Below, piece after piece: positions 1 to 64,000 of a DNA stretch of 64,000 nucleotides. Under the pieces are notes generated by a model. The model did no database searches, was not told where the DNA came from, and saw only the letters and a list, made by a program, of their open reading frames with translations. The translations under genes were made by a program, and so were the position numbers. The stretch is from Zobellia alginiliquefaciens (GTDB lineage Bacteria > Bacteroidota > Bacteroidia > Flavobacteriales > Flavobacteriaceae): positions 3,968,001 through 4,032,000 of the forward strand of contig NZ_CP119758.1 in assembly GCF_029323795.1 (NCBI RefSeq). Reading direction: 5' to 3'. Each line of letters opens with the position of its first letter. The stretch's first letter is position 1.

Positions 1-1144
1 ACTTTACCCATGTATATCGGCTATATCCTAAAAACGCTTCATCTCCTCCATCACCTGATAGGGCTACGGTTACATGTTTTTTTGTGTGTTTCGATAGTAG
101 CATGGAAGGTATTGCCGACGAGTCAGCAAAGGGTTCATCAAAAAAGTCATGAAAATTCTGAATTAAGTTGATACCTTCTTTATAATTACATTCTATTATA
201 TTGTGGTTCGTACCCAGATGATTTGCAACTTCTTTAGAATATTCACTTTCGTCAAATTTTTTTTCATCAAATTTCACGGAGAACGTTTTTATTTGTTTTT
301 CACTCGTTTCAGTTGCAATAGCAGCGATTAAAGAGGAGTCAATTCCACCAGACAAAAATACTCCAACAGGGACGTCTGCAAAAAGACGTTTGTTTATTGC
401 GTCTTTTAGTAATGATTCTAGTTGCGTTTGGGCTAGTTCATAGCTTCCTGTAAATTGGGTTTTACCTTGATAATCAATATCCCAATATTTTTCAATGTTT
501 AGAGTTGAATCTTTAATATCAAAGATGAGAAAATGCCCATCTTTTAATTTTTTTATTTCATTGAAAATAGAAGATGGTGGAGGTACTGAATTCCAGTTTA
601 GATAGCTTGTAATGCTATTTTCAGAGATAGTTAAGTTTGGGTTGAAGAGCTGGATTGAAGATAATTGACTAGCGAACTCAAATTTATCTCCATTATGGTA
701 GTAGTAAAAAGGTTTTTGGCCTAAGCGGTCTCGAGCACCAAAAAGAAGTTGTTTCTCAATATCGTAAATAACAAAAGAAAACATTCCATTGAAGAGAGAT
801 AGACACTCTGTGCCATACTCCAAATAGGCTGCACATATAACCTCAGTGTCACTTTCTGTACTAAATGAATGTCCTTTCTTTCTAAGAATTGCTTTTAATT
901 CCCCAAAATTAAAAATTTCCCCGTTGAATACTATATTCACTCTGTTTTGATAGTTGAAAGGCTGGTTTGATCGTGGGTCAAGATCTATAATTGATAGACG
1001 GTTGTGTCCAAAAGTGATAGTTGATAACCTGTTTTTATAGGTCTCGATTCCCATTTGATCAGGCCCTCGAAAACTTGTTACTTCAAGTTTTTTTTTAACT
1101 TGCCTTTCAGTGTAACTAATTGTAGTTCCGTATATTCCACACAT
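1..1144 (-). CDS. asnB: Asparagine synthase (glutamine-hydrolysing) family amidotransferase, partial
   Basis: The reading frame is open from an ATG at 1142-1144 to the left edge, so about 381 residues are visible and the C-terminus is missing. The protein starts Met-Cys-Gly-Ile-Tyr-Gly; Cys2 is the N-terminal nucleophile of class II glutamine amidotransferases once Met is removed. The PP-loop motif SGGIDSS and a later SGDGGDEAFLGY segment mark the ATP-dependent synthetase half. The family transfers glutamine-derived ammonia to an AMP-activated carboxylate, classically aspartate. AsnB paralogues inside polysaccharide clusters often amidate uronic acids instead. It is the last visible gene of a minus-strand glycan operon, 74 bp after a GT4 gene, so a sugar-carboxamide role is plausible. 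Family confidence is high, substrate confidence low. Confidence 0.93.
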   Translation of the reverse strand, partial: MCGIYGTTISYTERQVKKKLEVTSFRGPDQMGIETYKNRLSTITFGHNRLSIIDLDPRSNQPFNYQNRVNIVFNGEIFNFGELKAILRKKGHSFSTESDTEVICAAYLEYGTECLSLFNGMFSFVIYDIEKQLLFGARDRLGQKPFYYYHNGDKFEFASQLSSIQLFNPNLTISENSITSYLNWNSVPPPSSIFNEIKKLKDGHFLIFDIKDSTLNIEKYWDIDYQGKTQFTGSYELAQTQLESLLKDAINKRLFADVPVGVFLSGGIDSSLIAAIATETSEKQIKTFSVKFDEKKFDESEYSKEVANHLGTNHNIIECNYKEGINLIQNFHDFFDEPFADSSAIPSMLLSKHTKKHVTVALSGDGGDEAFLGYSRYTWVK

Positions 1145-1218
1145 ATTTTTCGTTGTTAGTTATTTAAGACGACTAGGTTGGATGAATGATATTCTTCAAG
1201 ATACTGGGTTTTTTAATT

Positions 1219-2253
1219 TTAAGAGGATAATAGTTGTTCATATTTTTTTAAGATATTTTTAGATGAAAATTTGTTGGCAACGGTGCTTTGAACACTCAAA
1301 TTATTCCATTTTGTTTTGGATTTGATGAAATTTAGAAAATCCTCTTCTGTTTTTGCTAAAAATCCATTTTTATAGTTATCGATTATTTCTTTAGTCCCTC
1401 CTGGAACATCGAAAGCTAATACGGGTACTCCAACAGAACAACTTTCTAAAGCTGCGTTTGGAAAACCTTCTGAATAAGAGCCTTGTAAAAACAGGTCACT
1501 TTCCTTAAGGTGCATGTTTACATTTTTAGTGAATGGAATATGTGTAATTTTATCCCTTATTTGAAGTGTTTCTGCCAATCGAAATAACTCATTTAGTTCT
1601 GGCCCATCTCCCACAAGTGTATAATGAAAATCGGCTTGAAGCTTACTTAAAATGGAAATGATTCTAGAATGCCCTTTTATTTTGTTTAAGCGACCTACCG
1701 TTATAAATTTTTTTGGAGTACGGTAACTTTCTTTTGGTTGAATATGTTCAAAGTTGGTAATTGGATTCCCTATAATTATAATTTTATTTCGGGCAACCTT
1801 ATATTTCTTGCGAAAATTGTTCGCCATGTCATGTGATTGGCAAACAATTTTATAAATACCGCGATAATAATACTGAGAGATAAAATTTTTATTTTCATTT
1901 TCTATATTACTTGGGCGAATAATAAAGTTTATGTTAGAAAAAAGGTATGAGAACAAGCCCATGATGACATTTAGATGAGCTATTGAACTAAGAACAAAAT
2001 CAGGTTTTTTTTTTGCCAATAAAGAATACAGTTGGGGTATTGCTTGTCTTACCCTATTTTTGTTTAAGTATGTTATTGGTACGTTTTCTACAGCGTATGA
2101 TGTGTCTTTGGCACTACCGATTACGATTAGTTCTGTGTTAAATTTTTCCAAAGAAAGATTTTGGGAAAGAAAACAAAAAACTCTCTCTGCTCCTCCTGGA
2201 GAAAGGGAGGGGATTATAAAAACAACAGTCTTTTTTTTAAAATTTGGGTTCAT
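1219..2253 (-). CDS. GT4-family glycosyltransferase
   Basis: This 344-residue protein opens with the GT-B N-terminal motif PSLSPGGAERVF near residues 15-26. It carries the GT4 donor-binding signature EGFPNAALE, the E-x7-E element, at about 264-272, followed by a VPVLAFDVPGG stretch. GT4 enzymes are retaining transferases that use nucleotide-activated sugars on the cytoplasmic face. The gene lies 45 bp after the polymerase-like gene and 74 bp before asnB in a co-directional operon, so it probably adds one sugar to the lipid-linked repeat unit. It has usual family length and no membrane segment. Donor and acceptor cannot be read from the sequence. Confidence 0.9.
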   Translation of the reverse strand: MNPNFKKKTVVFIIPSLSPGGAERVFCFLSQNLSLEKFNTELIVIGSAKDTSYAVENVPITYLNKNRVRQAIPQLYSLLAKKKPDFVLSSIAHLNVIMGLFSYLFSNINFIIRPSNIENENKNFISQYYYRGIYKIVCQSHDMANNFRKKYKVARNKIIIIGNPITNFEHIQPKESYRTPKKFITVGRLNKIKGHSRIISILSKLQADFHYTLVGDGPELNELFRLAETLQIRDKITHIPFTKNVNMHLKESDLFLQGSYSEGFPNAALESCSVGVPVLAFDVPGGTKEIIDNYKNGFLAKTEEDFLNFIKSKTKWNNLSVQSTVANKFSSKNILKKYEQLLSS

Positions 2254-2298
2254 GGCAGTGTTTATTGTAAGTGAATTTGGTTAATTACATAGAGTAAT

Positions 2299-3438
2299 TT
2301 AGTCTGAAATCAAGGATGGCATAGCTTTTAATTTTTTTATCATTATAAAAACATAGATTGAGAACAGAATATTGTTATAAATAAAAAAATAAGTATGACC
2401 AGTGGTCATAGAAAGCATTACGATTAGAATGATATATAATAATTCAGGATGTGACCCAAAATGGTTATAACTTTTTATCAAGAGGTAGAAATAAATTCCT
2501 ATTAAAATCAAAAATGGGACTATACCTCCTTCTCCAATTACTAATAAGTATGTATTATGAACTCCCGGTAATTCTGAGGTATGTTTTTGTAATTTCATGA
2601 ACCCATGTCCAAACAAAGGCTTATCTGTAATCATGTCGTAATACATAGCCCATGTATCTGTTCTTGAATCCTCTTTTAAAGTTTCCGTTTCAACCGGACC
2701 ATCACCAAAAAAACTTTCCAAAGCAGAGAAACGGTTACTGGCAAAAATTTTAGTATCTGTCATTGTAAAAACCACTAATAATACGCCGACCCCTATTAAT
2801 GGAGCCATGAGGTTTTTTCTGCTTTTATAAATGGCAATAAGATTAATTAATAGCCAAACAATTACAAATGTACGCGACAGTGTTAGGATTCCTGCAAATG
2901 TAAAGAGAAACTGTCCGGCAAGCATAATATAGCGTGAATTTATTCTATAGGAAAGGGCAAACCCGATTAGGCAGGCACTACCCGCATAATTCGGATTGAG
3001 GAAAAATCCACTGAATCTGCCAATTACCAAATTATGTTCGGCATTCGCTTCGGGAAATAAAATAGCGTTGCAAATAATACTAAGTGCGCCTATAAGTAAA
3101 ATAAAAAAAAAATCGCTAGTTTTAGAATGATATAACAAGGTAGCTGAACAGAATGCTACAATCATAAACCGAGAAAACTCCTTGATAAAAAAGTTAGTCG
3201 TGTCTACTTCGGAATAATTGAAGCTACTAAAACAAAAAAACATTAGACCAAAAATGATAAAAGGAAGGGGTGGCTTATGTTTTGGTTTGGCAAGAGCAAA
3301 ATAAATAATTAGTAACAGGGAACTCAAAACACTTGTTGTCGCTCCTGATCCAGGCCCAAAATAAACCAAGGAATAAGCAGGGATATTACATAACAACAGA
3401 AATAACAGAATATATTTTATTGGTTCTAAAGCTCTCAA
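2299..3438 (-). CDS. O-antigen ligase / Wzy-type polymerase family membrane protein
   Basis: A 379-residue protein made almost entirely of hydrophobic helices, roughly 10 or more segments. A large loop at about 225-280 contains acidic and Phe-Gly-rich residues. The segment VHNTYLLVIGEGGIVPFLIL at about 290-310 matches the conserved His-Asn-x-x-Leu / Gly-Glu-Gly-Gly region of the O-antigen ligase (Wzy_C) superfamily. In a cluster with a flippase, Wza and Wzc, the natural role is periplasmic polymerisation of repeat units. Ligases and polymerases share this fold, so ligase activity is not excluded. It starts 90 bp downstream of the ATP-grasp gene on the same strand. Confidence 0.8.
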   Translation of the reverse strand: MRALEPIKYILLFLLLCNIPAYSLVYFGPGSGATTSVLSSLLLIIYFALAKPKHKPPLPFIIFGLMFFCFSSFNYSEVDTTNFFIKEFSRFMIVAFCSATLLYHSKTSDFFFILLIGALSIICNAILFPEANAEHNLVIGRFSGFFLNPNYAGSACLIGFALSYRINSRYIMLAGQFLFTFAGILTLSRTFVIVWLLINLIAIYKSRKNLMAPLIGVGVLLVVFTMTDTKIFASNRFSALESFFGDGPVETETLKEDSRTDTWAMYYDMITDKPLFGHGFMKLQKHTSELPGVHNTYLLVIGEGGIVPFLILIGIYFYLLIKSYNHFGSHPELLYIILIVMLSMTTGHTYFFIYNNILFSIYVFIMIKKLKAMPSLISD

Positions 3439-3528
3439 ATTATTAAGTGTCTAATTACAAAACTAACGACAATTTATTCACGGAAAAAAATGTTACGCCG
3501 AATTTCAAGTTATTTTCTGATTATGACC

Positions 3529-4461
3529 TTACAGGTGATTGGTTAATTTTAATTCTTGACCTAGTTTCAAATCCCATATTTCCGGTATAATAGGATTGGT
3601 CCCGCCGTCATGATGAAAGGTCATTTCTCCAAAATAAAGTTGTGAGTCCACATCGTACCAATCAACTCTGACATAATCAAAAGGGGATGCCAGTTGCTGG
3701 GATAACTCGAGCATTTTCTTTAACAACTTTGGTTTGGGAACATCTTTTTCATAGTATGTTATCCCTTTATTTCTCGATTTTTTAAACCATTCATAGGGTT
3801 CTGGAAGCCAGTTTCGATTATACCATTTTCGATAGTGTTTATCGGTTCCTCGATTAACATCTACTTGAATCATCCTAGCGTTTCCATTGAAACAGTGTAT
3901 TTTAAAATCATATGGAATATCACCCTTTTCTGTCAAGAGTAATTTCTCTACAATTATAGTTGGTTCTATGTTTTTATATTGCCACTCTCTTGAACTGCGA
4001 TAGTAATTTTTAGATAGTCTTTCTTTAAGTTTTTGCCGAATGCTATTCCAATCGATTTCTGCTACATCATATATAAAATATCCTCCACCACTATCGTGGT
4101 TAGTCTTTATTATACAAGGGGTTTGGGTAATTGTTTTAGGGGATATGTCCTCTATTTTTTTTGTGGAAAAGAATAGGGGTACTAAGAATTCAGGGCCAAT
4201 TGTTTTTGAAATGTAGTCTCTAACAGCAAGTTTGTCCGCACACTGCGTAAGTAGAGGTCTTCTGTCATTCAGCATTAGCCAGTTTATTTTTTCATTTAAA
4301 GTTTTCGGTTGATTAAGGTTTAAATATTTACCAGTATATTTTTTAAATCTATATCTCTGGTAGATGGAGTCAGGAAGGTGTTGCAAAACAATATGGAAAA
4401 TCTTTCGGATCCCATTACCTAAAATAGTTTTATGATAAAAGTTAAATAGGGAGGTTTTCAT
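3529..4461 (-). CDS. TupA-like ATP-grasp protein of polysaccharide clusters
   Basis: The 310-residue protein matches what I know of the TupA-like ATP-grasp family: an early NLNQPKTLNEKINWLML segment (about 48-64), the nucleotide-binding stretch CIIKTNHDSGGG (about 117-128), DFKIHCFNGNARMIQVDVNR (about 182-201), and a C-terminal GEMTFHHDGGTNPIIPEIW block. ATP-grasp enzymes form amide-type bonds through acyl-phosphates. TupA itself takes part in teichuronopeptide synthesis, linking acidic amino acids to a glucuronic-acid polymer. In this uronic-acid-rich locus it may attach an amino acid to the glycan; that is inference. It lies between the flippase and polymerase genes on the same strand. Confidence 0.85.
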   Translation of the reverse strand: MKTSLFNFYHKTILGNGIRKIFHIVLQHLPDSIYQRYRFKKYTGKYLNLNQPKTLNEKINWLMLNDRRPLLTQCADKLAVRDYISKTIGPEFLVPLFFSTKKIEDISPKTITQTPCIIKTNHDSGGGYFIYDVAEIDWNSIRQKLKERLSKNYYRSSREWQYKNIEPTIIVEKLLLTEKGDIPYDFKIHCFNGNARMIQVDVNRGTDKHYRKWYNRNWLPEPYEWFKKSRNKGITYYEKDVPKPKLLKKMLELSQQLASPFDYVRVDWYDVDSQLYFGEMTFHHDGGTNPIIPEIWDLKLGQELKLTNHL

Positions 4462-4576
4462 GTATAATTATCTCGTATGGGATTATAACTAAAGTTAAAA
4501 CGTGTTATTTGATTAATTAGTGTTTTTTAGAATATTATGATTAGTATTATTCAATTAAACTGATAATTTTCGAGTG

Positions 4577-5917
4577 CTAAAGTTCCGAAGAGATTTCTTT
4601 GTTTCTCAAGGAACGAATGTAAATAAAAGTATAAACATTTTTTAGAATTACAATAATTGTTGTGCTTAATGCGATTCCAATTATGGCATAGTGTTCAATT
4701 AAGAGAAAATCAAATAATAGGTTTAAAAAAACTGCTACTAGAGCGGTATATGCCATAATTGCGTTTTTGTTAATACTTGTCAGAAAATTTACCATAAGCA
4801 TACCCGATATGGAGAAAGGTAGGTAAACCAAAAATATTTGTTGTATTTGTGAGACTACAATAGTATCGTTTTTAGTGAATTCCTTTCTTTCAAATAAAAT
4901 TTCAATAATTTCTTCTGAAAAAAAGAAACCTAAAATAACTAAAATGCTGACTCCTAGAAACACTATTTTAAGTGATTTGAATAAGATGGAATATGTTTTA
5001 TTTTTATCTTCAAAAATAGATTTTGAGAAATAAGGAAGCATAACATTAGATATGGCTATAGTAACTAGCCCAGTGATAAATGCCGGTATTTTTAGCCCGT
5101 AATTTAGAGCTGCAATTGAACCTATTGCCAATTTAGCCGCGAAAAATTGATCTACCACAGGGTTCAATCCTGTCAATAAACCAGAGCCTACTTTGGCTGG
5201 TATTTGCCGAAATAAAATTTTAATGTTTCTGTTGTTGAAATTGGGGGGAGCTAACGCAATAAGTTTTTTAGAGGTTGCTAGGGTAAGCAAGTATATAAAG
5301 GATAGTGCAGAGCCAACCAGTGTGCCAAAAGCCAAAACTTTTGCTCCGAGTATATCTTTTAGGAAAAACAACGATAGAATTACACTAATAGGGGTAAGGG
5401 CATTTGCAAACGAAGAAAGGCGATACGCACTGGCTATGTTCAGTAATGCTCCAAATAAGGAAGAGAATCCCCAAAAGACAACACAAGGAAGCATGAGGTA
5501 AAACTGTTGTTTGACTAAAGTGTAAAATTCTGTGTCATGACCAGGATAAAGGTTTTCTAAAAACACATCAGTAGCCAAATAGGCAATAAACATAAAAAAA
5601 ATACTAACCAGTAGGGTAACAATAAACCCTGAACTTTGAAAAGACGCCCTATCTCCTTTAATTTTCAGTTCAGCAATATAATTCGGGACAAAAACACTTT
5701 GGTAAGCTCCTAAAAAAACATTACTAATAAATGTGGGAACAAGAATTGCGATAAAGAAGGTGTCTAGTACTTCAGTTAACCCGAAATTAGATGCTACAAT
5801 TGTCTCTTTGAAAAAGCCTAAGCCTTTTATTATAAAAGTAATTATGCCTACTAAAATAATATTTTGAGCAACAATATTATTTCTGAGAATATAAAGGTAT
5901 TGTTTAATCTTTTTCAT
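4577..5917 (-). CDS. MviN/MurJ-family lipid flippase (Wzx-like)
   Basis: A 446-residue polytopic membrane protein with about 12-14 helices. Near residue 30 it has the N-terminal signature KETIVASNFG followed by DTFFIAILVPTF, typical of the MviN/MurJ branch of the MOP exporter superfamily. The two internal repeats (about 15-220 and 230-440) are consistent with that fold. In a glycan cluster with its own polymerase, Wza and Wzc, the likely job is to flip the undecaprenyl-linked repeat unit (Wzx role) rather than to serve peptidoglycan synthesis. It starts 27 bp downstream of the GT4 gene at 5945-7042 in the same operon. Confidence 0.85.
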   Translation of the reverse strand: MKKIKQYLYILRNNIVAQNIILVGIITFIIKGLGFFKETIVASNFGLTEVLDTFFIAILVPTFISNVFLGAYQSVFVPNYIAELKIKGDRASFQSSGFIVTLLVSIFFMFIAYLATDVFLENLYPGHDTEFYTLVKQQFYLMLPCVVFWGFSSLFGALLNIASAYRLSSFANALTPISVILSLFFLKDILGAKVLAFGTLVGSALSFIYLLTLATSKKLIALAPPNFNNRNIKILFRQIPAKVGSGLLTGLNPVVDQFFAAKLAIGSIAALNYGLKIPAFITGLVTIAISNVMLPYFSKSIFEDKNKTYSILFKSLKIVFLGVSILVILGFFFSEEIIEILFERKEFTKNDTIVVSQIQQIFLVYLPFSISGMLMVNFLTSINKNAIMAYTALVAVFLNLLFDFLLIEHYAIIGIALSTTIIVILKNVYTFIYIRSLRNKEISSEL

Positions 5918-5944
5918 CGTGGGTAGTAAATCTAACTTGATTTA

Positions 5945-7042
5945 TTAAGGTAATTTCTCTATTAAGTCTCTCCACTCGCTTATTATGTTTCCGCAAGAAT
6001 ATTGTTTTACAGACTCGTAAGCATTTTTTGACAAAGTGTTTCTTAAGGTGGGGTTTTTTGATAAAAGAGATATTTTTTTTGCTAATTTGTCAACATTGTC
6101 GACGGGTGTTAGCAAGCCACTTACATTATCCTTGATCATTTCAGATGGACCGGTAGGACAATCCGTAGAGATGCACGGCATACCAAAATACATTGCCTCA
6201 AGGAGTGCATTTGGAAATCCCTCGAAGCGAGATGAGAATATGAAAATCGTGGATGAGAGATAGTATTTTGACACATTTTTTCTTTTACCCAATAAAAATA
6301 CCTGGTCCTTTAATCCAAGTTCATCAATTAGATTTTCTAGTGGGTTTCTCAAGCTTCCTTCACCAATGATAAATAGAACCCAGTTTTCAAGATTGGCTTT
6401 TTTAAAAGCTCTTATTAGCACATCTTGTCCTTTTTGATATTCTAATCTTCCAACGTTTAAAAGAATATTCTTTTTGGGTATATTCGAAGTTTTGAGGGTT
6501 TGAAATTCAGGATTAATAGGGTTAGGTATAGTTTTTAACTTTTTTTCGATAATAAATGATTGATAGAAAGTTTTGACTTGATCTGTTTGGACAACAAGCT
6601 TATTTGCTAAAGGGTATACTAACCTTCTTATTATTCTCCAAAATAAATTTATTGATTTAGTTTCTATATAGGGATTGTTTCTCTCACATATGATTACGGG
6701 GATTCCTTGGGATTTACTAGCTAAAGTTGTAATTATATTGGTTGATGTCATAAAAGCTATACAGTTATGAATTTGATACATTTTTAGATGTTTGATAATT
6801 GCTTTGTATATCTTGTAATTTGTTTTTAGTGCATCCCAAATATTAGCACTGGGCATTGAGCCTTCACAACAAAAAATGTGTGTTACCTCTGGAGGTAAAT
6901 GATAATAGCTTTTTTCCGCGGTGAGGGTGAAAATAAAAACGTTGTATTCGGATACAAGTCTACTTGAAATAATACTTACTACACGCTCAGCCCCACCTGA
7001 GGCCATTGAGTGTATTACAAAAGCTAGATTTTTTTTTTTCAT
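5945..7042 (-). CDS. GT4-family glycosyltransferase
   Basis: This 365-residue GT-B glycosyltransferase begins with FVIHSMASGGAERVVSIIS, the N-terminal Rossmann motif. The donor domain contains LLNVGRLEYQKGQDVLIRAF at about 194-213 and the GT4 E-x7-E element EGFPNALLE at about 277-285. It is the first gene of the minus-strand assembly operon that continues through the flippase, ATP-grasp, polymerase, second GT4 and AsnB. Its promoter must lie in the short region between its start and the IS remnant at 7335. Sugar specificity cannot be read from the sequence. Confidence 0.9.
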   Translation of the reverse strand: MKKKNLAFVIHSMASGGAERVVSIISSRLVSEYNVFIFTLTAEKSYYHLPPEVTHIFCCEGSMPSANIWDALKTNYKIYKAIIKHLKMYQIHNCIAFMTSTNIITTLASKSQGIPVIICERNNPYIETKSINLFWRIIRRLVYPLANKLVVQTDQVKTFYQSFIIEKKLKTIPNPINPEFQTLKTSNIPKKNILLNVGRLEYQKGQDVLIRAFKKANLENWVLFIIGEGSLRNPLENLIDELGLKDQVFLLGKRKNVSKYYLSSTIFIFSSRFEGFPNALLEAMYFGMPCISTDCPTGPSEMIKDNVSGLLTPVDNVDKLAKKISLLSKNPTLRNTLSKNAYESVKQYSCGNIISEWRDLIEKLP

Positions 7043-7334
7043 TTCTATAGGGATAAAGCCAAAAGCAAACGATAGAGAAGATTATTTATTGTTTCTAAGC
7101 TTTTAGAACTATTTATGGCAATGTGATAAACGATTAAAAAAGATTATTTCTAATATAATTGCAAAGATAGAAATTCACAATGGATAATCTTATGGGAGCA
7201 TTTCTACAATTTGAAACTTTAAGTATTTCTGAAAGAAAAGGGTTTGTTAATCCTTCAGAACAACGTTTTTTTATAATTTTAACAGAACTTTCCAGAGGGA
7301 AGATATTGTGATTTTTTAGATGTTTAAGTAATTT
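7043..7334. other. AT-rich gap between glycosyltransferase operon and IS remnant
   Basis: No recognised gene lies in this 292-bp stretch. A minus-strand frame is open from 7370 to 7134 (78 codons), but its 5' end lies inside the IS terminal repeat and the translation resembles no family I know. It is most likely the flank of an IS insertion or the debris of an interrupted gene. The promoter of the 5945-7042 operon should be here, though I see no clear TAnnTTTG-type flavobacterial -7 element. Confidence 0.4.
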
Positions 7335-7362
7335 GAGGGTATGTAAATTAAACTCTGTCCGA
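7335..7362 (+). repeat. IS256 remnant right terminal inverted repeat
   Basis: Read 5'->3' on the plus strand, the bases GAGGGTATG followed by AAACTCTGTCCGA align with the left end of the copy at 14009 (GAGACTGCAAACTG then AACTCTGTCTGAA) with a few mismatches. This fixes the element boundary just after the truncated 3' end of the transposase. Confidence 0.65.
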
Positions 7363-7983
7363 TCTATCAATCCCTCTGGGGCATGTAAAGCCCTTCAGGT
7401 CATCGGTACAGGTGATAAGGATATCCTCCAATCCCCGGTTGTTTGGGTCGGTCAGTACCTGGAGCCAGAAGTTGGCACCTTCGCTCTCGGAGATGTACAT
7501 GCCCAGAACTTCCTTGTTGATACCAAGGATATTGTAAAGGGACTTGTGCTCCATCTTCCCGTCCACCTTCACCTTGTAGTGCATCGCATCGAGCCATACG
7601 ATGCAATAGAGGGGCTCCAGGGGGCGGTTCTGCCAAGCTTTTACCTCCGGGAGGACCCTATCGCTGATCTGGCCCAAGGCCGTAGAGGCCGATGATCTTC
7701 TCCGAAAGGTTGTCCGCCAAAATGGTCTGGCGTTTCTTCACCAGCTCGGGCTCAAAGCTGCTCTGGCGGTCTTGGGAGGGGTGTCGATGTCGAAGGTGCC
7801 AAAACCACTTTTCAGGGTCTTTTTCATTTTGTCGTTGCGTTTATTGCCATTGCTGCGCCAGCCTTTGTCCAGATGGTCGTCCATCTCCGCCTCCAGAGCC
7901 TTCTCGATCATATTCTTCAACATGGGGGCAAAGGCTCCCCCCTCTCCGAAAAGGTTCTTGCCCGACATGAACTGTTCGAGCAC
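7348..7983 (-). pseudogene. IS256-family transposase, frameshifted and internally deleted
   Basis: The minus strand encodes recognisable IS256 (DDE, 'mutator'-type) transposase pieces. The N-terminal piece from 7983 has FMSGKNLFGEGGAFAPMLKN and EALEAEMDDHLDKGWRSNGN. The frame is lost near 7770 by a missing base, although a shifted frame continues with FEPELVKKRQTILADNLSEK. After GLYG the sequence jumps to ISDRVLPEVKAWQ, so the helical region before the first catalytic Asp is deleted. The catalytic-domain piece CIVWLDAMHYKVKVDGK through EDILITCTDDLKGF is in another frame and is cut at its C-terminus. The gene cannot encode an active transposase. Confidence 0.88.
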
Positions 7984-7989
7984 CTTTTT

Positions 7990-8016
7990 TTCAGACAGAG
8001 TTCAGGTTACTGTCTC
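7990..8016 (-). repeat. IS256 remnant left terminal inverted repeat
   Basis: The sequence TTCAGACAGAGTTCAG followed by a GTCTC end recurs at 13984-14009, where it again sits upstream of the transposase N-terminus. In this copy the untranslated leader between the repeat and the coding sequence is missing: the repeat runs directly into the GAAAAAAAGGTGCTCGAA coding region. Confidence 0.75.
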
Positions 8017-8232
8017 TTTGGGGTATTTATCATCGAGGTTTTGCTTTCTTTTGAAGAATCGGCATTGTTGAAGGCATCCTCGAAAAACTTCTCGATAGTG
8101 TATTGAACATGTAGATTATATGTTTATTGATGAGCGCGATTTTGGATGTTATAGTTAAAGCTTATCACTTAATTCAATTTTTTCTTTTCAAATTATGGGT
8201 AATTATTGAGATATTCAAGTTTGGATATTTAA

Positions 8233-9330
8233 ATGTATATTTATCTGAAGAATATCAAAATTATATTGATGATGAATCCATTGAGTATATTTATTTATGG
8301 GGCTTTGAAAGCTTATGAAGTATTATCAAGGATTTCTCACGATATGAAATGGCAGATAAAGATTAAAAATCTTCTTAAATCTGGTCGTTGTCCGAAATTA
8401 TCTAAAGAGCAAGTTGTTGATATTAAGAAATTTTATTCTGAAAAGAAGGTACAGGGTATCAAAACGTATTGGCATAGATTTTACTTTGGTTGCAATGGAA
8501 TTTATTCGGCTGAGTATATCCCTGAGAACTTGTTTTATATATATATGGAACCTAAATTAAACAATAGAGAAACAGCCTCTGTATTGATGGATAAAAATAT
8601 GTTGGAGAAACTTATCCCTGGCTTTAAACAGCCTAAAACTGTAATTAAAAACATTAATGGTTTTTTTTTTAACAATAAAGGTGAAATCATTACCAGAAAT
8701 ACTGTTTTAGAAATTTTAAAAAGATATGCTGCGGTGGTGATAAAACCTTCTTTGGATACTGGAGGAGGAAAGAATGTTTCTATCCTGACTAATAAGGATA
8801 TGGGGAAAGATAATTTGAATCAATTACTTGATGTTTATGGTAAAAACTTTATAGTTCAACAAAAGTTGGAGCAGCATGAACTTATGGCTAATTTAAATTT
8901 CTCATCACTCAATACTTTTAGAGTAATGACCTATTTAAGAAACAGTGAAGTTGTTATTCTATCTGCTATTGTTAGAATGGGAAGAAATGGAGCTGTCACA
9001 GATAATTCTACTACGGGAGGTGTCTCTTGTGGGGTTAAACCTGACGGTACACTGAATGCAATAGGATATCAGCTATCAGGAGATAAATTTTTTGCTACTA
9101 GTACTGGAACTAAATTTGATCAAATTCACCTACCTTTTTTTGAAGAAATAAGGTCATCAGTTGAACAATTTCATCGTGAAATGCCTTATTTCAAAATAAT
9201 TTCATGGGATTTGGCCATTGATAAAAAAGGAGATGTTGTTTTAATCGAAGTAAATTTAAAAGGTCAGGATATAACGTTTCATCAACTGAATAATGGGCCT
9301 GTTTTAAAATTGCTCTTGGATGAATTGTAG
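8233..9330 (+). CDS. Sugar-transfer-associated ATP-grasp protein
   Basis: This 365-residue protein has ATP-grasp features: KPSLDTGGGKNVSIL (about 171-185), FIVQQKLEQH (about 206-215), TFRVMTYL, TTGGVSCGV (about 261-269), and the metal-binding SWDLAIDKKGDVVLIEVNLKGQD near the C-terminus. It resembles the ATP-grasp family found beside sugar transferases in polysaccharide loci, which probably ligates a carboxylate to an amine on the glycan; the substrate is unknown. The annotated N-terminus (MYIYLKNIKIILMMNPLS) looks unnatural. A protein-like frame starting at 8130 (ending YIDDESIEYIYLWGF) would join this one if the GGGG run at 8299-8302 lost one G, so the true gene may be 8130-9330 with a frameshift. 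It lies alone on the plus strand between the IS remnant and the convergent lyase gene. Confidence 0.8.
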   Translation: MYIYLKNIKIILMMNPLSIFIYGALKAYEVLSRISHDMKWQIKIKNLLKSGRCPKLSKEQVVDIKKFYSEKKVQGIKTYWHRFYFGCNGIYSAEYIPENLFYIYMEPKLNNRETASVLMDKNMLEKLIPGFKQPKTVIKNINGFFFNNKGEIITRNTVLEILKRYAAVVIKPSLDTGGGKNVSILTNKDMGKDNLNQLLDVYGKNFIVQQKLEQHELMANLNFSSLNTFRVMTYLRNSEVVILSAIVRMGRNGAVTDNSTTGGVSCGVKPDGTLNAIGYQLSGDKFFATSTGTKFDQIHLPFFEEIRSSVEQFHREMPYFKIISWDLAIDKKGDVVLIEVNLKGQDITFHQLNNGPVLKLLLDEL

Positions 9331-9360
9331 CCTTCCCAAAAATAAGGGATATTCCTCGTT

Positions 9361-11205
9361 TTAATTAGAAATTTCTAATGAATACAAATAGTCTTCTAAA
9401 TTAGTGAATCCATCATTATTTTGGTCACTAGAACCGTCGTCAGAATTAAGAGGTTCTAAGTTATTTGAATATTCCCATTGGTCAGGAATACCATCTAAAT
9501 CGCTATCAAATTTCTCTGGTCGTGAAATGGATTGTAGGGAAGGATATCCTCCAACCTGATTCTCGTGAGTGATTCTCTTTCCGTTACCATTTATGATTTC
9601 GGTAATAATTCTTTTGTCAATAGCGTCTTGGAAGAGATAAGCGCCGACGGTTGGCAATACATTATCTAAAACCTGACCGCTAGGAATGTTCGGTGTTTTA
9701 GAGTTAAAAAATCGATTGCTGGAAATATGTGTAATTAAATTGTTAGAGCCTTTTGACGATATTGTAATATCATTAGAATTTTCATAATTATCGAATATGA
9801 ACAGACCTGTGTTATCTTTAGCTTTTTCGCTACTTTCCAAACGAACGGTTTCTAATTTTCTGTTGGATGTAGAATTTGTTTTATAAACGTTGCCAATCAA
9901 ATCGCCTTTTACTCCATAGAATAAAATTGTTCCTCTGCTAAAATTGTAGATAATATTATTGATAAACTCAACACCATCAACATAATTGTTGAATAAAATA
10001 TTTCTCTCCTTATTGTGAGCTAATACATTTTTGTAAAAAGTTAGATTGCTAACATTGTTTGAAACTAATACACCGTATCCCTTATCAAGGTTTTCTGAGA
10101 TTATACAATTCTGTATGGTTACATTACTTATAGATCCAGATTTTGAACTTGAGATATCAAGAATCTCGTCTCTTCCCCAGGATAGCGAACAGTGGTCAAT
10201 AATTATGTTGCTCAAATGTTGGCCGCTATAAGCAATAATTCTTAAGACATCATCGGGTTCGTAATTTTCATCCAAAGCTGTGTTTGTCGTCGTCGTCCAA
10301 TCTTTACCTGGTCTAATCCTAATATACCTTATAATTACGTTCGAGTCCTGTATCCAAAAGCTAGAGCCTTTTAAAGTTATCCCTTGATTAGGTGCTGATT
10401 GTCCTGCTATAGTAATGTTTCCAAATCCTTTTCTTATTTTTAAAGGTTTTGTCAAATTTATGTATCCGGAAACATTAAAAATAATTGTACGATTTCCAGA
10501 GATTGTCTCCACGCCATATCTCAAGCTTCCTTTTCCGGAATCTTTTAAATTCGTAACGGCATATACATATCCACCACGTCCACCAGTTGTGTGTTTGCCA
10601 AAACCCTCAGCGCCAGGAAAGGCTCGAAGTTCTCCCATATCCTTTACAATTTTCACTGTTGCTTCTTGGGTTACTTTTTTACCGTTGTCGTCTATTTCCA
10701 CGGTATAGGTAAAGGTGTCTTCATCCGAAGAATTTTTTTCTGTGTCGTCTGAACTTTCTATAGAATTCTGGTTATTTTCAGTAATATTTTCTGATTGGGC
10801 GAGGGCTTCTTCTTCTATGGTTTGTTCTGGTTCTTGCGTCTTTTCTTCCTCTACACCTATATTACTAGTAGATTCTGGTTTTTCATCAATTGTATTAGGG
10901 ATGTAGGTGAGAGTTTTATCTTCATTAATGATTACGATGCCATTTTCCGGAGGAGAAGTGTCAACTATTTTAACTTTATCTTGATTAGCGATAATATCAT
11001 TGGCCAATACGTCTAAGACCATTACATCTTTGCCAGTCAACACATAGGAGTCATTTATAAATAGGTTTCCGGTCAACTGGGCTTCTTGAGAATCGGAAAC
11101 GACATACTCGGCAAGTAAGTCAGTGTCCTTGCTGCAAGAAATACTTAAAATTAGAGCAAATAATAGCATGGCCAAATTAATGGCTTTTATGTTTAGAATT
11201 TTCAT
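9361..11205 (-). CDS. Surface lipoprotein with pectate-lyase-like (PL1-type) beta-helix
   Basis: The 614-residue protein has a lipoprotein signal ending LSISC with Cys24, followed by Ser-Lys-Asp, which fits the Bacteroidota lipoprotein surface-export signature. Residues about 50-107 form a VCBS/cadherin-like module (VLANDIIAN, then GIVIINEDKTLTYIPN). A Glu/Ser-rich linker follows. From about 188 comes the catalytic-type domain AFPGAEGFGKHTTGGRGG with NITIAGQSAPNQGITL and VIIRYIRIRPG, the classic opening of pectate-lyase-family right-handed beta-helices. The C-terminus (DSDLDGIPDQWE, DQNNDGFTNLEDYL) is a calcium-binding EF-hand/thrombospondin-3-like segment. There is no T9SS domain. It sits in an exopolysaccharide locus beside acylation genes, so it may trim or release the strain's own polymer; dietary pectin degradation is the alternative. 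Confidence 0.85.
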   Translation of the reverse strand: MKILNIKAINLAMLLFALILSISCSKDTDLLAEYVVSDSQEAQLTGNLFINDSYVLTGKDVMVLDVLANDIIANQDKVKIVDTSPPENGIVIINEDKTLTYIPNTIDEKPESTSNIGVEEEKTQEPEQTIEEEALAQSENITENNQNSIESSDDTEKNSSDEDTFTYTVEIDDNGKKVTQEATVKIVKDMGELRAFPGAEGFGKHTTGGRGGYVYAVTNLKDSGKGSLRYGVETISGNRTIIFNVSGYINLTKPLKIRKGFGNITIAGQSAPNQGITLKGSSFWIQDSNVIIRYIRIRPGKDWTTTTNTALDENYEPDDVLRIIAYSGQHLSNIIIDHCSLSWGRDEILDISSSKSGSISNVTIQNCIISENLDKGYGVLVSNNVSNLTFYKNVLAHNKERNILFNNYVDGVEFINNIIYNFSRGTILFYGVKGDLIGNVYKTNSTSNRKLETVRLESSEKAKDNTGLFIFDNYENSNDITISSKGSNNLITHISSNRFFNSKTPNIPSGQVLDNVLPTVGAYLFQDAIDKRIITEIINGNGKRITHENQVGGYPSLQSISRPEKFDSDLDGIPDQWEYSNNLEPLNSDDGSSDQNNDGFTNLEDYLYSLEISN

Positions 11206-11463
11206 AAGTAGGTGTTAAGATTTGGGATTTGGGATCCTTGTCTTAGTTTTTAATTATATACCTGTTATTACGTATAGAAATCTTTGGTTATATCATAACC
11301 TTATTATGCCAAATATTGTTGTTGAAATATCCATTTAATAGATGAAATGCACTAGGTAATTTAAAAAAGTCGATGAAATACATGATAGGTCGTCAAACTA
11401 TTTGGAAATCATTAAGTTTTATAAGTATTTTCGTTTCGAATTATGAAATAAGCCTAGCCCGAT

Positions 11464-12882
11464 ATGTTGTTCAATTCGTTTGAATTTTTATTTTTTTTTC
11501 CAACCGTATTTGTGTTGTATTGGCTCTTGCAGTTTAATTTAAAGGCTCAAAATATTTTTCTGCTTCTAGTTAGTTATTTTTTCTATGCGTGGTGGGACTG
11601 GCGTTTTTTATCTTTAATAATCTTTAGTTCTATTGTTGACTATGTGATTGGATTACGTCTTCATGAGGCTGAAAGCGCAATAATTAAGAAGCGATGGTTA
11701 TTACTTAGTCTTTCAGTAAATTTGGGCCTATTAGGTGTATTTAAATATTATAATTTCTTTGTTGAATCTTTCGTTGTTTTTGCAGAAAATTGGGACTGGA
11801 CACCTAATGAATTAACATTGAATGTTATCTTACCTGTGGGTATTAGTTTTTATACTTTTCAGACCTTAAGTTACACCTTGGATATCTATAGAGGCACTCT
11901 GAAACCAACAAAAGATATTGTAGCATTTTTTACGTATATAGCTTTTTTTCCTCAATTGGTTGCCGGCCCCATTGAGCGAGCTTCAAATCTGCTTCCTCAA
12001 GTATTGTCTAAAAGAACTTTTACGAAAGCATATTTTAGCGAGGGTATCTTGCAAATAGTTGTAGGCCTTTTTCGAAAAATTGTTATTGCTGATACTTTGG
12101 CCAAATATGTAGACGTCGTCTATGGCAATATAGAAGTGCACGATGGTACAACGATTATTTTGGCAACAGTTTTTTATGCGTTTCAAATATATTTTGATTT
12201 CTCTGGTTATTCCGATATAGCTATTGGTACGGCTAAGTTGTTGGGCTTTAGTTTTATGCGTAATTTTAATCTACCTTATTTTGCTACATCTTTAACCGAT
12301 TTTTGGCGAAGATGGCATATTTCCCTATCGTATTGGTTGCGGGATTATTTGTACATTTCTTTGGGAGGGAATCGGAAAGGAATCGTTCTTACTTATCGAA
12401 ACCTAATGATTACAATGCTTTTAGGAGGTTTGTGGCATGGAAGTTCGTGGAATTTTGTTATTTGGGGGGGGATTCATGGTGTTGTACTGAGTATAGAAAA
12501 ATTTTTAAATGCGAATCAATGGTTTCGTGCAATAAGAAGTGTCAATTGGCTAGGGCGGATATTGACTTTTGTAGTGGTACTTTTAGCGTGGGTGTTTTTT
12601 AGGGCTAAAGACTTTAATACGGCACTTCTTGCCTTGAGAAAGATTTTTCAAGTGCAACTAAACATGCCTTATGTAGGAGATATTACGGTTTTGGCCAATT
12701 GTATAGCCATGCTTATTGTTGGGCTTGTATTCGACTTTTATTTGTATCGAACTAAGTTTAGTTTGGAGAAGATGGGGAGTAGCTTAGGCACAACGAAATT
12801 AATTGTTTTAACATGTGTTATTTCTTTGTTGATAACACTCTTTTATTCTACATCGGATAATTTTATATATTTTCAATTTTAG
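11464..12882 (+). CDS. MBOAT O-acyltransferase, AlgI-like (pair 1)
   Basis: A 472-residue polytopic membrane protein carrying the AlgI/MBOAT blocks: PVGISFYTFQTLSYTLDIYR (about 126-145), FFPQLVAGPIERAS, FDFSGYSDIAIGTAKLLGF, DFWRRWHISLSYWLRDYLYI, and GGLWHGSSWNF with the presumed catalytic His (about 324). AlgI-type proteins pass an acyl group, normally acetyl, across the membrane for O-acylation of exported polysaccharide. The partner SGNH-type protein follows after 6 bp. The start lies 258 bp from the divergent lyase gene, so both promoters are in that gap. Confidence 0.93.
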   Translation: MLFNSFEFLFFFPTVFVLYWLLQFNLKAQNIFLLLVSYFFYAWWDWRFLSLIIFSSIVDYVIGLRLHEAESAIIKKRWLLLSLSVNLGLLGVFKYYNFFVESFVVFAENWDWTPNELTLNVILPVGISFYTFQTLSYTLDIYRGTLKPTKDIVAFFTYIAFFPQLVAGPIERASNLLPQVLSKRTFTKAYFSEGILQIVVGLFRKIVIADTLAKYVDVVYGNIEVHDGTTIILATVFYAFQIYFDFSGYSDIAIGTAKLLGFSFMRNFNLPYFATSLTDFWRRWHISLSYWLRDYLYISLGGNRKGIVLTYRNLMITMLLGGLWHGSSWNFVIWGGIHGVVLSIEKFLNANQWFRAIRSVNWLGRILTFVVVLLAWVFFRAKDFNTALLALRKIFQVQLNMPYVGDITVLANCIAMLIVGLVFDFYLYRTKFSLEKMGSSLGTTKLIVLTCVISLLITLFYSTSDNFIYFQF

Positions 12883-12888
12883 TGAGGT

Positions 12889-13830
12889 ATGAATCGGAAA
12901 AATGTGATTTTTTTAAGTAGAATACTTATCCTTTTTTTAATGGTTTCGTACGTCACGGACAAACTAGTATACTTTGGAATCAGACAGATTGAGAATGGGG
13001 TTTATACAGGTCAGAGTGTTGGAAAATTTAATCAATACCTTTCGATTAAAGATAGTTTAGATTTTATAGTGTTTGGGAGTTCTAGGGCTAATCATCATAT
13101 AAACCCATCATTAATTAGTGAAAATGGGTATAACATGGGAATGGATGGTCAGAAAATTGCATTTTCAGCTACATTGTTCAAATTGTTGCCTAATAGGAAG
13201 CAAACGGTTTTATTTCATATAGATCCAGAGAATGCTGTAGATGATTTGTACAAGGCCGATGATTTAGGCAGTTTGAAGGCTGTGTATTATAAGAATGAAA
13301 TAGTTAGGAATGAAATAGATAAGTATAAGAAATTGAATCCATTACAGAAATTTTACTGGTGTATTTCTTTTAACGGAATTCTGTTTGGTGCTATTAAGAA
13401 TTATTTAAAGCCAAATTATAATTATACAACTTACAATGGGTATGATCCATTGCATGTAAACAATTCGTCAAATAGAAATGTTTTAGAATTAAAAGAAGGA
13501 GAAATACAAATAGAATGTGCGAAAAGAGAATATACTTTGAATCCAATTTACCGGGCCTATTTATTAGATTTAAAAGGGTTTAGTGAAAAGAATGGAAAGC
13601 GACTTATATTTTTTACGTCCCCTAAGCTGTTTGATAATTGTAAAGAGGATAATTTGTTTTTAAGTGAGGAAATGAATAAAATGAACTTAACATATAAGGA
13701 TTTTGGTGATTTTTTTGGTGAAAATTCAGATGTGTCTAATTGGAAAGATGCGACGCATATGTCTGAAAAAGGAGCTATATATTTTACCAATTATGTTGCG
13801 AGAACTGTTTACGGTTCCAAAGTTAAATAA
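12889..13830 (+). CDS. SGNH-like partner of the MBOAT acyltransferase (pair 1)
   Basis: The 313-residue protein has one N-terminal membrane segment (residues about 7-24) and then a presumably periplasmic domain. Near residue 63 it contains FGSSRANHHINP, a block-I-like GxS motif with a candidate nucleophile Ser. Near 284-291 it has WKDATHMSEKGA, matching the Asp-x-x-His of SGNH hydrolases. Such proteins follow AlgI-like MBOATs in many polysaccharide loci, analogous to AlgJ/AlgX or DltD, and probably complete acyl transfer to the glycan. The 6-bp spacing implies one transcript. Sequence identity within this group is low, so the assignment rests on motifs and context. Confidence 0.75.
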   Translation: MNRKNVIFLSRILILFLMVSYVTDKLVYFGIRQIENGVYTGQSVGKFNQYLSIKDSLDFIVFGSSRANHHINPSLISENGYNMGMDGQKIAFSATLFKLLPNRKQTVLFHIDPENAVDDLYKADDLGSLKAVYYKNEIVRNEIDKYKKLNPLQKFYWCISFNGILFGAIKNYLKPNYNYTTYNGYDPLHVNNSSNRNVLELKEGEIQIECAKREYTLNPIYRAYLLDLKGFSEKNGKRLIFFTSPKLFDNCKEDNLFLSEEMNKMNLTYKDFGDFFGENSDVSNWKDATHMSEKGAIYFTNYVARTVYGSKVK

Positions 13831-13856
13831 GTGGCAGAAATATATGAAACAAAAAA

Positions 13857-14009
13857 GCAAAGGCTCCCCCTCTCCGAAAAGGTTCTTGCCCGACATGAAA
13901 TGTTCGAGCACTTTTTTTAAGTTCCGTTTGTTCTTTCTTTGTCATGATTCTGTCTGAATAAAATTAATAATTATAATCTTTTTTCAGACAGAGTTCAGTT
14001 TGCAGTCTC
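13857..14009 (-). mobile_element. IS256-family left-end fragment (copy 2)
   Basis: This fragment of about 150 bp retains the left terminal repeat (13984-14009), an AT-rich leader and the first codons of a transposase. The likely start is the ATG at 13943-13945, giving MTKKEQTELKK before a frame change at an A7 run, after which another frame reads VLEHFMSGKNLFGEG. Homology with copy 1 begins abruptly at 13857 with GCAAAGGCTCCCC and runs to the outer end. It has the same orientation as copy 1. The end of the preceding SGNH gene lies only 26 bp away. Confidence 0.82.
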
Positions 14010-14110
14010 AAAAAATAACCTCCTCAAAAAAAATCTTAGAGTTTCTCTCCTGCTTTAAACTGTTTGAGAAAATCGTATGTAAACTCTGTAAGGTTACATT
14101 TTCAGGTAAG

Positions 14111-14146
14111 GCTACAACTTCAACTAGGTTGTAGCGATGTTTTTTC
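14111..14146 (+). terminator. Rho-independent terminator candidate
   Basis: GCTACAAC (14111-14118) pairs perfectly with GTTGTAGC (14128-14135) across a 9-nt loop, followed by GATG and a T6 run on the plus strand. It would end transcription from the MBOAT/SGNH pair and lies just before the convergent lipoprotein gene end at 14160. Confidence 0.65.
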
Positions 14147-14159
14147 TATTCTATTCTTT

Positions 14160-17100
14160 TTAAAGGTGCGTATAATTAATAGATACATTTACATTGTTGG
14201 AAGATTTATACCCCCCCGAATATTTTAATGGGTTATTATTCGGTTCGACAATAGTAAAAGAACCGCTTATATCCCTGACGGTAAAATTGCTATTAGGAGC
14301 ATTGATTTCCATAAATGGAACATTCTTGTTGTACTCCATTCTAAAATTTTCAAAGACAAACCCTCCCAAAGAAGTTTCAGTGGAAGAAGCTTGTAGCTCT
14401 ATCAGTCCTCTTGATTCGTTTGTTCCTATGTTTTTTGCTATACAATCTTTAAAAACTACTTTAAAAGAATCATGGGCCTTTCGGCTAAATATAATACGAT
14501 CGGTACTACCATTAAATTGTATACGTTCAAATTTGATTTCACCTTTAACGGGATTGTTGGTAGCTCCTTGGCTTAAATAAATTTCTGTGCCTGTAACACC
14601 TTCGGAAGGGGATTTCATATTATGGCTAAACTCACTATCCGTAACTTTTACGCTTATTGGTGTAGAAGAACTGTTCATTTTTAAAGTGGCTAAATGAAAA
14701 CCCGAACTATCGTTTCCTGAAAATTGACAATTGCTGAAATTTATATTCACTAATCTTTCATAGGGATAGTCTGGTTCTAAATCCACACCTGCTTCCGGTT
14801 TGGTGCCACTTGTGTTTATAAATTTGCAATTTCTGATATAGATATTTTCTCCACTTGTTATACTCATTCCTTGTCTGCGGTTATTTTGAGAAGTTATATT
14901 GGTTAGTGTAATGTTCTCCGAAAAAGTTTTACTCGAAGTTCTAGTAATAAAAATACCATCGCCTCCTGTATCTTTTATAATTAAATCACTTATTTTTATG
15001 TCTTTACCTCCGTAAATGCTGAGCCCATGACGCCCCTCTCCACTTGTGTATTCGGATTTGTTCATTTGAAATGTTGCTCCATTGCCTTCGATTGTAATAT
15101 TAGACGGAGATACCATTTGAAATATGTGGTCACTAATGCCACCATAAGCTCCAGATTTGGCACGCAAGATAACTCCAGCTTCAAAAACAATAGTCATATT
15201 TTTTAAGTTAAAGAATTTTGAAGGTTGAACAACCCAGTCGCTACTTTGTTTATCAATAACTACATACGAACTTCCCGATTTAATTGCAGCCTGAAAAGCA
15301 GCTGTTGCATCTCCTGATTTAAAACCATAACTAGAAGCGAACACAGCGTTGGACGGATAATTTCCAGAACTACCTCCAGTGTCACCTCCTCCTGTGTCAC
15401 CGCCACCAGTATTTCCGTCACCTGTATTACCTCCGCCAGTATCTCCACCGCCTGTGTCACCGCCACCATTGTCAACAGGTCTCTCGTTTACTTTAACCTC
15501 AACGGTAGTTGAATGGGTAAGTCCTTCTTTATCCTTTACGGAGAGTTCAACTTTATACGTGCCTGGTTCGGAAAAACTATGGGATGGATTTTTGTTGGTA
15601 GTTGTAGACCCATCTTTAAAATCCCAAAAATAACCCGTAATCTCTTTGTCGTCCGTTGAGTTATTTGAACTGAATTGTACGTTTAAAGGAGCGTCGCCAG
15701 TTAAAGGTGAGCCTGAAGCAATTGCTACTGGTGCTTCGTTTTCTGTTTCGGTAATCGTAATCGTGATGGTTTCGGAATCTTTTAAGCCCTCTTCGTCTGT
15801 TACTGTAAGTATTACATTATAGATTCCCTTTTTTGTAAAGGAATGAGAAGGGTTGGAGCTTGTAGAAGAGCTACCATCTTTAAAATCCCAAAAGTAATTT
15901 TTCACCGCTTTGTCATCGGTAGAATTGCTTCCCTTAAACTGAATTTCCAATGGTGCTTCACCCTCTGTTGTATTCGCGGAAGCTATAGCAGTAGGGGCTT
16001 TGTTTTCCTTTTCAGTTACAGTTATAGTTACAGTATCCGTGTCTTCTAATCCATCTTTATCTTTGACTATCAATGCCACTTCATAAGTACCTGCTTTTGT
16101 AAACGTATGCGAAGTAGAAGATGAACTTCCCTTGTCGCCATCTGTAAAATCCCACAGGTAACTAGTTACTTCAATATCATCTGATGATTCTTTTCCATCA
16201 AAATTAACTTTCAATGGGGCTTCACCAGATGTTACAGAAGCTTTAGCTACAGCAGTAGGAGCATTGTTTTCTTTGACTTTTACTGTAATTGTGGTTTCTT
16301 CAGTATCAATTTTTCCTTGCGCATCCTGTACTGTTAGAACAACTTTATAGGTCCCAGCCTTTTGAAAGGTATGTGAGGGGTTAGTTTCGTTTGAGGATGA
16401 CCCATCCCCAAAATTCCATCCATAATTTTTAATTTCTTGGTCATCACTAGAATTATTTCCTGTAAAACTTACTTTAAGTGGAGCAGTACCTGAAGATGGT
16501 GATGCATCTACCACAGCAATAGGCGATTGATTTTCCGTTGAGATAGGAGTTTCAGGCGTTTCTTCTTCTTCTTCTTCTTCTTCTTCTTCTTCTTCTTCTT
16601 CTTCTTTGGGAGTGTCAGTATTTAGTTCTCCTTCCTCTTCTTCAGTAACTTGGTTTGTGGGTTCTTCCGGTGTTTCCTGTACTGGGGTTTCTTCTTCAAC
16701 TATAGCCGGTGATGATGGTACTTCTGTAGTTGGGTTTTGATCAGCGGAGACTATACCTTCGGAATCTTGGGGAGCACTATAGGTAATAACCAGTTTTGGA
16801 CCATTTTTTGAGCTATGTTCTTTTGAAGCAAAAGCCAAATCGTTTCCATCTTCATGTTTAAGAACTAAGGTAAGTACTTCAGGGTTTAATTTTTCTTGAT
16901 CTAAAATTATCTCCTGCGTTTGGTTTACATAATAATCATTTGTTGTAGATCCAAGGAGGGTATCGGATTTAGGAGCGGTTATTTCTGAAATATCATGTTC
17001 CGACCATTCCGTTGATTCACCTTTCAAAACAGAAATAGTCCCGTGTCCGTCATCTGTACTTATAGTGAACTCTAGGTGAACCTCTTCTAAAATTCCGCCA

Positions 17101-17480
17101 ATAGAGTCAATAGGGCTAATATCAAACATCAAATAACTTTCCCTATGCCCCTCATCAAGACGAATTAAATCTTGATTATATCCTTTACCGCTTTGTAAAT
17201 GAGCATCATGAATAGTAGTGAACACCGTTGTTCTAGTTTCATAAATTATTTCCTCTATGATTTCTTCTTCCTCAGGAAGAACGACTTTTTCGGGAACTAA
17301 TTCCTCTTCGGAAATTTCTTCGGAAGTCTCATTGGTAACTTCTTTAACTTCAGTTGATGGGTCGGCTAAAACAGCATCCTTCAGTAATTCACTGTCTTTA
17401 CTACAGGATATAATTATCAATAAAAATATAAATACGAATCCTATTAAAGATTTGTTAGGAGCGGTGGGGTGAAATTTCAT
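14160..17480 (-). CDS. Large surface lipoprotein: DNRLRE-like module, four PKD domains, parallel beta-helix
   Basis: The 1106-residue protein has a lipoprotein signal ending IIISC with Cys26 and then Ser-Lys-Asp-Ser-Glu, again fitting surface export. In order: an acidic region; a DNRLRE/CBM-like beta-sandwich (about 82-237, with HDAHLQSGKGYNQDLIRLDEG); a poly-Glu run (about 293-307); four PKD domains (about 317-405, 405-495, 495-583, 583-668), each with the WDF/WNF-x-DG core; a Gly-Gly-Asp-Thr repeat linker (about 668-705); and a right-handed beta-helix (about 710-1106) with ITIEGNGATFQM, LIIKDTGGDGIFITR and MSITSGENIYIRNC rungs. The helix is of the pectin-lyase superfamily, so lyase or glycoside hydrolase action on an acidic polysaccharide is likely. 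Exact family and catalytic residues cannot be assigned. No T9SS domain is present. Confidence 0.82.
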   Translation of the reverse strand: MKFHPTAPNKSLIGFVFIFLLIIISCSKDSELLKDAVLADPSTEVKEVTNETSEEISEEELVPEKVVLPEEEEIIEEIIYETRTTVFTTIHDAHLQSGKGYNQDLIRLDEGHRESYLMFDISPIDSIGGILEEVHLEFTISTDDGHGTISVLKGESTEWSEHDISEITAPKSDTLLGSTTNDYYVNQTQEIILDQEKLNPEVLTLVLKHEDGNDLAFASKEHSSKNGPKLVITYSAPQDSEGIVSADQNPTTEVPSSPAIVEEETPVQETPEEPTNQVTEEEEGELNTDTPKEEEEEEEEEEEEEEETPETPISTENQSPIAVVDASPSSGTAPLKVSFTGNNSSDDQEIKNYGWNFGDGSSSNETNPSHTFQKAGTYKVVLTVQDAQGKIDTEETTITVKVKENNAPTAVAKASVTSGEAPLKVNFDGKESSDDIEVTSYLWDFTDGDKGSSSSTSHTFTKAGTYEVALIVKDKDGLEDTDTVTITVTEKENKAPTAIASANTTEGEAPLEIQFKGSNSTDDKAVKNYFWDFKDGSSSTSSNPSHSFTKKGIYNVILTVTDEEGLKDSETITITITETENEAPVAIASGSPLTGDAPLNVQFSSNNSTDDKEITGYFWDFKDGSTTTNKNPSHSFSEPGTYKVELSVKDKEGLTHSTTVEVKVNERPVDNGGGDTGGGDTGGGNTGDGNTGGGDTGGGDTGGSSGNYPSNAVFASSYGFKSGDATAAFQAAIKSGSSYVVIDKQSSDWVVQPSKFFNLKNMTIVFEAGVILRAKSGAYGGISDHIFQMVSPSNITIEGNGATFQMNKSEYTSGEGRHGLSIYGGKDIKISDLIIKDTGGDGIFITRTSSKTFSENITLTNITSQNNRRQGMSITSGENIYIRNCKFINTSGTKPEAGVDLEPDYPYERLVNINFSNCQFSGNDSSGFHLATLKMNSSSTPISVKVTDSEFSHNMKSPSEGVTGTEIYLSQGATNNPVKGEIKFERIQFNGSTDRIIFSRKAHDSFKVVFKDCIAKNIGTNESRGLIELQASSTETSLGGFVFENFRMEYNKNVPFMEINAPNSNFTVRDISGSFTIVEPNNNPLKYSGGYKSSNNVNVSINYTHL
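15373..15470 (-). repeat. In-frame repeats encoding a Gly-Gly-Asp/Asn-Thr linker
   Basis: Imperfect tandem units of about 12-15 bp encode repeated GGGDTGG-type blocks between the last PKD domain and the beta-helix of the 1106-residue lipoprotein. The unit length is a multiple of three, so copy-number change would lengthen or shorten the linker without a frameshift. Confidence 0.75.
16560..16604 (-). repeat. (TTC)n trinucleotide microsatellite encoding poly-Glu
   Basis: About fifteen uninterrupted TTC units (GAA on the coding strand) encode a poly-glutamate run at residues about 293-307 of the 1106-residue lipoprotein, between the DNRLRE-like module and the first PKD domain. Such a pure repeat is prone to slippage, which would change linker length without disrupting the frame. 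Confidence 0.9.
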
Positions 17481-17926
17481 AAGTGGGCTAAAAAGTTAAA
17501 TTTTTGTAAAAAAAATATACGGTTCTCAAATCGTCTTTTATCGGTCAATAACCAATTTTGTCGATAAACTACAAGCGGCTAAAAATAGAAACAAATTATT
17601 AAAAATCAGTTTTATCGATGAAAAATAAATAAAACTCGATAACAAGTGTTAAAATGCGTGAAAATTGACCGTTCGTCGATTACAAAATACAATACGCTAA
17701 TGAAGCGGGTTGTAGATGTCTGCATTTGTCATTTTTAACTTTTTGTTAAGAAAAAAATCGATAAACTGCGTAATATGATTAACTTTTGATGTGATAGAAC
17801 CTGTTTTTTAACGGAACGTCAAAATTGAATGAATTGTTTACGGTATCGTGCTAATATCATACAGGAAAGATGTTCGAGAGGAAGGAAATTGAATTCTTTA
17901 AACCTACTTTAGGATATACATGATCA
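17481..17926. promoter_or_regulatory. 446-bp upstream region with a cluster of TCGAT motifs
   Basis: No gene is supported here. TCGAT occurs at 17571, 17615 (within the palindrome ATCGAT), 17636, 17676 and 17758, the first and last within the identical decamer TCGATAAACT. Five occurrences in about 190 bp of AT-rich DNA is more than expected by chance and may mark regulator sites for the lipoprotein gene that starts at 17480 on the minus strand. The regulator is unknown. Confidence 0.35.
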
Positions 17927-17971
17927 AAACCCAAAAAGGGCCAACACAATGTGTTGGCCCTTTTTGGGTTT
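17927..17971. terminator. Strong hairpin terminator, near-perfect 22-bp arms
   Basis: The sequence is an inverted repeat centred on 17949: each 22-nt arm contains CCAACACA and AAAAAGGG elements, with a single unpaired central base. It lies 18 bp beyond the stop codon of the nucleotide-sugar dehydrogenase gene (minus strand). The A-rich bases on one arm give a T-rich 3' side in either direction, so it can act bidirectionally. Confidence 0.85.
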
Positions 17972-17988
17972 ATTTAGAGTTCTCTAGG

Positions 17989-19269
17989 TTATAGTCTTCC
18001 GTCTACTTTGTCCTTCAAAATACTTTTAACATCATATATAATACCATTAGGCTTTAAAGAACTTTTGAGGTCGAAATCAAGAAATTCTTTGTGGGCTACA
18101 GTTAAAACCACAACATCAAACTTCTCTTCTGGTAGGGTTGATACCATGTCAAGATTAAATTCTTTTTTCACTTCCTCTTTAGAGGCCCATGGGTCAAAAA
18201 TTGTTAAGTTTGTACTATAGCCTTTTAAATTGCTTATAACGTCCACCGCCTTTGTATTTCTCACATCGGGGCAGTTTTCTTTAAAAGTTATGCCAAGTAT
18301 AAGGATCGTGGCTTCTTTAATCTTGATATCTTTTTGAACCATTAATTTTATAACTTCTGAAGCTACGTATTTACCCATACCGTCATTCATTCTGCGCCCA
18401 GCGAGAATAATTTCAGGGTGATAACCATACTCTTGTGCTTTTTGAGCCAAATAATAAGGATCTACTCCAATACAGTGCCCACCTACTAAACCTGGTTTAA
18501 ACGGAAGAAAATTCCATTTGGTCCCTGCTGCTTCTAAAACAGCAGTCGTGTCAATGTCCATGAGATTGAAAATCTTTGCCAATTCGTTAACAAAAGCGAT
18601 ATTTATATCTCGTTGGGAGTTTTCAATGACCTTGGCCGCTTCCGCAACTTTAATGGTAGGGGCTAAATGTGTTCCAGCGGTAATAACGGAAGCGTATAGT
18701 TCATCTACTTTCTTTCCAATAGCAGGTGTAGAGCCAGAAGTTACTTTTAGAATCTTATCTACAGTATGTTCTTTGTCTCCCGGATTGATTCGTTCAGGAG
18801 AATAACCCACAAAAAAGTCTTCGTTGAATTTTAATCCACTTACTCGTTCTAAGACGGGCACACATTCATCTTCGGTTACGCCTGGATAGACCGTAGACTC
18901 GTATATGACCAAATCACCCTTTTTCAAAACCTTACCAACTGTTTCACTGGATTTGTAAAGTGGCGTCAAGATGGGTCTATTGGTACTGTCAACAGGAGTT
19001 GGTACCGTTACGACATAATGAGTACAATCTGCAATATCCTCTAAATTGGAACTGCAATATAGGCCTTTATCAAAATTAGCGGATTTTTGTAAAACTGCTT
19101 TTAAATCTTCATCGCTTACTTCTAGGGTGTTATCTTTTCCGGATTGTAGTTCCTCAATTCTTTTTTGGTTTATGTCAAAACCGATTACTGGGTATTTGGT
19201 AGCAAACAAACGTGCTAATGGTAGACCTACATAGCCTAGACCGATAATCGCAATCTTTGATGTGTTCAT
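17989..19269 (-). CDS. UDP-N-acetyl-hexosamine 6-dehydrogenase (TviB/WbpO-like)
   Basis: Starting at the ATG of MNTSKIAIIGLGYVGLPLAR the protein has 426 residues. The frame opens 11 codons earlier (19302), but that start would overlap the preceding gene. The Rossmann motif GLGYVGLPLA is at the N-terminus, followed by VTVPTPVD, VYESTVYPG-type and SPERINPGD motifs. The catalytic Cys is in GGHCIGVDPYYLAQKA (about 265). This fits the UDP-HexNAc branch of UDP-sugar dehydrogenases, which oxidises C6 twice with NAD. It starts 9 bp after a WbpP/TviC-like 4-epimerase gene. Together they resemble the Vi-antigen pair making UDP-N-acetylgalactosaminuronic acid. Exact sugar stereochemistry is inferred from that pairing. 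Confidence 0.88.
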   Translation of the reverse strand: MNTSKIAIIGLGYVGLPLARLFATKYPVIGFDINQKRIEELQSGKDNTLEVSDEDLKAVLQKSANFDKGLYCSSNLEDIADCTHYVVTVPTPVDSTNRPILTPLYKSSETVGKVLKKGDLVIYESTVYPGVTEDECVPVLERVSGLKFNEDFFVGYSPERINPGDKEHTVDKILKVTSGSTPAIGKKVDELYASVITAGTHLAPTIKVAEAAKVIENSQRDINIAFVNELAKIFNLMDIDTTAVLEAAGTKWNFLPFKPGLVGGHCIGVDPYYLAQKAQEYGYHPEIILAGRRMNDGMGKYVASEVIKLMVQKDIKIKEATILILGITFKENCPDVRNTKAVDVISNLKGYSTNLTIFDPWASKEEVKKEFNLDMVSTLPEEKFDVVVLTVAHKEFLDFDLKSSLKPNGIIYDVKSILKDKVDGRL

Positions 19270-19277
19270 ACTTTTGT

Positions 19278-20276
19278 TTATTTTAAATTGTTCCAATACC
19301 AATCCATAGCCGACATTAGTCCTGCTTTTATATTGAACTGAGGGTTATAGCCTAGGTTTTTTCGGGCCTTGTCAATAGAGGCTAGAGAATGAGGTACATC
19401 TCCTTGCCTCTCAGGACCATAGGTTACTTGAATGTTCCCAATTTCAGAGTCGTACTTACTTAAGTATTGTTTTAATAGTTCTACTAGCTCCTTTAAATCC
19501 GTACGTTCGCCGTAGGCTGTATTGTAAACGGTGTTAAGAGCTTGCTTATTGTCAGCTAAAAGAGCTCTAACGTTCATTTCAACTACATTATCAATGTACG
19601 TAAAGTCTCTTGAAAAGCTCCCATCTCCATTAATAACGGGCGATTCATGATTCATGAGTTGCATGGTGAATTTTGGAATTACCGCGGCGTATGCGCCGTT
19701 AGGGTCCTGTCTTCTTCCAAAAACATTAAAATATCTAAGCCCTATGGTCTCAATTCCGTAAGTTTTTGAAAATACATCGGCATAAAGCTCATTCACATAT
19801 TTTGTAATTGCATATGGCGATAATGGTTTACCGATAATGTCTTCCACTTTGGGCATCGACTTGGAGTCTCCATAAGTAGAGGAACTGGCAGCATACACAA
19901 AACGCTTAACTTTTGCGTTGCGAGCTGCAACCAACATATTTAAAAATCCGGAAACATTAACATCATTACTAGTAATTGGGTCATTTATGGAGCGTGGGAC
20001 AGATCCTAATGCGGCTTGATGCAGTACATAATCTGTATTTTTACAAGCACTTTCACAAGTGCTTAGCTCACGAATATCTCCTTCAATTAAGGTGAAATTC
20101 TCGTTACTAAGAAAAGGTTTAATGTTTTTGCGTTTTCCTGTTGCAAAATTATCAAGACAAATAACCTTGTTACCATTTAATAAGAGGGTTTCGCATAGGT
20201 TAGAACCAATAAAACCGGCGCCTCCGGTTACTAAAATTGTGTATTTGGATGGGAAATTCAGTTTTTCGAGTGACAT
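19278..20276 (-). CDS. UDP-N-acetylglucosamine 4-epimerase (WbpP/TviC-like SDR)
   Basis: This 332-residue extended short-chain dehydrogenase has the NAD motif TGGAGFIGSNLCE near residues 17-29, a Ser in AASSSTYGDS (about 130) and the catalytic YAITK of the YxxxK type (about 155-159). RYFNVFGRRQDPNGAYAAVIPKF is characteristic of the WbpP/TviC/Gne branch, which interconverts UDP-GlcNAc and UDP-GalNAc. The gene is first in a two-gene minus-strand unit with the 6-dehydrogenase, spaced by 8 bp. Its promoter lies in the 238-bp gap up to 20515. Confidence 0.88.
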   Translation of the reverse strand: MSLEKLNFPSKYTILVTGGAGFIGSNLCETLLLNGNKVICLDNFATGKRKNIKPFLSNENFTLIEGDIRELSTCESACKNTDYVLHQAALGSVPRSINDPITSNDVNVSGFLNMLVAARNAKVKRFVYAASSSTYGDSKSMPKVEDIIGKPLSPYAITKYVNELYADVFSKTYGIETIGLRYFNVFGRRQDPNGAYAAVIPKFTMQLMNHESPVINGDGSFSRDFTYIDNVVEMNVRALLADNKQALNTVYNTAYGERTDLKELVELLKQYLSKYDSEIGNIQVTYGPERQGDVPHSLASIDKARKNLGYNPQFNIKAGLMSAMDWYWNNLK

Positions 20277-20514
20277 CGAATTTTGATTTAAAAAAATATT
20301 AACAATTAAAGTCGTCTTTAGTCAATTGGGGTGGTTAATAGGCTGCAAAGATGTGAAAAAAATGTCATGAAGGAAGTAATATTCTGTCAAAAGTCTATTT
20401 AAGGGATGAAAGGTGTAGTACATTCTGCCTATCTCTTAATTGTCAATAAAGTCCATTTCGAGAGTTTGTTAATGTCATGAAAAAAGAAAAGGATATGTTA
20501 GGGAAGGTATTTTG

Positions 20515-21390
20515 TTATTTTTTGGAGTTTAACAGCTCTTTTAAATAATTCGAGTAGATTTCGGCTCCGGTTTTATGAAGGTGAGATAAGTCTCTATAAG
20601 CAGATTCGGGAAAATCAAAACTTGAATGGTCCATCAGAGTTGTATTTGGAAGTTGATTCTTAGCAAAATCATAGTATCCTTTTTTTAAGGGTTCGTGTAA
20701 TTTTTCAATTATAGGGTGTACAGGGGTGTTTATTAAAATTAAAGAAATGTTATTGGACTCGCAAAATTTGTATATTTCGATGAGGTACTTTATCTGATAT
20801 TGAGAATACTCGTGAATTTCACCGATGTCTAAGGGTTTTATATATTTTTTAGCCTGTTTAAGTTTTCTCTCTGATAATGATTTGTAACCACCTAGGTAAC
20901 TGTAGCCCTTGGACTTCATTCTTAGATTATGAAAAATAGTTTGTGGTGTACTTTTTAATGTAGCAATTGGATTAGCGGAAAGCAAGGTCCAATAATCTTT
21001 AAAATCAAGTAGAAAAAAATAATACCGTATTTGGGTATTAATTTTGCTTTCAGCATTCAACCAAGCATCCATATCTTTCTGAAGTATGCTGTAGGAATAT
21101 CCAAGGATAACTGTGTCGATTTGTTTGTTGTGCTTGGTGATGTTTTTTAGTTTCAGGTAATCATAAAAATAAGCAGCACCACTCTGGGCAAGATTTTTTG
21201 TTTTTGGTATTAAAGAATCATTTATGGCGCATTCTGGATGAGAATTGCCGAGGATTAAGATATTTTTAAAGTCGGCTATTTTGAAATCAAATGAATTTCT
21301 CGCAATTGAAGCAGTGATTATGACTAAAAGCGCCATGCCAAAAAATGTAAATGTGCCAAACAGCAATATTCTATAAATAAAGTTTTTCAT
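20515..21390 (-). CDS. SGNH-like partner of the MBOAT acyltransferase (pair 2)
   Basis: The 291-residue protein has an N-terminal membrane helix (about 8-29) and an extracytoplasmic domain. Near residue 47 it contains ILGNSHPECAIND, the place where GxS motifs occur in MBOAT partner proteins. Near 267 it has YRDLSHLHKTGAEIYSNYL, an Asp-x-x-His-like SGNH element. It starts 6 bp after the AlgI-like gene at 21397. The same spacing and motif order occur in the 11464-13830 pair, although overall similarity between the two partners is low. It probably transfers acyl groups to the exported glycan. Annotation rests on motifs and context. Confidence 0.72.
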   Translation of the reverse strand: MKNFIYRILLFGTFTFFGMALLVIITASIARNSFDFKIADFKNILILGNSHPECAINDSLIPKTKNLAQSGAAYFYDYLKLKNITKHNKQIDTVILGYSYSILQKDMDAWLNAESKINTQIRYYFFLLDFKDYWTLLSANPIATLKSTPQTIFHNLRMKSKGYSYLGGYKSLSERKLKQAKKYIKPLDIGEIHEYSQYQIKYLIEIYKFCESNNISLILINTPVHPIIEKLHEPLKKGYYDFAKNQLPNTTLMDHSSFDFPESAYRDLSHLHKTGAEIYSNYLKELLNSKK

Positions 21391-21396
21391 TTAATT

Positions 21397-22839
21397 TTAG
21401 AATTGAAAGTAAATAAATTCTTGTTGAGATCCGCCAAAAGAGAAAATCAGTATAATTAGTCCTAAATACATTCCCCACCTAACCGGGCGACTTGTTAATA
21501 GTCCATTACCGTAAATTTCAAGTCCGTGATTTTTTTCTCGTTGAAGCCATTCTATACCAATAAATAAAATTACTAAAACGATTGTGGTGGTGGGAAAAAT
21601 TTCTGGATATGAAAAAAAAGATTTGTCAAAAATTCCTGTTAGATAACTAAAAGCATGAGTTACATTTTCTGCTCTAAAAAAAATCCATGCCAGTACGGTA
21701 ATTATAAATGTGGTACTTATTTGAAATAGTTCCTTAATACTGGGTAAAGTATTATTTTCAGCTGCAATACCAAGATTTTGTCGATTTTTTCCTAATAACA
21801 TTAGTGGTAAAAAGTATAAAGCGTTGAGTGCTCCCCATATAATAAACGTCCAATTGGCCCCGTGCCAAAAACCACTTACAAGAAATATAATGAATGTATT
21901 TCTAATCTTTGTCCAAGTGCCTCCTCGACTACCCCCAAGAGGAATATAAAGGTAGTCTCTAAACCAAGTAGACAATGAAATGTGCCATCTTCTCCAGAAT
22001 TCTGCAATATCCCTGGAAAAATAAGGGAAAGCAAAATTTTTCATTAAATCAAAACCAAATAGACGTGAAGTTCCTATGGCAATATCTGAATAACCCGAGA
22101 AATCGCCATAAATTTGAAAAGTAAAGAAAAAGGCGCCTAGTAATAAACTACTTCCTGAAAATTGGTCAGAATTATTGAAAATTTGATTTGCGTATTGAGC
22201 ACAGTTATCTGCAATGACAATTTTTTTAAAGAGCCCCCATAATATTTGACGTAAGCCATCAACGGCAAGCGCGTAATTAAATTTTCTTTTACTATAAAAC
22301 TGTGGCAATAGATGGGTGGCGCGTTCAATGGGGCCAGCAACTAATTGTGGGAAAAAGCAAACAAATGCTGAAAATGCAATGAAATCTTTTGTGGGTTCAA
22401 GTTGTTTTCTATAGACATCTATAGTGTAACTCAATGTTTGAAAAGTATAGAAACTTATGCCCACCGGTAAAATGATGTTAAGAGTATTAGTGTTTAGGGT
22501 GTGTCCAAAAAGGGAAAAAGCAGATATGAAATTATCTAAGAAAAAATTATAATACTTAAAAAACCCTAGAAAACCCAAGTTTACACTGATACTGGTCCAA
22601 AGTAAAATTTTCCGTTTCAAATCGCTGTATTCGTTTGATAAAGCTACTCCTATTGAATAATCAACCAGAGTGCTAAAGGCAATTAAACTTAGAAATTTCC
22701 AATCCCACCAGCCATAAAAAAAATAACTAGCAACTACAATAAGAAAATTTTGTGCTTTGAGGTTTTTGTTGAAAACAAACCAATATAAAACGAAGACCAC
22801 TGGTAGGAAAATTGCAAAATCTATAGAATTGAATAGCAT
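21397..22839 (-). CDS. MBOAT O-acyltransferase, AlgI-like (pair 2)
   Basis: A 480-residue polytopic protein with the MBOAT blocks PVGISFYTFQTLSYTIDVYR, FFPQLVAGPIERATHLLPQF, FWRRWHISLSTWFRDYLYIP, GGSRGG and SGFWHGANWTF (presumed catalytic His at about 325). It is clearly a paralogue of the 11464-12882 protein: both begin MLFNS, followed by the same PVVFVLYW/PTVFVLYW type of first helix, and both end in FIYFQF. The predicted role is to carry acyl groups across the membrane for O-acylation of the polysaccharide. It is the first gene of a two-gene minus-strand unit with the SGNH-like gene. Confidence 0.92.
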   Translation of the reverse strand: MLFNSIDFAIFLPVVFVLYWFVFNKNLKAQNFLIVVASYFFYGWWDWKFLSLIAFSTLVDYSIGVALSNEYSDLKRKILLWTSISVNLGFLGFFKYYNFFLDNFISAFSLFGHTLNTNTLNIILPVGISFYTFQTLSYTIDVYRKQLEPTKDFIAFSAFVCFFPQLVAGPIERATHLLPQFYSKRKFNYALAVDGLRQILWGLFKKIVIADNCAQYANQIFNNSDQFSGSSLLLGAFFFTFQIYGDFSGYSDIAIGTSRLFGFDLMKNFAFPYFSRDIAEFWRRWHISLSTWFRDYLYIPLGGSRGGTWTKIRNTFIIFLVSGFWHGANWTFIIWGALNALYFLPLMLLGKNRQNLGIAAENNTLPSIKELFQISTTFIITVLAWIFFRAENVTHAFSYLTGIFDKSFFSYPEIFPTTTIVLVILFIGIEWLQREKNHGLEIYGNGLLTSRPVRWGMYLGLIILIFSFGGSQQEFIYFQF

Positions 22840-22915
22840 ACCTTTATATTGAAAACGGTGAAACCCTTTCTATTTAAACGTTAGGATTTTGTGTTTAATA
22901 TATTTTCTGATAAAC

Positions 22916-22943
22916 AAAAGACTCAATTAATATTGAGTCTTTT
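22916..22943 (-). terminator. Rho-independent terminator
   Basis: Twelve-base arms AAAAGACTCAAT and ATTGAGTCTTTT enclose the loop TAAT. It lies 33 bp beyond the stop codon of the UDP-glucuronate epimerase gene, and the T-rich arm serves minus-strand transcripts. It separates the ugd/epimerase operon from the MBOAT pair. Confidence 0.85.
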
Positions 22944-22976
22944 ATATTAAATTACTTGAATATGGTTGTGTGGAAT

Positions 22977-23993
22977 CTATTTTCCATAATATCCGTTGTA
23001 CCAATCTACAAATTTCTGAACACCATCTGTAACCGAAGTATTGGGTTGGTATTCGTAATCTTGGATTAAATCATCAACATCTGCCCAAGTACGTTCTACA
23101 TCACCTGGTTGCATGGGCATTAACTCTTTTTCGGCTTTTTGCCCCATACTAGATTCAATTGCCTCAATGAAATCATTAAGTTTTACGGCATTGTTGTTTC
23201 CTATGTTATAAATTTTGTACAATTCTCTATTTTCGGTAGATCCTGTCAAAATTCGAACAACTCCTTCTACAATATCATCTACATAGGTAAAGTCCCTTTC
23301 CATTTTTCCATGGTTAAACACTTTAATAGGCTTTCCATTAGCAATAGCATCTGTAAAAAGAAACAAGGCCATGTCCGGTCTGCCCCATGGACCGTAGACC
23401 GTAAAGAAACGTAAGCCCGTAGTTGGAATGTTAAATAGATGACTGTAGGTGTGTGCCATTAGTTCGTTGCTCTTTTTGCTTGCTGCATAAAGGCTTATTG
23501 GGTGGTCCACACTATCTGATGTTGAAAAAGGTATTTTTTCGTTCAAACCATAGACACTAGAACTACTGGCGTAAACTAGATGTTCTATTTTATTATGTCT
23601 GCAACATTCCAGTAGGTTCAAATAACCAACAACATTACTATCAATATAGGTTTCAGGGTTTTCTATACTGTAACGAACGCCGGCTTGAGCAGCTAAATTA
23701 CAGACTCTGTCAATTTTTTCTTCTTTGAAAAGCTGGGGTAAGGCCTCTCTGTCTTCCAAATTCATGCGAACAAAAGAAAACTTGTTTCCATAGATAGAAC
23801 TAAAAAATGATTTGTTAAAAATTTCGGCAGCGCTTTGAGCTATACCTAACTCTTTTAATCGGTTATATTTTAGATTTACATCGTAATAATCGTTGATGTT
23901 GTCTAAGCCAATAACTTCATGTCCTTGTTGAAGAAGTTTTTCGGAAAGGTGAAACCCTATAAAGCCAGCTGCGCCGGTGACAAGAATTTTCAT
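22977..23993 (-). CDS. UDP-glucuronate 4-epimerase-like SDR
   Basis: This 338-residue extended SDR begins [20 protein letters not shown] and continues with [18 protein letters not shown], a hallmark of the UDP-glucuronate 4-epimerase (GAE/LspL/WcaG) branch. YASSSSVYG, the catalytic YAASK motif (about 152-156) and [17 protein letters not shown] also fit. The reaction converts UDP-GlcA to UDP-GalA via a 4-keto intermediate. Its ATG overlaps the stop of the UDP-glucose dehydrogenase gene by 4 bp (ATGA type), so the two are translationally coupled and the dehydrogenase supplies its substrate. Confidence 0.9.
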
Positions 23994-25399
23994 GATTGTC
24001 CTATTTTATAATATTGGAAGCCTTTTGCTTCCATATCTTCTTTTGATAATAAACGACGACCATCAAATACAAATGCTGGTTTTAACATTTTTTCAAAAAT
24101 GGTGTCCCAGTCGTAATTTTTAAACTCATCCCACTCGGTCAAAATGGCAATGGCATGTGCATCTTGAACAGCATCCATTGAATCCGTAACAACAGTTAGA
24201 AGTTTTCTGTTTTCTTCAGGCGATCGCGTATCCAAATAATCTAAATCTGCATAAATTCTTTCTGCGGATACTTTTGGATCGTAGACTACGATTTCTGCTT
24301 TTTCCTCTAGCAAGGCATCAGCTATATTAATGGCCGCAGATTCTCGAGTATCGTTTGTATCCTTCTTAAAAGCCCATCCGAAGAAAACTATTTTCTTACC
24401 GGAAACCGTATTATATAGAGTGGATATTATATTTTCTGCAAAACGTCTTTTTTGATAATCGTTCATGATAATCACCTGTTCCCAATAATCCGCAACTTCG
24501 GTTAGTCCAAAACTTCTTGAAATATAAACCAGGTTTAAAATATCTTTTTGAAAGCAAGATCCACCAAATCCTACAGAGGCGTTAAGGAACTTTGGTCCAA
24601 TTCTACTATCAGTTCCGATTGCTCTTGAAACTTCTGCAACATTTGCATCTGTTCGCTCACATAAGGCCGAAATAGCATTTATGGAAGAAACTCTTTGCGC
24701 TAAAAACGCATTGGCAACTAATTTGGACAGTTCAGAAGACCAAACGTTGGTTTGTAGGATGCGTTCTTTTGGCAGCCAGTGAGCATAAATTGAACTTAAA
24801 GTGTCCTTGGCTTCTTGTCCCGAAGCGGTTTCATCACCACCTATAAGGACACGGTCTGCTTTTAATAAATCTTCAACTGCTGTTCCCTCCGCTAAAAATT
24901 CTGGATTTGAAAGTATCTCAAATTTAACCCCGTTACCTGTATTCTCTAGAATACTTTTTATTGCACTAGCAGTTCTTACTGGTAAAGTAGATTTTTCTAC
25001 TACTATTTTATCACTCTTGGCTACTTTGGCAATATTACGGGCGCAAAGTTCTACAAACTTTAAATCTGCTGCTTGTCCCTTTCCCTTTCCGTAAGTCTTA
25101 GTAGGCGTGTTTACTGATATAAATATGATTTCGGCTTCGTCTATAGCCTTATCCACTTCGGTTGAGAAAAAAAGGTTTTTCCCTCTGGTTTTTTCTACAA
25201 TTTCTTTAAGTCCCGGTTCGTAAACTGGTAAGTTGTCTAAGTCTGAATCGTTCCATTGGTCAATGCGCGATTGGTTAATATCCACAACGGTTACAGTTAT
25301 TTCAGGGCACTGACTAGCAATAACGGACATGGTTGGTCCACCTACATATCCTGCACCAATGCAGCATATCTTATTTACTTTTTTCATGACTGGGTTCAT
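23990..25399 (-). CDS. ugd: UDP-glucose 6-dehydrogenase, eukaryote-like type
   Basis: From the ATG at 25397-25399 the protein has 469 residues; the longer frame to 25414 would start at TTG. An ATG at 25387 ([17 protein letters not shown]) is an equally plausible start. Motifs are [63 protein letters not shown] and the catalytic Cys in [16 protein letters not shown] (about 276). The KGKGQAADL segment places it in the longer, animal/plant-like class common in Bacteroidota. It makes UDP-glucuronate, feeding the coupled 4-epimerase and the divergent UDP-xylose synthase. Confidence 0.93.
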
Positions 25400-25786
25400 T
25401 TTATTAGGTTGCAAAGATTACTAAATAACTCAAAACTACCTTGCATTTTTTCGGTTAAAAAGATTTATTTCAGGATTATGTGGTTAAATGAAGGCGAATT
25501 TAAAGATGTATTAATAATCATATGGTCTTTTGCAATAGCTTTCAAGCTTGTAATTACTGTAATATATAACTAGTCCGAAATTATATACGAAAGTTGTGTC
25601 GAATGGGACTATTTACCTTTTGTCTAAAAATATTAGAATTTCATAGTTTTTTAAAGGCAAATCATATTTAATCTAAGGCAATGTATTTATATTCGTGGAA
25701 ATATTTTGACAATATTCACAAACCATTCTGGATTTTTTAGTGCAAAAGTGTAATGTACTTGTTTGTCAGGATGATAAATGTAAGAA
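25400..25786. promoter_or_regulatory. Divergent intergenic region between ugd and the UDP-xylose synthase gene
   Basis: No coding gene is supported in these 387 bp. The region must contain promoters for the minus-strand ugd/epimerase unit and the plus-strand decarboxylase gene. Two AATATT palindromes separated by TTGAC (25700-25716) form a small symmetric element 70 bp before the decarboxylase start. I see no unambiguous -33/-7 pair. Confidence 0.4.
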
Positions 25787-26773
25787 ATGAAGAAAATACT
25801 GATTACCGGGGCGGCAGGTTTCTTAGGGTCCCATTTGTGTGACCGTTTTATAAAAGAAGGTTATTACGTTGTTGCCATGGATAATCTTATTACAGGTGAT
25901 TTGCGTAACATTGAACATTTGTTCAAGTTAGAAAATTTTGAATTCTACCATCATGATGTGACAAAATTTGTGAGCGTACCTGGTAAGCTGGACTATATTC
26001 TACATTTTGCCTCTCCTGCTAGTCCAATTGATTATTTGAAAATCCCAATCCAGACTTTAAAGGTAGGAGCTTTGGGAACACATAATCTTTTAGGTCTGGC
26101 AAAGGTGAAAAAGGCTAGAATTTTAATAGCATCTACTTCGGAGATATATGGGGATCCGTTGGTTCATCCTCAGACAGAAGAATATTATGGTAACGTAAAT
26201 ACGATTGGGCCAAGAGGAGTGTATGATGAAGCAAAAAGGTTTCAGGAGTCAATTACAATGGCCTATCATCGCTTCCATGGTTTAGAAACCAGAATTGTGC
26301 GTATTTTTAACACTTATGGTCCTAGAATGCGATTAAATGACGGAAGGGTAATTCCTGCATTTATAGGTCAAGCACTGAGAGGTGAAGATTTGACGGTATT
26401 TGGAGACGGAAGTCAAACCCGCTCCTTTTGTTATGTGGATGATGAGGTTGAAGGTATATATAGACTCTTGCTCAGTGATTACCCCATGCCGGTAAACATT
26501 GGTAACCCTCATGAGATTACGATTAAGGATTTTGCTGAGGAAATCGTTAAATTAACAGGTACAGATCAAAAAGTAATATATAAACCCTTGCCGCAAGATG
26601 ACCCTATGCAAAGACAACCGGATATTTCCAAGGCCAAGGAAATTTTAGGGTGGGAACCCAAGGTGTCAAGGTCCGAAGGAATGAAAAAGACGTATGAGTA
26701 CTTTAAGTCGCTTCCAGAAGAAGAGTTGTACAAAAAGGATCATAAGGATTTTAAAGATTATAATAGGATTTAA
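25787..26773 (+). CDS. UDP-glucuronate decarboxylase (UDP-xylose synthase)
   Basis: A 328-residue SDR with [18 protein letters not shown] at the N-terminus, [40 protein letters not shown] and [15 protein letters not shown], in which YDEAK is the YxxxK catalytic motif. SCVY-like [16 protein letters not shown] also matches. This arrangement is diagnostic of UXS enzymes, which decarboxylate UDP-GlcA to UDP-xylose through a 4-keto intermediate. It is monocistronic, with its own terminator at 26793, and is divergent from ugd, which makes its substrate. UDP-xylose would add a pentose to the glycan. Confidence 0.94.
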
Positions 26774-26792
26774 TTTTTGAATATATAATTAT

Positions 26793-26829
26793 AAGGAGCA
26801 ATCGGAAAACAGATTAGCTCCTTTATTTT
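26793..26829 (+). terminator. Rho-independent terminator
   Basis: AAGGAGC (26793-26799) pairs with GCTCCTT (26817-26823), and the inner AATC pairs with GATT beyond a one-base bulge. A T-rich tail (TATTTTTTT) follows. It lies 19 bp after the UDP-xylose synthase stop codon. Confidence 0.8.
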
Positions 26830-27156
26830 TTTATACGCAAATTGTTGGTATTAATGACGGTTTCTATGCATTTATTCGAATAGTTGGCATTAGAACAGAA
26901 AATCTATTTTTAGCTTTCTAACGTAGGTATGGAAGTTTAAGCTAAATAAAAGATGGTTAGCTGTGCAAGTGTTATTAACCGAATTTTTGAGGCTTACAAC
27001 AAAATTAGTAAAGAGTTCAATGATTAGGGTTTAGTTTTGTATTCCGTAATCAAAAAGAACTTTTTAGTAATTTTTAGATTATATTTATATGTTTGGCCGA
27101 TGATACTAAATTATTAAAGGCAACCCCCAAACGAAAAGAACTAAAACCAATTTTAA
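26830..27156. promoter_or_regulatory. Gap upstream of the aminotransferase/dehydratase/export operon
   Basis: No ORF of note lies in these 327 bp. TATGTTTG at 27088-27095 fits the flavobacterial TAnnTTTG -7 consensus about 62 bp before the aminotransferase start, but a matching TTTG -33 box is not obvious. In related loci a sugar transferase (PglC) and an acetyltransferase (PglD) are often upstream; I see no remnant of either. Confidence 0.35.
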
Positions 27157-28287
27157 TTGAAAACTATTACTAAAAATAAGATTTGGCTGTCTTCTCCGCA
27201 TATGGGAGGGGGCGAACAAAGATATATTCAAGAAGCCTTTGATACCAATTGGGTGGCTCCATTGGGGCCTAATGTAGATAATTTCGAAAAATCTATTAGC
27301 GAGTTTGTTGGAGGTAATGTTTATGTTGCTGCGCTCAGTTCAGGAACGGCTGCTATCCATTTGGCTTTGGAATTACTAGGCGTCACCAGAGGTGATGAGG
27401 TTATTTGTCAAAGTTTCACTTTTTCTGCTTCCGCCAACCCGATCATGTATCTTGGTGCTACACCAATTTTTGTGGATAGTGAAAAGGATACATGGAATAT
27501 CTCTCCAAAATTGCTGGAAGATGCTATCATGGATAGAATTGAAAAAGGTAAAAAACCTAAGGCAATTATAGCGGTCCACTTATATGGAATGCCATATAAG
27601 GTTGAAGCTATAGCTGAAATCTCAAAAAAATACGATATACCAGTTGTTGAAGATAGCGCTGAAGCTCTTGGCAGCAGTGTTAATAATCAAAAGTGCGGTA
27701 CTTTTGGTGCAATAGGTATTTTGTCTTTTAATGGAAACAAAATTATAACAACTTCTGGCGGGGGCGCTTTAATCGCTAAAGAAGAAGCAATAAAGAAAAA
27801 AGCAGTATTCCTAGCTACTCAAGCAAGAGATGATGCACCACATTATCAACATTCATCCGTAGGTTATAACTATAGGATGAGTAATATTTTGGCAGGAATT
27901 GGCCGTGGTCAAATGGAGGTGCTTCAAAACCGTGTGGATCAGAGAAGGTCAAATTTCGAATTTTACAAAAAACATTTGGCACATCTTCCTGAAGTTGAAT
28001 TTTTAGAAGAACAAAGTACCTATTATAGTAACAGATGGCTGTCTTGTATACTTACACCCTCTTTCGAAATAAGGGAAAAAATCCGTCTTGCTCTATTGGA
28101 AGACAATGTTGAATCAAGACCTTTATGGAAACCTATGCATTTGCAACCGGTTTTTACTGAATTCCCTCATTATTCTGATGGTACGTCCGAAGACCTTTTT
28201 AACCGAGGGCTATGTTTGCCTAGTGGCTCTAATCTTTCACAAAGTGACCTTGAAAGAGTGGTAGAGTTGATACTAACCAAAATTTAA
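27157..28287 (+). CDS. DegT/DnrJ/EryC1/StrS-type sugar aminotransferase (PglE-like)
   Basis: This 376-residue PLP enzyme reads KIWLSSPHMGGGEQRYIQEAF, VALSSGTAAIHLAL-type, CQSFTFSASANPIMYLGATP, VEDSAEALGSS and GILSFNGNKIITTSGGG, where the Lys of GNK (about 195) should bind PLP. The start is TTG: TAA lies immediately upstream in frame (27154-27156), and the next ATG would remove the conserved KIWLSSPH opening. The family aminates 4-keto-6-deoxy nucleotide sugars. With the PglF-like dehydratase 4 bp downstream, the product is probably a UDP-4-amino-4,6-dideoxy-HexNAc (bacillosamine-type). The N-acetyltransferase of that route is not visible nearby. Confidence 0.9.
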   Translation: MKTITKNKIWLSSPHMGGGEQRYIQEAFDTNWVAPLGPNVDNFEKSISEFVGGNVYVAALSSGTAAIHLALELLGVTRGDEVICQSFTFSASANPIMYLGATPIFVDSEKDTWNISPKLLEDAIMDRIEKGKKPKAIIAVHLYGMPYKVEAIAEISKKYDIPVVEDSAEALGSSVNNQKCGTFGAIGILSFNGNKIITTSGGGALIAKEEAIKKKAVFLATQARDDAPHYQHSSVGYNYRMSNILAGIGRGQMEVLQNRVDQRRSNFEFYKKHLAHLPEVEFLEEQSTYYSNRWLSCILTPSFEIREKIRLALLEDNVESRPLWKPMHLQPVFTEFPHYSDGTSEDLFNRGLCLPSGSNLSQSDLERVVELILTKI

Positions 28288-28291
28288 TCTG

Positions 28292-30223
28292 ATGATAAAA
28301 GAATATCTAGTAAATAACGCTCATAAATACGCATCTAAATGGCTGGTTTTGGCTATAGATGTGGTGATGATAGCTATTTCTTTCGTGTTATCGTACATTA
28401 TTAGGTTTAACCTTACGTTAGACTTTGATATTGATAAGCTTTTTGTTCAATTACCAATTATTTCATTGATAGCTTTGGCCTCTTTTATCTTTACCGGGTC
28501 TTATAAAGGGGTAGTTAGGCATACCGGTGTTAGGGATGTTTACAACATATTCAATGCCATTTGTCTCTCTAGTATTTTATTAATTTCAATGGTCCTTTTC
28601 AATCGTGAATTGGGGGTTTTTGAAAACTTCACAGTTCCGTTAGGGATTATAATTATACATAGTCTGTTGAGTTTTGTTGCACTTACCGCTTCTCGTTACG
28701 TCTTTAAATCGCTTTATACCAATTTTATGGCTCGAGATTTTAAGGTGAATAAAAACGTTTTGATTTTTGGAGCTGGAGAATCTGGAATATTGACCCAAAG
28801 CGCTCTTGTTAATCATACGAAGAGTAGAGTAAGGGTAGTTGGGTATATAGATGAAGACGATAAAAAAGTTGGGAAGCAAATAAATGGAGTAAAAGTATTT
28901 CACAAAGACATTCTTAATAGAGAATTCATTCTTAAAAATAGTATTTCCGAAGTAATTTTTTCAATTCAAAATATAGACCCTAAAAGTCTTAGTGTCTTGG
29001 TTGAAGGTTTGGTTGACTATCCTGTTCAGGTGAAAATTGTGCCACCGGTAGAACAGTGGATTAATGGAGAGTTGAAGGTTTCCCAAATCAAACAGATTCA
29101 AATTGAAGACCTTTTGGATAGAGCACCTATAAACATTAGAAATTCTAAAATATCCGAAGAGGTTAAGAATAAGGTTGTACTCGTTACAGGAGGCGCTGGA
29201 TCTATTGGTAGTGAAATTGTACGTCAAGTATGTACGTATAATTACAAATCACTTATTGTAATAGATCAGTCAGAGTCGGCATTGTATGATTTACAACAAG
29301 AACTAAAACAAAATGGCTTTCATAACTTTATGCCTATTGTTGGAGATGTTAGAGATAAGAATAGGTTGAATAATCTTTTTCAGGAATATAAACCTAACGT
29401 AGTTTTTCATGCCGCTGCATACAAGCATGTGCCCTTAATGGAATATAATGCGTACGAAGCCATTAAAATAAATGTTGCAGGGACGAAGGTAGTAGCCGAT
29501 TTGTCTATAGCGCATAACGTGGATAAATTTATATTTATATCTACGGATAAGGCGGTTAATCCTACAAACGTGATGGGGGCGACTAAGCGAATTGCAGAGA
29601 TGTACATTAGTTGTATGCAACAGAGGGGGAAAACTAAATTTATTACAACCCGTTTTGGAAATGTATTAGGGTCTAATGGTTCTGTTATACCTCTTTTTAA
29701 GAAACAAATTGATAAAGGCGGCCCATTGACAGTTACTCATGAAAACGTTACTCGGTTTTTTATGACTATACCAGAAGCTTCTCAGCTTGTGTTAGAAGCT
29801 GGGGCAATGGGTGATGGTGGTGAAATTTTCATATTTGATATGGGAGAATCAGTAAAAATATTTGACTTGGCCAAGAATATGATTAAGCTTTCAGGACTTA
29901 AATATCCGGAAGATATTGATATCAAAATCACAGGTTTGCGTCCGGGTGAAAAATTATACGAAGAGTTGTTGGCAAATGGAGAAAATACTTTGCCTACTTA
30001 CCATAAAAAAATAATGATAGGCAAAACCAGAGAACTTGATTATACTTTAGTTAGGTCGAAAATTGATGAGCTTTGTGTATCAAATATGTTCTTCAATGAA
30101 AGTACCGTGAGTTTAATGAAGGAGATTGTTCCTGAATTTATTTCCAATAATTCAGAACTATGTCTTCTAGATAAGAAGAAAGAAAGCAAGACTAAGAATC
30201 ATCCGCTTAAAAAAGTCCTATAA
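28292..30223 (+). CDS. Membrane-bound UDP-HexNAc 4,6-dehydratase (PglF/WbpM/CapD-like)
   Basis: The 643-residue protein has four N-terminal membrane helices (about 17-115), a CoA-binding-like Rossmann domain starting KNVLIFGAGESGIL (about 152) and a catalytic SDR domain starting VVLVTGGAGSIGSEIVRQV (about 295). Further motifs are HAAAYKHVPLMEYNAYEA and STDKAVNPTNVMGATKRIAEM, in which Met-x-x-x-Lys replaces the usual Tyr of YxxxK, as in the large PglF/WbpM class. The enzyme dehydrates UDP-GlcNAc to a 4-keto-6-deoxy sugar, the substrate of the preceding aminotransferase. Both belong to the operon that continues into Wza and Wzc. Confidence 0.92.
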   Translation: MIKEYLVNNAHKYASKWLVLAIDVVMIAISFVLSYIIRFNLTLDFDIDKLFVQLPIISLIALASFIFTGSYKGVVRHTGVRDVYNIFNAICLSSILLISMVLFNRELGVFENFTVPLGIIIIHSLLSFVALTASRYVFKSLYTNFMARDFKVNKNVLIFGAGESGILTQSALVNHTKSRVRVVGYIDEDDKKVGKQINGVKVFHKDILNREFILKNSISEVIFSIQNIDPKSLSVLVEGLVDYPVQVKIVPPVEQWINGELKVSQIKQIQIEDLLDRAPINIRNSKISEEVKNKVVLVTGGAGSIGSEIVRQVCTYNYKSLIVIDQSESALYDLQQELKQNGFHNFMPIVGDVRDKNRLNNLFQEYKPNVVFHAAAYKHVPLMEYNAYEAIKINVAGTKVVADLSIAHNVDKFIFISTDKAVNPTNVMGATKRIAEMYISCMQQRGKTKFITTRFGNVLGSNGSVIPLFKKQIDKGGPLTVTHENVTRFFMTIPEASQLVLEAGAMGDGGEIFIFDMGESVKIFDLAKNMIKLSGLKYPEDIDIKITGLRPGEKLYEELLANGENTLPTYHKKIMIGKTRELDYTLVRSKIDELCVSNMFFNESTVSLMKEIVPEFISNNSELCLLDKKKESKTKNHPLKKVL

Positions 30224-30263
30224 TTTTTTAATTTGTTATCATTGCATTAAAATTAGAAACACT

Positions 30264-31064
30264 ATGTCCATTAAAAAAATGAGTTCAATCCATATTGTCA
30301 AGTCTTTAAAAAGTACATTTTTTCTTTTAATAATTTCAGTTGTTTTATTATCGTCATGTGCTACGAGACAAGAAGTAGTATATTTTCAGAATACGGGAGA
30401 TTTTGAAACTTTAGTGGATAAGAATAGTTTTACTCCCAAATTTAAAATTGATGACTTAGTAAGTATTTATGTCTCAACATTAGATAGTGAGGCAAGTGCG
30501 CCCTTTAATTTATTTAGGGGAGGTTCTGAAGGTGGGATACGCCCTGAACAAGTAGACTATTTGATAGATAAAGAAGGTGAGATAGATTTTCCCGTTATTG
30601 GTAAGGTTAAAATTGCCGGACTTTCTGGTGAAGAGGTAAGAGTTTTGTTGCGGAATAAACTTTCAGATTATTTGAAAGATCCAATCATTAATATCAGGTT
30701 ACGTAACTTTAGCGTATCGGTTTTAGGAGAAGTAAATAGACCAGGTACATATCCTGTAGATGGTGAGCGTATTACTATACTAGAAGCCTTAGGTCTGGCG
30801 AGTGATATGACTATAAAAGGTATGAGAGAAAATGTTATGGTCATTCGTGATTTTGATGGTACCAAGGTGTACACTAGAATAGACCTTACAAAAAAAGAAG
30901 CACTAAGTTCACCAGTATATTATCTTACGCAGAATGATGTAGTCTATGTAGAGCCAAATAAATCTGCTATTAATGCTTCATCTTTTGATAGCAGAGTTAC
31001 AGTAGCAATATCTATAGCTTCGTTATTGATAACATCTACAGTGCTCTTGATTACAAGAAATTAA
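30264..31064 (+). CDS. wza: Wza-type polysaccharide export lipoprotein
   Basis: A 266-residue lipoprotein with lipobox LLSSC (Cys32). The Poly_export domain follows (about 48-150: FKIDDLVSIYVSTLDSEA, DKEGEIDFPVIGKVKIAGLS) and then an SLBB-like repeat (about 150-215: FSVSVLGEVNRPGTYPVDGE, ITILEALGLASDM). A hydrophobic C-terminal helix (about 243-262) is the usual Bacteroidota form and replaces the amphipathic barrel helix of E. coli Wza. It forms the outer-membrane/periplasmic conduit for the polymer and works with the Wzc protein 35 bp downstream. Met6 is an alternative start. Confidence 0.92.
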   Translation: MSIKKMSSIHIVKSLKSTFFLLIISVVLLSSCATRQEVVYFQNTGDFETLVDKNSFTPKFKIDDLVSIYVSTLDSEASAPFNLFRGGSEGGIRPEQVDYLIDKEGEIDFPVIGKVKIAGLSGEEVRVLLRNKLSDYLKDPIINIRLRNFSVSVLGEVNRPGTYPVDGERITILEALGLASDMTIKGMRENVMVIRDFDGTKVYTRIDLTKKEALSSPVYYLTQNDVVYVEPNKSAINASSFDSRVTVAISIASLLITSTVLLITRN

Positions 31065-31099
31065 TCACAAGATTTTCTACCTAATTAATATTAATATTA

Positions 31100-33484
31100 A
31101 TGAGCATATCTACTCAGAATTCAATGTCTAATAATTCCTTTGATATAAAAGAAGTTTTAAATACTTATACGGTACATTTGAAGTGGTTTATATTGTCTGT
31201 AGTTGTTGCTTTAATTATAGCTTTTCTTTATATTAGATATTCTACACCGCAGTTTGCCGTTCAAACGCAGATTCAGATATTGGAAGATAAGACATCGGGC
31301 TCTGAGCTGGATGTTTTTCAAGATTTGAATCTATTGGGTGGAGGCAAGAATAAAGTAGAAGATGAGCTACAACTCATAAGTTCTCGATCTAATTTTATCA
31401 GAGTGGTTAAAGAGCTAAATTTAAACACTCAAATTTTAGTTCAAGGAAATATTAAGGAGACAGAGTTATATAAAAATCCTCCGGTTAATTTAAACTTTAT
31501 TGCAGCCGACTCAATATTGAATCGAGCAAATTTAGATTTTTTTATAACCATTTCGTCCTCAACAACTTTTGGTTACACGGAAGAGGAGGATAAGCCAGTA
31601 AAAATATATGCCTTCGGTAAAAACATTCCTACACCCATAGGGGATATAGTTATTACTCCTAATGTTGGAGTTTTTGAAAGTTATAAAGATAAAAAGTTAA
31701 GGATTTCGGTAAAACCTATTGAAGATGTTGCACAAGGGTACCGTACACGAATTATAGTTAGTAATCCGGGTGAACTATCTAATATAGTTAATATTACCTT
31801 GGAAGACCCTATACGAGAGAAAGCAGCAAATATTCTTGATGCACTAGTACGTATATATAACGAAAATGCTATAAAGGATAAGCAGATTATTGCCGACCGG
31901 ACTTCTAATTTTATTGATGAACGAATAGGTAATATTTCTTCTGATTTGGCTAGTGTAGATCAGTCAGCTCAGGATTTTAAAACAGAAAAAGGTGTTACCG
32001 ATATTGCAGCGGAAGCGAATGTTAACTTAAATGTTGGTGTTGCCAATCAGCAGGAATTAGCAAATGCCCGAAATCAGCTTAACATGGCCGCGTCTATGCA
32101 GGAATTGGTCCAGCAGCAAGGTGGTTACGAGGTTTTGCCAACCAATATTGGGCTTTCAGACCCAACAATAGCAAGTACCACAGATCGCTATAATCAACTG
32201 GTTTTGGAACGTAAGCGGCTTCTTAAAAGTTCAAATGAGAAAAACCCGGTAATAGTTAACTTAGATCAACAAATTGCTGGTCTAAAAAGTAGTATGCAGT
32301 CTAGTTTAAGTAGCACTGTAAATAATCTTGGGCTTACGGTAAATTCTTTAAGTGGACAACAGGCACGGTTTAATTCTAAGATATATTCTTCACCGGCAAA
32401 TGAACGGGCGTTGAGGGATATTACTAGGCAGCAGCAGACTACAGAATCTCTATATCTTTATCTTCTACAAAAAAGAGAGGAAGCACAAATTTCAGCAGCT
32501 TCCAGTTCGCCTAAATCTAAAATTGTAGATCAAGCCTACAGCATTAGTAAATTGCCGGTTTCTCCAAAAAAATCTATAATTTATCTGGCATCTTTTATTT
32601 TAGGCTTGCTTGTTCCGTTTAGTATAATTTATGCGAAGGATCTTTTAGATAATAAAGTGCATAATATGCATTCCTTGGAGAAATTGGTTAAGAACATACC
32701 AATCCTTGGGGAGCTTCCAAGATTAACAAAAAAGGATGAAAAGCTTGTAGTCAAAGAAGATAGGTCAGTGCTTGCGGAATCCCTTAGAATTATTCGTACC
32801 AATCTGGATTATTTGATTAAATCAAAGCAAGAGAAGTCTGGGAAGAATAATATTGTGTTTGTTACGTCTAGTGTCCCTGGTGAGGGTAAAACATTCCTTT
32901 CTACCAATTTATCTATGATATTGGCTAGCACCAATAAAAAAGTACTTTTAATAGGGGCTGATATTAGAAACCCTAAATTGTATACATTTTTCTCGGGTGG
33001 TAACATGGATAACATGCAGAAGCCTAACAGAAATAAAGATGCTGGTCTTACAGAATTTTTATACGACAATACTATTGCGATAAGAGATATCGTTAATCCT
33101 ATGCTCGTGCATCGAAATACAATAGATGTTATTTACTCGGGTAGAATACCTCCTAACCCTGCGGAACTTTTGATGAGTGGAAGGATAAAAGAATTATTTA
33201 CTCAAGTTTCTGAAACTTACGATTATGTAATTGTAGATACAGCACCTTTAATGGTTGTTACGGATACATTGCTTATTAGTGAGTATGCTGATCTTTTGCT
33301 GTATGTTACTAGAGCTGGAGTTACAGAGACAAACGCTGTAGATTACCCAATAAAACTTCAAGAAGAAGGAAAAATAAAAGGACTTTCCTTTGTTGTTAAC
33401 GATGTAGATTCTTCTAATTTGGGTTATGGTGGAAAATATGGATATGGTTACGGAAAATCCCAGAAAAAGTGGTGGAAGTTTTAA
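31100..33484 (+). CDS. wzc: Wzc-type polysaccharide co-polymerase / BY-kinase
   Basis: The 794-residue protein has an N-terminal Wzz domain with a membrane helix (about 33-52), a long periplasmic coiled-coil region (about 255-420), the second membrane helix (about 497-515) and a cytoplasmic BY-kinase domain. Walker A is SSVPGEGKTFLSTNLS (about 589-604), Walker A' is LLIGADIRNPKL and Walker B is YVIVDTAPLMVV. The tail has a tyrosine cluster (Tyr776, 780, 782, 784), the autophosphorylation substrate that controls oligomer cycling and chain length. It closes the operon before the terminator at 33505. A matching CpsB-type phosphatase gene lies at 40039-40779. Confidence 0.94.
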   Translation: MSISTQNSMSNNSFDIKEVLNTYTVHLKWFILSVVVALIIAFLYIRYSTPQFAVQTQIQILEDKTSGSELDVFQDLNLLGGGKNKVEDELQLISSRSNFIRVVKELNLNTQILVQGNIKETELYKNPPVNLNFIAADSILNRANLDFFITISSSTTFGYTEEEDKPVKIYAFGKNIPTPIGDIVITPNVGVFESYKDKKLRISVKPIEDVAQGYRTRIIVSNPGELSNIVNITLEDPIREKAANILDALVRIYNENAIKDKQIIADRTSNFIDERIGNISSDLASVDQSAQDFKTEKGVTDIAAEANVNLNVGVANQQELANARNQLNMAASMQELVQQQGGYEVLPTNIGLSDPTIASTTDRYNQLVLERKRLLKSSNEKNPVIVNLDQQIAGLKSSMQSSLSSTVNNLGLTVNSLSGQQARFNSKIYSSPANERALRDITRQQQTTESLYLYLLQKREEAQISAASSSPKSKIVDQAYSISKLPVSPKKSIIYLASFILGLLVPFSIIYAKDLLDNKVHNMHSLEKLVKNIPILGELPRLTKKDEKLVVKEDRSVLAESLRIIRTNLDYLIKSKQEKSGKNNIVFVTSSVPGEGKTFLSTNLSMILASTNKKVLLIGADIRNPKLYTFFSGGNMDNMQKPNRNKDAGLTEFLYDNTIAIRDIVNPMLVHRNTIDVIYSGRIPPNPAELLMSGRIKELFTQVSETYDYVIVDTAPLMVVTDTLLISEYADLLLYVTRAGVTETNAVDYPIKLQEEGKIKGLSFVVNDVDSSNLGYGGKYGYGYGKSQKKWWKF

Positions 33485-33504
33485 AAATTTTCACTTTATA
33501 ATAC

Positions 33505-33530
33505 CCCTGAAGTAAAATTCAGGGTGTTTT
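33505..33530 (+). terminator. Rho-independent terminator after wzc
   Basis: CCCTGAA (33505-33511) pairs with TTCAGGG (33518-33524) around a GTAAAA loop, followed by TGTTTT. It lies about 20 bp beyond the wzc stop codon. Confidence 0.75.
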
Positions 33531-33765
33531 CGGTAGTTGTGTAGCCATTATTGTGTGTGTCGCTATCCAAATTAGTATTTATTATAATAATCTTCCCCCT
33601 ATAATTTAATTGATAGAACACTATATTCTAAGTAAACAGATGTAGTGGACAGTTCAGAGATACTCTAAGTTGATAACTTTATTAAGTCGGCTGGTTATTT
33701 GCCGAGTATCAATCCTGTTTTAACGAAAAGCAGTAGGGTATTTCCGTCTCAAACTGTTATTAGAT

Positions 33766-33773
33766 TATATTTG
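33766..33773 (+). promoter_or_regulatory. Candidate -7 promoter element of the giant secreted protein gene
   Basis: TATATTTG fits the Bacteroidota TAnnTTTG -7 consensus and lies 50 bp before the ATG at 33823. A convincing TTTG -33 partner is not visible, so this is tentative. The rest of the 33531-33822 gap shows nothing I can name. Confidence 0.35.
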
Positions 33774-33822
33774 TCACTGGTCTGCTAACACGCTAAATCC
33801 GGATACCAAACACTTAAGTAAC

Positions 33823-36800
33823 ATGAAAAAAAAATACTTTTTTAAACTAGTTTTCACATGTCTTACTATCTTTTTAGTGGGTCATAAAACTGTTACCGCA
33901 CAATTAACCGATGAATTTGCGAAAGTTGATATCGTAACTGGATTGTCCAATGCAACCAACTTTAAATTTGCACCGGATGGCAGGATATTTATTCTAGATC
34001 GTTTCGGTGAAATCTTAATCTATAAACCAGATGAACAATTTACGGTAACGGCTGGGACATTACCTGTTTATCATGAACATGAAGATGGTTTAGTTGGTGT
34101 AGCAATCGATCCTGATTTTGAAAACAATAATAAAATTTATCTTCATTATGCACCAATAGATTTTGTAGGGTATAGGGTTTCAAGATTTAGTGTTGATGGG
34201 GATATGGTAGATTTCAGCTCTGAGGAAGTCATTATCCAGTGGAATACGTCTAGGTCTGCGTTATGGCATTCTGGCGGTGATATGGATTTTGATTCTCAAG
34301 GCAACCTTTATATAGCCACGGGGGATAACACCACTTATGGCAGCAAACTTTATTCACCACTTGATGAAGATGATTCTGACTTTAGTGCGGAGAAAGCTTC
34401 TTCTAATACGAATGATTTAAGGGGCAAAATATTAAGGATTAAACCTGGGCCAGGTACTACTTACACCATACCTACTGGGAATTTGTTTGCCGCTGGTACG
34501 CCGAATACCAAGCCGGAAATTTATGTAATGGGAGCAAGAAACCCTTATCGAATTTTTGTGGATAAAGAGCATAATGATTGGTTGTTTTGGGGAGAGGTGG
34601 GGCCTGATGGAAATGAAGCAGGAGAATTAGGTCCAGAAGGATTAGATGAAATCAATTTAACCAAGCAAGCAGGTAATTATGGTTGGCCCTATTTTTCTGG
34701 TATAGATAATGATCCATACCAAATTTCATATGCCAATCCAAAGTATTATAATAATCCAGCGGCACCTGAGAATATTTCAAAATGGAACACAGGGGCAACG
34801 GTACTACCCTCGGCTCAAGAAGCCTGGATTGAAAAATTTCATAAATGTTATTTAGCAGGTTTTAGATACAATTATGTTAACGACGAATTGTTAGATCAAC
34901 AACGTCTACCAGCTGAATTTGATGGACTTTTCTTTTACTTTGATTTTAACACAAGCCGTATTTGGGCAGTAGAAATGGGGGGTGATGGTACAATTATTTC
35001 CGAAGAAATGCTTTCGGACGAGGTTTTCCCGGGTTCCGGAAATAGTAAAGATGGGTATATTGATATGGAATTAGGCCCCGATGGAAAAATGTACATTTTG
35101 GCCTATGGTGCGGGCTGTTGTCCTCAGGACATTCCGGAAGGCATAGGTAGACTTATTCAAGTTAATTATACCGGTATTACTACAAATTCCCCACCTTCTG
35201 TAGTTATGGGAGCTGATGTTACTTATGGTCCTTTGCCGTTAACGGTCAATTTTACAGGAGATCAGACGACAGACCCTAATGGAGATTCCCCATTGAGCTA
35301 TGCTTGGGACATAGATATAGATGGTACGGTTGATTATACTACACCTAATATTTCTCATACTTACACTACCAAAGGAACGTATTCGGCACAACTTAAGGTT
35401 ACGGATCCTGAAGGGGCTATTGGTGCTAAAACAATAAAAATTTATGCGGGTAATACCCCTACGGAATTTAATTTTAATTCGCCTGTAGACGGTGGTTTTT
35501 TTAATTGGAACGATGATGTAGATTTTGATTTGGTGGCCAATGATGCAGAAGACGGTATTATTTCTTGTGAGGACGTTAATGTGGTACCATCCTTGGGACA
35601 TGAAAACCACTTTCACGATATAGGGACCTTGGATGCGTGTATATCAACTCTTACCTTGGATGATGGAGATCATCAAATAGACGGGGCGATGGATATATAC
35701 TACGTTTTGAACGCGAATTATACGGATAGCGATGGCCTTATATCTAGAGGTCAGATTCGGGTACATCCAAAAAGGAGGGAAGCTGAGTATTTTGATACTC
35801 AAAGTGGTGTGACGATTATCCCGAATACGTATGAATTAGAAGGTGCTAAGGATGCTATACAGGTAGATAACAATTCTTATATATCTTTTGAAGGACGTAA
35901 TTTGATGAATATGAATGCCGTTAAATACTTAGTGGCATCGGACAATTCTGGTAGTACTATTGAGCTTAGATTGGACAGTCCTACAGGAAACGTGGTAACA
36001 ACTACGACTATACCTTCAACCGGAGGGAATGATAATTGGTTACATGTGCAAACTCCAATAAATAGTGTTCCTACAGGAAAACATGATTTATATTTTGTTT
36101 TTAAGAACGCTAGTTCTTCACAGGATATCTTCAGGTTGAATTATGTTGAATTTTTAGGTGACGGAGTTTCAGAAGATAAAACCCCTCCTGAAGTTCATAG
36201 TGTGCAACCTGATGGAAACAATGTTTTGAAGGTGAAATTTTCTGAATATGTGAACGAAGGTACAGCTGAAAACTTATCGAACTATTCGATTAGTAATGGT
36301 ATAACTGTTCAAAGTGCAGAACTTCAGCCTGATGGGCTCACAGTGTTTCTTACGACCTCTCTTTTAAGCGCCGATGTTGATTACAGTCTCAGTATTTCCA
36401 ATGTTCAAAACATTAGTGGTGTTTCTATGGCAGCTAAGAGTTTCTCGTTCTTTGTTTTTGAGGAAATTAGAATCAATGCAGGCGGAGATCAGATTACCGG
36501 TCCCGAAGGAGAAATCTTCAAAGAAGATGAGTATTTTAATTCAGGGAGCGAATATGGTAAAACTGTAGACATAGTAGGAACGGATGATGATGAATTGTAT
36601 CAATCAGAACGTTATACTAATAATAAAGGTTCTTTTGAATACCAAATTCCAGTAGCTCTATCTGGGGAGTATGATATTAGGCTACATTTTGCTGAAATAT
36701 TCTTTGGAGTAGATGAAAATCAACTTGATAAAGGGCCTGGTGCTCGTGTTTTTAATGTCGTTATTGAAGGCAACGAGGTTTTATCCAACTTTGATATACT

Positions 36801-39800
36801 TTCCGAAACAGACCCGGCAACAGCTTTGGTCAAGGAGTTTGACAATATTACGATTACTGATGGCTTTGCGAGTATATTCTTTAATGGTGTTGTACAAAGT
36901 CCAAAAGTAAATGGTATAGAAATCTTATCAAAGGACACTTTTGAAGGGGGAACGGCAACAAATGCCAAAATAACTATTACGTCACCTTCAAATGGATGGG
37001 ATGTTAACAAATCTTTTGAAGTGGCTTTTAGGGTAGATAATTGGGTTATTAATGAAGATGATACTCATATTCATTATTACGTAGATGGTGACCTAATAGA
37101 TAAATACTATGGATATGACCCTATCCCGTTTACTGATTTAGCTGACGGAGAACATACCATTAGAATAGAATTATTTAATGCTGATCATACGGGTACTGGT
37201 ATTTATGACGAAGTAGTAGTAAATGTTACAGGGTTAATAACTTGTAATGAAACTCCATTTCCTGAATCGTGGGTTGTGCATGAATTTGATCCAAATCCTT
37301 ATACAGTGGTCTATACCTTTGCTGATGACGATTTAGATGGCGATGGACTTAAGGATATTGTTACCGGAGGATGGTGGTATAAAAACCCAGGGACGGCTTC
37401 TGGAAATTGGGAAAAAAATACTGTAGGAGATAGTTTTAAAAACGTAGCTCATGTTTATGATTTTGATGATGACGGCGATATGGATCTTTTGGGTACCACT
37501 GGAGAGTATACAGGAGCTCAATTAGTATGGGCCCAAAATGACGGGAATGGTAATTTTACGGTTTATGAAAACATACCGGCAGGAGATACGGATTATTATG
37601 AGCCCTTCTTAGCAGGTATTGCTGGAGGTGTATTTGATAATACAGGTACGTATAGAATGGCAATAAATTGGAACGGGGCCGAATCAACTGGGTCACCCAT
37701 TCAAATGCTTACACCTCCGAATAAAAATAATATAACCACCCAAACATGGGATTTAACCGACATTAGTAATGATTCTTCAGGAGAGGATATACAAGCGGGG
37801 GATATAGATCAAGATGGTGATTTGGATTTATTTCAAGGAGTCAATTGGTTGCGAAACAATGGCAGCCTAAATTTTGAGAAGTTTGAAACGGGCGTAAACG
37901 ATGCATATTCTACAACTGCTGACCGCGCACAGTTGGCTGATTTTGACCGCGATGGTGATTTAGATGCGGTGGTAGGACAGTTAAGTTTAGGTAGTGGCGG
38001 TGATGGTACAGGGCCTAAAACTGTGTTCGCTTGGTTTGAAGCGCCTTCTGACCCAACACAGTTATGGATACGACACGACTTGGATAGTGAAGTAAATGGT
38101 AGTTTAAGTGTATTCGCAATAGATATAGATTTTGATGGAGATCAGGATATAGTTGTTGGAGAATGGAGAGATAATTACCGTTTGATTGCTTTTGAAAATG
38201 ATCTCTGTGGTTCTGGGCAATTTAATAAGATTATTTTGGATGATGGTGCATTAGGGTATGAACATCATGATGGTGCTAGAGTTGTAGATATTGATGCTGA
38301 TGGGGATTTAGATGTAGTATCCAATGGATGGTTAAAACATAAAGTTCTAAGAATATACGAGAATACAACTCCATTATTATTAGATGATAGGCCCATAGCA
38401 GATGCAGGTTCGGATAAAATTATTTCAACAACTAGCGTGACCCTTGTGGGGTCGGGAAGTGATCCTGATGGCGGTGCAATTGTATCATATGAGTGGTCTC
38501 AGGAAAGTGGTCCCAATGTGGCAACTTTAAGTGGTGTTACTACAACAGAATTAACAGCTACGAACCTTGTTGACGGTTTATATGTATTTCGTTTAACTGT
38601 CACCGATGAAGAAGACGAGACCGGTTTTGATACCGTTTCGGTAACTAAATCTAGCACCTCTACTATTACCAGAATTAACAGTGGTGGTACTAATTTCATT
38701 TATGATGGGGTAAGTTGGGCTTCGGATCAATACTCTAATGGCGGCTCTGTTTTAACTAATTCCATTGAAATAGCTAATACAGAAAATGATGCGTTGTATC
38801 AAACAGAGCGTTATAGAACTCAAGGAGACTTAACATATGAAATTCCAGTAGCTAATGGTGAGCATAGTGTAAATCTCCATTTTGCTGAAATTTATTATGG
38901 CGTACCTGGTGATGGTTCTGCAGGTGGTGTAGGCTCACGGGTTTTTAATATTGATATTGAAGGTCAAAAGCAAATAGAAAATTATGATATAGTAGTAGCT
39001 GCGGGTGGATCAGCAACTGCAGTAATAGAAGCATTTAACGGTATTAATGTATTAGATGGTAGCTTAACAATAACTTTAACACCTGTTACGGAGTTTCCAA
39101 AAATTTCTGGGATAGAAATTATCGAACCGGTTGTTGAAGGTGCTCCAACTGTAGATGCAGGGGAGGATCAAATGATAACTTTTCCAAATAATAGTACTGT
39201 TATTTCAGGTTCAGGGTCTGATTCTGATGGTGGAACGGTAACTTTTGTTTGGACACAGGAGAGTGGACCAAATTCAGCTACGTTAAATGGCGAAACAACA
39301 GCGGAACTTTCAGTGACAAATATGGAAGAAGGGGTCTATGTATTTAGATTGACTGTCACCGATGATGAGAATGAAGTAGTTTTTGACGATGTTCAAGTTA
39401 CAGTAGTACCTGAAAATGGCTTATTGGCTATAGCGGAAGTAGGCTCTACTGAGGGAAGTGCGCCACTTGAGGTGACATTTACTGGTAGTAATTCATTAGG
39501 TGATATTGAAACTTATTTTTGGGATTTTGATAATGGAAATACTTCTGACGAGGCGGACAGTGCAACTACATTTTTGGAAAATGGAACTTACGAGGTAGTG
39601 CTGACCGTGAGTAGTGTTGGTGGAGAATCTCATTCAGATACGGTAATTGTTACCATTTCAGAAACGATTGAAGGTGAGAAGATGGGCTTTATTTTAGAAA
39701 AGAACCCAGTTAGAGAGGGTGTAGCAACCATACGTATTTTAAATCAGCCAGAAGACTTCATGATGTTGGGCATTAACCTACATGATCAACAAGGACGTTT

Positions 39801-39951
39801 GATCACGGGTATAAGTGCTGAGGAGATTGTAGTTTTAGGAAATGATACGTATCAAGTTCCTGTTTATCTTTTGGAAGATGGTATATATTTTGTTAACATT
39901 GCCAACAACATGGGAGATACAGTTATTATGAAGTTATTGATACAAAACTAA
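33823..39951 (+). CDS. Giant T9SS-secreted multidomain protein: sugar-dehydrogenase-like propeller, PKD, malectin, VCBS
   Basis: The 2042-residue protein has a signal peptide cleaved near residue 26 (VTA|QL). Order of modules: a soluble-glucose/sorbosone-dehydrogenase-like beta-propeller (about 28-450, with FAPDGRIFILDRFGE, WHSGGDMDF and EVGPDGNEAGELGPEGLDE); PKD (about 454-543); a beta-sandwich segment (about 544-785, with a CBM6-like part); an SbsA-type Ig domain (about 785-875); malectin (about 880-1036); an Ig-like domain (about 1046-1140); FG-GAP/VCBS repeats with DxDxDGD calcium loops (about 1150-1520); PKD/REJ-like; malectin (about 1618-1770); PKD/REJ; PKD (about 1870-1947); and a T9SS type A sorting domain (about 1953-2042). 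It should be secreted through the PorSS machinery and may bind or oxidise sugars. It is a paralogue of the 56410-64000 protein. Confidence 0.88.
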   Translation: MKKKYFFKLVFTCLTIFLVGHKTVTAQLTDEFAKVDIVTGLSNATNFKFAPDGRIFILDRFGEILIYKPDEQFTVTAGTLPVYHEHEDGLVGVAIDPDFENNNKIYLHYAPIDFVGYRVSRFSVDGDMVDFSSEEVIIQWNTSRSALWHSGGDMDFDSQGNLYIATGDNTTYGSKLYSPLDEDDSDFSAEKASSNTNDLRGKILRIKPGPGTTYTIPTGNLFAAGTPNTKPEIYVMGARNPYRIFVDKEHNDWLFWGEVGPDGNEAGELGPEGLDEINLTKQAGNYGWPYFSGIDNDPYQISYANPKYYNNPAAPENISKWNTGATVLPSAQEAWIEKFHKCYLAGFRYNYVNDELLDQQRLPAEFDGLFFYFDFNTSRIWAVEMGGDGTIISEEMLSDEVFPGSGNSKDGYIDMELGPDGKMYILAYGAGCCPQDIPEGIGRLIQVNYTGITTNSPPSVVMGADVTYGPLPLTVNFTGDQTTDPNGDSPLSYAWDIDIDGTVDYTTPNISHTYTTKGTYSAQLKVTDPEGAIGAKTIKIYAGNTPTEFNFNSPVDGGFFNWNDDVDFDLVANDAEDGIISCEDVNVVPSLGHENHFHDIGTLDACISTLTLDDGDHQIDGAMDIYYVLNANYTDSDGLISRGQIRVHPKRREAEYFDTQSGVTIIPNTYELEGAKDAIQVDNNSYISFEGRNLMNMNAVKYLVASDNSGSTIELRLDSPTGNVVTTTTIPSTGGNDNWLHVQTPINSVPTGKHDLYFVFKNASSSQDIFRLNYVEFLGDGVSEDKTPPEVHSVQPDGNNVLKVKFSEYVNEGTAENLSNYSISNGITVQSAELQPDGLTVFLTTSLLSADVDYSLSISNVQNISGVSMAAKSFSFFVFEEIRINAGGDQITGPEGEIFKEDEYFNSGSEYGKTVDIVGTDDDELYQSERYTNNKGSFEYQIPVALSGEYDIRLHFAEIFFGVDENQLDKGPGARVFNVVIEGNEVLSNFDILSETDPATALVKEFDNITITDGFASIFFNGVVQSPKVNGIEILSKDTFEGGTATNAKITITSPSNGWDVNKSFEVAFRVDNWVINEDDTHIHYYVDGDLIDKYYGYDPIPFTDLADGEHTIRIELFNADHTGTGIYDEVVVNVTGLITCNETPFPESWVVHEFDPNPYTVVYTFADDDLDGDGLKDIVTGGWWYKNPGTASGNWEKNTVGDSFKNVAHVYDFDDDGDMDLLGTTGEYTGAQLVWAQNDGNGNFTVYENIPAGDTDYYEPFLAGIAGGVFDNTGTYRMAINWNGAESTGSPIQMLTPPNKNNITTQTWDLTDISNDSSGEDIQAGDIDQDGDLDLFQGVNWLRNNGSLNFEKFETGVNDAYSTTADRAQLADFDRDGDLDAVVGQLSLGSGGDGTGPKTVFAWFEAPSDPTQLWIRHDLDSEVNGSLSVFAIDIDFDGDQDIVVGEWRDNYRLIAFENDLCGSGQFNKIILDDGALGYEHHDGARVVDIDADGDLDVVSNGWLKHKVLRIYENTTPLLLDDRPIADAGSDKIISTTSVTLVGSGSDPDGGAIVSYEWSQESGPNVATLSGVTTTELTATNLVDGLYVFRLTVTDEEDETGFDTVSVTKSSTSTITRINSGGTNFIYDGVSWASDQYSNGGSVLTNSIEIANTENDALYQTERYRTQGDLTYEIPVANGEHSVNLHFAEIYYGVPGDGSAGGVGSRVFNIDIEGQKQIENYDIVVAAGGSATAVIEAFNGINVLDGSLTITLTPVTEFPKISGIEIIEPVVEGAPTVDAGEDQMITFPNNSTVISGSGSDSDGGTVTFVWTQESGPNSATLNGETTAELSVTNMEEGVYVFRLTVTDDENEVVFDDVQVTVVPENGLLAIAEVGSTEGSAPLEVTFTGSNSLGDIETYFWDFDNGNTSDEADSATTFLENGTYEVVLTVSSVGGESHSDTVIVTISETIEGEKMGFILEKNPVREGVATIRILNQPEDFMMLGINLHDQQGRLITGISAEEIVVLGNDTYQVPVYLLEDGIYFVNIANNMGDTVIMKLLIQN

Positions 39952-39980
39952 TAGTATATAATATTAGGATTTCGAATGAG

Positions 39981-40010
39981 AAATGCCGCTGTTTCAGCGG
40001 CATTTTTTAT
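39981..40010. terminator. Bidirectional terminator between convergent genes
   Basis: AAATGCCGCTG (39981-39991) pairs with CAGCGGCATTT (39995-40005) around a TTT loop, with T-rich sides both ways. It sits between the giant secreted protein gene (plus) and the CpsB-type phosphatase gene (minus). Confidence 0.9.
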
Positions 40011-40038
40011 ATTCTAATTTTACGAAACTCTCCTGATT

Positions 40039-40779
40039 TTAATAAAAAGTCTGAATTGTATTATTTAGTATTGGTAAGAGTTGTTCAACCATTTTTTTGG
40101 AAAGTGTAAGCTTTTTCAAAGCTTCTAATTGGGTCATGGTATGAATATCAGAAGCTACATAATCTATCAAGCCATTTTCTAAAAGTTCTTGAGCTACTTT
40201 TGGCACTTCCTTTCCATAATATTCGCTAAGTGATAATAGATTCATTTGAAAAGAGATGCCATTATCTTTGTACTCACGGTACCTTTTCTTTCTATGGTGT
40301 AAAAAACCATATCTCTCTGGATGTGCCAAAATAGGGAAAAACCGCTTTGAAGCTGTTTTTATAATAGCATCATCAAAATTTATTGGGGGTTGTAAATATG
40401 ACATTTCTACAAGTAGATAGTCTTTTCGCAATGGCATCACCCCGTTACTATCCAATAAATGTTCAAAATTATCATCTATCATATGTTCGGCAGAGGCCTC
40501 TATTGAAACATCCTTCAGTCCATTTTTTAATAGGGCATTCTTTAACTCCGTTAACGCAGCACTGATGGTTTCTCTAGTATTGGGGTAGTAGTTAGACATT
40601 ATATGAGGTGTGGCAATAAAATGCGTAACCCCAAACTCAGAAAAAGCTTTAATAAGCGCAATAGATTCATCTACTGTTTTTGCTCCATCATCAATACCGG
40701 GTAATATGTGGTTGTGAACGTCAATAAATCCATCTAGATAATCGACTAAAAATTTTTTCTTATTAAAAAAGTGAAACAT
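40039..40779 (-). CDS. CpsB/YwqE-type PHP-family protein-tyrosine phosphatase
   Basis: A 246-residue PHP-fold metallophosphatase. It has DVHNHILPGIDDGAKTVDESI (about 20-40), HFIATPHIMSNYYPNTRE (about 53-70), PILAHPERYGFL (about 153-164) and DYVASDIHTM near residues 212-221, all metal-ligand blocks of the CpsB/CapC family. Such enzymes need Mn and dephosphorylate the tyrosine tail of BY-kinases, so the substrate should be the Wzc protein at 31100-33484. The gene is convergent to the giant secreted protein gene that separates it from the export operon. Confidence 0.92.
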   Translation of the reverse strand: MFHFFNKKKFLVDYLDGFIDVHNHILPGIDDGAKTVDESIALIKAFSEFGVTHFIATPHIMSNYYPNTRETISAALTELKNALLKNGLKDVSIEASAEHMIDDNFEHLLDSNGVMPLRKDYLLVEMSYLQPPINFDDAIIKTASKRFFPILAHPERYGFLHHRKKRYREYKDNGISFQMNLLSLSEYYGKEVPKVAQELLENGLIDYVASDIHTMTQLEALKKLTLSKKMVEQLLPILNNTIQTFY

Positions 40780-40914
40780 TTACTGTGGTTTCGTTAGTAA
40801 CTTAAGAAGTATAACGGTCAATACGTTATTTATGATGTTTGTTTTGTACAATGCAAAGATAAGTTAGAACCACTACAATTGTAACAATTCTTATCAACTT
40901 TGATTTATCTCGAG

Positions 40915-40951
40915 AAATAAAAAAGGGATACGACCAATTTGTCATATCCCT
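40915..40951 (-). terminator. Rho-independent terminator of the TonB receptor gene
   Basis: On the minus strand AGGGATATGAC pairs with GTCGTATCCCT with one mismatch around an AAATTG loop, then continues into a T6 tract. It begins 25 bp after the receptor stop codon. Confidence 0.85.
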
Positions 40952-40975
40952 GATTGTATTAAGTTAATTTGGTAT

Positions 40976-43207
40976 TTAGAAATTAACTGATATTTTGCCT
41001 CTTAAATAAAAAGGAATACCTGGTGTAAAATGGATTTCCTCTGTTGGTTCTGTTTCATTGAACAATCTACTTTCCGTGGCAAATTGGGTTTCGTTCCATT
41101 CCGTGTCAAAAAGGTTTTCGACGATAACACCCAATGTCCAATTCTTAATGGAGTAGTTCAAATTTAAATCCGTTACAAAGTAACCTTCTGCAACTATAGA
41201 ATTATCTTCATTGGCAGCTCTGTCTTTAACGTATTTGTAATTGATTCCTCCTGAGAAATTTCCAACGTCTAAAAAGGAAAGTCCTGCAGAGGAAGTCAAG
41301 TCCGGTGCTAGCGGAATTAAATCTTGTCCGTCAGGTTCATCGGTACTTCTAGCATAGGTGTAGTTGACATCTCCGTTGGCGTATAGCCAATCGTTAATTT
41401 GATATCGTAGTCCAAAATCAACACCAAGTCTTCGGGTTTTTCCACTGGGTTCAACTATTCCGGCATCACCAACGTATACAAATTCTTGGTCTAAAAATAG
41501 TGTCCATAAGGCAGCGTTAACAACCAGTTTGTCTATGGGTTTGTAGATAGCGCCTAAGTCCGCTCCATAAGCAAGAGGAAGAATTTCTTTACCGTTATTA
41601 GCGGTTACTACCCTTGTATCATTTGAATGATATCCAATACCTGATTTCGCAAAGAGTTGTAAGTTGGAAGTTGCGGCATAGATTATATTAAGTTTAGGAC
41701 CTAGAAAAAGCTTGTTTTCACTTTTACTATCATAAGTTTCGGTCAGTTTATCTACATAATCAAACTTAAAATAATCCAATCTTAATCCGGTATTCAACGT
41801 CCATTTTTTCTTTTTGTAGGTGACATCAAAAAAGCCATAGGCATTTAATTCATCTACATTACCGTAAGCGAGGCGTTCTAATAATTCTTGCCTGTTTTTG
41901 GTATGCGATAATTGAACATCGTTCACATCATCATATCTAAATCCTATTCCAGTTTCATATTTTAGCTGAGAATCATGGTCACCTACGTGAATGGAATGTT
42001 CATAGCTAGTTTCCGCACCAATAATGGTTCGGTCTTCAAATTGTCTTATTTGATCTCCATTTACAGGGTCATCTAAGAAAAAAGTAAAATTAGAAAAGAG
42101 TTCAAAGTCATACTTGGTCAAATACGCTTTTGATTTAACCCTAGAGTGCTCGTCTAGCTGTTTTGTATGGTTTAGTAGGATATTACTTCTACTTGTATTA
42201 CCTCCTTCTGTATCATCAATTGCACCGAACCTACCAATAAGACCGGCATCTATGGCACGTTGGGGAACTTGACCAGAAGCGTCCCATTTGCTTTGAAAAT
42301 GAGAAAGCGTAATGCTTAAATCTTGATCTTCTCGATTATTGAACGTATACCGACCCATGATGTTAATTCGATTAAAATCCTGAGAAGAATCGAACGGACC
42401 ATCGGTTAACACCAATTCTGTAGCTAAGTAGGCATTACTGAAATCGCTTTCGGCAACTTTAAACATTCCTAATGTACGTAGGGTATTGAACTGACCAACT
42501 TCGGCAGAAATCAAATTTTTGTCTAATTTCCTTTTAGTCTTTAAATCGATATACCCCGCTGTGTTGAAATTTCCTTTGTTGGCGTAATAGGGGCCTTTTC
42601 CAAAGTCAATATTATCAATGGTTTCAGGAATAATAAAATGCATGTCCGAATATCCTTGTCCGTGCGCATGAGAAACCATATTTACAGGAAGCCCATCAAC
42701 ATTGATTGCCAAATCGGTACCATGGTCAATATCGAATCCTCTTAAAAAAATCTGCTCGGCTTTTCCGCCACCAGCATGCTGACCGATAATTAGGCCAGGA
42801 ACTTTACGTAAAATTTCCTGTGAAGATTTTACGGGGTTGGCCTTAACATCCACATTTACAAAGTTGCTTAAGGCATTAACTTTGGAAACCAATACCACTT
42901 GCTCTAATGAAACGGCAGATTCTATTAGGGTTATATTTATTTTGCCATCCAAAAGTTCTTCGGAAATGGTAATTTGATGGTTCTTGTACCCCAGACTGTA
43001 AAAGTAAATAGCATCTCCTACGGAGATATCGTCAAGTTCAAAATAACCGGATACATTTGTATAGGTATAGCCGCCAGTGGTTTTATTGTAAACACCAACA
43101 CCTTCTAGGGCTACTTGGTCTTCGTTTGTTACAGTACCGCTTAAATCATGCGCTCTTATGCCTATGGCGAAAGAAAAGAGTACTATGAATGTAATATATG
43201 TTTTCAT
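40976..43207 (-). CDS. TonB-dependent outer-membrane receptor, probable metallophore importer
   Basis: The 743-residue protein has a signal peptide (cleavage near residue 19), a carboxypeptidase-regulatory-like domain (about 20-95, LSGTVTNEDQVALEGVGVYN), a plug domain (about 115-225, with SQEILRKVPGLIIGQHAGGG and IFLRGFDIDHGTDLAINVDGLPVNM) and a 22-strand-type barrel ending in Phe (GKISVNF). HAHGQGYSDMHFIIPE in the plug is His-rich. It is not a SusC type (no SusD partner) and lies downstream of the NRPS genes and a His-rich protein gene. Uptake of the cluster's own metal chelate is therefore the best guess. It appears to have its own promoter: a terminator at 43289-43310 and a palindrome at 43245-43258 precede it. 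Confidence 0.88.
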   Translation of the reverse strand: MKTYITFIVLFSFAIGIRAHDLSGTVTNEDQVALEGVGVYNKTTGGYTYTNVSGYFELDDISVGDAIYFYSLGYKNHQITISEELLDGKINITLIESAVSLEQVVLVSKVNALSNFVNVDVKANPVKSSQEILRKVPGLIIGQHAGGGKAEQIFLRGFDIDHGTDLAINVDGLPVNMVSHAHGQGYSDMHFIIPETIDNIDFGKGPYYANKGNFNTAGYIDLKTKRKLDKNLISAEVGQFNTLRTLGMFKVAESDFSNAYLATELVLTDGPFDSSQDFNRINIMGRYTFNNREDQDLSITLSHFQSKWDASGQVPQRAIDAGLIGRFGAIDDTEGGNTSRSNILLNHTKQLDEHSRVKSKAYLTKYDFELFSNFTFFLDDPVNGDQIRQFEDRTIIGAETSYEHSIHVGDHDSQLKYETGIGFRYDDVNDVQLSHTKNRQELLERLAYGNVDELNAYGFFDVTYKKKKWTLNTGLRLDYFKFDYVDKLTETYDSKSENKLFLGPKLNIIYAATSNLQLFAKSGIGYHSNDTRVVTANNGKEILPLAYGADLGAIYKPIDKLVVNAALWTLFLDQEFVYVGDAGIVEPSGKTRRLGVDFGLRYQINDWLYANGDVNYTYARSTDEPDGQDLIPLAPDLTSSAGLSFLDVGNFSGGINYKYVKDRAANEDNSIVAEGYFVTDLNLNYSIKNWTLGVIVENLFDTEWNETQFATESRLFNETEPTEEIHFTPGIPFYLRGKISVNF

Positions 43208-43244
43208 TGTAAATAGATTGATAGTTATTGCACACGTGCTTATT

Positions 43245-43258
43245 TACCCATGTGGGTA
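43245..43258. promoter_or_regulatory. Palindromic operator candidate TACCCA-TG-TGGGTA
   Basis: A perfect 14-bp inverted repeat lies 38 bp upstream of the TonB receptor start codon, where a repressor could block RNA polymerase. Its core CCATGTGG also occurs at 50031-50038, inside the divergent promoter region of the same cluster. The regulator is unknown; a metal-responsive repressor is inferred only from context. Confidence 0.45.
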
Positions 43259-43288
43259 TTATTTAAGCGTAATGCTAAATCGCTAATT

Positions 43289-43310
43289 AAAAAAATAGGC
43301 GTTTACGCCT
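43289..43310 (-). terminator. Terminator overlapping the end of the His-rich gene
   Basis: On the minus strand AGGCG-TAAA-CGCCT is followed by ATTTTTTT. The hairpin begins at the stop codon of the 161-residue protein gene, so the NRPS operon transcript probably ends, or is attenuated, here before the receptor gene. Confidence 0.7.
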
Positions 43311-43795
43311 TAAATGGAAAAAGGGGAGTTTGCGTACCGAGGAGGCTCTTCTAGGATGAAGTAATATCCTAATTTTAGGTTGCCATCCACGGTTTTGAAG
43401 TTTTCCTGTGAATCTACGGATGCCAAGATATTGAAGTGAAAATTATTCGTTGTAATATGTTTGTCAAATTTGAAATCTGTCAGTAATGTGTCTTCAGGGG
43501 AATTTTTGCTGTCCGTACCATCAAAAATTGTATCTAATATTTTAATAATTTTATGTTCGTGAGTGCTATCCGTACTCCTGTGATTATGAGAGTGATGGGT
43601 GTCATTTTCGTAAGAGAATGGAGTATGCTCCATTACGGTATTTGGCATTTCTAAAACATGGGAAACTTCATGAAAGATGCTACTGATTTGTTGATGTAAG
43701 GGGTTAAAAACATAACAAAGGGCAATTACAAGGGCCATAAACTTTATAAGCTCTAGTCTAGCATAATTGCTGAAATGTTCTTTTTTAAGCTGCAT
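43310..43795 (-). CDS. His-rich membrane-anchored protein, probable metal handling
   Basis: I do not recognise a named family for this 161-residue protein. It has an N-terminal membrane helix or signal anchor (about 15-32), then FHEVSHVLEM (about 41-50), where His-Glu-x-x-His resembles a zinc-binding motif, and a His cluster HTPFSYENDTHHSHNH with THEHK (about 57-82). The C-terminal part is probably a small beta domain ending EEPPRYANSPFSI. It lies 35 bp after the NRPS gene and 102 bp before the TonB receptor gene. Composition and neighbours suggest periplasmic metal binding or sensing in metallophore uptake. HEVSH alone does not prove protease activity. Confidence 0.65.
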   Translation of the reverse strand: MQLKKEHFSNYARLELIKFMALVIALCYVFNPLHQQISSIFHEVSHVLEMPNTVMEHTPFSYENDTHHSHNHRSTDSTHEHKIIKILDTIFDGTDSKNSPEDTLLTDFKFDKHITTNNFHFNILASVDSQENFKTVDGNLKLGYYFILEEPPRYANSPFSI

Positions 43796-43830
43796 ACAAT
43801 TCTACTTACGAAATCATGATGCTAAAGGTT

Positions 43831-46800
43831 TTATTTTTCCAAAAGAGACGTTAATGTTTCTTCTAAATATTTGGAATATTGAGCTATAGTAGGGTTTTCA
43901 AAGATTTTATTTAAAGGAAAATTATATTCTATTTCTTCATTAATCCGTGCTGTAACACGTATAGCCGCCAGAGAATGCCCTCCTAAGGCAATGAAATCAT
44001 CATGAACGCCAACTTTATTCAGTTGTAAGACTTCTGCCCATATACGCTCAAGAAGAACCTCAATTTCATTTCTCGGAGCAGTATACGAGGTGCTCATGGT
44101 TAATTGCACCGAAGTGAGGTTTTTTAAAGCTTTTTTGTCAACCTTTCCGTTTTTTGTTAATGGCATTTCATCTAAATGTTTAAAAACAGAAGGTATCATA
44201 TGGGATGGCAATTGTTTTCCTAATCTATATTGAATGTCTTTTACGGTTATGTTTTTCTTTCCTGTATAATAAGCAACTAATTTTGAGTTATTTTCCCATT
44301 CTGGTTGAGTTGATGTGTAGCCAATTTCATCCATGATACGCAGCACTTCCTTCTCATCAATTACCTCGTTTATTTCTTCTAGGCTTTCATCTCTTGTTTT
44401 ATGGCCAAGCCTAACGTCCCAGCTATACGGAAAAGAATAGTTGCTATACCCTAAATCCTTTTTATGAACATAAATACCAACTTGGTTAATGAGGCAATTG
44501 GTGGATCTACCGGTATCGGTAGGTCTTACCCAGCTTGCCTTTTCTTTCAGATAGACCAACATTTCTTCTAAACTAACATCACTGAATCTGTAAAAATCTA
44601 CAAATTCCACTTTTTCAAAAACGCTTTCATCTTGAAAAATTGAAACGTCTAAAAGTCGTTTTACCGCGTCTGATTCTTGATGATATAGTTTTCTGGCCTC
44701 TAGAATAGTATCATCTATTTTGGTGGTATCTAAATTGTCATCCCAAAAAAGTTCTTCTGTTAATCGTGTCTCAAAAAACTGTCCGCGACTTAGACCGGTA
44801 ACGATAAATGGAATATTCTTTTCAAGTGCAATTTTAGTACTGAGCGTATAAATGGTCTTAAAACAACCATTGCAGACATTGTGATGTTGATTTAGGCTAT
44901 CAACAAATATTTCGTTCATATGTGGCGTTTCACCGTAAACGTGGTCCACACCAAGCTTTTTAACAATTCGTTCCACGTTTGCTTTCGCTTGTTCGGAGAT
45001 GTAGCCGTTATCCATGGTGAAAGCCAAAACTTTTAATCCCATATTTACAAGCCTAGCTAGAACATAGGTGCTGTCTTTTCCTCCGCTTAATAAGGAAATA
45101 CAGTCATATTCGGAACTTTGAGCTCTTTTTGATGTCAATAGAGACGCCAATTGCTTATCATTTTTAAAGTAACGTTCCGCTTGGTCTTTGTACGTTTCAA
45201 ATGCCGTACATAAGTGGCATACGCCATTCTCGTCAAAATCTGTATTGGGGTAATTTGAGGGTAACCCACATTTTGTGCAATTGACAACTTCCTCCTCCAC
45301 GTTATTTTTGCGGTCTTCTACCAAAACAACCGCACAGTTCTCAATTTCATTAAATCTGTTCAGATTACTTTCAATGTCAGTTAGTTCAATGCGATATCCC
45401 CTAAGTTTCACTTGCTCATCTGACCGCCCTAGGTATTCAAAGTTTCCATTTTGGTTTATTCTTGCTAGGTCTCCTGTGCGATACATTTTATGATTAGGAG
45501 CAAGTGGATTGTCAATAAATTTAGCTTCGGTTGTAAAAGAATCGTTCGCGTAACCATCCGAAAGGCCAGTACCACTAAGGTAGAGCTCACCTATAACACC
45601 TTGTGGTACTTGGTTTTGGTAGGTGTCTAAAATATAGGCGGTCATATTCGAAATTGGTAAACCTATAGGTACCGCTGATTTCGTATGAACATTTGCATCG
45701 TACTCAGAAACTATACAGCCAACGGTAGCTTCGGTTGGTCCATATTCATTGTATATTTTTAATTCAGATGTAAACGTATTTTTAACGGACCTTGCAAGAT
45801 TTGATTTTAATTCTTCACCACCAACTATCATGGTGTGTATGTACGAAGTACTCAGTTCTTTTCCCTTAAAAAGAGTTAAATGGGATGGAGTTAATTTGAT
45901 GCAATTTACGAGATTGTCATCTATTACTTTTAAAAGGCTTACATCGGGCCCTGTCTCCGGTTCTTTATAGATGTTTATTCTTCCACCGCTTACAATTGGT
46001 AAAAATGTAGATGTGATGGTCAAATCAAAACCAATGGATGTAAACAAGGGAAAAATGGATTTGTCGTTTATTCCATAGAAATCTTGCGCCCAGAAAATAT
46101 AGTTTGATAAGGCTTTTTGAGAGATTAAAACTCCCTTTGGATTTCCAGTACTTCCAGATGTATATAATATATACGCTAGGCTTTCTGGTAAGATTTCTGT
46201 GTTTGGATTAGTAATTGGTTGCTTGCCAATACTTAGGCTTTCCTTCTCAACATCTAAAACACCTAAATCTGGTAATTCTAATTTTGATATGAGATTGGAT
46301 TGGCTTATTAGAAGACTACTTTCTGAACTTGAGATGATATATTTTATTCGCTCCGCGGGGTAATCTGAAGCAATAGGTATAAAAGCCGCACCCGTTTTTA
46401 GGACAGCTAAAACACTAACTAAATAGTCTGTACTTCTTTGAAAGTGAAGCGCTATTCTACTATTTTTGGTTACGCCTCTGTCTCTTAAATAATGAGCTAA
46501 TTGGTTCGCCTTTTTGTTAAGCGCGTTATACGTAAGTATTTCATTTTTAAATTGTAAGGAAACTTTGTTTGGGTTGTTTGCAGCATGCCTTTCAAACGTT
46601 TCAATTACGGATTGAAAAGTACTGGAAGGAGGTTCTTCTGTAGGCTTGGGCGTAGAAGATAATAAACTAGGCCTGTAAATGGATTGGTCAAAATTGTCCA
46701 AAAATGAATCTAAAAGGTTGATAAAATGAGAAGGCATTTCTTTGGCCGTTATTTCAGAAATGCTACTACAATTGGTATCAAAAGCAATTTTAAATTCACC

Positions 46801-47967
46801 ACTTTTGTTCATATCGTACACATGGGTGCGTAAGGTATGGTTGCTATCCATATGGTCAGGATGTAACCACTCCGTTTTGGTGGGAAATCCGCTAAAATCT
46901 GGAAAATCGGCATTAATGAAATTCAATATGGTATTGAAGCTGCTATTCGTCTTTTCAGTAGTACTGCCTGGGCGAGCGTTTCTTAAATAGGAGTTGGTCT
47001 CAATTTTAACCCGATTAAAAAGACTAACAAAAGTGTCTTCATCTTCAATTTCTACAACTAATGGCAGTACCTCTATAAATAGCCCGGCAGTTTTTTGAAA
47101 ACCTCTGGTAGCTCTATTATGTGCAGGTGCTCCAATAGCAATTTTGTTTTGATTGCTTATTCTGTGGATGTAAGTGAAGTACAGCGTTAAGAATATATTG
47201 AACAGCGTTAAGTCTTCTGTCCACCCTCTAAATTCTTTATGTTTTGCAAGTTCACGAAGCTTCAGGGAGCGTTCTACGCCAAGTTCTACTATAGTTCGTC
47301 TTGCTCTAGTTGTTTGATTGGTTTTTTCTCCGAATAATTGGGGCGTTTCTAAAAGATTCTTAGTTTTTTCTTTCCAATAGGTATAACTATCGTTGTTCTT
47401 TTTAGTTGCTCTTTGGTCTTGTTCAAATTCAATATAGTTTGAGAACGTTGGAAAGTGTTCAGTTGTAGGAGTAGTATTCGTAACTTCTTCCGAATAAAAA
47501 GCGTTCATTCTATTGTAGAGAATAGAATTAGAAACGGCATCGGTGACTAAATGGTGCAGTTTTAAAAACCAGATATAATTTGTGGAACTTTGTTTAAGAA
47601 GAACACTGTCAAATACACGTTTTGAAATATCCATATGGTGGATAGTACGCTCGTGAAGCCACTTTTCCATATTCTGAATATTATCTGAAGCGCTAAAGTC
47701 TAGATATTCGAGTTTAAAGTGCCCATCACTTAATATAGTCTGATTGGGGACACCTTTTTCTTCGGAAAATACAGTACGCAGTATATCTGTAGAGGCAATT
47801 AATTTCTGAAAAGCCTTTTCAAAAGCAGCCTTATCAATAGCACCGTTTATCTCAAAAGTATAGACCACATTATGAAGCGGGACATCAGGATGCATTCGCT
47901 GACCGGCCCAAAGGGCAGATTGACTTTTAGTTAGCGGTAGAAATGTATCTTTTTGAGTGTTCGTCAT
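43831..47967 (-). CDS. NRPS C-A-PCP with a WbpG-like PP-loop domain inserted in the A domain
   Basis: The 1378-residue protein has a condensation domain (about 10-430; HHLVTDA at 138-144) and an adenylation domain (from about 450; YTSGSTGNPKG 602-612, NEYGPTEATVG 740-750, YRTGDLAR 829-836, GRSDEQVKLRG 847-857). Residues about 890-1225 are an insertion: a zinc ribbon (C897/C900 and C917/C920), then LLSGGKDSTYVL (959-970), the N-type ATP-pyrophosphatase PP-loop, a second CxxC (C1032/C1035), and WDVRLGHKTRDE, as in N-acetyl-sugar amidotransferases of the WbpG type. The A domain then resumes to NGKVDKKAL (1273-1281), followed by a carrier domain with LGGHSL (Ser1332). Pocket residues read DLTKIGEVG(K), which I recall as Asn-like. 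The gene starts 2 bp after the carrier-protein gene. On-line modification of an Asn/Asp residue is inferred. Confidence 0.93.
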   Translation of the reverse strand: MTNTQKDTFLPLTKSQSALWAGQRMHPDVPLHNVVYTFEINGAIDKAAFEKAFQKLIASTDILRTVFSEEKGVPNQTILSDGHFKLEYLDFSASDNIQNMEKWLHERTIHHMDISKRVFDSVLLKQSSTNYIWFLKLHHLVTDAVSNSILYNRMNAFYSEEVTNTTPTTEHFPTFSNYIEFEQDQRATKKNNDSYTYWKEKTKNLLETPQLFGEKTNQTTRARRTIVELGVERSLKLRELAKHKEFRGWTEDLTLFNIFLTLYFTYIHRISNQNKIAIGAPAHNRATRGFQKTAGLFIEVLPLVVEIEDEDTFVSLFNRVKIETNSYLRNARPGSTTEKTNSSFNTILNFINADFPDFSGFPTKTEWLHPDHMDSNHTLRTHVYDMNKSGEFKIAFDTNCSSISEITAKEMPSHFINLLDSFLDNFDQSIYRPSLLSSTPKPTEEPPSSTFQSVIETFERHAANNPNKVSLQFKNEILTYNALNKKANQLAHYLRDRGVTKNSRIALHFQRSTDYLVSVLAVLKTGAAFIPIASDYPAERIKYIISSSESSLLISQSNLISKLELPDLGVLDVEKESLSIGKQPITNPNTEILPESLAYILYTSGSTGNPKGVLISQKALSNYIFWAQDFYGINDKSIFPLFTSIGFDLTITSTFLPIVSGGRINIYKEPETGPDVSLLKVIDDNLVNCIKLTPSHLTLFKGKELSTSYIHTMIVGGEELKSNLARSVKNTFTSELKIYNEYGPTEATVGCIVSEYDANVHTKSAVPIGLPISNMTAYILDTYQNQVPQGVIGELYLSGTGLSDGYANDSFTTEAKFIDNPLAPNHKMYRTGDLARINQNGNFEYLGRSDEQVKLRGYRIELTDIESNLNRFNEIENCAVVLVEDRKNNVEEEVVNCTKCGLPSNYPNTDFDENGVCHLCTAFETYKDQAERYFKNDKQLASLLTSKRAQSSEYDCISLLSGGKDSTYVLARLVNMGLKVLAFTMDNGYISEQAKANVERIVKKLGVDHVYGETPHMNEIFVDSLNQHHNVCNGCFKTIYTLSTKIALEKNIPFIVTGLSRGQFFETRLTEELFWDDNLDTTKIDDTILEARKLYHQESDAVKRLLDVSIFQDESVFEKVEFVDFYRFSDVSLEEMLVYLKEKASWVRPTDTGRSTNCLINQVGIYVHKKDLGYSNYSFPYSWDVRLGHKTRDESLEEINEVIDEKEVLRIMDEIGYTSTQPEWENNSKLVAYYTGKKNITVKDIQYRLGKQLPSHMIPSVFKHLDEMPLTKNGKVDKKALKNLTSVQLTMSTSYTAPRNEIEVLLERIWAEVLQLNKVGVHDDFIALGGHSLAAIRVTARINEEIEYNFPLNKIFENPTIAQYSKYLEETLTSLLEK

Positions 47968-47969
47968 TA

Positions 47970-48224
47970 TTATGATTGCTTTGTTTCAGTATCGCGTTTA
48001 CGCTTTATATATTCCAAAATATGACTGATAGTCATGAAATTTTCAATAGTCATTTCCTCGGGAGCCACTTTTATCTCCCCTTCATTTTCAATAAAAAGCA
48101 CCAATTGTACCATTCCAACAGAGTCTACGAGGCCAGAGCCTAATAAGTCTTCGTTTAGACCTATTTCTTCAACTGTTTCTGTTGCTAAGTCACTTTTTAT
48201 ATAGTCTATGATCTTATTTTTCAT
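47970..48224 (-). CDS. Stand-alone acyl/peptidyl carrier protein
   Basis: This 84-residue acidic helical protein has GLVDSVGMVQL (about 31-41), with Ser35 as the phosphopantetheine attachment site. The start overlaps the stop of the upstream adenylation-enzyme gene by 4 bp, and the NRPS gene begins 2 bp after its stop, so all three are translationally coupled. It should be loaded by the stand-alone adenylation enzyme, primed by the PPTase at 55493-56203, and deliver the first building block to the condensation domain of the 1378-residue NRPS. Confidence 0.9.
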   Translation of the reverse strand: MKNKIIDYIKSDLATETVEEIGLNEDLLGSGLVDSVGMVQLVLFIENEGEIKVAPEEMTIENFMTISHILEYIKRKRDTETKQS

Positions 48225-49798
48225 ATATAATTTTCAGCTAGTATTTTGCCAATTTCTTTTCGGCTTATTTTACCGGAACTCGTTCTGGGTAAATCATCCA
48301 TAAATTCAATGGTTTTGGGAATAGCGTAGGAGGGTAGGGCCAGTTTACAGTATTCCATTAGATACGTTAGATTTATGGCGGTGTCCTTTTTTGGCTTTAT
48401 AACCGCAGCTAGCTCCTGAACTTCTTCGTTCTTCCCCAAAACTATCACAGCTACTTCTTCAACATTTTCATAATTGAGTAGTGTAAGTTCTACTTCGTCT
48501 AATTCTACACGATAGCCTCTTAATTTTACTTGTCTGTCGTTCCGGCCCATAAAGAGTAGTTCTCCTCTTGTGTTTAACTGAGCTAAATCTCCCGTTTTAT
48601 AATAAATATGTTCGTAGCCATCTGCAACGTTTACCCTATGAAGTGATTGTTCTGTAAGTGCTTTGTTATTCCAGTATCCTTTCATCATTGTGGCCGAACG
48701 GATAACTAGTTGACCAGTTTCCCCAACGGGAACATCGGTATTTTTATCATCAATGATTTTATATTCTGTATTGGCCCACACCTTGCCAATAGGTATTGGT
48801 TTGTCAGTTTTTGGTGGTTCGGGTACATGATGATACGTACATAAAATAAGCTCTGCCGGACCGTATAAATTACTGAATTTTGCATTTGGCCACAGGAGCA
48901 TTAGGGCTCTCAAATGTTTGGTTATAAAAACTTCCCCCGCAAAAAGTACCCATCTCAAAGAGCTGAAATCGTTCTTGTCCAAAGTACCGTTATTTAAAAG
49001 TTGTATGAGCATAAGCGGTACGGAATACCAAACCGTAATTTTTTCATTCGCTATAAGAGCGCTAAGGCTCGCGGGCATTTTTAAATGGGCATCAGGAATT
49101 ATTACGGTTTTTGCTTCTACTAAAGGAGCTACAAAATATCCAAAAGTAGAAGGGTCAAAATGTAAAGGTGCCGGATTTCCGAATATGTCATTGGAATTAA
49201 AACCATATGTGTCGGCTGCTATTTTAACCAAACTCAATGCGCTATAATGCGTGTGCATTATGCCTTTAGGCTTTCCTGTAGAACCAGAAGTATATAAGAT
49301 AAAAGCTAAATCTTGCTCAAGAATAATAGGAGCTATAACATCTTTCAACCCAATTGAGAAAATAGCATCCCAATCAATAGATTGAATAGAATGAGGAAGC
49401 GTGTCACCAATAATTGTAGATATAGCATGGCTTTCATTTAAAAGCGACATTACTTTTCGTCTTTTCGTTGGCGTAGTGATTAGGCACGTAATCCCACAGT
49501 CATTTAGTATTGTAGCAGTTCGATTGTAAGGGGTAAAAGTATCCAATGGAACATACGCGGCTCCAGCTTTGAGAATACCATATACGGCAATACAGGTTTC
49601 AAGACAACGGTTCATGTAGATGCCAACACGGTCACCTTTCTGTATGCCTATTGATACTAAATAAGAGGCTAGCAGGTTAGACTTAAGTTGAAGGTCGCCA
49701 TAGGTTATGGTTTGATCCAGGTAACGAAAGGCTTCGCGATTAGGCGATGTGTTTGCTACATTATCAATAAGTTGCGGTAATGTATACGGTGATTTCAA
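48221..49798 (-). CDS. Stand-alone amino-acid adenylation enzyme
   Basis: The 525-residue protein is a complete ANL adenylating enzyme: AGAAYVPLD (A2), ILYTSGSTGKPKG (A3, about 170), LHFDPSTFGYFVAPLV (A4), NLYGPAELILCTY (A5), YYKTGDLAQL (A7), MGRNDRQVKLRGYRVELDEVE (A8) and SSGKISRKEI (A10, catalytic Lys). Pocket residues read roughly D-P-F-Y-L-A-L-L-C, close to the DLLYLALVC pattern I recall for free-standing L-prolyl-AMP ligases such as PltF. A proline-like or other small substrate is therefore possible, but no acyl-CoA-dehydrogenase partner is present. It is first in the minus-strand operon and coupled to the carrier protein it should load. Confidence 0.9.
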   Translation of the reverse strand: MKSPYTLPQLIDNVANTSPNREAFRYLDQTITYGDLQLKSNLLASYLVSIGIQKGDRVGIYMNRCLETCIAVYGILKAGAAYVPLDTFTPYNRTATILNDCGITCLITTPTKRRKVMSLLNESHAISTIIGDTLPHSIQSIDWDAIFSIGLKDVIAPIILEQDLAFILYTSGSTGKPKGIMHTHYSALSLVKIAADTYGFNSNDIFGNPAPLHFDPSTFGYFVAPLVEAKTVIIPDAHLKMPASLSALIANEKITVWYSVPLMLIQLLNNGTLDKNDFSSLRWVLFAGEVFITKHLRALMLLWPNAKFSNLYGPAELILCTYHHVPEPPKTDKPIPIGKVWANTEYKIIDDKNTDVPVGETGQLVIRSATMMKGYWNNKALTEQSLHRVNVADGYEHIYYKTGDLAQLNTRGELLFMGRNDRQVKLRGYRVELDEVELTLLNYENVEEVAVIVLGKNEEVQELAAVIKPKKDTAINLTYLMEYCKLALPSYAIPKTIEFMDDLPRTSSGKISRKEIGKILAENYI

Positions 49799-50178
49799 AT
49801 TACGGGTTTAGTTGATTACATACCACAAACCACGAGCTTTTTGATTCCACTCAAAACCTCCAAATTCATAGCATGGCTAATATAATTTATGATGTTGAGC
49901 TTATCAAGAAAAAAAGTAGTTCAATAACTGATTTGCAGGTCGGTCATCGAAAAATTACAGGTATTTATCGATTTTACTTTAAAATATTCAACATTCTCTA
50001 TCTTATTTTACTGAATAATCAATAGTTGGGCCATGTGGTTTTTGGGTTCAGCACAAAGGCTGTACAAATCTTTTTAAACGGTAGTAAGGACCTTTTAAAA
50101 ATTGTAGCAATCCGATTTTGGCGTTGGAAATCGAAAAAATAAGTTAAAATTCAAATAATTCTCTATCTTGATGGCGCT
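49799..50178. promoter_or_regulatory. Divergent promoter region of the NRPS cluster
   Basis: These 380 bp separate the two arms of the cluster and contain no supported gene. Notable elements are CCATGTGG at 50031-50038 (shared with the palindrome upstream of the TonB receptor), an inverted repeat CGATTT-N9-AAATCG at 50113-50133 close to the HupE-like start, and a small palindrome TAGC-ATG-GCTA at 49869-49879. One regulator acting on both arms would be economical. None of these sites matches an operator I can name. Confidence 0.45.
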
Positions 50179-51438
50179 ATGAAAAAACTATTACTACCAC
50201 TTATTTTTGGACTCTTTTTGTTGGTCCCTATTGTTACGTTCGCTCATCAACCCAAACAAAGTTTAATATACCTTCGGATTTATGAGAAAACGGGTATTGA
50301 AGGTCGTTTTGAGGTCAACGCCAATGAACTTGTCAATGTCTTTGGCTTGGATGTTGGGCTGCATCCAAGTATAGAGCAGATAAGACCTTACCAAGATAAA
50401 ATCCAAGCCTATTTACTTGAAAATGCTAAGTTTTCATCAGAATTAGGAGCGTATCAGATTGTATTTACAGGAGAAATGTCAAAGTTAAACCTGTCTTATG
50501 GGGATTTTGTCAACTTCCATTTTCGACTAGAAAATTCAGAAAATTTACCGGATAGCCTTACATTGGATTATGATGCGTTTTTTGATGAAGACCCTACTCA
50601 TATGTGTCTTGTGGCAATGGAGTATAATTGGAAGGCAGGCTTGATAAACAATGAGCATATTGTAGCTTTATACCTATCGGAAGGGGAGAGAAATGGCACT
50701 TTCTCTATTAAAGAAACATCTTTGTGGAAAGGTTTTCTAGCTATGGTGCAACAAGGAATATGGCATATCTGGATAGGTATGGATCATATTCTATTTTTGG
50801 TGGCGTTGATATTGCCATCCGTGGTACGAAGACGAAAGAAAAATGGAGTTACGGGTGCACCCGTGGACAAAGGTCAATTCAATATTTGGGGTTGGGAACC
50901 AGTTAAAAAGTTTAGGCCGGCTTTTATCTACATTCTTAAAATTGTAACCTTCTTTACGATTGCCCATACTATTACACTTAGTCTGGCATCTCTGGAGATA
51001 ATTAACCTTCCTTCTAGGGTGGTAGAATCCATTATTGCCTTTTCTGTAGGTCTTGCTGCTTTTCATAATATTAGGCCCATATTTAAAGGTGAAGATTGGG
51101 TAATTGCTTTTGTCTTTGGTCTCTTTCACGGCTTTGGTTTTGCAAGTGTTTTGGGAGATTTAGGTTTTAAAGGGGAGTACTTGTCATTATCTTTAGTTGG
51201 GTTTAATGTGGGAGTGGAGATTGGTCAGATTGCAATCATAGCATTGATTTTTCCAATTCTATATTTTATAAGGAATAACAAATACTACTCTAGATTTCTG
51301 GTATGGCTTTCCGTAGTTTTGATAGTTATTTCTGCGTATTGGCTTATAGAAAGAGCTTTTGATATTGATTTGCCTTTGGATGAGTTTATCAACAGAAATA
51401 TTTTATACCCTGTGGCGAATTTTGTTGGTTTAAAGTAA
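50179..51438 (+). CDS. HupE/UreJ-type membrane protein, putative metal transport
   Basis: The 419-residue protein has a signal peptide (cleavage near residue 22, after FA), an extracytoplasmic domain (about 23-185) and a membrane domain of about six helices (185-400). GIWHIWIGMDHILFLVALI (about 193-211) is the His-rich first-helix signature of the HupE/UreJ_2 family. FHGFGFASVLGDLGF (about 314-328) is the second conserved His block. HupE/UreJ proteins are linked to nickel or cobalt entry, and the Bacteroidota form often neighbours metal TonB receptors. It is first in the plus-strand arm of the cluster and 21 bp ahead of an NRPS gene, so it may handle the metal delivered by the metallophore. 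Confidence 0.82.
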   Translation: MKKLLLPLIFGLFLLVPIVTFAHQPKQSLIYLRIYEKTGIEGRFEVNANELVNVFGLDVGLHPSIEQIRPYQDKIQAYLLENAKFSSELGAYQIVFTGEMSKLNLSYGDFVNFHFRLENSENLPDSLTLDYDAFFDEDPTHMCLVAMEYNWKAGLINNEHIVALYLSEGERNGTFSIKETSLWKGFLAMVQQGIWHIWIGMDHILFLVALILPSVVRRRKKNGVTGAPVDKGQFNIWGWEPVKKFRPAFIYILKIVTFFTIAHTITLSLASLEIINLPSRVVESIIAFSVGLAAFHNIRPIFKGEDWVIAFVFGLFHGFGFASVLGDLGFKGEYLSLSLVGFNVGVEIGQIAIIALIFPILYFIRNNKYYSRFLVWLSVVLIVISAYWLIERAFDIDLPLDEFINRNILYPVANFVGLK

Positions 51439-51459
51439 TTAACTCACAAAATAGAGCAC

Positions 51460-54400
51460 TTGAAAGAAAGCACTAAAAATAGTTCGCTATTAAACCGATG
51501 GAAAAACCGGGAGACTAAGGAATCTACGTCATTGCAGATACCTAAGGTGCCTGTTGATGCTCAAATTCCTTTGTCTAGCGGTCAACAGCGTATCTGGTTT
51601 TTACAACAATTATATCCTGATAACCCCTTCTATAATTACTCTGAGGCGCTGACTTTTGAAGGAAAACTGAATGTTGATGTATTAAACAAGAGCCTCAATT
51701 ATATTTTTGAGCATAATCAGGGTCTAAGGTCATATTATCCTACTATTGAAGGTGTTCCCATTCTTAAAGTGGATGATGGTATACCGAACCTTAAGGAGTT
51801 TGATGTGAGTCATTTAACGGAATTTGAAGCAAGGGAAGAGGCTAGTAATCTAATGCACAAGCAATCATCCTTGCCTTTTGATTTGTCCGAACCCGGTTTG
51901 GTGCGTGTATCTTTAATAAAACATACACCAAACAGATTTGTTCTTTTCTTTACCATGCACCATATTATTATAGATGAATGGTCTATTGATGTTTTAAAGC
52001 AACAGTTAGCGAACATATACCTAAAGTTGCTCTCTGATGAATCGTTAGAAGCTGTTTCTGAAACTTTGCAATACTCGGATTATGCCCATTGGGAGCGAAA
52101 TACTCCAATAGATACCAAGCAGTTGGAATATTGGAAGCAAGAACTCTCCGGAGATATTCCTCTCTTGAATTTACAAACCGATAATGTAAGACCTTCAAAA
52201 CCGGCTTTTAGGGGAAAGCAACAGACACTGCATTTAGGTGCAGATTTCTCTGCTAGGGTTTTAAATACTTCCAAGGAAATGGGGACAACACCTTTTGTTT
52301 TCTTGCTCACGGCATATTATCTGTTTTTATATAAGTATACTGGTCAATCGGATATTTTAGTGGGTACGCCTATTGCAAACCGCAGCACAAAATCACTTGA
52401 TAAGGTGCTCGGGTTTTTTATTAATACAGTGGTGTTGAGAAATAGAGTCCATGCGGATGCTATATATTCAGAATTGATTCATGAGGTAAAAAAAAATACG
52501 CTTTCTGCCTTTTCAAACAAAGATGTACCTTTTGATGTTCTCGTGAAGGAATTAAAAGTAGAACGGTCATTGGCCGTGAGTCCGTTTTTTCAGGTGATGT
52601 TCTTGTATCACTCATCTACTGAAACTCCTTCATTTGGAACGGATTTACGTTTAGTAAATGAAGCTGAATTTGACACAGAAGTTTCTAAGTTCGATTTAAC
52701 CTTGTCCATTTCCGAATCTAACGGACTCCTTTCATTAGCTTTTGAATATGACACAGATTTGTTTGAATCTGATACCATTACGCGGTTTCTTCAGCATTAT
52801 AAAATAGTATTGGAGGGAATGATCTCCAATCCTAATGGAAAGGTGGCTAACCTATCCATGATGACCTCGGGAGAAAAAAATATATTGCTTCCTGAGCCAG
52901 CTAAAAGTAATACACATTTTGCATCGTATAAAGCTATTCATCACATTATAGAAGATGTAGCTCAAAAGTTCCCTCAGAATAAAGCATTGACCTTTAACGG
53001 AAGTTCAATAAGCTACCAAGAGTTGAATGCACGAGCAAATACATTCGCTTTTGCCGTTCTTCAAAAAACAAAGAAGCGCAATGAAATGGTAATGCTTTGC
53101 ATGGATAGGTCAATAGAGATGATAGTGGCGCTATTGGGCATCTTAAAAGCGGGTTGTGCCTATCTGCCAATGGATCCCAAATATCCTATGGAAAGGCTGA
53201 ATTTCATCTTGGAAGATGCTAATTGTAACATTGTGGTTACCAATAGCAGTTTAGCAAAAGTTTTTGAAGAAACAAATAAGCATATCATTTTAACTGATAC
53301 GTTGACAACCACTGAATTGCAAAAAGTAATTTTGCCCGATGTGGACGAAAATGATTTAGCTTATGTCATTTATACCTCTGGCAGTAGCGGAAAGCCCAAA
53401 GGCGTACCCATAACTCATAAAAACATAATCAATTCTACAGCGGGGAGATTGGAGTTTTATACGCACGATCCGAGTGCGTTTTTGTTGCTGTCCTCCATCT
53501 CTTTTGATAGTTCAAAGGCCGGAATTTTTTGGACCCTTTGTACAGGGGGGAACCTCATACTTACTGAGAATAGGATTGAACAAGATATTACTAAAATTGA
53601 GAAATTAGTATGGGATCATAAAGTGAGTCATACGCTTATGCTTCCTTCTTTATACGGAGTTATTTTAGAGCATGGGGATCTTTCCAAATTAAAAAGTCTT
53701 CATACGGTAATAGTAGCGGGCGAAGCTTGTGGGCGGAATTTACGAGAGCTCCATTTTAAAAACCTGCCAACTGCAAGTCTATATAATGAATATGGTCCTA
53801 CGGAAGCTACTGTTTGGTGCATCGCACATAAAGTTGAAGCAACTCATGATTCTGAAATCGTTCCTATTGGAAAACCCGTAGCCAATGCAGGGATATACCT
53901 ACTGAATTCGTCCAAAGATATTGTTCCCTTTGGTGCAGTGGGAGAAATATATATTGGTGGAACGGGAGTTTCCAAAGGGTATCTCAATAGAAAGGAACTA
54001 ACGGAAAACGTGTTTTTAGATAACCCCTTTAGAATCGGCTCCAAAATATATAAAACGGGCGATTTAGGGAGGTACAGAAATGACGGTACTATTGAGTTTT
54101 TGGGAAGGGTAGATCAACAAGTTAAAGTTCGTGGATTTAGAATTGAGCTAGATGAAGTGGAGAAAACCATTTTGGAATTTAACACTGTAACAACTGTCGT
54201 AGCAACGGTTGAAGATAACAAACGCTTAATCGCTTACGTTATGGCAAGTGAAAATATTAGAATAGGTGAACTAAAATCAGATTTAAAAGCGAGGTTGCCA
54301 GAATACATGGTGCCTACACAAATCATTCAGGTAAGTGAGTTCCCGCTTTTGCCCAACGGAAAGGTGGACAAGGTGCGTTTAGGAACTGTTCAACCGGTTG

Positions 54401-55482
54401 AACCAGAGCTAAAAGAGAGGACAATTGAACGACCTGCTACGGAATTGGAAAAGAAAATGTTGGCTATTTGGAAAGAAGTTCTTGATTTGTCTGAAATTGG
54501 ACTTCATGAGAATTTCTTTGATATAGGAGGAGATTCTATATTGAGCATACAGGTCATTTCAAAGGCAAAAGCTGTTGATATGCAGCTATCACCTAATCAA
54601 CTATTTGAATGTCAAACGATTTCTGAACTCGTGCGTAATTTGGAATTAAAAAGTGTTAGGGAAGAGGAAATATTGAATGGAACAAAATTCAAACACTTAG
54701 TTCCTATTCGTTCCAAAGGTGCTAAACCACCATTGTTTTGTTTGCATTCTGGTGGAACTCATTTCTTTTACTATAATGAGTTTGCCAACCATTTAAAAGA
54801 AAATAGACCCGTGTATGCGCTACAAGCCTCTGGACATGAAGATCAGCTTACTTTACATAGAAGTGTTCATGAAATGGCGGTCAGTTTCATTCAGGAAATT
54901 AAAAAAGTGCAACCTAATGGACCTTATCACTTTATTGCATATTGCTACAATACGGCAATAGGAATGGAGGTTGTGAGGTTATTGGATGAGTCTTCGGATA
55001 AGCCAAATCTTATTGTTGCGGATACCATGGCGGACTATCTTAGTTTGTTTGCGGCATCCAGGACTAAAGTACGTACAACCGCTTTTTTTGAGCGATTTAA
55101 AAAAAGACCCGTAGATGCTGTCCGTCGTTTGGTTAAGTCAAAACTGATTTACCCCTTCAAAGAAAAATATAAAACGCTGAAGAGTAGCGGAAGCCAAAAA
55201 CTGATTAGAATTCTTCATAACAATCATATTAAATTATATCAAGAATATGAGTGGAAATCTGTAGCGAGCAATATTCGTTTGTTATTGACGGAAAAACCCG
55301 GTAGTGATTTTAATACTCAGGTCATTGGCTCGTGGAAGAAAATGACAACTAAAGAAGTTGTAATTGTCCCGGTTGAAGGGCATCATGATAAGCTTTTTGA
55401 AGATTCAAAAATGGTGCGCAAAACCGCTATTGCCGTAGATGCTTGTATGGTTGAGTTTGAAACTAGTCAGAAAAAAGGTTAA
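51460..55482 (+). CDS. NRPS C-A-PCP-TE, terminal module
   Basis: The 1340-residue protein has a condensation domain (about 35-470; HHIIIDEWS at 167-175), an adenylation domain (about 490-970; YTSGSSGKPKG 638-648, NEYGPTEATVW 776-786, YKTGDLGRY 864-872, GRVDQQVKVRG 882-892, NGKVDK 966-971), a carrier domain (Ser1026 in DIGGDSIL) and a type I thioesterase (about 1078-1335). The pocket reads roughly D-S-A-M-I-A-E-V-W, which I cannot assign. The thioesterase nucleophile elbow is AYCYN with Cys1162 instead of GxSxG; His1308 or 1309 and Asp1188 complete a plausible triad. The start is TTG, as an in-frame TAA lies at 51436-51438 and the first internal ATG is past residue 130. It should accept the intermediate from the other NRPS and release the product. 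Confidence 0.93.
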   Translation: MKESTKNSSLLNRWKNRETKESTSLQIPKVPVDAQIPLSSGQQRIWFLQQLYPDNPFYNYSEALTFEGKLNVDVLNKSLNYIFEHNQGLRSYYPTIEGVPILKVDDGIPNLKEFDVSHLTEFEAREEASNLMHKQSSLPFDLSEPGLVRVSLIKHTPNRFVLFFTMHHIIIDEWSIDVLKQQLANIYLKLLSDESLEAVSETLQYSDYAHWERNTPIDTKQLEYWKQELSGDIPLLNLQTDNVRPSKPAFRGKQQTLHLGADFSARVLNTSKEMGTTPFVFLLTAYYLFLYKYTGQSDILVGTPIANRSTKSLDKVLGFFINTVVLRNRVHADAIYSELIHEVKKNTLSAFSNKDVPFDVLVKELKVERSLAVSPFFQVMFLYHSSTETPSFGTDLRLVNEAEFDTEVSKFDLTLSISESNGLLSLAFEYDTDLFESDTITRFLQHYKIVLEGMISNPNGKVANLSMMTSGEKNILLPEPAKSNTHFASYKAIHHIIEDVAQKFPQNKALTFNGSSISYQELNARANTFAFAVLQKTKKRNEMVMLCMDRSIEMIVALLGILKAGCAYLPMDPKYPMERLNFILEDANCNIVVTNSSLAKVFEETNKHIILTDTLTTTELQKVILPDVDENDLAYVIYTSGSSGKPKGVPITHKNIINSTAGRLEFYTHDPSAFLLLSSISFDSSKAGIFWTLCTGGNLILTENRIEQDITKIEKLVWDHKVSHTLMLPSLYGVILEHGDLSKLKSLHTVIVAGEACGRNLRELHFKNLPTASLYNEYGPTEATVWCIAHKVEATHDSEIVPIGKPVANAGIYLLNSSKDIVPFGAVGEIYIGGTGVSKGYLNRKELTENVFLDNPFRIGSKIYKTGDLGRYRNDGTIEFLGRVDQQVKVRGFRIELDEVEKTILEFNTVTTVVATVEDNKRLIAYVMASENIRIGELKSDLKARLPEYMVPTQIIQVSEFPLLPNGKVDKVRLGTVQPVEPELKERTIERPATELEKKMLAIWKEVLDLSEIGLHENFFDIGGDSILSIQVISKAKAVDMQLSPNQLFECQTISELVRNLELKSVREEEILNGTKFKHLVPIRSKGAKPPLFCLHSGGTHFFYYNEFANHLKENRPVYALQASGHEDQLTLHRSVHEMAVSFIQEIKKVQPNGPYHFIAYCYNTAIGMEVVRLLDESSDKPNLIVADTMADYLSLFAASRTKVRTTAFFERFKKRPVDAVRRLVKSKLIYPFKEKYKTLKSSGSQKLIRILHNNHIKLYQEYEWKSVASNIRLLLTEKPGSDFNTQVIGSWKKMTTKEVVIVPVEGHHDKLFEDSKMVRKTAIAVDACMVEFETSQKKG

Positions 55483-55492
55483 TCCATTCCCT

Positions 55493-56203
55493 ATGAAATT
55501 AACCGAAAACGACGCACATGTCTGGAATTTTAAAGTGAGTGATTTTGATGAAATGGGCACTTATTTAAAATTGCTATCTCTTGATGAAAAAGAAAGGGTT
55601 ACTCGGTTTAAATTTGAAAAAGATAGGAAAACCTACATTTTAGCGAGAGGGTTGTTAAGAGTCTTATCTGGACGCTATTTGAACGTTTCTCCGGAAAAAA
55701 TCCACTTTAAATACAGCGAATATGGAAAACCGGACTATAACCTAGAAACGTCAATTAAGTTTAATGTATCTCATTCGGGAGAACTTATTGTTTTAGTCTT
55801 TGTGAAAAATAGTACCATTGGTATAGATGTTGAAAAAATCAAAACTGATTTTGACGTATTGAAACTAGCAGAAAATTTTTTCTCGTTTAAGGAAATAGAG
55901 ATGTTAAATGATGTGCCCAAAAATGATTTACACAGGGCCTTCTATTGTTGTTGGACCAGAAAAGAATCTTTTATCAAGGCAAAGGGTATTGGTCTTTCTT
56001 TTCCTTTAGCTTCGTTTACAGTCTCTTTGGAGGATGAAAATGCGGAATTGTTACGTACGGATTGGAATCCTCAAGAAAAAAACCAATGGAAGCTGTTTTC
56101 TTTCGGACTGCAGAATGACTATGTGGGTGCTATTACGGTCGCTACTGGAATCCGGTCCGTATTGTACTTCAATCTCGAGGCTTTTCTAACAAAAATGAGC
56201 TAG
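55493..56203 (+). CDS. Sfp-type 4'-phosphopantetheinyl transferase
   Basis: From the ATG at 55493 the protein has 236 residues; the frame is open back to 55439, but that would overlap the NRPS gene. Motifs are FNVSHSGELIVLVF, IGIDVEKIK (Mg-binding Asp/Glu) and WTRKESFIKAKGIGLSFPL, the two hallmark blocks of Sfp-type enzymes. It transfers phosphopantetheine from CoA to the Ser of carrier domains. It begins 10 bp after the NRPS stop and should activate the carrier protein and both NRPS carrier domains of this cluster. Confidence 0.93.
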   Translation: MKLTENDAHVWNFKVSDFDEMGTYLKLLSLDEKERVTRFKFEKDRKTYILARGLLRVLSGRYLNVSPEKIHFKYSEYGKPDYNLETSIKFNVSHSGELIVLVFVKNSTIGIDVEKIKTDFDVLKLAENFFSFKEIEMLNDVPKNDLHRAFYCCWTRKESFIKAKGIGLSFPLASFTVSLEDENAELLRTDWNPQEKNQWKLFSFGLQNDYVGAITVATGIRSVLYFNLEAFLTKMS

Positions 56204-56409
56204 AAATCCATCCCGCCATTTGTCGATGGAGCATATCTACACCGTTTGTCGTTAAGTGTTGTTGGTTAGACGATTATCATACTTTAAGTCTGTAAAGCGC
56301 GTAAAAATATTCTATTTTTATTCTACCCCCCAACAAACAATTTAAAGTTACCAACACTGCTTTTCCTGTACGAGCGAAAGCAGCTCAATTATTTTTGCCA
56401 GACCAAACC

Positions 56410-59400
56410 ATGAGAAATACTAGCATCTTTTGCCGTAAAGTTCCAAGTGTAAAAAAAACCGTTCTATACCTTTTTCTATGTCGTCAGTTTAGAAATGTTG
56501 TATGGCTCTTATTCTTGCTGTTGGGAACAAATGAGTTAAAAGCTCAGCTGCCGACCGATTTTCAAAAGGTGGAGCTGTTGACAGGTCTTTCAAACGCTAC
56601 AACAATGCAGTTCGCGCCGGACGGCCGCATTTTTATCTTAGATCGTTTCGGTGAAGTCAAAATCTATCATACGGATACCCAACTTTCTGTATCGTCGGGT
56701 GTATTACCTGTATTTCATGAGTTTGAAGATGGATTGTTAGGTATCGCTTTCGACCCCAATTTTCTTGACAACGACTATATTTATTTACACTATTCCGTAT
56801 TTTCATCCTCTACAAACCGAGTATCCCGCTTTACCATGAATGGTGATATTCTTGATGTGGATTCGGAGGTAACGTTGCTAGAATGGCCGGTACAGCGTGT
56901 ATTTAGCTTTCATGCAGGTGGCGATATGGCTTTCGATTCGCAAGGCAATTTATATATAGCTACCGGAGACAATACGGATCATGGTAATTATGGGGCATTA
57001 AGCGAAACCAATCCTACAAAAAGTGCTGAAAAAAGCTCTTCAAATACAAATGATTACCGTGGAAAAATACTTAGAATAACTCCTCAAACAAACGGTACAT
57101 ATACCGTACCCAGCGGAAACCTTTTTCCAAATGGTGTAGGTGGCAAACCGGAAATTTATGTTATGGGAGCCAGAAATCCATATCGGATTTTTGTCGATAA
57201 GACCAATACGGACTGGCTTTTTTGGGGAGAAGTCGGTCCTGATGCAAATTCGTCAAGTTCTTTGGGTCCAGAAGGTATGGATGAAATGAATCTGGTCAAA
57301 TCAGCAGGCAATTATGGCTGGCCTTATTTTTCGGGTAAAAACGAAGCCTATCAAATCTCCTATGCTAGTACACCTTATTATAACAATCAGAACGCTCCGC
57401 AGAATATTTCTACATGGAATACTGGTTCTGTTGCCCTGCCTCCTGCCCAGCCATCATGGCTTGAGTTTTTTCACAAAAGTTATTTTGCAGGACCAAGATA
57501 CTACTATGATGGTACGTTGAGCGATCCACAAAGGCTTCCAGTCGAGTTGGATGAAGTTTTTTTCTATTACGATTTTAATACCAGTAAGATATGGGCAGTA
57601 CAAATGGACGCTAATGGGACTATTTTAAGCAATGATCAATTAGCGCCCTCTGTGTTTCCCAAGTCTTCAAATGGTTTTATAGATATGGAAATTGGCCCGG
57701 ACGGTCATATGTACATTTTGGCTTATGGCACAGGCTGTTGCCCTGACAACAGCGGTACCGGAAAGCTTCTTCGCATAGACTATACAGGCGAAGTCTCCAA
57801 TTCTCCACCGAAGGTAGTTCTCAATGCCAATGTCACGAGCGGTTCTCTACCATTGAGCGTGGAATTTTCCAGTGCTGGCACCGTGGACCCCAATGGAGAT
57901 TCCCCGTTAGCATATGCCTGGGATTTTCAGTCCGACGGAACAGTAGATTCAACTCAAGAAAACCCTACATTCACTTTCACTTCTCCAGGGACTTTCAATG
58001 TGCAGCTTAAAGTCGACGATGGAAATGGAGGTATAGGGGTTAAAAATAGTACGATTCACGCGGGTAACAATGCGGCAACATTCACTTTTAATTCACCACC
58101 TGACGGCGGATTTATGGCTTGGGACGATGACATCGATTTCGACCTAACCGTAAGTGATATAGAAGATGGTAGTACATCAAGTGGAATCGCTTGTAGTGAT
58201 GTGTCTCTAGTTCCCTCCTTAGGACACCTCAATCATTTTCATGATGGCGTAACAATCAATGGATGCCCCAAAATATTGACTCTAGATCCCGGCTCCCACG
58301 ATACTAACGGGGAAATGGATATTTTTTATGTGCTGAATGCAAACTATACGGATGAAGGAGGACTAACTTCTTTTGATCAATTGAAACTCTACCCGAAGCG
58401 TATGGAAGCGGAGTTCTTTTCAGAAGCAAGTGATGTACTTAAAATCTCAAATACAGATGCTTCTGGTGGAGGCAGTGAAGCCATTCGTGCTGATCATGGA
58501 GGCTATATTGTTTTTGAGGATAGAAATCTTTTAAATATCGATGCAATACGATATAGAATATCGGCCGCCGCTATCGGAGGTACTATAGAGTTTAGGACAG
58601 GTGGCGTTACCGGGCCACTTTTGGCAACCACTAACATACCAGTAACGGGAAGCACCAATAACTGGGTCGACGTTGAATCTACCTTTACCGATCCAGGAGG
58701 GAAAAACAATATCTATTTTGTTTTCAAGAACAATCCTGGGCAGCAGAATATTTTTGATATCAACTATATAGAGTTTATAGGCTCCGGGGTTTCTATTGAC
58801 AATTCCCCACCTGAGGTAGTAGCCGTAAGTCAAGTTAATGCAACTGAATTAGGTGTTGAATTTTCCGAATATATCACCAAAGATTCCGCAGAAAACTTGG
58901 CCAATTATTCCATAGACAACGGCATTACAGTTACGGCAGCTGTACTGCAGGCTGATAATAGAACGGTAATGCTCACTCATTCACAACTGGGAGCGGGTAC
59001 GACATATAGTCTTTCAATAGGCAATGTTGAGAATAATGTTGGTTTGGCCGTTATAACGAATAGTTACCCCATATCCATTTTTGATCCTGTTCGCATCAAT
59101 GTAGGCGGGCCATCATTAACTTTTGATGGAAATACTTTTCTAGGGGATCAAAACGCGAATGGTGGGAAGCTTTTTAGTAATGACATAGCGATTGCCAATA
59201 CCTCCAACGACGAGCTCTATCAGACTGAACGTTTCCAAACGTTTTCTTATGATATTCCGTTACCTATTCCCGGCACGTATGATATTCGTTTGCATTTTGC
59301 TGAGCTCTATTTTGGTGTAGGTAGCGTCTCTGGCGGACCGGGATCGAGGGTTTTTAACGTTACGATAGAAGGCAATCCGGTATTGACCGATTTTGATATT

Positions 59401-62400
59401 TTGGAAGAGACCACGCCGGCAACTGCAATAATAAAGGATTTTGACAATGTTTCAATTACAGACGGGGTTGCTAATATTCAGTTTCTTTCAGTAATTGAAA
59501 ACCCTAAAGTTTCTGCCATTGAGATATTACCGGCAGATGCATTTACGATTGCACCAACCATAGTTATCAATTCACCTACCAATGGTGCATCGGTAAACCA
59601 ACCGTTCGATATAGCTTTTACCGTACAAAATTGGGAAATTTCTGAAGGAAGTACCCACATGCATTATTATATAGACGATGTGATGGTGGGCCCGCATTAC
59701 AGTTACGGGCCACTTACCATTAATGACCTAAGCCTTGGTAACCATACCATAAAATTGGAGCTTTATGAAGCCGGTCATGTACCTACGGGTATATTCGATG
59801 AAGTTACGGTCAACGTCAGTGATCAAAATGTGTGCGGCAATACACCCTTTCCAGACCAATGGCAGGTACATGAATTGGAAAGTAACGAATTGCCTTATCG
59901 CTCGGTCTATATCCTTCCACAGGAAGATTTGGACGGTGACGGCCTAAAGGATATTGTAACGGGAGCTTGGTGGTATAAAAATCCGGGTTCTGCATCAGGT
60001 AATTGGGAGCGGAAAACAATTGGCAATTCATTTAATAATATGGCTCATATCCACGATTTTGACAATGACGGTGATATGGATATGTTGGGTACAACCGGTG
60101 CTTACACAGGTTCAGATTTGGTTTGGGCGCAAAATGATGGTACGGGCAATTTTACTATACATAACAACATTCCCGCAGGAAACACAAATTATAGTGAGCC
60201 CTTTTTGGCGGGTATTTCCGGTGGCATTTTTCAAAATGGAGGCCCATATCAGATGGCAATCAACTGGAACGGTGCGGAGTCTACGGGATCCCCTGTACAA
60301 ATGTTGAGTGTTCCCGTTGACCCGGTCAATACGACATGGCCACTTGTTGATATCAGTCCCGATTCCCTTGGGGAGGATATACAAAAGGGCGATATTGATG
60401 GTGATGGCGACCTCGATCTGTTTCAGTCGAGCAATTGGTTACGTAATGAGGGCAATGGTAACTGGACAACGATTGCTACTGGAATTTCATATGTAACCAC
60501 ACCCGATAGGGCCCAATTGGCCGATTTTGATGGTGATGGTGATTTGGATGCCGTTGTAGGTCAACTAAGTTTGGGAACAAGCTCATCGGAGAAGACTGAG
60601 TTCGCCTGGTTTGAAGCACCTGCAGATCCAACACAACCATGGACGAAGCGTATTTTGGCTACGGATATCAACGGAAGTTTGAGTGTCGTAGTTTCCGATA
60701 TTGACTTTGACGGGGATGAGGATATTGTGGTAGGAGAGTGGAAAGGAAACAACCGATTACTGACTTTCGAGAATGATCTTTGTAATTCCGGTACTTGGAT
60801 TACCCATACCATCAATGCCGGAGGCACCGGTTTTGACCATCACGATGGGGCACAGGTAGTAGACATTGACAATGATGGTGATTTGGATATTGTTTCGATA
60901 GGATGGGATAATATCGTGCCGAGGATTTTTGAGAACAAAAGTACGGTGAGTAATAGTGTGCCAATTGTCAATGCAGGTGATGACCGGGAAATTAACTTGC
61001 CTACTTCTGAATTAACCTTGAACGGTTCGGGCAATGACCCTGATGGCGGTCCGATTACTTTTCTATGGACCCAACAAAATGGACCTAACACGGCCACATT
61101 GACCAATTTCGACACCGCCGATCTAACGGCATCCAATTTGGTGGCGGGGAACTATACCTTCCGATTAACGGTAACGGACGATGAGAACGATAACTCTTTT
61201 GATGAAGTAACCGTAACCGTAGTTCCCGAGTCAACTGAAGGAGGGTTCACACTGCGTATCAATACCGGCGGTTCTCAGTCCACCTTTAATGGCGAAGAAT
61301 TCATAGACGATCAATATTTTAATACAGGAAGTACACTTGACAGGCCTCAAACAGGATTATCGCAGCCTTACCGTAGCATACGTTATAGCCGTTCGCAAAC
61401 TATGAATTACGACCTGCCGGTTCCCAATGGAGCATACACTGTGAGATTACATTTTGCCGAAACCTGGTTTGGGGCTACGGGAGGTGGTGAAGGAGCAGTA
61501 GGAAATAGAGTGTTCGACGTACGCATGGAAAATGAGTTGGTAGAAGATAACCTGGATGTATTTGCCGAAGTGGGAGCAGAGAAACCTTTGGTAAAGACGC
61601 ATACCGCATATGTAAACGACGGCATGCTTAATATTGACTTTTCTTCACTAGCTGCAGATGGAGGCAGTCGGCATCCGATAATCAACGCTATTGAAGTGAT
61701 TGGTAGCGGAAGTCCCTCGGCACCACCTGTGGCGGAGGCTGGAAACAATCAGACAATTACACTTCCTTCTACTACAAGCGTCACTTTCAATGGTTCGGGA
61801 CATGATCCTGATGGCGGTCCGGTTACATTTTTATGGACGCAGGTCAGTGGCCCCAATCTAGCAACATTAAGCGATGAAAATACAGCGAACCTTACCGCAA
61901 CAGGGCTTTTAGCAGGAAATTACGTATTTCGATTGACGGTCACTGACCAAGATAACGAAACGACATACGATGAGGTTACCCTTACGGCACAATCAAGCGG
62001 TGGTGGGCAGTCACCCATTGTCAGTGCAGGAGAGAACCAAAATATCAACTTGCCTACCGCTAACATCACCCTAAACGGTTCAGGCAGCGACCCCGACGGT
62101 GGTACGGTTACTTTTCAATGGACGCAGGTCAGTGGCCCCAATTCAGCTTCATTAAGCGATGAAAACACAGCGAACCTTTCCGTAGCAGGACTTTTAGCGG
62201 GTAACTACGTATTTCGATTAACGGTCACCGACGAAAATAATGATACAGTATCTGATGAGGTAGCCCTTACTGTAGAGTCAAGCTCACCTATTGTTGATGC
62301 AGGAGGGAATCGGAATATCAACTTACCTACCTCTAACATCACCCTGAACGGTTCGGGCAGCGACCCAGATGGTGGTACGGTTACTTATCAATGGACGCAA

Positions 62401-64000
62401 CAAAATGGTCCCAACAGCGCTACATTAACCAATTCTAACTCAGTCAATCTTATAGTTGCAAATTTAGTGGTGGGAGACTACACATTTCGACTAACTGTAA
62501 TCGACGACGAGAACGATACGGTTTTTGATGAAGTGAATGTTACTGTGCAGCCAGAGCCAACCGAGAGTGATTTCTTTCTTCGTATCAATGCGGGTGGTCT
62601 AGAAACTACCTATAATGGTAATGAGTTTATCGCAGACCAGCATTTCGATACGGGTTCAATTCTTAATAGACCACAAACAGGTTTGCCTGAACCATATCGG
62701 AGTTTTAGGTTTAGCAGGTCCCAGCTTATGGGCTATGATATTCCATTGCCTGACGGGGCATATACAGTAAGGTTACATTTTGCCGAACTGTGGTTTGGTG
62801 CGACCGGAGGAGGGTCTGGCGGAACGGGCAGCCGTGTTTTTGATGTACGTTTGGAGAATGAATTGGTAGAGGATAATTTGGATGTTTTTGCATCGGTGGG
62901 AGCGGATGCCCTATTGGTACGCACGCACTCGGTTTCCATTACGGATGGCGTCCTTAATATCGACTTTTCGGCATTGGAATCCGATGGGGGTTCTAGACAT
63001 CCTATTATCAATGCCATTGAGATTGTAGGGGAAGAAGGGGGCCAGCCTTCGTTAGAGCCTATTGCTAATGCTGGGCAAGATCAGAGCATAGTTCTGCCTA
63101 CGGATGAAGTGGTGTTGAACGGTTCTGGTAGTGATCCGGACGGTGGTGCGGTTTCATACCAATGGGCACAGGTTAGTGGGCCAAATGCTGCTACCTTATC
63201 TTCGGTTATGAATTCGGAACTTAATGCGAGTAATCTAATAGAAGGCTCTTATGTTTTTCGGCTAACGATAACCGATGATGAAAATCAAGCTAATTCAGAT
63301 GAGGTTGGAGTAACGGTTGGTCCAGAGGTAGTTAGTCTGAGCAACCATATTTGGCTTGAAGCAGAATGCGCAGATGTGGGAGCTAATTGGTTGATTAGAA
63401 CGGATGATTCTGTTTCCGGCGGGAAATATTTGGAAGCACCTTCTGGCAATCACTTTTATAATGCACCTACCGATGAAGATTCAAGTATACGTTTTGACCT
63501 TTCCGTTGAGGAAGGAACTTATAATCTATTTGCTCTTGTGGATACACCTACAGGAGATAATGATAGTTTTTGGGTTCGAGCGAATAACGGACCTTGGTTA
63601 AAATGGAATTATATTTTAGGAGGCAACGGTTTTAATTGGAGACAGTTGCACGATAAGGAACGCAGATCTGTTTTTGTGACCTTGGATTTGAATGAAGGAA
63701 ACAATACCATAGTTTTTGCCCATAGGGAACAAGGTGCTAAACTTGATAAAATATACGTTACTAAAAACGGGGAACTACCAACTGGTTTTGGAGGGACGGA
63801 TTTTAATTGCTCGCTTAGCGGTAAAAATTCAACTACACAAACAGAAGTTGTTGATTTATATAGAAATATGGAAGCTGGAATTGCTTCGGATTTGTTAGTG
63901 GAGCAGAGCCTAAGTGTAGTTAGTTTATATCCCAACCCAGCACATACTGAAGTTTATATTTCGCTTCAAAAAGAACAAAAAGAAGCAGAATATATTGCTA
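56410..64000 (+). CDS. Giant T9SS-secreted multidomain protein, paralogue of 33823-39951, right end cut
   Basis: The frame is open from the ATG at 56410 to the window edge (at least 2530 residues). A long basic N-region precedes a signal segment ending KAQLP. Modules: a sugar-dehydrogenase-like propeller (about 55-460, FAPDGRIFILDRFGE, HAGGDMAFDSQGN); PKD (about 470-555); a beta-sandwich region; an SbsA-type Ig domain (from about 800); malectin (about 895-1045); an Ig-like domain; FG-GAP/VCBS repeats (about 1170-1510); PKD/REJ (about 1518-1610); malectin (about 1617-1770); three PKD/REJ repeats (about 1775-2050); malectin (about 2056-2210); PKD; a carbohydrate-binding-like beta-sandwich (about 2315-2450); and the start of a T9SS sorting domain (VVSLYPNPAHTEVYI, about 2503). 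It probably ends within some tens of residues beyond the window. Confidence 0.87.
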   Translation, partial: MRNTSIFCRKVPSVKKTVLYLFLCRQFRNVVWLLFLLLGTNELKAQLPTDFQKVELLTGLSNATTMQFAPDGRIFILDRFGEVKIYHTDTQLSVSSGVLPVFHEFEDGLLGIAFDPNFLDNDYIYLHYSVFSSSTNRVSRFTMNGDILDVDSEVTLLEWPVQRVFSFHAGGDMAFDSQGNLYIATGDNTDHGNYGALSETNPTKSAEKSSSNTNDYRGKILRITPQTNGTYTVPSGNLFPNGVGGKPEIYVMGARNPYRIFVDKTNTDWLFWGEVGPDANSSSSLGPEGMDEMNLVKSAGNYGWPYFSGKNEAYQISYASTPYYNNQNAPQNISTWNTGSVALPPAQPSWLEFFHKSYFAGPRYYYDGTLSDPQRLPVELDEVFFYYDFNTSKIWAVQMDANGTILSNDQLAPSVFPKSSNGFIDMEIGPDGHMYILAYGTGCCPDNSGTGKLLRIDYTGEVSNSPPKVVLNANVTSGSLPLSVEFSSAGTVDPNGDSPLAYAWDFQSDGTVDSTQENPTFTFTSPGTFNVQLKVDDGNGGIGVKNSTIHAGNNAATFTFNSPPDGGFMAWDDDIDFDLTVSDIEDGSTSSGIACSDVSLVPSLGHLNHFHDGVTINGCPKILTLDPGSHDTNGEMDIFYVLNANYTDEGGLTSFDQLKLYPKRMEAEFFSEASDVLKISNTDASGGGSEAIRADHGGYIVFEDRNLLNIDAIRYRISAAAIGGTIEFRTGGVTGPLLATTNIPVTGSTNNWVDVESTFTDPGGKNNIYFVFKNNPGQQNIFDINYIEFIGSGVSIDNSPPEVVAVSQVNATELGVEFSEYITKDSAENLANYSIDNGITVTAAVLQADNRTVMLTHSQLGAGTTYSLSIGNVENNVGLAVITNSYPISIFDPVRINVGGPSLTFDGNTFLGDQNANGGKLFSNDIAIANTSNDELYQTERFQTFSYDIPLPIPGTYDIRLHFAELYFGVGSVSGGPGSRVFNVTIEGNPVLTDFDILEETTPATAIIKDFDNVSITDGVANIQFLSVIENPKVSAIEILPADAFTIAPTIVINSPTNGASVNQPFDIAFTVQNWEISEGSTHMHYYIDDVMVGPHYSYGPLTINDLSLGNHTIKLELYEAGHVPTGIFDEVTVNVSDQNVCGNTPFPDQWQVHELESNELPYRSVYILPQEDLDGDGLKDIVTGAWWYKNPGSASGNWERKTIGNSFNNMAHIHDFDNDGDMDMLGTTGAYTGSDLVWAQNDGTGNFTIHNNIPAGNTNYSEPFLAGISGGIFQNGGPYQMAINWNGAESTGSPVQMLSVPVDPVNTTWPLVDISPDSLGEDIQKGDIDGDGDLDLFQSSNWLRNEGNGNWTTIATGISYVTTPDRAQLADFDGDGDLDAVVGQLSLGTSSSEKTEFAWFEAPADPTQPWTKRILATDINGSLSVVVSDIDFDGDEDIVVGEWKGNNRLLTFENDLCNSGTWITHTINAGGTGFDHHDGAQVVDIDNDGDLDIVSIGWDNIVPRIFENKSTVSNSVPIVNAGDDREINLPTSELTLNGSGNDPDGGPITFLWTQQNGPNTATLTNFDTADLTASNLVAGNYTFRLTVTDDENDNSFDEVTVTVVPESTEGGFTLRINTGGSQSTFNGEEFIDDQYFNTGSTLDRPQTGLSQPYRSIRYSRSQTMNYDLPVPNGAYTVRLHFAETWFGATGGGEGAVGNRVFDVRMENELVEDNLDVFAEVGAEKPLVKTHTAYVNDGMLNIDFSSLAADGGSRHPIINAIEVIGSGSPSAPPVAEAGNNQTITLPSTTSVTFNGSGHDPDGGPVTFLWTQVSGPNLATLSDENTANLTATGLLAGNYVFRLTVTDQDNETTYDEVTLTAQSSGGGQSPIVSAGENQNINLPTANITLNGSGSDPDGGTVTFQWTQVSGPNSASLSDENTANLSVAGLLAGNYVFRLTVTDENNDTVSDEVALTVESSSPIVDAGGNRNINLPTSNITLNGSGSDPDGGTVTYQWTQQNGPNSATLTNSNSVNLIVANLVVGDYTFRLTVIDDENDTVFDEVNVTVQPEPTESDFFLRINAGGLETTYNGNEFIADQHFDTGSILNRPQTGLPEPYRSFRFSRSQLMGYDIPLPDGAYTVRLHFAELWFGATGGGSGGTGSRVFDVRLENELVEDNLDVFASVGADALLVRTHSVSITDGVLNIDFSALESDGGSRHPIINAIEIVGEEGGQPSLEPIANAGQDQSIVLPTDEVVLNGSGSDPDGGAVSYQWAQVSGPNAATLSSVMNSELNASNLIEGSYVFRLTITDDENQANSDEVGVTVGPEVVSLSNHIWLEAECADVGANWLIRTDDSVSGGKYLEAPSGNHFYNAPTDEDSSIRFDLSVEEGTYNLFALVDTPTGDNDSFWVRANNGPWLKWNYILGGNGFNWRQLHDKERRSVFVTLDLNEGNNTIVFAHREQGAKLDKIYVTKNGELPTGFGGTDFNCSLSGKNSTTQTEVVDLYRNMEAGIASDLLVEQSLSVVSLYPNPAHTEVYISLQKEQKEAEYIA

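What the first reader, a model, noticed from the sequence alone, without database searches (positions are those of the whole stretch)
44293..45300. Zinc-ribbon PP-loop ATP-pyrophosphatase inserted inside an NRPS adenylation domain
Residues about 890-1225 of the 43831-47967 NRPS lie between the A8 block and the A10 Lys block and form a full second enzyme: two CxxC pairs (897/900, 917/920), the PP-loop SGGKDST (961-967), another CxxC (1032/1035), C1158 and a WDVRLGHKTRDE block. This resembles stand-alone WbpG-type N-acetyl-sugar amidotransferases, which use ATP to activate a carbonyl for attack by nitrogen. A tailoring domain at this hinge is known for methyltransferases and oxidases; a PP-loop domain there is, as far as I know, functionally undescribed. 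It could turn a carrier-bound residue into an amidine, thioamide or other N/S-modified group. No glutaminase partner is encoded nearby, so the nitrogen or sulphur donor is an open question.
Basis: partly seen in the sequence, partly recalled or inferred. Interest (0 to 1): 0.92.

Follow-up and report, generated by a model that had tools for sequence, protein, structure and literature searches.

The report
Asparagine-modifying domain inside peptide synthetase
A marine Zobellia bacterium carries, inside a peptide-assembly enzyme, a second ATP-using domain of a kind already known to turn attached asparagine into a nitrile or into isoasparagine; new here are a probable iron-sulfur site in that domain and its place in a conserved, perhaps metal-scavenging, gene cluster.

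Summary
In detail: residues 890-1225 of the minus-strand NRPS (43831-47967) are a complete zinc-ribbon PP-loop domain between A8 and A9 of an adenylation domain. The fold is NASAT/WbuX-like, but the fusion is not undescribed: it is the AMDH (aminomutase/amide dehydratase) domain characterised in CysH of cystobactamid synthesis, which turns carrier-bound L-Asn into beta-cyano-L-alanine or isoasparagine. The host A domain has an asparagine code, shared within one position by all 60 rows scored. New points: (1) AMDH domains carry a CxxC...C triad aligned with the [4Fe-4S] ligands of LarE at matching spacing. In 44 sampled free-standing relatives the triad is all-or-none (22 with three, 22 with none). 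This could explain the brown colour of CysH, whose cofactor its authors left open. (2) The 24 fused domains placed on a tree form one group; some free-standing triad proteins lie in other NRPS clusters. (3) In Flavobacteriaceae the module sits in a conserved cluster with a proline-type starter A/ACP, a His-coded C-A-T-TE, a TonB receptor, a His-rich protein and a HupE/UreJ protein. I predict an X-(cyanoAla or isoAsn)-His tripeptide, perhaps a metallophore. New member of a known kind, with a testable cofactor prediction.

The parts
43831..47967 (-). NRPS module C-A(AMDH insert)-T, 1378 aa
46651..47946 (-). Condensation domain, residues 8-439 (HHLVTDA at the active site)
   Evidence: motif read
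45310..46596 (-). Adenylation core, residues 458-886, specificity code D L T K I G E V G (Asn)
   Evidence: code assignment PMC12283262 section 12; code positions mapped by recalled GrsA numbering
44293..45300 (-). AMDH (aminomutase/amide dehydratase) PP-loop insert, residues 890-1225
45208..45279 (-). Zinc-ribbon tetracysteine C897/C900...C917/C920
   Evidence: kept in 58-59 of 59 rows; same pattern as the Zn site of 8WEX (PMC10607449 passages)
45067..45087 (-). PP-loop SGGKDST, residues 961-967 (ATP site)
   Evidence: SGGKDS in 59 of 59 rows
44863..44874 (-). C1032xxC1035, predicted [4Fe-4S] ligands 1 and 2
44494..44496 (-). C1158, predicted third [4Fe-4S] ligand (STNC motif)
   Evidence: 58 of 59 rows, the other cut off; all-or-none with C1032/C1035 in free-standing relatives
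44143..44283 (-). C-terminal A subdomain after the insert, residues 1229-1275, with A10 Lys1275
   Evidence: read
43864..44052 (-). Thiolation (carrier) domain, residues 1306-1368
47970..48224 (-). Stand-alone acyl carrier protein, 84 aa
   Evidence: PF00550
48221..49798 (-). Stand-alone adenylation enzyme, code D P F Y L A L L C, proline-type
   Evidence: in the PDB the best stand-alone enzyme is L-proline:carrier ligase 6o6e (2.2e-70), below NRPS modules such as linear gramicidin synthase A (4.6e-106)
51460..55482 (+). NRPS C-A-T-TE, code D S A L I A E V W (His)
   Evidence: His assignment PMC12283262 passage
55439..56203 (+). Phosphopantetheinyl transferase
50179..51438 (+). HupE/UreJ_2 membrane protein
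43310..43795 (-). 161 aa protein with a His-rich stretch, no Pfam family at 0.001
40976..43207 (-). TonB-dependent receptor

Best explanation
The insert is an AMDH domain working in cis. The host A domain loads L-Asn on the T domain. The PP-loop site then spends a second ATP to adenylate the side-chain amide oxygen of carrier-bound Asn; loss of AMP leaves the nitrile beta-cyano-L-alanyl-S-T, or a related route gives isoasparaginyl-S-T. No outside nitrogen or sulfur donor is needed. I predict that C1032, C1035 and C1158 hold a [4Fe-4S] cluster beside the ATP site, whose open iron acts as a non-redox Lewis acid on the amide. The modified residue is joined to a proline-type starter from the stand-alone A/ACP pair, passed to the His-coded C-A-T-TE protein and released as an X-(cyanoAla or isoAsn)-His tripeptide, perhaps re-imported with a metal through the TonB receptor. 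Without a CysJ-like hydroxylase the nitrile is somewhat more likely. Shown here: anatomy, fold, conservation, codes, gene order. Shown by others for CysH: dehydration in vitro, isomerisation by domain deletion in vivo. Inferred: adenylation chemistry, Fe-S cluster and its role, product, metal. The confidence given is for the core claim, an AMDH domain acting on carrier-bound Asn to give nitrile or isoAsn.
For: Fusion with an Asn-type A domain: 53 of 60 scored A(AMDH) rows read DLTKIGEVG and 7 differ at one position (the rows include the window twice and some loci fetched twice; L038 not scored). The code is treated under Asp/Asn and said to be compatible with 3-cyanoalanine (PMC12283262 section 12). 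CysH loads Asn and dehydrates it in vitro only with AMDH present; AMDH deletion abolishes isoAsn and cyanoAla products; CysH is brown. The Myxococcota homologues L037, L038 and L096 fall in the same group as the window domain (24 fused rows one group, 95/98). L038 lies beside a TauD dioxygenase, the superfamily to which I assign CysJ by its alpha-ketoglutarate chemistry, and L037 beside an O-methyltransferase. Fe-S site: CxxC lies 71 residues after SGG, against 70, 70, 70, 70 and 73 in five LarE proteins (a sixth, L073, was not picked up by the script); hhalign pairs it with the LarE CxxC (96.3%, E 1.8e-9); HMMER pairs it with the CxxC of 8cnz, mmLarE-[4Fe-4S] (title). LarE of Thermotoga binds [4Fe-4S] by Cys92/95/172 (passages). 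The triad is all-or-none in 44 free-standing relatives, 22 and 22, with 3 changes on the tree, 2 of them forced by well-supported branches. His code and starter.
Against: No activity was tested. The window insert is only 50-51% identical to the L037/L038 inserts, and CysH itself was not in hand. QueC, which also makes a nitrile, is not known to me to use an Fe-S cluster (recalled), so the cluster's role is unexplained. The triad is not confined to AMDH (22 of 44 free-standing relatives), so it may be inherited and idle. CysH's authors looked for a CxxCxxxC motif, did not find one and speculated only on an unnamed metal cofactor. In the cysJ deletion, Asn- and isoAsn-containing products were the named major derivatives beside substantial nitrile, so nitrile is not assured. 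No Rfam match in 36000-58000; the metal link rests on gene neighbours alone.
Confidence: 0.75

Rival explanations
1. A [4Fe-4S]-dependent sulfur transferase in cis: the open iron carries a hydrosulfide that replaces the oxygen of the Asn side chain, giving thio-asparagine, a thioamide metal ligand.
For: Triad aligned with LarE; Foldseek neighbours after NASAT are TtuA with Fe-S, YcfA and LarE; the cluster carries TonB, His-rich and HupE/UreJ genes.
Against: The characterised relative CysH gives nitrile and isoAsn; no thioamide is reported in the parts read; no sulfur-carrier gene among the 15 window proteins scanned.
Confidence: 0.1
2. An amidotransferase: ammonia attacks the activated Asn amide to give an amidine.
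For: Closest free-standing family and fold is NASAT.
Against: Score below the TIGR03573 cut-off (138.9 against 203.2); the triad is absent from the 6 Flavobacteriaceae NASAT-like proteins examined (6 of the 11 non-fused matches), though present in half of a wider sample; no HisH/HisF-type partner among the 15 window proteins scanned; no amidine reported for CysH in the parts read.
Confidence: 0.05
3. Within the AMDH reading, isoasparagine rather than nitrile is the main product in Zobellia, for example through an aminosuccinimide-type exchange of amide and thioester.
For: CysH makes isoAsn in vivo, and after cysJ deletion an isoAsn product is still one of two named major derivatives, at a lower isoAsn/Asn ratio.
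Against: In vitro CysH with Asn alone gives the nitrile, and nitrile formation rises when CysJ is removed; no CysJ-like gene among the 15 window proteins scanned.
Confidence: 0.3
4. Catalytically dead or merely structural insert.
For: None found.
Against: The PP-loop and all cysteines are kept, and the insert is more conserved than its host in 47 of 47 proteins compared.
Confidence: 0.02

Closest known systems
AMDH domain of CysH (cystobactamid), PMC7966384
   Same: PP-loop domain inserted in an Asn-loading A domain; SGGKD motif; the authors note numerous homologues, all in A domains predicted for Asn.
   Different: CysH is a stand-alone module acting with CysJ and CysQ and the shuttle CysB; here the domain is in a C-A-T elongation module of a three-residue line with a His-coded module and metal-uptake-like genes. 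The CxxC...C triad was not mentioned in the parts I read.
AlbIV (alb04, albicidin)
   Same: Asn activation and proposed dehydration to beta-cyanoalanine (PMC8949500 passages); the CysH domain is 69% identical to it (PMC7966384).
   Different: Pathway and product; sequence not fetched here.
NASAT / WbuX / WbpG (TIGR03573), structure 8WEX
   Same: Zinc tetracysteine + PP-loop fold; best fold and profile match.
   Different: Free-standing, sugar substrate; the triad is absent from the six Flavobacteriaceae ones examined; score below the cut-off.
[4Fe-4S] sulfur insertases LarE (8cnz) and TtuA
   Same: PP-loop plus CxxC...C triad; the CxxC of LarE at the same offset.
   Different: The five LarE proteins examined have no N-terminal tetracysteine; sulfur transfer; low overall similarity (TIGR00268 27.9 bits, cut-off 150).
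QueC (7-cyano-7-deazaguanine synthase)
   Same: PP-loop enzyme that ends in a nitrile (recalled); weak Pfam/NCBIfam hit.
   Different: Free-standing, different substrate, score far below the NCBIfam cut-off (27.3 against 150.3).

Membership tests
AMDH domain (CysH type) | Inserted in an A domain between A8 and A9 | tested here: met
   split C-terminal subdomain also in the model (motif names recalled)
AMDH domain (CysH type) | Host A domain with Asn code | tested here: met
   D L T K I G E V G, assignment in PMC12283262
AMDH domain (CysH type) | SGGKD ATP motif | tested here: met
   59 of 59 rows
AMDH domain (CysH type) | Common descent with the cystobactamid-type domain | tested here: met
   One group with the Myxococcota homologues L037, L038 and L096 (95/98; rooting not tested); these stand in for CysH, whose own sequence was not in hand
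AMDH domain (CysH type) | Dehydratase / aminomutase activity on T-bound Asn | not testable with these tools
   needs protein MS
NASAT (TIGR03573) | Curated score cut-off 203.2 bits | tested here: not met
   138.9 bits for the insert
NASAT (TIGR03573) | Zinc tetracysteine CxxC-Xn-[GN]xCxxC and PP-loop | tested here: met
NASAT (TIGR03573) | Glutaminase-type ammonia partner beside it (recalled for WbpG) | tested here: not met
   none among the 15 window proteins scanned with Pfam; the rest of the window was not scanned
[4Fe-4S] PP-loop sulfur transferase (LarE/TtuA) | CxxC...C triad after the PP-loop | tested here: met
[4Fe-4S] PP-loop sulfur transferase (LarE/TtuA) | LarE family score (TIGR00268 cut-off 150) | tested here: not met
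   27.9 bits
[4Fe-4S] PP-loop sulfur transferase (LarE/TtuA) | Bound cluster and sulfur transfer | not testable with these tools
   needs spectroscopy and assay

The most novel reading that the evidence does not exclude
AMDH domains are [4Fe-4S] enzymes embedded in NRPS adenylation domains: a hydrosulfide on the open iron attacks the adenylated Asn amide, making a thioimidate that collapses to a nitrile in CysH but is kept in the flavobacterial line as thio-asparagine, giving a Pro-thioAsn-His metallophore.
Probability: 0.1. Interest if true: 0.88.

Novelty: new member of a known kind. Interest (0 to 1): 0.5.

Why it matters
How AMDH turns an amide into a nitrile or rearranges Asn was left open by its discoverers, who saw a brown protein and did not find the CxxCxxxC iron-sulfur motif they looked for. 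The triad found here names three residues and a cofactor to test, and ties AMDH to a wider set of free-standing PP-loop proteins that, in the 44 sampled, split cleanly into triad and no-triad classes. The flavobacterial cluster is a conserved candidate source of a short nitrile- or isoAsn-containing peptide with a possible role in metal uptake.

Tried and rejected
Thioamide formation was my first reading once the LarE-like triad appeared. It dropped to a rival when the CysH work was found, because that domain is the same kind and gives nitrile/isoAsn.

I first took the triad to be special to AMDH, because 6 of 6 Flavobacteriaceae NASAT-like proteins examined lack it. Wider sampling refuted that: 22 of 44 free-standing relatives have it.

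Acyl-CoA dehydrogenase looked like a shared partner of the insert (17 loci). It is not one family: the seven Bacteroidota ones are 47-92% identical to each other and the one searched (L017) is a prolyl-ACP dehydrogenase type (4irn, PigA/RedW), so they fit the starter A/ACP; those of Rhizobiales/Gemmatimonadetes are another group (26-31% identity across). None was found in the Zobellia cluster.

No Rfam match in 36000-58000. The A+AMDH model has low interdomain certainty (pTM 0.54), so nothing is said about the relative position of the two ATP sites. No model coordinates were available, so the distance of the three Cys from the PP-loop was not measured. A paper on copper TonB receptors (PMC12914433, passages) did not mention HupE.

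Literature limits: only open-licence PMC papers were searched. That I saw no Fe-S proposal for AMDH rests on the listings of searches and on the parts of papers read; subscription papers (for example Cociancich 2015, Baumann 2014) were not read. No search found a Zobellia metallophore paper (a listing of 8 of 223).

Full report
What is there. The frame 43831-47967 (minus strand) encodes one 1378-residue protein: Condensation 8-439, adenylation core 458-886, an insert 890-1225, the end of the adenylation domain 1229-1275 and a carrier domain 1306-1368. The insert starts after the A8 motif RGYRIEL and ends before the A9/A10 motifs (motif names recalled); guest domains of A domains are generally nested between a8 and a9 (PMC8949500, passage).

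What the insert is by sequence and fold. NCBIfam's nearest model is TIGR03573 (WbuX, N-acetyl sugar amidotransferase), 138.9 bits against a cut-off of 203.2; all 21 members of alignment A2 match it. Profile comparison with six NASAT-like proteins gives 99.9% and E 3e-32. The model (pLDDT 87.6, pTM 0.88) finds NASAT 8wex first (E 2.9e-12, TM-score by query length 0.59-0.61), then, with lower TM-scores (0.29-0.42), TtuA with iron-sulfur, YcfA and LarE-[4Fe-4S] among others. So the PP-loop fold is settled.

It is a known kind. Gross et al. 2021 (PMC7966384; abstract, passages and the whole of section 7 seen) describe the same fusion in CysH and name it AMDH. CysH with the domain turns loaded L-Asn into beta-cyano-L-alanine in vitro; without the domain it does not. 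Domain deletion in the heterologous producer abolishes products with isoasparagine or cyanoalanine. They report numerous homologues, all in A domains predicted for Asn, none linked to a known product, and a dark brown protein whose cofactor and mechanism are open. A review (PMC8949500, passages) tells of the earlier proposal for albicidin.

Distribution. Genome contigs gave 40 loci: Zobellia, Pseudozobellia, Pricia, Gelidibacter, Euzebyella, Robiginitalea and other Flavobacteriaceae, Rhodohalobacter, Saprospiraceae, Cytophagales, Microvirga, Bradyrhizobium, Mesorhizobium, Gemmatimonadetes, Acidobacteria, Myxococcales. Of 299 Flavobacteriaceae genomes 34 match, 24 as fusions (own genome included); the other ten hold short NASAT-like or weak matches. 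Of 395 genomes drawn from the phylum, 2 match at 1e-30, one being the window's own. In the family of the Bradyrhizobium genome 1 of 248 (the centre itself) has the fusion; in the phylum of the Corallococcus genome 3 of 193, the centre included. The window is Zobellia: a same-genus genome (G236) has its match at the same contig coordinates as the named Z. uliginosa locus L004.

Codes. The code of the AMDH-bearing A domain is D L T K I G E V G; 53 of 60 scored rows are identical and 7 differ at one position (two rows are the window, several loci are held twice, L038 was not scored). PMC12283262 section 12 treats DLTKIGEVGK under Asp/Asn and says it is also compatible with 3-cyanoalanine. The neighbouring C-A-T-TE protein reads D S A L I A E V W, in that paper's His section (passage); 16 further loci with a complete read are the same within one position, and two are cut off after six positions that agree. 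The stand-alone A enzyme reads D P F Y L A L L C; in the PDB NRPS modules score best, and the best stand-alone enzyme is L-proline:carrier ligase 6o6e. In seven other Bacteroidota loci (L017-L020, L024, L034, L041) an acyl-CoA dehydrogenase of one family (47-92% identity) sits near that pair; the one searched, L017, is of the prolyl-ACP dehydrogenase type. Zobellia has none in the cluster, so its starter is called only proline-type.

Cluster. Of 26 Bacteroidota loci (L002-L024, L034, L035, L041), 24 have the stand-alone A enzyme, 24 a related TonB receptor (in L024 only 30% identical and on the other strand), 23 the HupE/UreJ protein and 21 a recognisable His-rich small protein within the DNA held (some loci are cut by contig ends). 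These neighbours suggest metal uptake; this is inference from gene order. In the rhizobial loci the set is smaller: phosphopantetheinyl transferase, TubC_N-thioesterase (not seen in L031), A(AMDH)-T, acyl-CoA dehydrogenase, so there Asn may be the only building block.

A probable iron-sulfur site. Besides the zinc ribbon, the insert keeps C1032, C1035 and C1158 in all 58 complete copies aligned (window and duplicate loci included). In five LarE proteins from the phylum the CxxC lies 70, 70, 70, 70 and 73 residues after SGG, here 71 (a sixth LarE locus, L073, was not picked up by the script). 8cnz is mmLarE-[4Fe-4S] (title), and the Thermotoga LarE binds [4Fe-4S] through Cys92/95/172 (PMC9283937, passages). 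The six Flavobacteriaceae NASAT-like proteins examined lack the triad, but the triad is not unique to AMDH: among 44 free-standing relatives 22 have all three, 22 have none and none has one or two. The sample leans to AMDH-like proteins and holds near-copies; the tree needs 3 changes, of which well-supported branches force 2, with warnings about long branches. All-or-none behaviour is what a shared ligand set predicts. This could explain the brown colour of CysH. Whether the cluster is present, and whether it matters for catalysis, is untested.

Origin. With 24 fused, 8 free-standing triad and 6 no-triad rows, the fused domains form one group (95/98), with six of the free-standing triad proteins next to them at weaker support (85/81); the root is a midpoint and long branches are flagged. 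Two such proteins (in L102 and L104) lie in rhizobial NRPS clusters with a stand-alone A enzyme, an asparagine-synthase-like protein, an acyl-CoA dehydrogenase and a C-A-T protein whose code is not Asn. These may be trans-acting relatives.

Mechanism. I commit to side-chain amide adenylation by the second ATP site followed by loss of AMP to the nitrile, with [4Fe-4S] as a non-redox Lewis acid. Nitrile is somewhat favoured over isoAsn because CysH with Asn alone gives the nitrile in vitro and nitrile product appears in vivo when cysJ is deleted; against this, the same deletion still gave isoAsn and Asn products as the named major derivatives. No CysJ-like gene was found among the 15 window proteins scanned. 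My odds: domain kind about 0.9, nitrile rather than isoAsn about 0.6, bound [4Fe-4S] about 0.65, metallophore about 0.45.

Verdict. Real, well conserved, of known kind. The value lies in the cofactor prediction, the free-standing relatives and the flavobacterial cluster, for which I found no published product in the searches made (listings).

Noticed in passing
L102:6377-15256 and L104:1236-10039: Free-standing triad PP-loop proteins (relatives of AMDH) inside rhizobial NRPS clusters with a stand-alone A enzyme, asparagine-synthase-like protein, acyl-CoA dehydrogenase and a C-A-T protein with a non-Asn code (DVANxALIY).
   Followed up: partly
L061-L066, L090-L094, L098-L100, L105-L134: Free-standing PP-loop proteins related to N-acetyl sugar amidotransferases split into two classes, with and without a LarE-like CxxC...C triad (22 and 22 of 44).
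   Followed up: yes
L025, L027-L031, L039: Rhizobial clusters with a single A(AMDH)-T module, a TubC_N-thioesterase, an acyl-CoA dehydrogenase and a PPTase: perhaps a one-residue Asn-derived product. In L031 a 367 aa frame on the other strand stands where the thioesterase would be.
   Followed up: partly
L037 and L038: Myxococcota homologues; the upstream synthetase has A domains whose codes begin with A rather than D, both have an O-methyltransferase-like gene upstream, and a TauD dioxygenase follows in L038: probably cystobactamid-type clusters.
   Followed up: partly
window 50179-51438: HupE/UreJ_2 protein conserved beside the NRPS genes in 23 of 26 Bacteroidota loci; its metal is unknown.
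   Followed up: no
window 33823-39951: 2042 aa protein with sorbosone dehydrogenase, malectin, CBM6 and PKD domains and a Por secretion tail.
   Followed up: no
window 152-391 (minus): Another PP-loop match of the genome (LarE model, E 2.3e-6) in a 623 aa open frame near the window edge.
   Followed up: no
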